A stretch of 22,051 nucleotides of DNA, from positions 1 to 22,051 of IMG/VR virus record IMGVR_UViG_3300010883_000567; one strand, 5' to 3'. The translations under genes were made by a program, and so were the position numbers. The notes under the pieces are model-generated. The model was not told where the DNA came from, did no database searches, and saw only the letters and a program-made list of their open reading frames with translations. Origin of the DNA: a virus. Below, one piece after another: positions 1 through 22,051 of the stretch. Numbering within the stretch: the stretch's first letter is position 1; each line of letters opens with the position of its first letter.

Positions 1-18
1 ACTGTTACAGGTAACTAG
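1..18 (+). CDS. possible 3' end of an upstream gene (partial)
   Basis: Reading from base 1, the frame gives five codons (TVTGN) and then TAG, ending 11 bases before the giant gene at 30. This would fit a preceding structural gene closely spaced to the giant gene. Only five residues are visible, so the frame choice is a guess based on spacing. No function can be given. Confidence 0.3.
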   Translation, partial: TVTGN

Positions 19-29
19 AGGAACAATAT

Positions 30-3000
30 ATGGCGCTGTATAGCATTCAAGGGCCTGATGGAAGGACTTACGAATTAGAAGGTCCTGAAGGAGCAACTAG
101 AGAACAAGTTATTGCGGCTATTCAAGCACAGATGCAGGGACAAGGTGACGGGCTTGGTCTTTCTAGGGGAAAGCAACTCGCGTCTATCTATAGAAATCTA
201 GACCTAAATTCTCCAGAAGAATCAGGATTTATTGAAAATATCTTTTCAGGCATTGGCGCTGGTATTGTTAACACCGGAGAGATGGCGGCGCTTGGTAGTG
301 CTGCATTACTCGAAGAAGAGAGTGAACTTGCCACTCGCGATAAAATACAATCTGCTGCTAACTACCTACGCCCCGAAGGTGGGGACCAAGACGCGTTAAC
401 GTATACAATAGCTTCTGGTTTAGGTTCAGTTGTAGGTACATTAGGTGCCGCCGCTGCTGCTACTTATGGTGCTGGTGCTTTAGGTATAGGCGCACTTGGG
501 GCAGGTATTGCAGGTTTAGGTGCCGCTGGTGCTGTCGGTATTGGCGCAGGTGCTGGTGAAGCAAGTGAACGTGCACGTGCCGCAGATGCTACCGAAGAAG
601 AACGTAATGCCGCTACGTTACGTGGTGCCGCAATCGGTTCCCTTGAAATCATACCTTTAGGTAAAATCTTAAAAATTCCGGGCGCGACTAAGTTAATGGG
701 CAAAATCGGCGGTAAAGCTGTCGAAGAAGGTGGTAGTAAAATACGTAGTGCATTGACTACAGGTGGCGTAGAAGCCGCACAGGAAGCCGCCGCCGCATTC
801 CTACAGAATATGAACGAGCGGGGATATAACCCTGAGAAAGAATTATTAGACGCAGACATAATTGACGAAGCCATTGCAGGTGGTGGTGCAGGTGTTATTA
901 TCCAAGGCGTAGTAGACTTTTTCGTTAAAGGACGCGCTGTAAGGCGATCTGCGACCGAGTCTTCAAGCGACGTAGAAGAAGTAACACTTCCAGAAGTAGA
1001 TCAGCCTAGACTAGAAGAAGGCCAAGTGCAGGGGGAGTTGTTCCCTTCACGCGTTGCTAGCACGGTTGAACAAGGTACCGATTATGGTAGCGCACTAACT
1101 GACTTTACTGACGAGCAGGTTATCGCCGCAGTAGATAAACTCAGAGCTGCTAACGTAGACCCTGCGACGATCACAGAAGATATGGTGTTTGACACCATAA
1201 CTGATACCCCTGAAATAATGGCGTTAGCGCCCACTGCGGAAACTACTGCGGAAACTACTGCGGAACCCGAAGATGGTGGAGTCGCTGAAGATATAGATGT
1301 AGTAAGTAACCTTGAAGCTGTACGGGATGACCGCACTCCAGACATGATTAGCCGTATGGAGTCAGAGGTCCTCAACGAAATGGACCAGCGTGAGTTAAAC
1401 GACGCCGAGATTGCCGAGATTGAGGCTTATTTAAAAGCTAACGAAGAAGCTGTACTAGACCTTGAAGAAGTACGTGGTGCATCGCAGCAAGAAACTGATA
1501 CAGCCGCGCAAAAAGACGAAGCGCGTGCTGACCGTACTAGACCTCGTGAAGCTGCCCTCGATGCAGTTATTGGTGAACCGACTACAGGTAGCTACGTTAA
1601 CCTTGAGCGTAAATTTACTAAAGAATTAGAGCGGCGGAACATTACTAGTGGTGAACGCGCTAAACCTACAAAACAAGAAGCTGCCCGTATTCGTAGGGCC
1701 GCTAATGCGTTTGCAAGTATGCGCCCACAAGAACCAGCGCCACCTGAAGTTGGTGCCCCGATAGAAACTGCACCTGAAGCTGCACAGCTTGCAGAGATGG
1801 AAGCACGGATTCCAGAGCGTACACAAAAACCTGTTACTCCGTCGCAGATGTCGTTCCCCGGTATGGGCCGTAAGAAAACACCACCTGTAGAGGAGGCACC
1901 ACCTGCTCCAAATACAATAACAAAAGAATTTATGGATGACCTTGGTATCGCGCCAAAGGCACCGATACGAATACGTACAGAAGGTAAAGACCTTAATGAT
2001 CCTACGGTCCGTGAGCAGTTTGTTGCATTCGCTAACAACAGCAGAGTACCCGAACAAACTCGGCTGAATGTAGCTCGGAAACTTGAGGGTGTGCCAGAAG
2101 CACAGCTTGAGTTGTTTCAACCTAAGTCACGTAAACGTGCATCTGCTAAAGGAGACACCAATGCAGCGACTAGGACAACTCAGCCAACACCAAGTGGAGA
2201 TAGCATTCCAGTTTCTGGATCGCCTGTGGGAACCCCACGTACCGATACTACTGCACAACCGAGTACCGAAATGCCTAAGCCACCTAGAGGAAGAGGAGTG
2301 GCAAGTGTTGGGAGTGGCGTTAGTGACCCTGTACGAGGAAAAGAAGCACAGCAACGTGCATTAGATTCGCCAGAGCCAATCGCGGTGCCAGAAGAAGAAA
2401 AGCCAAAGCGTAAGACTAAGAAGAAAGCTACGGCTAAGAAGGCTACTACACCAAAACAAGTTGACACAAAAGATTCAGCGGGGAACAAGAAGAAGAAGAC
2501 AACCGCGAAGAAAAAGAAGAAGACAACCGCTACGACACGCAAGACGGAAGCAGAACAAGCAGAACAATTTACGGCGACAATCAGGCAGATGGAACTATCG
2601 CAGGTTGCGGAACAACCAGAACCGGCCAGACAGTTCGCAGAGCAGACTAGCCAAGAGTTTACCCAAACTGTGGGCAAGGAAAGAACTACGCCTGACGACA
2701 AACTAAAAATACTCACACTACTGACTAACGGCGCACGTGCACGTGATAAGTTGGGTAATGCTGTGATAACGTATTTAGGTAAACTTCGTCGCCCCTCAGA
2801 TGGTCTATATATGGCTATCTTTGACGTGGCGCACAGCACCAAGCAATTCCGTTCAACTGATGACATGCCCCAAGCCCAAGTTGATTTCTTCAAAGGCACG
2901 GGCCGTCAGTCTGCGCAACGGGTACTTGATTGGGCTAAAGCTAATCTATCGGCAGAGACAAACAAGTGGATCGACGAGACCCTCGCTAAAGAAATACGTG

Positions 3001-6000
3001 AGATACAAAGGATTGAAAGCACCGATTACATTGAGGTGTCCCGACAACGTGAGGCCAAGTTAGACGCTAGAGATAGGGCAGAAGATGCGCAATTTGCAGC
3101 GGACATGAAGCAAGACCTACGTGACAACCTAGAAAAGTTAGGTCGGCGGTTCGAGAAGCAGCTAGCGCGTGGTTCGGTTATGGGGCTGGACGTGGCGCTG
3201 CACCCGGCTGTACGTGGACTATTACGTGCTGGCAACTTAAAGGGCGCGTTACGAGCACTGTCGGTTACAACACCGGATAAACGCATCGCACAGATGGCAG
3301 GTAAACTCGCTGATGTGGTGGGCGACACCAAAGTGGAGGTTGTCAAAGACCTCAAGGATGCGGGATCGTTTGACCCTACGACAAACACTATCAAGCTTGA
3401 CTCTGACATCGGCATGATCCCTCATGTACTACTGCATGAAATGGGCCACGCAGCGACATCCGCTACGTTGGCAAACAAAAGCCACCCCATGACGCGCCAG
3501 CTCACTAAGTTGTTTGAGGATGTTAAAGATTATCTTGATACTGCGTATGGTGCGAAAGACGTGGACGAGTTTACCGCTGAAGCAATGTCAAACCCTGAGT
3601 TCCGAGCTAAACTAGCCGCGATCAACCCTAACGGTACAGAGGTTAACGCCTTACAACGGTTCAACAACATCGTAGGGAACTTCTTACGTAAACTTTTTGG
3701 TATGCAACCTAAGAAGATTGAATCAGCGCAGACAGTCGCTGACAGGCTTATAGAAGGCATTCTTGCACCCGCACCTAAGTTCCGTAACGCAAATGAACTT
3801 GCGATGGAATCTACGGCGAAGGGTGTCAAAAAAGTAATGAAAGGGATAGACGCTACGCAGAAAGCAGTACACCAACCCTTGACTGACAAGTTCCGTAGTG
3901 ACTGGGCTAACGGTATGTTTGATACGCTCTCCCGTTTGGGGGAAAAGCTAACAGTTATCAAATTAAAATTAGTAGATTCGCTGGCTCTTAGCGATATAGC
4001 TAAAAGAGCTGACACCGAACTAGGTGAACTTGCGTTAGAGTTTCACGAGTTGGTGGAGTTACGACGTGGTTCAATGTCGGCTGCTAACAAGTATGTACAT
4101 GAACAAGTAAAGGTTGTAGACAAGTGGGTCGCTAGTGGCACTAAAGAGAAACGGAAGAACCTTGACAATTTAATATACAGCCAAGAGTATGGGGCTACTC
4201 TCTATCAGGTAGACCCAACCAAACCACGTAGCACATACAAAGGCAAAACTGATAAAAGTGGTAACAGCCTAGAAAAAGTTTGGGATTTGCAACGTAGGGA
4301 CTGGGATGCGTTGGGTACTGATGGGCAAAAAGTCTACCGCACGATGCGCGACATGTACCGTAATCTATATGGAAAACTTAAAGATGCGATTAATGGGCGT
4401 ATTGACGAAGCACTACGTGAGAACCCTGATGCAGCGGCAAAGTTGAAGAAAGAAGTATTTGCTAAGTTGTTTGACAGTAATACACTAGATGTTTACTTCC
4501 CGCTACTACGTGAAGGCCGCTACAAATTAGAGTTCCAATACGAAGCGGATGCAGTTACATCAGCGAACGATCAGTACGTGTTCCAGATGTTTGACAGTAA
4601 GCGGCAACGCGACCGAGTTTTAGCCGAGTTAAAGAAAGACCCCAATGTCAGAGAAGAGACCGTTAAAGGTATGGATGGTGACTTTAAAACGTCTGACTTT
4701 AACAACGCACCGCCATCCTCATTTGTAAAACAAGTGCTTGATTCATTAAGCGCGAACAAGGTCGGTCCCGAAGTACAATCTGAAATCATGCGGCTATTCA
4801 TTGATACGCTACCGGAAAGTTCGTTCGCTAAGTCCCTGAAAAAACGTGGGAATACGCCCGGATATATGCAGGATGCGGTCTACGCTATGAAGAGCAAAGG
4901 CTATGATTTAGCTAGTCAGGTAGAGCAATTAAACTACAACGCGCTTATTCAAAGCATGGAGGTACGTCTTACCGGCTTAGAAGTGCCTGACTATAAAGGA
5001 GCTAGCGCGTGGATTGGCGGGCTTGGAGCTGGAAAAGACTTCCAATTCAATACAATACGTGAAGAAATCAAAATACGCATGAACTTTGCCAAGTACGGCG
5101 CGGGTATGAAAAAGATTGAACGGTATGTTCGTACGTTCAACCAACTCGCGTTTGTCGGCACAATCGGCTTTAACGCAGCTTCTGCTATGGTGCAGCTAGC
5201 GCAGACCCCAATGTTTACCTACCCCATGCTCGGAGCACGGTACGGATACAAAAAAACGTACAACGAAATCATGCACGCCACATCGTTTGTGACAGGCGCA
5301 CGTGGGTATGGTGAAACTAAATTAGATAAGATCGCAATGGCGCACGGTTTGGATGCCTATTATGACATCACCGACAACGGTGACTTTATTGTTAAGAAAG
5401 AAAAAGACATCCCTGCGGAGCGTATAAAGGAGTTAGAACGTATAGCCCCACTGGTACGGCTGGCGTCGGAACGTGGACACCTGAACCGATCCTTCATCTT
5501 TGACGCTCTTGGACTACAAGAAGGTGGTAAAGTACGTAAAACTGACACGTTAGCACGTAAAGCGTCTGTGGGTCTTGACGTTGGTACTGGTCTTTCTGCC
5601 ATGATGTTCAATCAGGCAGAACGCTTTAACAGGCAGGTGACTATGGTTGCGGCATATAATTTGGCGTTAGACCGTATATCAACTGATAACCCTAAGATGC
5701 CGATGGCTGAACGACAGAACCTAGCGGCACAAGAAGCACTCTACGATACACAAGAATATAATGGTGGCTCTACCCTTGAGACTGCACCGCGTATTGCCCA
5801 AGAACACATTTTGCGTGTTGCCGCTATGTACAAGACCTACGGCCTGCGCATGTACTACACAATGTTTAAAACTGCGCGTGACGCACTATCACTACAAACT
5901 GATCCAGAAGTTCGGAAGATCGCCGCGAAACAACTTATAGGTATCCATTTGTCTTCCTTGTTCTTTGCAGGGATACACGGTATTCCGTTATACGGTGCGG

Positions 6001-6812
6001 TGCAATTAATAGCAGACTTGTTCTTACTTGATGACGACGAAGACGACACTAACACAATTGTCCGCAACGCTGTCGGAGAAGGTTGGTACAAAGGCGCGTT
6101 TAACCAGATACTAGACGAAGCTGGTATAGGTGCTGACGTAGCAGCACGCATACGTCTATCTGGATTAATTTTTCAAGAGAACAGGTACAACCCTGATCCA
6201 TCCGCTGAAGAGTTCATTGGTTACTATCTCGGTGGCCCTGCCGCTAGTGTGTTTAAACGCACAGCGCGAGGCGGGATGGATATTATATACAATGGTGAAA
6301 TGCAGAGAGGGATTGAGAGCATGTTGCCTGCCGGTATCTCCAATATGTATAAGGCTTTAGGTCGATACCAACAAGATGGGGGTATATATTCACGCCGTGG
6401 TGATCCTATCTATGATGATATGACAGGTGGTGAGTTGGTTACACAGTTCCTAGGATTCGCCCCAGCAGAATACATACGTATCCAAGAAGAGAATCAACGT
6501 GCAAGGGGTATAGATCGTTCAATTTCTGAGCAACGATCTAACTTATCTAAGAAGATATATATCGCCGCACGGCAAGCGGATTTTGGCGAGATTGCGCGTA
6601 TTGAAGGTGACGTACTGAAGTTTAATGCAAAACACCCAAGTTTTGAACTGTCTATTGACTCAATCATGGATTCATTGAAAGGACACATGAAAACTACTGA
6701 GAATATGCATTACGGTATAACACTGTCTCCGGGGATGCGTAGAGCCGCAGAGGAACATCTTTACGGCGTAAACAACCACTTCACGCCAATTAAACGGTAT
6801 AACAAAAAATAA
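30..6812 (+). CDS. giant phage virion-type protein with HExxH peptidase motif (large polyvalent / PLxRFG-like)
   Basis: This 2260-residue protein probably is an internal virion protein ejected with the DNA, but that role is inferred from size and composition. The first ~35 residues (I-x-GPDGRTYELEGPEGATREQV) match a short N-terminal module I recognise from very large marine phage proteins. Residues ~125-187 are a Gly/Ala-rich hydrophobic stretch. Residues ~330-860 are low-complexity, acidic and then Lys-rich, with few hydrophobic blocks. A zinc-peptidase motif HEMGH sits at 1136-1140, with a possible third ligand in DEFTAE (1179-1184). The rest is mostly helical-looking, with hydrophobic segments at ~1704-1740 and ~1972-1998 followed by an acidic run (DDDEDD). 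The C-terminal ~300 residues resemble the end of proteins named PLxRFG domain proteins; I am less sure of that name. The start ATG at 30 has AGAGGAAC upstream. It is the only complete + strand gene and ends against the opposing operon. Confidence 0.85.
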   Translation: MALYSIQGPDGRTYELEGPEGATREQVIAAIQAQMQGQGDGLGLSRGKQLASIYRNLDLNSPEESGFIENIFSGIGAGIVNTGEMAALGSAALLEEESELATRDKIQSAANYLRPEGGDQDALTYTIASGLGSVVGTLGAAAAATYGAGALGIGALGAGIAGLGAAGAVGIGAGAGEASERARAADATEEERNAATLRGAAIGSLEIIPLGKILKIPGATKLMGKIGGKAVEEGGSKIRSALTTGGVEAAQEAAAAFLQNMNERGYNPEKELLDADIIDEAIAGGGAGVIIQGVVDFFVKGRAVRRSATESSSDVEEVTLPEVDQPRLEEGQVQGELFPSRVASTVEQGTDYGSALTDFTDEQVIAAVDKLRAANVDPATITEDMVFDTITDTPEIMALAPTAETTAETTAEPEDGGVAEDIDVVSNLEAVRDDRTPDMISRMESEVLNEMDQRELNDAEIAEIEAYLKANEEAVLDLEEVRGASQQETDTAAQKDEARADRTRPREAALDAVIGEPTTGSYVNLERKFTKELERRNITSGERAKPTKQEAARIRRAANAFASMRPQEPAPPEVGAPIETAPEAAQLAEMEARIPERTQKPVTPSQMSFPGMGRKKTPPVEEAPPAPNTITKEFMDDLGIAPKAPIRIRTEGKDLNDPTVREQFVAFANNSRVPEQTRLNVARKLEGVPEAQLELFQPKSRKRASAKGDTNAATRTTQPTPSGDSIPVSGSPVGTPRTDTTAQPSTEMPKPPRGRGVASVGSGVSDPVRGKEAQQRALDSPEPIAVPEEEKPKRKTKKKATAKKATTPKQVDTKDSAGNKKKKTTAKKKKKTTATTRKTEAEQAEQFTATIRQMELSQVAEQPEPARQFAEQTSQEFTQTVGKERTTPDDKLKILTLLTNGARARDKLGNAVITYLGKLRRPSDGLYMAIFDVAHSTKQFRSTDDMPQAQVDFFKGTGRQSAQRVLDWAKANLSAETNKWIDETLAKEIREIQRIESTDYIEVSRQREAKLDARDRAEDAQFAADMKQDLRDNLEKLGRRFEKQLARGSVMGLDVALHPAVRGLLRAGNLKGALRALSVTTPDKRIAQMAGKLADVVGDTKVEVVKDLKDAGSFDPTTNTIKLDSDIGMIPHVLLHEMGHAATSATLANKSHPMTRQLTKLFEDVKDYLDTAYGAKDVDEFTAEAMSNPEFRAKLAAINPNGTEVNALQRFNNIVGNFLRKLFGMQPKKIESAQTVADRLIEGILAPAPKFRNANELAMESTAKGVKKVMKGIDATQKAVHQPLTDKFRSDWANGMFDTLSRLGEKLTVIKLKLVDSLALSDIAKRADTELGELALEFHELVELRRGSMSAANKYVHEQVKVVDKWVASGTKEKRKNLDNLIYSQEYGATLYQVDPTKPRSTYKGKTDKSGNSLEKVWDLQRRDWDALGTDGQKVYRTMRDMYRNLYGKLKDAINGRIDEALRENPDAAAKLKKEVFAKLFDSNTLDVYFPLLREGRYKLEFQYEADAVTSANDQYVFQMFDSKRQRDRVLAELKKDPNVREETVKGMDGDFKTSDFNNAPPSSFVKQVLDSLSANKVGPEVQSEIMRLFIDTLPESSFAKSLKKRGNTPGYMQDAVYAMKSKGYDLASQVEQLNYNALIQSMEVRLTGLEVPDYKGASAWIGGLGAGKDFQFNTIREEIKIRMNFAKYGAGMKKIERYVRTFNQLAFVGTIGFNAASAMVQLAQTPMFTYPMLGARYGYKKTYNEIMHATSFVTGARGYGETKLDKIAMAHGLDAYYDITDNGDFIVKKEKDIPAERIKELERIAPLVRLASERGHLNRSFIFDALGLQEGGKVRKTDTLARKASVGLDVGTGLSAMMFNQAERFNRQVTMVAAYNLALDRISTDNPKMPMAERQNLAAQEALYDTQEYNGGSTLETAPRIAQEHILRVAAMYKTYGLRMYYTMFKTARDALSLQTDPEVRKIAAKQLIGIHLSSLFFAGIHGIPLYGAVQLIADLFLLDDDEDDTNTIVRNAVGEGWYKGAFNQILDEAGIGADVAARIRLSGLIFQENRYNPDPSAEEFIGYYLGGPAASVFKRTARGGMDIIYNGEMQRGIESMLPAGISNMYKALGRYQQDGGIYSRRGDPIYDDMTGGELVTQFLGFAPAEYIRIQEENQRARGIDRSISEQRSNLSKKIYIAARQADFGEIARIEGDVLKFNAKHPSFELSIDSIMDSLKGHMKTTENMHYGITLSPGMRRAAEEHLYGVNNHFTPIKRYNKK
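1233..1265 (+). repeat. 12-bp in-frame tandem repeat (about 2.75 copies)
   Basis: The unit ACTGCGGAAACT occurs twice in full and once as nine bases, encoding TAET-TAET-TAE at about residues 402-412 of the giant protein. The units are identical at nucleotide level, which suggests recent slippage inside a disordered, acidic linker. Confidence 0.8.
2490..2530 (+). repeat. direct repeat inside Lys/Thr-rich tract of the giant gene
   Basis: The 17-base string AAGAAGAAGACAACCGC occurs at 2490-2506 and 2514-2530, offset by 24 bases (8 codons). It lies in a strongly basic segment (residues ~788-840, many Lys plus Ala and Thr) resembling the Lys/Ala/Thr tails of histone H1-like proteins. The segment could bind DNA or simply be a flexible linker. 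Confidence 0.7.
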
Positions 6813-6831
6813 CCCCCTCCGAAAAGGGGGT
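6803..6831 (-). terminator. hairpin terminator at the convergent junction
   Basis: ACCCCCT at 6812-6818 pairs perfectly with AGGGGGT at 6825-6831 around a 6-base loop. On the - strand the hairpin is followed at once by TTATTTTTTG, a good intrinsic terminator for the leftward operon whose last gene stops at 6929. On the + strand the hairpin overlaps the giant gene's TAA and has no adjacent T run (a T5 occurs about 17 bases later), so termination that way is less certain. The rest of the gap, 6832-6928, holds no gene I can support. Confidence 0.65.
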
Positions 6832-6928
6832 CACGGAGAACGACAGATTTTTGTACCCTCAATCGTTAAGTCAGCGGCATGCAAACATAACATCAGGAGG
6901 GGGGACCAATGCTGCCTATCAAACTTTA

Positions 6929-7150
6929 TCACACTGTGCGCCAGAAGCGTACCCCCAAATTTCCACCTTCGATCCGTAGTCTTTGCTCGAGTTCCCAGTG
7001 GCTATCACAGAATATCTTGTTTACCTGCTTTATTGCCTCGCCGGTATTTATGCAGGGTACAAAGATGGAAGAACCGATAGCCATGTTCTCCCACCTAACT
7101 TCTATCATCACGCCATCTGGCGATAGATCATACGTTCTCAATACCTTCAT
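6929..7150 (-). CDS. 73-residue conserved-type phage protein of unknown function
   Basis: This small protein has the pattern V-R-W-E-x-M-A-x-G-S-S-x-F-V-P-C-I-N in its first half and LEQRLRIEGG-x-LGVRFWRT at its end. I recognise that pattern from other phage small proteins of unknown role; no domain name is secure. It is the last gene of the leftward operon and overlaps the end of the primase-helicase gene by 23 bases. The chosen ATG at 7150 lacks a good ribosome binding site. An internal ATG at 7084 (MAIGSS) has AGGTGG six bases upstream, but starting there would lose the VRW segment that relatives seem to have. Its position suggests a helper in replication or late shut-off, which is inference only. 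Confidence 0.7.
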   Translation of the reverse strand: MKVLRTYDLSPDGVMIEVRWENMAIGSSIFVPCINTGEAIKQVNKIFCDSHWELEQRLRIEGGNLGVRFWRTV

Positions 7151-9947
7151 TGTCAGGGTCTACATCAAATTTCATAACTATTGTATCGGCAGCGGGTAGC
7201 TGTAAGTTCGTACCCTTTGTTAGCCGTATCTTCTTACGTTTGCCTCCACACTTCTTCATGATCTCGCTAACCAAGTGTGCGTAGTTAACCTGTAACTCAC
7301 CACACCATTCTTTAAGAGGTTTTGGTTTAACGAAAAAGAGTTTCGTGTCAGTCTCGTACCGTGCAACCAATCTGCCTCGTGCGATTTGTTCTGGCACTAC
7401 GTGCTCGTCAAGACCGTTACCCTGCACCCCACGGTTATCTACCGTGCTTTTTATCTGGATAATGTAGCTTATGTTTTCGGCAAAGAAGTCGCCCATGATG
7501 TCAGTTACTGAACCAGTCATCTCGTTTAGTCCTCGTTTGTTTTGTGAAACAAGGTCAGTAGTTGCCCATTTAAAAACTTTCTGGACATTAAAATCATGAA
7601 GCCCAATCTTCTTGGCAATCAGTAGTCCTGATATTGTGGCGGTCATTGTATCAGACCAGTAACGGTTTTCAGATGTTAGCTGTGCCTTTTCGTCCACCCG
7701 TTTTTGTACCTTCTTTACTATCGCTCTCGCCTCATCTAAATTTCTCATTACCCACTGTATAAAAGGTATACCTGCGTGTCCGTAGTTCTCAAAGACATTG
7801 GCTTTAAACGTGTCTTGCAGTTCTTTGTCCTTTACCTTGTCAAATATACGATCCACCCGACACTCAAGAATACGCTGGGCTTCTGCTTTCGGCATGGCTT
7901 TGCCACGACTGACTGTCTCAATAACAGAAGCGTTCGCTGTGTACTGCATCAACAAACCCCACTCTCTACCTTGGTACCGCTCTACGTTCGCACTAGCAGT
8001 CATACGTCCTCGCTGTCTACCAGACGTACCTTGATATATAAGGTCAGACATTTGGCGTGGTGTTAAATTGGTGATTTCGTCAATACCCGTTGGGAGACTG
8101 TGCATAACCTCGGCACGGTTCATCTTAAACAACACAGTATCGGCTTTATCCAAAACAAGTTTCTTTGGGTTGCCCCAAATACCTGCTGTAACGTACATCA
8201 TCATGGTTTTACCTGTACCAGACTCATTGTTTATGAACGCTACTGCCCCACAGTTCTCATTCAAAAATTCCATCAGAGGACTACCAAAGCCCATACCAAG
8301 GGCAAATTGTTGTAACAAAAACCTATCGTCGTTCCATAGTTCCAAGTTTTCACGCCATGCTTCGTATGTACCCTTGGCCTCAAAGTGTGGAAAAAACCCT
8401 ACCGTCTGATTAGCAGGTGGATTAAATTCTATACAATCCTTTTTTACTTTTTGATTGCCTAGAATAAACGTATCTAGCTTATCGTTGACCCAACCAAACT
8501 GTACGTGGGCTTCGTCTGCTGTACTGGTGGCTTGTAATTCATCCACCCAACTTAGTGTGTATGACATCAGTTCATCCATCTTTTTAATTGCAACGCCTTG
8601 AGACGAAAGTTTTTTTCGGAACTCCTCGCTTGACGTGACTGAACTCATCGGCAGTGTAAACTCTTGCACCCCGTCTCGGGGCAGGTGCAGACGCATAACC
8701 AATGATTCGCCCAGCTCGGGGTCTTTAACTCGTTTAATAACGTATAAGTCATTATGGTATATTCTCTTCTCGTCTACATCACCGTCTTCATTGGTGGTAC
8801 GTACATACACACCACCGTTTGACCCACGCACATAGGGCGGTGGGTACTTAGGTATAACGTAGGTCGGCGCATCTTCTTCGATGCTTTCCGCTACATAATT
8901 GCCTTCATCGTCAGTTTCAGCCTCACGTAACTTCTTACCTAGCACGATAGGAGATTTGATAGCGCCCCATTGAGGACAATCTCTACAGATGTCAGGGTTG
9001 TACTCGTCAAAACGTGCACATGTATAAGGCCCTTTTATTTGCTCCATCTTACGTTGTGTGGCTTCTGGCGTGTACTCTGGATGTCCTTTGGACATCAGGT
9101 GAATAGCTTTATCTCCATCAGTACAGAACTTAGCAATAGATAGCCCTGCTCTCCACAATGGTTCGCTCATAGTTTTTCGGTTTCGGACTATGTATTTAAG
9201 CTGTTCACACCCTTCGCCTCGTTGGGTCTTAATCAGTATGTCCTTAAACATGTTTTCCTGATTACCCATGAGGTTCTGCATGGTTGCGCTGAATTCCCTA
9301 GGTATGTTTTTTGTAGGAACTGGTATCGGCTCGGAACCAAGTAAGCCTGAGAATGTATCAAAATCAACGGTCTCAAACTTAGCGGTCAAGCCAAAGAATC
9401 CTACGTCTGACGGGGGGTTGGTCTTGTAGTTATGTGTGTGAGGAACTCTCAACACACGTGCCGCATCTGAGGTTACTGCGGGATCAGCGTAAAAATCTTG
9501 CTGTGCGCATAACCTTTTAAGCCGCTCCGCTACAGGCAACCAATCATCTAAGCACACCGATTCTTCTAAGAACCAGTACACGTGTATGCCTCGCCCCGAA
9601 TTAACCATCGTCGGTTTCGGTAGTTTGTTGCGGTTACAGAAACGCCGCAGTGCCTGTATAGCCTGTTCTTGATTTAAAAATTCTTTGCTCGGACCACAAT
9701 CCAGATCGAGGAAGAAAGAGTTTAATCTCTTTACGTTATCGACTTTACGTGAACCTGCCTTATCAAACGTGGCTAGTCCATAATAAACATCGTATCCTTC
9801 TTTATCATAATTGTGGGCGGCATCTACAACGGCATCTATTGAGTCATAGAACTTCTGCGCTTTGCGTTCGTCACTTGATCGTGCCGAAAATACACAGTAG
9901 TAGCCACCACTACTTAATGCCTTCGATAAAAATGTTTTTGTTTCCAT
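7128..9947 (-). CDS. primase-helicase fusion (AEP/PrimPol-type primase + DUF927-like helicase)
   Basis: This is a two-domain replication protein that likely makes primers and unwinds the fork. Numbered from a possible GTG at 9959, the N-terminal part has archaeo-eukaryotic primase motifs: FFLDLD at 82-87 (catalytic Asp pair), SGRGIH at 121-126 and SDAARVLRVPHTHN at 164-177. A Cys cluster (C314, C325, C328) lies between the domains and may bind zinc. The helicase part has Walker A NNESGTGKT at 577-585 and Walker B GIDE at 625-628, as in DUF927-type ATPases, with an arginine-rich segment at ~648-652. I prefer the ATG at 9947 (939 residues), which has GGGTGGA just upstream, over GTG at 9959 (943 residues). 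The gene follows the ssDNA-binding protein gene after a 10-bp inverted repeat. It probably does the job that gp4 does in T7, using an unrelated primase fold. Confidence 0.88.
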   Translation of the reverse strand: METKTFLSKALSSGGYYCVFSARSSDERKAQKFYDSIDAVVDAAHNYDKEGYDVYYGLATFDKAGSRKVDNVKRLNSFFLDLDCGPSKEFLNQEQAIQALRRFCNRNKLPKPTMVNSGRGIHVYWFLEESVCLDDWLPVAERLKRLCAQQDFYADPAVTSDAARVLRVPHTHNYKTNPPSDVGFFGLTAKFETVDFDTFSGLLGSEPIPVPTKNIPREFSATMQNLMGNQENMFKDILIKTQRGEGCEQLKYIVRNRKTMSEPLWRAGLSIAKFCTDGDKAIHLMSKGHPEYTPEATQRKMEQIKGPYTCARFDEYNPDICRDCPQWGAIKSPIVLGKKLREAETDDEGNYVAESIEEDAPTYVIPKYPPPYVRGSNGGVYVRTTNEDGDVDEKRIYHNDLYVIKRVKDPELGESLVMRLHLPRDGVQEFTLPMSSVTSSEEFRKKLSSQGVAIKKMDELMSYTLSWVDELQATSTADEAHVQFGWVNDKLDTFILGNQKVKKDCIEFNPPANQTVGFFPHFEAKGTYEAWRENLELWNDDRFLLQQFALGMGFGSPLMEFLNENCGAVAFINNESGTGKTMMMYVTAGIWGNPKKLVLDKADTVLFKMNRAEVMHSLPTGIDEITNLTPRQMSDLIYQGTSGRQRGRMTASANVERYQGREWGLLMQYTANASVIETVSRGKAMPKAEAQRILECRVDRIFDKVKDKELQDTFKANVFENYGHAGIPFIQWVMRNLDEARAIVKKVQKRVDEKAQLTSENRYWSDTMTATISGLLIAKKIGLHDFNVQKVFKWATTDLVSQNKRGLNEMTGSVTDIMGDFFAENISYIIQIKSTVDNRGVQGNGLDEHVVPEQIARGRLVARYETDTKLFFVKPKPLKEWCGELQVNYAHLVSEIMKKCGGKRKKIRLTKGTNLQLPAADTIVMKFDVDPDNEGIENV

Positions 9948-9968
9948 TGGTCCACCCACTGCCTAAAC

Positions 9969-10002
9969 CATCACGGTGAGGAAATATGCCCGCACCGTGA
10001 TG
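9969..10002 (-). repeat. 10-bp perfect inverted repeat between SSB and primase-helicase genes
   Basis: CATCACGGTG at 9969-9978 pairs exactly with CACCGTGATG at 9993-10002 across 14 bases. It fills most of the gap between the SSB stop (10028) and the primase-helicase start (9947), one of the few real gaps in the operon. No T run follows on the - strand, so it is not a standard terminator. It could be an RNA processing or stability hairpin, or a protein binding site. Confidence 0.7.
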
Positions 10003-10027
10003 TAGTTCGATTACTTTGACGATGTCC

Positions 10028-10711
10028 TTAGTCTTCGTCATCCCAGTCATCAATAATCGAACTCAAATCACTGTCATCCGTTGGCGGTGCAGATGCAGTC
10101 TTCTTAACAACCTTTGTAGGTTCCTTAATAGGTTTCTCAACAGGCTCTTCAACCACTACTGTAAACGGGTTATCCTCCTTAGAATTGTATCCGTCTTCGG
10201 CAGCAAAGGGGTTCGATTGCTTACGCTCTGCAAGTTTAAGAACCTGCACTGCTTGCAATCTTAGGGAACAACCTGCGCCCATCGAACCGCTGTAAGGAAT
10301 ACCCTTGATTGCGATGTTTACTATACTACCGCTAGTCAATTGGAAATCATCAGGCAGTGCATTAGTCTTTGCATCAAACTGCGATGGCTTCCTAGTCTTA
10401 TCGCCGTTGTATGCGCCCTTCAAATTAGCCTTGTGGGACCACATCCCATCATCTGTTTTCTTGAATGGGTTTTTAATCTCAGGCCAATTCTTTTTCTTTT
10501 TCCTTTTCTTTTCCTCGGCATAAGTTGTTTTCATGTATGACCACAACGCCTTGGCTGTTACATCGTCCATGATAAAGTTTACCGAGTACTCAGCACCATC
10601 ATCCGTTGGCCCACACGGTACGGAGCGTTGTTCCGTGCTATCGTATCTGTATGTCTTATCCAGCTTGGGGTACATGGCGGTTATTTTTTTAACTACATAT
10701 TGCTCAGACAT
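10028..10711 (-). CDS. ssDNA-binding protein (DUF2815 / Enc34-like OB fold)
   Basis: This 227-residue protein likely coats single-stranded DNA at the fork. The segment A-x-x-IKGIPY-x-x-x-MGAGCSLRLQAVQVLK matches the core of the DUF2815 (phage Enc34 ssDNA-binding) family. A basic patch (EEKKRKKKKNWPEIKNPFKK) lies near residues 75-95. The protein ends in a strongly acidic tail (DDSDLSSIIDDWDDED), the hallmark of T7 gp2.5-like SSBs that contact replication partners. Unlike T7 gp2.5 it does not end in Phe, but a Trp lies four residues from the end. I chose ATG 10711 because AAGGAG sits seven bases upstream; the 12-residue upstream extension would run back into the preceding gene. It lies between the Cys-motif gene and the primase-helicase gene. 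Confidence 0.8.
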   Translation of the reverse strand: MSEQYVVKKITAMYPKLDKTYRYDSTEQRSVPCGPTDDGAEYSVNFIMDDVTAKALWSYMKTTYAEEKKRKKKKNWPEIKNPFKKTDDGMWSHKANLKGAYNGDKTRKPSQFDAKTNALPDDFQLTSGSIVNIAIKGIPYSGSMGAGCSLRLQAVQVLKLAERKQSNPFAAEDGYNSKEDNPFTVVVEEPVEKPIKEPTKVVKKTASAPPTDDSDLSSIIDDWDDED

Positions 10712-10721
10712 AAAAGTCTCC

Positions 10722-11399
10722 TTAATTTGCATTTGCGTCATAGACAAATCCGTCTACTTCCGCAAAGATTGACCCCCTTGAGGGCATTGACATTGATATA
10801 GCCTCTTTAGCTTCTTGGCTATCAGCCATTGAAGCCGCAAGACTCACTTCTTCTTCCCCAAGGGGACGTACTGCCTTGAAGAACAACTTGGGTACCGCAC
10901 TCCCCTGATCAAACGCGCATTCGGTAATCACGGATAGAGCAGGGGTGTTATGAGAATTTAGGTACTGCGCGTAGGCTTGCATAGGCATCTTGCCTTCCTT
11001 CGCTTTACCAAACAACGATGTTGCAGGTAATTGCAGTTGGTACACCTTGGTAAAGTCGTTCTCTAGTACCACGGCTAACCGTTGTGCAAAACGACACGCA
11101 CGTGACATACCTGATCCTGACCCCTTAATATTCTGAGGGCAGTCCATACAACGGTGGGCTTGGCGGTCTTCCTCCTTCACCTCTGGCGCAGGAGCACTAG
11201 TGTCTGCTGACCAACACGTAGGACGTGTCGGACTACTAGCATCATACTCCCCTGCATAATAAGAGCGAGAAATTTTAGCGGCGTTCACAATTATCACGTT
11301 CAATGCACCTTCATGCACCGCGTCTTGTTGACCGTTAATGTACTCACGAAACTTACTTCCGTTGATACTGATACGGCGGCGTTCACCTACGTTCTGCAT
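10722..11399 (-). CDS. phage protein with conserved Cys motif, partner of the SSB gene (unknown function)
   Basis: This 225-residue protein has a four-cysteine pattern: TCWS at 61-64, CMDC at 84-87, and RACR with C102, the last followed by FAQRLAVVLEND. The spacing C-x21-C-x2-C-x14-C suggests a zinc-binding loop. I have a sense of this CW-S-x-D...CxxCPxN...G-x-ACR...RLAVVL pattern recurring in phages next to ssDNA-binding genes, but I cannot attach a family name. No catalytic motif is visible. The start ATG at 11399 has GAGGAG seven bases upstream. The stop is 10 bases before the SSB start and the stretch between supplies the SSB ribosome site, so the two are probably made together. A role in DNA binding or recombination is inference. 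Confidence 0.72.
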   Translation of the reverse strand: MQNVGERRRISINGSKFREYINGQQDAVHEGALNVIIVNAAKISRSYYAGEYDASSPTRPTCWSADTSAPAPEVKEEDRQAHRCMDCPQNIKGSGSGMSRACRFAQRLAVVLENDFTKVYQLQLPATSLFGKAKEGKMPMQAYAQYLNSHNTPALSVITECAFDQGSAVPKLFFKAVRPLGEEEVSLAASMADSQEAKEAISMSMPSRGSIFAEVDGFVYDANAN

Positions 11400-11409
11400 C
11401 TGCTTCTCC

Positions 11410-11727
11410 TCACAAATCCTCGTCGGTATAACCTTGTCCTACTCCTGACTTGATGTCGGTTACTGCCGTGGTAGCTACTGCTGCTAATCCAGCAGCCGCT
11501 ATGTCTGCCTTGATGCCTAATGTAGAGGTACTGCTAGTAGGTTTGGGGGTATCTTTTTTGGTTAGGGCAACAGACACATCATCGATAGAGAAACGGTATG
11601 TGTTACCTACTTTTATGTATGTGTCTTTTGGTATGTGTACTTGGCGCACCCATGCTCGTATGGTCGAAACCGATACGGAAAAGTGCTTAGCCAACGCTTC
11701 GATTGGTACAAAAGGGCCATTCATCAT
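11410..11727 (-). CDS. small helix-turn-helix DNA-binding protein (MerR/excisionase-like)
   Basis: The first ~55 residues fit a MerR/excisionase-type HTH: FVPIEALAKHFSVSVSTIRAW supports the two helices, and a wing follows with GNTYRFSIDDV. The second half (Lys/Pro/Ser-Thr then Ala-rich, ending in an acidic YTDEDL) shows no domain. It could be a transcription regulator of this operon or a DNA-bending accessory protein; the sequence does not decide. The first ATG overlaps the preceding stop (ATGATGA), and GAGG lies five bases upstream of it; the second ATG three bases later is equally possible. It is a natural candidate to bind the repeated palindromes found further up the operon, though that link is untested. 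Confidence 0.75.
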   Translation of the reverse strand: MMNGPFVPIEALAKHFSVSVSTIRAWVRQVHIPKDTYIKVGNTYRFSIDDVSVALTKKDTPKPTSSTSTLGIKADIAAAGLAAVATTAVTDIKSGVGQGYTDEDL

Positions 11728-12122
11728 TTTTTCCTCACAGAAATTATATATTCAGAGTCTACGTTAAGTCCCATAGGGACAGTCTCAGGGTTTTCTTCAA
11801 GGAAAGTTTTTACATTAGTTTGGTTCAACCGCTTTTCCAGAAACTCAGGTACTTCATGCTCCATAACAAATTTGTGCATGGCTTCCCAATCACTGGTCCA
11901 ATAGCGAGTCTTCACCGAACGGTAGAAAAGTCCCTCTGAAGTCTTTACGCTCTCAAGCCCCTGCTCTTTGCAGTAGTCGAGTAGCGCGGCTTTGACCTTA
12001 TCCAGTTTCTGGTTAAGATCGGCTTCTTCTTTCTTATAGTCCGACGAAAGCTGGGCTTTCTTAGTTCGGATTTTTAAATAAACACGTGTCAGCTTCTCAG
12101 CTAACGTCCTATCCTCACTCAT
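11724..12122 (-). CDS. 132-residue phage protein with N-terminal coiled coil, unknown function
   Basis: The first ~60 residues are highly charged and helical (KIRTKKAQLSSDYKKEE then LNQKLDKVKAAL), a likely coiled coil. The rest has a compact pattern with YRSVKTRYWTSDWEAMHKFV, PEFLEKRLNQTNVKTFLEEN and SEYIISVRKK. This two-part layout resembles phage proteins I have seen that are loosely compared with Gam-like nuclease inhibitors, but I cannot confirm that. I chose ATG 12122 because AGGAG stands nine bases upstream; a GTG-type start seven codons earlier is less likely. It ends with ATGA overlap into the HTH gene and is preceded by a 64-base gap that may carry a promoter. Confidence 0.72.
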   Translation of the reverse strand: MSEDRTLAEKLTRVYLKIRTKKAQLSSDYKKEEADLNQKLDKVKAALLDYCKEQGLESVKTSEGLFYRSVKTRYWTSDWEAMHKFVMEHEVPEFLEKRLNQTNVKTFLEENPETVPMGLNVDSEYIISVRKK

Positions 12123-12142
12123 TTCTAGTTCTCCTAATCGCA

Positions 12143-12209
12143 CGACAAATTATGTCGGGAGATTCACTCTACTAACGTATAATACCTTAGTCAAGCAATT
12201 CTTTGTAAA
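12143..12209 (-). promoter_or_regulatory. candidate promoter and small hairpin upstream of the 132-residue gene
   Basis: On the - strand TTTACA (12204-12209) and TATTAT (12179-12184) each match the sigma70 boxes at five of six positions, but the spacer is 19 bases, longer than the usual 17. Downstream, CGACA (12143-12147) and TGTCG (12153-12157) form a 5-bp stem in the would-be leader. The -35 part lies inside the end of the helicase gene. This is one of the few gaps of over 50 bases in the operon, so an internal promoter is plausible but unproven. Confidence 0.3.
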
Positions 12210-13734
12210 GATCAATCATTTTTGTGTGTACGTCGATTCTGTTATCTAACAGTGTGTAAACACGTTTCTCTACGGCGGAACCTTGGAGCTGGACGATAGT
12301 ACACTTATGATCTTGTCCTGCCCTGTGAACACGCGCATTAGCTTGGGCGTAAGTCTCTAGCGAACTGGTAGGCCCCCACCATACAACTGTGTTAGCGGCT
12401 GTTAACGTGACACCGTGAGCGGCGGCTCGTGGTTGGATTACCAATACACGTGGGTTATCGGTCGTTTGAAATCGGTGAAATATATCTGTGCGTTTGGGTG
12501 CGGATACATCACCGCGAATAATCTCAGTAGTTATCCCATCGTCGAGTAGTTTGTTTGTAAGGATGTCTATCGTGTGCTTGAACGACACGAACACAAGCAC
12601 CTTCTTACTACTCTCGTCGATTACCTCACGTAAAACTTTGTATCGGTTCTTGATGTCAAACTCTAACGCCTCTCCGTTATCGGTGTATACCGCACCAGAA
12701 GATATTTGTAGGAGTTTACTCATGATAACGGCGGCGTTAGCCGCTGTGATCTCCTCACCTGCGGCCTGTAGTATCATCTTATTCTTTAGTTCCTTATAGT
12801 ATTTGGCCTGCTGGCGCGTGAGTTCTACCTCTCGCTTGACATATACCATAGGGGGTAAGTCCAGACACTCGTCTTTTGTGAACCTGATAGCATGTTGCAG
12901 TGCGTTATAGACTGTATCCGAAGCAGTTTCTTTCGGCTTCCATTTGAAGTTGGTGACTTTATACATCACCATATCCCGAAACGAACCAAAGAACCTCGGC
13001 ACGGCAGTGGGGTTGACTAGCTTAGCAATGCCGTAAGCGTCGAGGGGTGATTGAGCCGCAGGGGTACCTGTCATCATCCATAGCCAAGTCTTAGCGGCTA
13101 ACAGTTTATTCAGTGTCTTCCATCGTTTGGTCTGTGCGTTCTTATAATGGGTAGCCTCATCCACAATGATGCAGTCGAACCCACCCTTGGCTATGTCATC
13201 AGCTACAATCTCTACCCCATCATAGTTAATGATGACGTAATCGGAGCCTTGGTTGATGATTTTCCTACGCTTCTCTTTAGCACCGTAGGCCACATCGACC
13301 GTGCGGTGCATGGCAAAACTAAACAAGTCATTGCGCCACGCACTATCCATGATCGAAAGCGGGCAGATAACTAACACACGGTTTATCTTACCTTGGGTCA
13401 TTAGGAAATCGGATGCCCATATCGCAGAGGCAGTCTTGCCTGTGCCTTGCTCGTTAAAGCAAAATGCTCGACGGTTCATCGTAAGGAATGCGGCTGTGGT
13501 CTTCTGGTGTTCGTACGGTACGTACTGACCAGACCATTGATATTGACCTTCAATAGGTGAGGGTACGTTTATGTTTAACTTCTTGAGGGTATGCGCTTCG
13601 TCTACACCCCAGTTAACTACTACTTGATTGTTTGGTAGCTCTCGACTCTTCTCGACAACTTTAGTAACTTTGTTGGGGTTTTTTAAGCGCAGTAATAGCG
13701 CCTTGTTATCTAATATCTGCACTTCATTCTCCAT
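12187..13734 (-). CDS. SNF2-type superfamily 2 helicase/ATPase
   Basis: This 515-residue protein has the full SF2/SNF2 motif series: Q-like YEHQ at 74-77, Walker A NEQGTGKT at 94-101, motif II DEATH at 192-196, motif III TGTP at 222-225, motif V-like HGVTLTAAN at 440-448 and motif VI QANARVHRAGQ at 464-474. Length and motif order fit phage SWI2/SNF2 ATPases, which remodel or translocate on DNA in replication and recombination and are known to co-occur with VRR-NUC nucleases, as here. The ATG at 13734 lies within the 3' arm of a hairpin capped by GAAA, and the only ribosome-site-like string (AAGG) is in the loop and stem. Start access may therefore be controlled. A copy of the repeated palindrome lies just upstream. 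Confidence 0.9.
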   Translation of the reverse strand: MENEVQILDNKALLLRLKNPNKVTKVVEKSRELPNNQVVVNWGVDEAHTLKKLNINVPSPIEGQYQWSGQYVPYEHQKTTAAFLTMNRRAFCFNEQGTGKTASAIWASDFLMTQGKINRVLVICPLSIMDSAWRNDLFSFAMHRTVDVAYGAKEKRRKIINQGSDYVIINYDGVEIVADDIAKGGFDCIIVDEATHYKNAQTKRWKTLNKLLAAKTWLWMMTGTPAAQSPLDAYGIAKLVNPTAVPRFFGSFRDMVMYKVTNFKWKPKETASDTVYNALQHAIRFTKDECLDLPPMVYVKREVELTRQQAKYYKELKNKMILQAAGEEITAANAAVIMSKLLQISSGAVYTDNGEALEFDIKNRYKVLREVIDESSKKVLVFVSFKHTIDILTNKLLDDGITTEIIRGDVSAPKRTDIFHRFQTTDNPRVLVIQPRAAAHGVTLTAANTVVWWGPTSSLETYAQANARVHRAGQDHKCTIVQLQGSAVEKRVYTLLDNRIDVHTKMIDLYKELLD

Positions 13735-13756
13735 CGCAACGCCTTTCGGCGCGATG
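13732..13756 (-). promoter_or_regulatory. GAAA-tetraloop hairpin holding the helicase start codon
   Basis: On the - strand CATCG, CGCC, loop GAAA, GGCG, a TTG bulge and CGATG fold into a 9-bp stem with a GNRA loop. The helicase ATG (13734) is the last part of the stem and the weak AAGG is in the loop/stem, so folding would hide both. Confidence 0.55.
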
Positions 13757-13772
13757 TTAGTGTGGCACTAAC
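13756..13772. repeat. palindrome copy 1 (GTTAGTG-NNN-CACTAAC)
   Basis: This is a perfect 7-bp dyad with spacer TGG on the + strand. It begins at the base after the TAA stop of the basic HNH-like gene (read on the - strand) and abuts the hairpin over the helicase start. The same 17-bp design occurs at 19201 and 20316. It could be an operator or an RNA stem with a three-base loop. Confidence 0.85.
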
Positions 13773-14054
13773 TTATTTTTTTCGGCCTTTGCTCAAGGTT
13801 CCACCTGCCGTACGGTTACGCTTTCGGCTTTGTACTGTCACGCCGTTTCTGTTAGACCCCCCACGTGACAACGGTTTCTTGTGCGCTACGTCCTTGCCTT
13901 CTCTCTTGTCGGCTTTGCCGTTCTTGTTAGCGTCTTTACCTGTCTTATCCATCTTTCTTCTGGCACGCTGTCTTTCCATACGTGCCTTAAACTCTTTACT
14001 ATTGACAGGTTTGTTCTTTTGTTTCTTGCGATCTGCTTTATTTTTGTATGGCAT
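13773..14054 (-). CDS. small basic protein with degenerate HNH-like motif
   Basis: This 93-residue protein is very basic, with about 40% Lys plus Arg in its first half. Residues ~55-82 (DVAHKKPLSRGGSNRNGVTV then SRKRNR) resemble the core of HNH nucleases, in which DH-x-x-PLSKGG-x-N...R-x-NR supplies the metal and DNA-binding groups. Here the usual Asp-His reads Ala-His and there are no CxxC zinc pairs, so activity is doubtful. It could be a nuclease, a DNA-packing protein or a structural relic. It starts with TAATG overlap on the nuclease gene stop, with GGGAG upstream, and is followed directly by palindrome copy 1. Confidence 0.65.
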   Translation of the reverse strand: MPYKNKADRKKQKNKPVNSKEFKARMERQRARRKMDKTGKDANKNGKADKREGKDVAHKKPLSRGGSNRNGVTVQSRKRNRTAGGTLSKGRKK

Positions 14055-14725
14055 TAGTTACTCCCATTGTGAGCGCACACGGTGACAGGGCAGTGCCTTT
14101 TGCACAGCCCATTCGGTCGCGGATTCCAGACGTTTTTTTCAGCGGCGATCTTCATGGCTTCATACTTGCCTAGCCATTTATCCCATAAGGAGCTGATATC
14201 GTACTCATGGTACTTCGCTTTGATAAGATCATTACTAACAACAAACACTAGCCCCGCTTTAATTTTCTTTACTTCGGAGTAGTGTATAAAGACAGCTAGG
14301 GCCATTAGTTCTAACTGCCCCTTGTCTGCGTATCGTGCATTTTTACCCGTCTTGTAGTCGATGACCCATGCGGTTTCCCCCAACGTGTCAACAATTAGCA
14401 AATCAATGATCCCACGGAACCAAACATCTTTATCGTAGAACCCACATGCGATTAAGTTCTCGGTTATGCCTACCTTTTGTTCGCATAGTTTGACCCCTCG
14501 TTTGTTGTTAAGGGAATCAAGCATTGATTGGGCGTAGTCAAACCTCTTAGGTAGCGGAGTACCCAGCCCAATGTAATTTTCAGCGGCTTTGTGAAACTCG
14601 TTACCGTATAAAATCGCATTGGTTTGGACGAAAGGATACTCTTTAAGTATTTTCTCGTGGTAAAACTGTTTAGGGCATTGTTCAAATGCCTTAATCTTAC
14701 TGAACGACCACGGGGTTAAACTCAT
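14054..14725 (-). CDS. PD-(D/E)XK nuclease, RecB/Cas4-like, with probable Fe-S cysteines
   Basis: This 223-residue protein looks like a single-domain RecB-family nuclease (PDDEXK_1). The motifs are GNEFH at 41-45, RGIIDLL with D108, VIDYKTG with D123 and K125, and Q137 in KGQLELMA. Four cysteines match the Cas4/AddB layout: C17 near the N-terminus (FEQCPKQFYHEKI) and C208, C212, C217 at the C-terminus, so a 4Fe-4S cluster is likely. The spacing at the end is C-x3-C-x4-C, slightly different from the common C-x2-C-x5-C. It overlaps the polymerase stop by ATGA and ends with TAATG into the next gene. In phages such proteins usually process DNA ends in recombination. There is no CRISPR locus here. 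Confidence 0.87.
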   Translation of the reverse strand: MSLTPWSFSKIKAFEQCPKQFYHEKILKEYPFVQTNAILYGNEFHKAAENYIGLGTPLPKRFDYAQSMLDSLNNKRGVKLCEQKVGITENLIACGFYDKDVWFRGIIDLLIVDTLGETAWVIDYKTGKNARYADKGQLELMALAVFIHYSEVKKIKAGLVFVVSNDLIKAKYHEYDISSLWDKWLGKYEAMKIAAEKNVWNPRPNGLCKRHCPVTVCAHNGSN

Positions 14726-16551
14726 TCACAATCTCCGTAAGATTTTCCTAGTCCACTTTCACAATTGATAGGTAGACCTGTCGCCCAGTCGGGTGTCCAA
14801 CGCATACGCTCCTCAACAAACGCTCTCGATTCGATCACGTCCTCGTCTTTTACACATACGACGATGGAGTCATGCACCATTAACACAATGCGACATCTCT
14901 TGCTGATTTGTAACATTTGCTCCCCAATAATGCAACGCGCTACCGCTTGACATATATTCTCTGTTACCTTCCCACCATAAATTCGGGTGCGACCACGCCG
15001 TGTCTTGTAGCTATACTCAACACCACGCTCACCTTGTTCACCTAATAAGTCGTCATAACGTAACATCAAACCAGAAGGGAGAAGAATCCCACGTTCTGAT
15101 CCTAATACTTTCAACACACCTTCCCTACCTACCTGTATGGTATCGCCGTTCACCATGTACTTAATCATGTTTTGACAATCGCGCCATAGCTGATTGATTT
15201 TCCAATTAGCCTCACGATAGATATTGATAACTCGACGCGCTTCATCCAGCCCCATCTCAAACCCAAAGCCTTCTAACTGTTCTTGAAACCTAACTGCACC
15301 CATCCCGTAACCTGCGCCAAGGATGGTAGTCTTACCCACAAACCGTTGCTCTTTAGTTATTTCCTTCTCGGGAACACCATAGATGCGAGAAGCCATAACC
15401 TTATACACATCTTCGTTGTTAGCGAATGATCGAGTAATATCATTCTGACCTGCCAACCATGCAAGTACACGTGCTTCGATTTGCGAGCTGTCACAGTCAA
15501 TCAATGTGTGGCCTTCGGGTGCTAGGATGCTACGCTTTAACTTCTTAGCATTTAAACCACGGCTAGGTAGGTTCTGCATGTTGATCTTATCATCACCGCC
15601 CCATCGCCCAGTATGTGCGGCGTAGTACCTTACCGGAACCGGCAAAGTTCCACGTTTACCTATACCTATAAATCTCTGAGTACGTGTTTCCTCAAGGGTA
15701 CTTTTCGTGCCTAGACGTGCGGCTACTGCCGCTTGCACCCTGTCATCCTCATGGGCAGCTAGAGCCTTAAACCCTTCGTCGGTCTTGGCGAACGCGAATG
15801 TTTCTTTGCCTGTACGTAAACTTATTTTCATAGGCGGCTTTACGCCTAGACCCTCAAGCAGTGTGGCAAACTTAGGATTAGACATAAGGTCTTCCTTAGA
15901 TACACCTGCATCCTCAAGTAGTTGGTCTTTACGTTCTCGCGTGTCTTCAAGGTGCTGTTCAAGCAACCCAATGTCCAACTCCAAGAACGGTTCAGTAAAC
16001 ATACGTAGCGTCATGTCTATTATCATAAGTTCTTGTTTAGGAAAGCCTTTCTTTAGAAAGATGTTGAAGAGTTTGTATGTTAACTCGACATCATTGATAC
16101 AGTAGTCCCCGTACAGCGCCAAGTCTTCTTCGGAGAAATCGGCTCGACGTTTGCCTATCGCATTTAAGACTTCGGTCCCCTTAGTCCCAATCTGGTATCG
16201 TTCAGATAACGCCCTGAGACTGCCGCCAACTTCCACCCCGTGTAAAGCACGGGCGATACACAGAGTATCGGTATACACGCGAGGATGAATATCAAACACC
16301 CAAGAGAGAATGGCACCATCAAACAAAGTGTTGTGAGCAAGAACCATGCTTTCTGCCCAGTTGAAGGTGTGTAAGTACTGTTTAAGTTGTTCACGTGTTC
16401 CACTTGCCCATTCAGTTCCTTCATTGTTCACCTTTATACCTACGCCGATCACCTCAAATTGGTGATCGCGTACGTACTCCTCAGTTGTTAACTTAGATAG
16501 GGAAAAATCCTTGTCGTAGTAGGTTTCAAAATCTATCGTGATTAAGTCCAT
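14722..16551 (-). CDS. family A DNA polymerase with 3'-5' exonuclease domain
   Basis: This replicative polymerase has, numbered from the GTG at 16554 (610 residues), exonuclease motifs DFE at 8-10, AHNTLFD with D79 and INDVELTY with D155. Polymerase motifs are HTGRWGG at 314-320, motif A DCDSSQIEAR (D355), motif B RFVGK...Y with R404, K408 and Y416, and motif C VHDS at 560-563. The residue four after K408, equivalent to E. coli F762, is Leu412. Motif C ends in Ser where Pol I has Glu883. I prefer ATG 16551, which shares an A with the upstream stop (TGATG), over the GTG one codon earlier. Length fits T7-like phage polymerases with no 5' nuclease domain. Its operon neighbours are the DUF3310 gene upstream and the RecB-like nuclease gene downstream. 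Confidence 0.95.
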   Translation of the reverse strand: MDLITIDFETYYDKDFSLSKLTTEEYVRDHQFEVIGVGIKVNNEGTEWASGTREQLKQYLHTFNWAESMVLAHNTLFDGAILSWVFDIHPRVYTDTLCIARALHGVEVGGSLRALSERYQIGTKGTEVLNAIGKRRADFSEEDLALYGDYCINDVELTYKLFNIFLKKGFPKQELMIIDMTLRMFTEPFLELDIGLLEQHLEDTRERKDQLLEDAGVSKEDLMSNPKFATLLEGLGVKPPMKISLRTGKETFAFAKTDEGFKALAAHEDDRVQAAVAARLGTKSTLEETRTQRFIGIGKRGTLPVPVRYYAAHTGRWGGDDKINMQNLPSRGLNAKKLKRSILAPEGHTLIDCDSSQIEARVLAWLAGQNDITRSFANNEDVYKVMASRIYGVPEKEITKEQRFVGKTTILGAGYGMGAVRFQEQLEGFGFEMGLDEARRVINIYREANWKINQLWRDCQNMIKYMVNGDTIQVGREGVLKVLGSERGILLPSGLMLRYDDLLGEQGERGVEYSYKTRRGRTRIYGGKVTENICQAVARCIIGEQMLQISKRCRIVLMVHDSIVVCVKDEDVIESRAFVEERMRWTPDWATGLPINCESGLGKSYGDCE

Positions 16552-16973
16552 CACCTCACCTCTAACAACTTCTGCATGTAATGACCTGCTTTGTCCAAGT
16601 CATTGGTGTTCTTTTCTCTGGCAAGATACTTAATGATGTTGCCCTTCAAGAACCCAACGAACTCTTCATTAGTCATCCACGCTTCTATTGCCGCCCAAGG
16701 CTCGACGGATAAAGCCACGTAATGTTGTCCACCAACCTGTCTTTGGTTGGCGGCTTGCGGCTTTTTTCTAGTGCTTTTCGCTTCCTCCTCTACGACAAAC
16801 ACTGCTGTCGGCGGTACGATCTTCCGCATTAACTTGTAAGTATACCCATACGATACGCCCGTAGCCTTTGCGACCTGTGCAGGAGTAGCTGCTTTGTTAT
16901 TAACTAGATACGCCCGTACCTTATCGGCCTTGCGGGGTTGTTTCTTGGGGGATTGTTTCTTCTTGGTAATCAT
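16551..16973 (-). CDS. winged-helix + DUF3310 (SaV-like) protein
   Basis: This 140-residue protein has a basic N-terminus (1-20), an HTH-like segment at ~28-52 (TPAQVAKATGVSYGYTYKLM), a linker with Lys/Arg, and a C-terminal DUF3310/SaV-like domain at ~78-138. The latter shows VGGQHY, IEAWM, FLKGNIIKYLAR and DLDKAGHYMQKL. DUF3310 occurs in many phages and includes, as far as I recall, the T7 gp1.7 nucleotide kinase, so a role in nucleotide metabolism is possible. The added DNA-binding segment is notable and suggests a regulatory job. The ATG has AGGAG six bases upstream. Two CTCGTACG repeats lie just before the ribosome site. The stop overlaps the polymerase start. Confidence 0.8.
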   Translation of the reverse strand: MITKKKQSPKKQPRKADKVRAYLVNNKAATPAQVAKATGVSYGYTYKLMRKIVPPTAVFVVEEEAKSTRKKPQAANQRQVGGQHYVALSVEPWAAIEAWMTNEEFVGFLKGNIIKYLAREKNTNDLDKAGHYMQKLLEVR

Positions 16974-16988
16974 GTCGTTCTCCTAATG

Positions 16989-17027
16989 CTCGTACGATAT
17001 AACAAGTGACCACAAGACCCTCGTACG
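16989..17027. repeat. paired CTCGTACG repeats upstream of the HTH-DUF3310 gene
   Basis: CTCGTACG occurs at 16989-16996 and 17020-17027, 31 bases apart (about three helical turns), in the same orientation. Each contains the palindrome CGTACG. They lie in the 78-base gap before a gene with a DNA-binding segment, so an autoregulatory operator pair is possible. Confidence 0.5.
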
Positions 17028-17051
17028 GTTAAGGTCCGGCGGTTAGGTTGA

Positions 17052-17204
17052 TTACTCGGGGGATTGTGCGGCTTGCTTTCTTGCGTACTTCTCACCCCAC
17101 GAAAAGAACAACCGCATGGGTGAATACTTCGGAGCAATCAGATAAGCCTCGACGCAATGATTTGCGATAGCCCTCCATTCCGCTTTAGTTCGTTTCTTGC
17201 TCAT
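17052..17204 (-). CDS. 50-residue protein of unknown function
   Basis: A short open frame reads MSKKRTKAEWRAIANHC, continues with EAYLIAPKYSPMRLFFSWGE and ends in a Lys/Gln/Ala-rich tail. It begins with a very strong ribosome binding site, AGGAGG, six bases before ATG, which argues that it is translated. It is basic, has one Cys and no membrane segment. The following stop leaves a 78-base gap before the DUF3310 gene. I do not recognise a family. Confidence 0.72.
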   Translation of the reverse strand: MSKKRTKAEWRAIANHCVEAYLIAPKYSPMRLFFSWGEKYARKQAAQSPE

Positions 17205-17236
17205 GCTGTCCTCCTAAACGGGTTCGTCGGTCTCAC

Positions 17237-17398
17237 TTAAATGTCTCCCTGTAAAAACTCAAAATACTTTTGGGCAGACGCTACGACAGCGTCCGCGTCT
17301 TCTTCACGCAGCCGATGCCGCACGGCATTAGCGAGTGCTGCTACTCGATTTTGCCGCTCTACTTCTGTTTCACTTCGGTTTTGTTGTTCTACTTTCAT
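17237..17398 (-). CDS. 53-residue charged helical protein of unknown function
   Basis: The frame starts MKVEQQNRSETEVERQNRVA, continues with Ala- and Arg-rich helix and DADAVVASAQKYFEFL, and stops at TAA. GGAGAAG lies upstream of the ATG, right after a GC-rich hairpin. The amphipathic, fully charged pattern suggests a small helical bundle or adaptor. It is similar in style and size to the 54-residue protein at 20377-20541 (ME/TV...Q then Arg-rich), though not clearly related. No function is evident. Confidence 0.68.
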   Translation of the reverse strand: MKVEQQNRSETEVERQNRVAALANAVRHRLREEDADAVVASAQKYFEFLQGDI

Positions 17399-17412
17399 TT
17401 TCACTTCTCCAT

Positions 17413-17427
17413 GCGGGAGCGTCCCGC
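17413..17427. repeat. 6-bp GC-rich hairpin before the 53-residue gene
   Basis: GCGGGA at 17413-17418 pairs with TCCCGC at 17422-17427 around GCG. No T run follows on either strand, so termination is unlikely. It sits a few bases before the ribosome site of the 53-residue gene and could affect its translation or protect the message. Confidence 0.5.
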
Positions 17428-17442
17428 GTTATAATAGGTAAC

Positions 17443-17565
17443 TCACATTATTCCTCGCATAAAGTAGGACCAGATGCCCACGAGGGTAACTATGCCTATG
17501 CTCACAAGCACGGCGACGGCTATACAACAAACCGTTTTCACAATGATTTCTAGCGGGGAACCCAC
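17443..17565 (-). CDS. 40-residue single-pass membrane protein
   Basis: From a GTG at 17565 (AGGA five bases upstream) the protein reads GSPLEIIVKT, then a hydrophobic helix with CCIAVAVLVSIGIVTLVGIW, and a short tail YFMRGIM. It overlaps the end of the upstream membrane-protein gene by 16 bases in another frame. Its core LEI...C-IAVAVLVSIG is very similar to the LEI...C-LAVTVLVSIG of that gene, so the two look like duplicates. Tiny membrane proteins in phages can be holins, spanins or superinfection factors; nothing here decides. An ORF extending further upstream in this frame is Arg/His-rich and unlikely to be protein. Confidence 0.55.
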   Translation of the reverse strand: MGSPLEIIVKTVCCIAVAVLVSIGIVTLVGIWSYFMRGIM

Positions 17566-17774
17566 GTATTTCCTGCCGCCTGCGTTCCGTTGACACACCC
17601 TATTACGTTTCCGTCTGCGATTACGACGATGCCATCGATGCAGTGGGATTCTGCTATTTTGACATCGTCTTCCGTGGAAAGGGTGCCTATGCTTACAAGC
17701 ACGGTGACTGCCAGACCAAGCACGGTGACTGCCAGACAAAAAACTGCGATTTCTAGCTTGGCTCTTTCTATCAC
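17550..17774 (-). CDS. 74-residue small membrane protein with internal 7-residue repeat
   Basis: GTG at 17774 overlaps the preceding TGA (GTGA), with no clear ribosome site, so translation is probably coupled. The N-terminus has two positive charges (MIERAKLE) and then a hydrophobic helix from ~9 to 32. The helix contains a perfect 7-residue tandem duplication (LAVTVLG, LAVTVLV) from a 21-bp repeat. The remaining ~40 residues are polar with two Cys (SHCIDGIV, VIGCVNG) that could form a disulfide if outside the membrane. It could be a signal-anchored periplasmic protein or a holin-like factor. I see no family. Confidence 0.62.
   Translation of the reverse strand: MIERAKLEIAVFCLAVTVLGLAVTVLVSIGTLSTEDDVKIAESHCIDGIVVIADGNVIGCVNGTQAAGNTWVPR
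17696..17737. repeat. 21-bp perfect tandem duplication in the small membrane-protein gene
   Basis: The 21-bp units 17696-17716 and 17717-17737 are identical and in frame, doubling seven residues of the membrane helix. A diverged third version lies at about 17500-17525 in the 40-residue gene (ACAAGCACGGCGACGGCTAT against ACAAGCACGGTGACTGCCAG). Confidence 0.85.
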
Positions 17775-18328
17775 TTGATCAGCCCAGCTTCATACATTCT
17801 CTGTAGCGTGTCGGAATGAATAATTGAACATTGAGATTCTTTCATGAATTCACTTTCTTCTTTTTCAGTTAGTTGACCACGTCCGTGAAACATAGCGACC
17901 CAGTGGGTTGCGGTTGCAAAATCTGCGGCAGAATCGAACCAAAAGCCAGCTTTGTCCACACACCCATAGAACTTTTCACATCCCCGGAATCGCTTAAAAG
18001 TTTCCCAAGGTTTTCTAGAAACGTTTTTTGTTGGGCGATCCGCGACTAATTTTGCAGTCGATACCAGTTCCTTTTTCATTTCCCCCTCCGTTTTTTTCCA
18101 ATCCTGCCCAGCGCGATATGCTGCGTAACCCAAAGTAGTTCTGAATGCTGGGTCGGCAGGGTTGTGGCAAACAGTTGGGCGATTGTTGTATCCATCCCAG
18201 AAGGCAGCAGAGTGGCCAGAGCCGCGTTTTTGAGAACCGTTTGGCAATATCCAAATTTCGCGGCGAGCAGAATCTGTACAGGAAGCGTACATTTTCCGCA
18301 TCAATTCGTTTCTGAATGGGTTGCTCAT
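17771..18328 (-). CDS. 185-residue phage protein of unknown function, RMF-like segment
   Basis: The N-terminal half contains HSAAFWDGYN (39-48) and LGYAAYRAGQDWKK (66-79). The second pattern, AYRAG with aromatic neighbours, is like the A-x-x-AG repeats of ribosome modulation factor, seen in several phage small proteins, but the match is short. The C-terminal half has FYGCVDKAGFWFDSAADF, a Lys/Glu-rich segment, and six Cys overall without a clear metal pattern. It starts with an ATGA overlap on the preceding gene and ends with GTGA into the membrane-protein gene. No enzyme motif is visible. Confidence 0.7.
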   Translation of the reverse strand: MSNPFRNELMRKMYASCTDSARREIWILPNGSQKRGSGHSAAFWDGYNNRPTVCHNPADPAFRTTLGYAAYRAGQDWKKTEGEMKKELVSTAKLVADRPTKNVSRKPWETFKRFRGCEKFYGCVDKAGFWFDSAADFATATHWVAMFHGRGQLTEKEESEFMKESQCSIIHSDTLQRMYEAGLIK

Positions 18329-18573
18329 TTAAGGTCAAATCCTTCATCAGCGCCCCACTGAACCGCGAGTTTGTTGTAAATTTTACGTTGTTGCTTGATC
18401 TTTGCGGCAGCTTTGGCGGCTGTTAGGTACTCCTCGTATCCGTTCCTACCTAGACGCGTTTGTGCGTCTTCAATGCTCTGTGTAGCAAGCAGATAAATCG
18501 TCTGTAGAATTTCTTCGCGTGCCATCTCTCTTGGCGTAGGTTTGTACTCCCCAGTTGGCATAGTAAGAATCAT
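18325..18573 (-). CDS. 82-residue helical protein of unknown function
   Basis: This reads MILTMPTGEYKPTPREMARE and continues as charged helices with NGYEEYLTAAKAAAKIKQQRK. I chose ATG 18573, which overlaps the VRR-NUC stop as ATGA and has GAGGG eight bases before, over an ATG 20 codons earlier that would overlap the nuclease gene by 64 bases. It ends as ATGA into the 185-residue gene. There are no Cys, membrane helix or known motif. Confidence 0.7.
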   Translation of the reverse strand: MILTMPTGEYKPTPREMAREEILQTIYLLATQSIEDAQTRLGRNGYEEYLTAAKAAAKIKQQRKIYNKLAVQWGADEGFDLK

Positions 18574-18986
18574 TTTTGTTTCCCTCGGTTTCTTGTGCGC
18601 TCCAATTGGATTAGCGATCTCCGCGAAGCCCATAGTCTGGCGTCGTTCAATTTCAAGGCAGGTGAGTCTCCAAAATCTAACTCTAACTGTCGTGGGTCGT
18701 GGTGCTTACCGCCAATGTAGACCAACACGTCATCTATATTGTCTTCGTTAATGACAAGACTTATGCCATCGTTAGCTTTTATATCAGATAAATTCTTTTC
18801 TTGCAGGGGAGTTGGTTTGTTTCTACCTGCCTTACATTCTATACCAAAGAACTTACCCTCGTAGCATCCGATAATGTCAGGAACGCCACTCTTACCGTAA
18901 CCTCCGGTAACCGGGTAGAAGTAATAGGCTCCTAACGTCTTTAGGCGCGCCGCTACTTTCTTCTTAACTTTCGCTTCTGGTGTCAT
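18570..18986 (-). CDS. VRR-NUC domain nuclease
   Basis: This 138-residue protein fits the compact phage form of the VRR-NUC family (PD-(D/E)XK fold). The motifs are GYGKSGVPD with D37, FFGIECKAG with E50 and K52, then PTPLQEKNLSDIK with Gln62, and NDGISLVI, the usual last strand. A C-terminal extension of ~45 residues, rich in Arg, is beyond the domain. Standalone VRR-NUC proteins have been shown to act on branched DNA such as Holliday junctions, and the family is known to accompany phage SNF2 ATPases; one is encoded at 12187-13734. ATG 18986 has AGGAG six bases upstream. The start overlaps the zinc-ribbon gene by 23 bases. Confidence 0.88.
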   Translation of the reverse strand: MTPEAKVKKKVAARLKTLGAYYFYPVTGGYGKSGVPDIIGCYEGKFFGIECKAGRNKPTPLQEKNLSDIKANDGISLVINEDNIDDVLVYIGGKHHDPRQLELDFGDSPALKLNDARLWASRRSLIQLERTRNRGKQK

Positions 18987-19140
18987 CCCGTTCTCCTGTG
19001 TTGTCTACATCAGTAACCTTTCCGCTACACTGTGTACACTTACGCGTATTGGGGTCTTCTGTTTGCATCAAGGGTTGCATACACCACGGGCACAAACCCT
19101 CAGATAATCTTTTTTCGATTTCCCCTCGTTCATTAGTCAT
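18964..19140 (-). CDS. 58-residue zinc-ribbon protein
   Basis: This short gene lies in what otherwise looks like a gap. It starts MTNERGEIEK, has two CxxC knuckles (CPWC at 17-20 and CTQC at 35-38) separated by 14 residues, and ends in a charged tail. The pattern is a classic zinc ribbon, which would bind DNA, RNA or a protein partner. GAGGGG stands six bases before the ATG. It overlaps the VRR-NUC gene by 23 bases, so the two are likely co-translated and perhaps work together. It is preceded by a strong hairpin and palindrome copy 2. Confidence 0.78.
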   Translation of the reverse strand: MTNERGEIEKRLSEGLCPWCMQPLMQTEDPNTRKCTQCSGKVTDVDNTGERDDTRSES

Positions 19141-19176
19141 GGATTTCCCCTCGGAACTGGTATCAAAATCAAAGTC

Positions 19177-19197
19177 GGGGGATGGCGAACCACCCCC
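19177..19197 (-). terminator. strong hairpin before the zinc-ribbon gene (possible attenuator)
   Basis: On the - strand GGGGG-TGG-TTCG-CCA-(T)-CCCCC makes an 8-bp stem with a one-base bulge and TTCG loop. It is followed by GACTTTGATTTTGAT, which is T-rich but interrupted. This could be a weak terminator or attenuator between the 88-residue gene and the zinc-ribbon/VRR-NUC pair, or a barrier to exonucleases. Confidence 0.45.
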
Positions 19198-19200
19198 CTT

Positions 19201-19217
19201 GTTAGTGCCGCACTAAC
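19201..19217. repeat. palindrome copy 2 (GTTAGTG-NNN-CACTAAC)
   Basis: This perfect 7-bp dyad with spacer CCG starts one base after the stop of the 88-residue gene (read on the - strand) and lies three bases from the hairpin at 19177-19197. Its flank ATC is on the opposite side compared with copies 1 and 3, so it is inverted relative to them. Confidence 0.85.
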
Positions 19218-19218
19218 A

Positions 19219-19485
19219 TCACACACGGAATATCCAGTAAACATTATTATCAATCCGTCTGCCTATCCCTTCGACCTCACTAGTTGGCTTGTCCAGAGGG
19301 GTCATCATCAGTAGGGCAACCTTTTCTTGCATCCACAAAGGTAGGTCATCTACTGAAGGGTACTCTCCACTGACCGCGCTGTCAACTTCCATGCCGATAC
19401 ATGACACCTCGACAGCGTTGGTGTGTGGATTTACGTAAACGCGGTATATGTTATCATCATGTGGTAAGTCGTTATCGCACGACAT
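19219..19485 (-). CDS. 88-residue phage protein of unknown function
   Basis: I start this at ATG 19485 (MSCDNDLPHD), which overlaps the end of the 295-residue gene by 14 bases. GGAGGG lies eight bases upstream. A longer open frame exists but its upstream part is antisense-like and overlaps the 295-residue gene. The protein has IYRVYVNP, SVDDLPLWMQEKVALL and EVEGIGRRI-x-x-NVYWIF, a pattern I recognise from other phages without a function. It is acidic, soluble and has two Cys. The stop is immediately followed by palindrome copy 2. Confidence 0.75.
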   Translation of the reverse strand: MSCDNDLPHDDNIYRVYVNPHTNAVEVSCIGMEVDSAVSGEYPSVDDLPLWMQEKVALLMMTPLDKPTSEVEGIGRRIDNNVYWIFRV

Positions 19486-20359
19486 AGAACATACCCTCCC
19501 CCGCAGAGAAACCAACATCATCAACGTAATCATTGGCTTGCAGGATATTGAGTACAGAAAGTTTCTGCATGATATCTTCGGGTAACGTATCCGCTGTGTA
19601 GCGTTCTGCATCATCACTGATCTCTGTGTGGTAATTACTCTCAGCTTTGTCGATGCTGACCACATCAAACACCTGCTGATTCCTACGCTCGTATACTCGT
19701 ACAAACCACATTGGCACGGTGCGTTCTTTCAATCTATTCAGTTCATTTCGCTTAACAAAGAAGTCAGTAAGGTGATCCCCAAACGTAGCGTCAATAAAAT
19801 TGTGGTTACTGTTTAGCAGGTGCTGTAATTCATTGAGTAGGGAAGACCCCTTGTTGGTCTCTGCGGAATACAGGCTTGACCCAACGTCGAGCACGCTGCC
19901 ACGTATCTCGGTGAACTCGGTCCTTGCCTTCGCCTTAATATCATCTATTGCACTGACTACGTCTCTCATACGTGTACCTGCTAGTTCTTGCGGGGACATC
20001 ATACGTATAAACTTCTTAGCATTACGTACTGCCACATCAAAGTTGGTGGACATCTTCATTTTGTATTGGTCGCTATAATCAGAGTACTTACGGTTCGTAA
20101 TCGTACGTGCTTGCACCACATACATGGGCGTACCATCACCACCATCTCGGTAGTCACCAAAACCTACCCACCCTAGTACGCAGGGGCAATCATCTCGGTA
20201 TATCCAGTAGCTTTTACCGGATCTTGGGTACTTCTTTACACGCAACTCTTTACATACTCGCTCGGCAAAGGGTGTAATGTATTCGCCCCACTCCGTGCTG
20301 ATTGTCGCTGTTGATGTTAGTGCCCCACTAACAAGTTTCTGTTTTTCGTATCTAGCCAT
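19472..20359 (-). CDS. 295-residue phage protein of unknown function
   Basis: The N-terminal third has YWIYRDDCPCVLGWVGFGDY, then a middle helical region (FIRMMSPQELAGTRMRDVVS, charged), and a C-terminal part with MWFVRVYERRNQQVFDVVSI and GEGMFYVVR. No enzyme motif stands out; the CPC pair could bind metal. I have seen similar proteins beside phage VWA/DUF2201 genes, and here it lies downstream of such a gene with one tiny gene between. ATG 20359 has AGGAG seven bases upstream. Palindrome copy 3 is within codons ~10-15, so any binding there could affect early elongation or transcription. Confidence 0.75.
   Translation of the reverse strand: MARYEKQKLVSGALTSTATISTEWGEYITPFAERVCKELRVKKYPRSGKSYWIYRDDCPCVLGWVGFGDYRDGGDGTPMYVVQARTITNRKYSDYSDQYKMKMSTNFDVAVRNAKKFIRMMSPQELAGTRMRDVVSAIDDIKAKARTEFTEIRGSVLDVGSSLYSAETNKGSSLLNELQHLLNSNHNFIDATFGDHLTDFFVKRNELNRLKERTVPMWFVRVYERRNQQVFDVVSIDKAESNYHTEISDDAERYTADTLPEDIMQKLSVLNILQANDYVDDVGFSAGEGMFYVVR
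20316..20332. repeat. palindrome copy 3 (GTTAGTG-NNN-CACTAAC), inside coding sequence
   Basis: This perfect 7-bp dyad with spacer CCC (+ strand) lies 28-44 bases inside the 295-residue gene, where it encodes part of LVSGALT. Extended by its flanks, it matches copy 2 (inverted) at nearly every base over about 24 positions. Confidence 0.85.
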
Positions 20360-20376
20360 TGTCGTTCTCCTTAAAC

Positions 20377-20541
20377 TTAGCCGTTTCTGATTTTGTTGAA
20401 CGCATCATGTACTTGTTGCGCGCGTCTCTTCATTGCCATACGTGCCTCGGATGTCTCCTCTGCCTCCGCACGTGTCTCTAACTGTTGCACCCTATACGCT
20501 ACAGTTTCTTCCATTAGCTTTAATGCGTATTGGTATTCCAT
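20377..20541 (-). CDS. 54-residue charged helical protein of unknown function
   Basis: This frame fills the gap between the VWA and 295-residue genes: MEYQYALKLMEETVAYRVQQ, then Glu/Ala/Arg-rich helix and ending FNKIRNG. ATG 20541 is one base after the VWA stop, with GAGAG as a modest ribosome site inside that gene's last codons, so translation is probably coupled. It looks like one long amphipathic helix, perhaps a coiled coil. I do not recognise it. Confidence 0.7.
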   Translation of the reverse strand: MEYQYALKLMEETVAYRVQQLETRAEAEETSEARMAMKRRAQQVHDAFNKIRNG

Positions 20542-20542
20542 G

Positions 20543-21805
20543 TTACATCTCTCTTGATGTTATGTTTACGTGCTTACCTGTATCGGGCTTTGCATTTTTG
20601 TTATCTAAGATGCACCATAGCACAGGGCAAGACCATTGACCCCATGACCCACCAAGGTACCCATCGGTGAGAACAATCGCGGCTTGTGGCTTGACACCAT
20701 GCTCGGTGAGGTAGTCGGTAACGCACTCAACATTAGTGCCACCACCACCCTTGGGCTTGGTAGTCTGCACCAAGTCGTCTAGCTGGTGCATGTCATACTT
20801 CTCGTCCTGACACACACGTGTGTCCCAATAGAGTAAGCGGATATGGTCGGGGTGTACCGTGTCACAGATAGCTTTAATCTCGGACATAAACGCGGTGAGT
20901 TCGACCTGACCTATAGAGCCTGACGTATCCACTGCAATCACCAGTTCACCCACCTGCTCACTGATACCGCTGGGCATATAATAACCTGATGACACGTAAC
21001 GTCTGTTCGGTCGTTGCCATGTCGAGTAGTCACTACCTGCGCATGTGGTCTGTATAAACTCACGCAATACCTCACGCCAATCTATCTGCGGGGTTAGCAA
21101 ATCCTCAAGGGCGCGATCACCACCTGACCCCAACTTACCTGCGATCAACGCACCCTGACGTATTGCCTCGTCAATATCACGTGCCAGTTCACGATTCTCA
21201 TCTGGTGTAAGTTCGGCAGCACCGTCCCAGTCATGGCTGTCGAAACCTTGTGGTGAGTCGTTATCACCTGACCCATCATCTGCAGAGTTGTCGTCCCCTA
21301 TAGCGGTGTTTTCGTCACCAGTGGTGCCACCTGATCCCTCGTCGCCATCTTGCGGTGCGCCGTTATCACGTAGGTCAATAAAGACTGCGGCACCATCCCA
21401 GTCACGGTACTTGGCATCGATATACCCACCTTCGGGCATGGCTGCCCAACCATCTCGGTTGTCATCTGCAATCTTGACGTTGATCACATAGTCGCACGCT
21501 TGGTTGGCAAGCTGAGCATCTTGGTCGTACAGATGTCGCCACGTGGTGAGATGTCGGTATAACTTGTGATAGCACTCATGCAGCACAAGGAACCGTAGTT
21601 CTGCATCAGTGAGCGAGTCAACGAAGTCTCGCCCATACATCTCGTCACGTCCGTTGGTACATGCCGTTGGTATGTTGCCCACCACCGAACGATCACCGAT
21701 CATCAGGACACCTGCGAGGGCAACGTATTTAGGGTTGCCCATGATGTCAACGACAGCCTTGGACAGTCGTTGCTCTGGGGTAAGTTGTTTACCTATAGCT
21801 AACAT
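20543..21805 (-). CDS. VWA-like protein with N-terminal HExxH metallopeptidase domain (DUF2201-like)
   Basis: This 420-residue protein joins two parts. The first (1-140) has a zinc-peptidase motif HECYH at 76-80 within LRFLVLHECYHKLYRH, as in the DUF2201 N-terminal domain. An acidic Asp/Gly/Ser linker follows (~150-195). The second (~285-415) is a VWA-like domain with MIDAS residues DTSGS at 293-297, GGGGTN at 353-358 and LTDG with D381. Such proteins usually work with a MoxR-type AAA+ ATPase as a remodelling pair. No MoxR gene is in the window, but it could lie beyond the right edge. Why a phage replication operon carries it is unknown. ATG 21805 has AGGGG eight bases upstream, formed partly from the preceding stop. 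Confidence 0.85.
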   Translation of the reverse strand: MLAIGKQLTPEQRLSKAVVDIMGNPKYVALAGVLMIGDRSVVGNIPTACTNGRDEMYGRDFVDSLTDAELRFLVLHECYHKLYRHLTTWRHLYDQDAQLANQACDYVINVKIADDNRDGWAAMPEGGYIDAKYRDWDGAAVFIDLRDNGAPQDGDEGSGGTTGDENTAIGDDNSADDGSGDNDSPQGFDSHDWDGAAELTPDENRELARDIDEAIRQGALIAGKLGSGGDRALEDLLTPQIDWREVLREFIQTTCAGSDYSTWQRPNRRYVSSGYYMPSGISEQVGELVIAVDTSGSIGQVELTAFMSEIKAICDTVHPDHIRLLYWDTRVCQDEKYDMHQLDDLVQTTKPKGGGGTNVECVTDYLTEHGVKPQAAIVLTDGYLGGSWGQWSCPVLWCILDNKNAKPDTGKHVNITSREM

Positions 21806-21814
21806 AGTGTTCCC

Positions 21815-22051
21815 CTATTTCTTGTCGGCGGCGAACATGTAGTTATTGTCCATAGCCCATTGAGTAAACTTCTTATTGGTCATCACGACCTTGCGGTGTG
21901 CATACTTCTCGGCACTACACCCATTGGCGAACATGCCCTGCGCTTCCTTGTCGAGGCGCACCATGTAGTCCATCCATGCGTCGATCCAGTCACCTCCTAT
22001 CGTGGACAATGTACGGTAAACAACCATACACACGGCGGCGGCACTGTCAGG
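21815..22051 (-). CDS. 3' part of a gene cut by the window edge, unknown function
   Basis: The frame is open to the last base: PDSAAAVCMVVYRTLSTIGG, continuing with DWIDAWMDYMVRLDKEAQGM and ending NNYMFAADKK. A GTG or ATG near the edge could be read as a start, but the reading frame continues upstream with sensible codons, so I treat it as partial. It is helical with two Cys in the visible part. It does not look like the end of a MoxR ATPase as far as I can tell. The stop is nine bases from the VWA gene start, so the two belong to one operon. Confidence 0.65.
   Translation of the reverse strand, partial: PDSAAAVCMVVYRTLSTIGGDWIDAWMDYMVRLDKEAQGMFANGCSAEKYAHRKVVMTNKKFTQWAMDNNYMFAADKK

Follow-up and report, generated by a model that had tools for sequence, protein, structure and literature searches.

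Dispersed, lineage-specific palindromes in the early genes of uncultured phages, and a candidate regulator family that changes with them

A small number of temperate phage groups are known to have operators dispersed along the genome. Among them are the Cluster A mycobacteriophages (L5, Bxb1), whose stoperators are the targets of the immunity repressor Rep (PMC6550527, PMC9283540). Like the palindromes described here, stoperators are numerous and lie dispersed, mostly away from promoters (a near-complete genome here has 5-13 sites, and many of them are found where genes begin), and their consensus is lineage-specific and tracks the divergence of the regulator, a co-variation that we find as well. 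However, stoperators are asymmetric 13-bp sites that are oriented with transcription and read by a monomeric repressor, whereas the sites here have perfect dyad symmetry. In Cluster A the bound regulator stops transcription elongation; here a roadblock would be the equivalent. The Cluster A phages are temperate and carry integration genes, whereas the integrase and resolvase families (PF00589 and PF00239) are absent from the 10 near-complete records searched, and the candidate regulator family, unlike Cluster A Rep, matches no library family.

A second comparison is with the Extended Start-Associated Sequences (ESAS) of Cluster K mycobacteriophages, for which the authors favour a DNA-binding protein (PMC3203893). 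Both are inverted repeats found just ahead of the start codons of non-structural genes (with a minority of sites within genes in our case), both have a consensus specific to the lineage or subcluster, and in both RNA pairing is unsupported. The ESAS differ in having imperfect 17-bp arms around a spacer of 4-13 bp, whereas the arms here are exact and 6-9 bp long; an adjoining 13-bp SAS, GGGATAGGAGCCC, at the start codon is a Cluster K feature; and here a candidate protein can be named and some sites fall inside genes. The SPBRE sites of the Bacillus prophage SPbeta, which are bound by MrpR (PMC10516654), are also repeated sites that were first found by sequence in many intergenic places of one phage, and their binder is a phage master regulator with an unusual fold. 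However, SPBRE lie in the promoter regions of a temperate phage and MrpR resembles a tyrosine recombinase, whereas the candidate described here is small, all-helical and without a fold match. In size and dyad symmetry the palindrome also resembles lambda-type operators, which are 17 bp long and bound by an HTH repressor; the lambda operators are found at two promoters, whereas the sites here are dispersed and their candidate binder has no recognised HTH repressor family. Judged by the sequence features tested, the system belongs with the dispersed phage operators and falls outside both the Cluster A stoperators and the Cluster K ESAS. Among the papers covered by a literature search, none reports this motif.

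Palindromes in the window and at orthologous positions

The window, that is, the whole stretch of DNA analysed, is a 22-kb fragment and the complete virus record of 22,051 bases. It contains three exact copies of GTTAGTG-N3-CACTAAC at 13756, 19201 and 20316 (Table 1), as an earlier note on this DNA had reported, and no others even when three mismatches are allowed. The same note had dismissed chance, in agreement with the 8.9e-5 exact copies expected in the window from base composition; for any 7-3-7 palindrome family with three copies the expectation is 2e-9 per spacer length. The inverted match between copies 2 and 3 that had been described amounts to 92% over 24 nt, and the assignment of the copies to one operon fits the minus-strand orientation of the genes from 7128 to 22051. 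The ATC said to follow one arm is present in the three window copies but is not conserved: the flanks vary in relatives, where the conserved flank is a T/A immediately outside the arms. Copy 1 lies 21 nt ahead of the first ATG of the SNF2 helicase gene, and copy 3 sits in the sole open frame, where it is read V-S-G-A-L-T. We read the gene nearest the window end in Table 1 as encoding a VWA-type protein from its homologue annotated in Pag-Yong1. Between copy 1 and the helicase gene, directly before the latter, there is a small hairpin (GCGCC-GAAA-GGCGT, 13735-13752, minus strand), which close relatives keep with varying loops. Positions 30-6812 of the plus strand encode a 2260-aa protein that matches DarB-like and other large phage proteins without an assigned function.

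Table 1. Features of the window (positions 1 to 22,051) and palindromes of related lineages
Feature	Coordinates	Strand	Remarks
HTH_17 (AlpA/Xis/MerR-like) gene	11410..11727	-	first candidate binder of the earlier note
SNF2-type helicase gene	12187..13734	-	downstream of copy 1
Palindrome copy 1, GTTAGTG TGG CACTAAC on +	13756..13772		abuts stop of ORF 13773-14054(-)
DUF3310 protein gene	16551..16973	-	weak N-terminal TrmB-like match; second candidate of the earlier note
Second conserved element, GATACCAGTT	19155..19164	-	between copy 2 and start of ORF 18964-19140(-)
GC-rich hairpin, GGGGGGTGG-TTCG-CCATCCCCC	19177..19198	-	after copy 2; kept in relatives, stem and loop altered
Palindrome copy 2, GTTAGTG CCG CACTAAC on +	19201..19217		1 nt past stop of ORF 19219-19482(-)
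295-aa gene, function unassigned	19472..20359	-	copy 3 near its start
Palindrome copy 3, GTTAGTG CCC CACTAAC on +	20316..20332		within ORF 19472-20359(-), 27 nt past its ATG
VWA-type protein gene (as read), PHROG 1314	20543..21805	-	adjoins gene cut by window end
G016 palindrome, GGTAGTCC-N2			8 copies
G017 palindrome, GTTAGGG-N3
G018 palindrome, TGTATACATATGTATACA			5 copies
G019 palindrome, GTTATAACA-N2			6 copies
G020 palindrome, TAGCCA-N1			10 copies

An exact-motif scan over 2.9 million viral contigs yielded up to nine motif copies in 14 kb among the matches listed. Several of the motif-bearing records are 59-67 kb long, and the phage group as a whole has about 58-67 kb; the genomes compared are mostly metagenome contigs, and the nearest isolates found, Pseudomonas phage Rollin and Rhizobium phage RHph_TM3_14A, show 23-41% protein identity. 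The relatives, which the earlier note had suggested searching, carry the motif with its arms kept at matching positions. Counted by eye from the list of contexts, the arms are exact in 18 of 19 distinct contexts at the position of copy 1 (at least 80% helicase identity), in 11 of 12 at copy 2 (at least 80% identity) and in 8/8 at copy 3 (at least 73% identity). The arms of orthologous sites are exact, whereas the spacer and the neighbouring DNA drift. Over 1.9 Mb the spacer measures 3 nt at 359 sites and 4 nt at 47; a length of 5 is rare and others hardly ever occur.

The gene order of the relatives is that of the window, with the large virion gene followed by primase, HTH, helicase, PolA, endonuclease and metabolism genes. 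Each near-complete relative has 5-13 copies of the palindrome, clustered in the early/replication module, where they mark gene starts or occupy the upstream control region, and, in the 59-67 kb relatives, outside the structural half. Across seven near-complete genomes the sites extend over 6-23% of the record, except in G006, where they take up 43%. Of 124 dereplicated, oriented sites, 46 are followed after 10-24 nt by a start codon that has a sequence resembling a Shine-Dalgarno, the gene starts having been predicted with a simple script; the rest lie about 20 nt within a gene or elsewhere. The G007 sites at 19691 and 27563 are inside genes and distant from starts.

These positions bear on the possibility that the protein reading the sites starts replication or organises the early DNA rather than controlling transcription. 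The location in the replication module would suit such a role, as would the distance of 40-110 bp between some of the sites in a non-coding control region. However, the placement follows gene starts across many kb, unlike one origin cluster, and the sites lie close to the gene of the candidate regulator introduced below, as in autoregulation. We consider it quite unlikely that these are replication or DNA-organising sites.

DNA half-site or RNA hairpin

The earlier note had listed an RNA hairpin as an alternative. In that case the palindrome would form a stem-loop close to where ribosomes bind the mRNA, serving as a translational operator or as a stability or processing element, and the many sites located 10-25 nt ahead of starts preceded by a Shine-Dalgarno sequence, or just past a start codon, are consistent with this, as is the swapping of 3- and 4-nt spacers between orthologous sites. 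However, the RNA stem is broken in 19 of 20 dereplicated single-mismatch sites, with pairing kept in one, which contradicts the alternative. The favoured change places the same half-site letter in either arm: GTTAGTG has become GTTAGGG in 13 of the 20 sites, eight times in one arm and five times in the other. Furthermore, conservation extends to the sequence of the stem, beyond mere pairing, and several sites lie within non-coding control regions.

Spacer positions 8 and 10 seem complementary when all sites in multi-copy contigs are pooled (91/177 sites paired, compared to 58.5 expected overall), but the excess is gone in a comparison within genomes, where 94.8 are expected. True covariation of the two positions is ruled out; the excess arises because each phage favours its own letter at half-site position 8, and this per-genome preference accounts for the pairing. 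Such a per-phage position 8 is the pattern that a homodimer would give. Taken with this preference, the broken stems make an RNA hairpin very unlikely in our view. The 7-bp stem and 3-nt loop also brought to mind the hairpin promoters of N4-type virion RNA polymerases, a candidate that was set aside after a scan of one large virion protein, that of the window, showed no polymerase family.

Lineage-specific palindromes and the candidate regulator

Relatives without GTTAGTG were gathered by motif-independent scans using two neighbouring genes. They have other half-sites (GTTAGGG, GGTAGTCC, TAGCCA, TGTATACAT and GTTATAACA), which are dispersed in the same module, and G006 has GTTAGC sites alongside GTTAGT sites. 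Across the lineages the arms are exact and 6-9 bp long, the dyad symmetry is perfect, and the site spans 16-20 bp in most lineages. Of more distant phages, RHph_TM3_14A contains 12 GTTACC-N6 palindromes and Planktothrix phage Pag-Yong1 contains 18 GGTTCAG-N1 palindromes, often 22-23 nt ahead of annotated starts; no dispersed palindrome above chance was found in Rollin, the Pelagibacter phages HTVC027P and HTVC023P, 023Pt_psg01 or DSL-LC04. The 12 sites of RHph_TM3_14A (L125) read GTTACC-N6-GGTAAC, two palindromes of this phage reach almost to a start codon, and copies of TTACCT-N4-AGGTAA occur also in its structural region. In Pag-Yong1 (L195, 8816-47583), GTTCA-N3-TGAAC is present 22 times, in many instances 22-23 nt before an annotated start codon.

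A natural swap of palindrome type is seen between G018 and G019: the early region that was compared is for the most part 86-99% identical, yet five orthologous sites read TGTATACATATGTATACA in G018 and GTTATAACA-NN-TGTTATAAC in G019, and at three of these five switched sites 59/60 bases of the downstream flank are identical. The sole strongly diverged block of the compared early region (25.7-27.2 kb of G018, at 51-78%) is the control block with the candidate regulator gene. This gene has 195-196 codons; the first ~138 residues differ between the two phages, and the last ~57 are near-identical. The sites of both phages have a 4-nt gap between 7-bp half-sites. A sixth G018 site, at 32212, is a relic that is still of the G019 type, as if the switch in G018 were recent. 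The stretch at 27.4-29.9 kb of G018 is somewhat more diverged than the one that follows, and block recombination could have imported several of the G018 sites together; even with such partial block recombination, regulator and sites would still belong together.

The family of this candidate regulator was collected by iterated profile search, and the collection was scanned with regulator alignment A4, alignment A3 being too divergent. Members are present in the palindrome-bearing genomes of the group where the control region is present, with a more diverged member in G002; no homologue was found in G005, whose record is broken at that region. Relatives carry the regulator gene in a control region located further upstream than the VWA-type gene (a close relative has the gene at L014:3473-3985, minus strand), and the window genome's own copy would lie beyond position 22051. 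A palindrome is present in 79 of 80 loci picked by the regulator protein alone, and lies within 500 bp of the regulator gene in 66/67 loci, at a median of 132 bp. The helix variant QQQIGA accompanies GTTAGTG-type sites, and regulators with QQQIGS[KQ].KDLR have GTTAGGG sites in all five dereplicated cases (5/5). In the regulator tree the GTTAGGG members fall within one well-supported group of six, which includes one GTTAGTG member; this amounts to one or two switches rather than five independent ones, and the association between helix and half-site comes from few lineages and is in part shared descent. The regulators of G003 and G006 are 15-25% identical to that of L014, yet GTTAGTG-type sites are kept.

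AF2 models of two distant members (pLDDT 91 and 90) are all-helical with the same helix order; in both, a less ordered linker joins the N-terminal domain to a C-terminal hairpin. Comparisons to Pfam, PHROG and PDB folds gave no significant match, the best PHROG being a weak one to 'HTH DNA binding protein' (E 0.0038), and the best viral structure match of the model is an uncharacterised phage protein. Since no known DNA-binding fold matches the model, homology does not predict DNA binding by this family. Relatives of the regulator were found neither in isolate phages nor, in one scan with a single short pattern, in bacterial genomes. No homologue was detected in Pag-Yong1 and RHph_TM3_14A, though both carry dispersed palindromes; the first early gene of Pag-Yong1 and two others were ruled out as homologues on comparison.

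The set of sites, their positions, the behaviour of the half-sites and their change together with one gene are read directly from the genomes. We think it probable that the palindromes are dispersed operators of a phage-encoded homodimeric regulator, which binds at early-gene starts and roadblocks transcription in the manner of stoperators, with site and protein changing together between lineages. Each subunit of the homodimer would recognise one arm of 7-9 bp as its half-site in the DNA. The candidate is the phage's own all-helical protein of 170-258 aa, encoded in the control region that precedes the early operon. Its predicted targets are the sites close to the regulator gene itself and those where many early genes begin; most of these targets would lie past the main early promoter. 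The N-terminal domain would make the dimer's contact with the palindromes. The C-terminal helical hairpin may provide dimerisation, and it is predicted to set the spacing of the half-sites, given that G018 and G019 share the C-terminus and the 4-nt gap. Once bound, the regulator would block or slow transcription, so that early expression is lowered or timed.

In G018 and G001, simple pattern scans found good sigma-70 promoter matches upstream of sites where the early operon begins, which makes occlusion of the promoter less likely than a roadblock before the genes. The promoter matches also weigh against the opposite proposal, that the sites serve to activate expression of the early genes rather than to block it. 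The sites do precede genes, as activator sites would; however, some are within a gene, and in the few control regions scanned there is no fixed spacing to a -35/-10 promoter. Activation is, in our judgement, unlikely.

Under the preferred reading, of operators for a roadblocking regulator, the joint change of site and protein would give each phage a private regulatory specificity. Specificity private to a lineage could mean that the signals of one phage go unread by its relatives, or that relatives are excluded, although a role in insulation or exclusion is speculative. Each lineage has its own palindromes, apparently read by a fast-changing regulator, in the way that rival phages have separate repressor systems. 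We give about an even chance to the wider proposal that this is a new family of DNA-reading regulators without a known fold, which together with ~5-13 dispersed symmetric operators per genome confers an immunity-like private specificity on apparently non-lysogenic uncultured phages, and which close relatives exchange together with its sites as one cassette. Dispersed operators would then extend from a small number of temperate groups to a large uncultured one whose near-complete records showed no integrase; there, the regulator would be diverging fast, with a natural swap of specificity between close relatives. The system makes it testable how the specificity of a phage regulator and its many sites changes jointly, and for what reason phages that look lytic maintain private systems resembling repressors; the protein family would be a module for DNA binding that lies outside the known folds and comes with a ready panel of protein/site pairs.

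The HTH_17 protein and a second element

The earlier note had interpreted the palindrome as the operator of a dimeric repressor and had named two HTH proteins of the window (Table 1) as possible binders. The half-site statistics, the mismatch spectrum and the concerted switch with one gene argue for a dimeric DNA-binding operator, but neither of the named proteins is supported as the binder. The second is a DUF3310 protein with a weak N-terminal TrmB-like match. If the HTH_17 protein were the binder, its presence in all GTTAGTG-type near-complete genomes tested would be expected, as would its absence from Rollin, which is without a dispersed palindrome above chance. However, G018 and G019 have a near-identical HTH with the same recognition helix despite completely different palindromes; the protein was not found in the palindrome-bearing RHph_TM3_14A and Pag-Yong1; and its distribution follows a second element, GANRCCAGTT, instead. 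We find it extremely doubtful that the HTH_17 protein reads the palindromes, and the binder is likely the product of another gene, outside the window.

The element GANRCCAGTT, unlike the palindrome, is common to lineages with differing palindromes. Most near-complete records with the HTH_17 protein contain 4-7 copies, compared to 0-1 in records without it, and the element may be the target of this protein. In addition to the copy listed in Table 1, it is found at 18060-18069 on the plus strand of the window and in relatives at L158:1600-1760 and L330:6930-7130; often a short inverted repeat comes next, and the element adjoins palindromes or follows terminators. In the window and its relatives the HTH_17 protein mostly has an acidic tip, DEDL/DDDV, similar to that of the window's gp2.5-type single-strand binding protein, which ends in WDDED; this suggests contact with the replication machinery.
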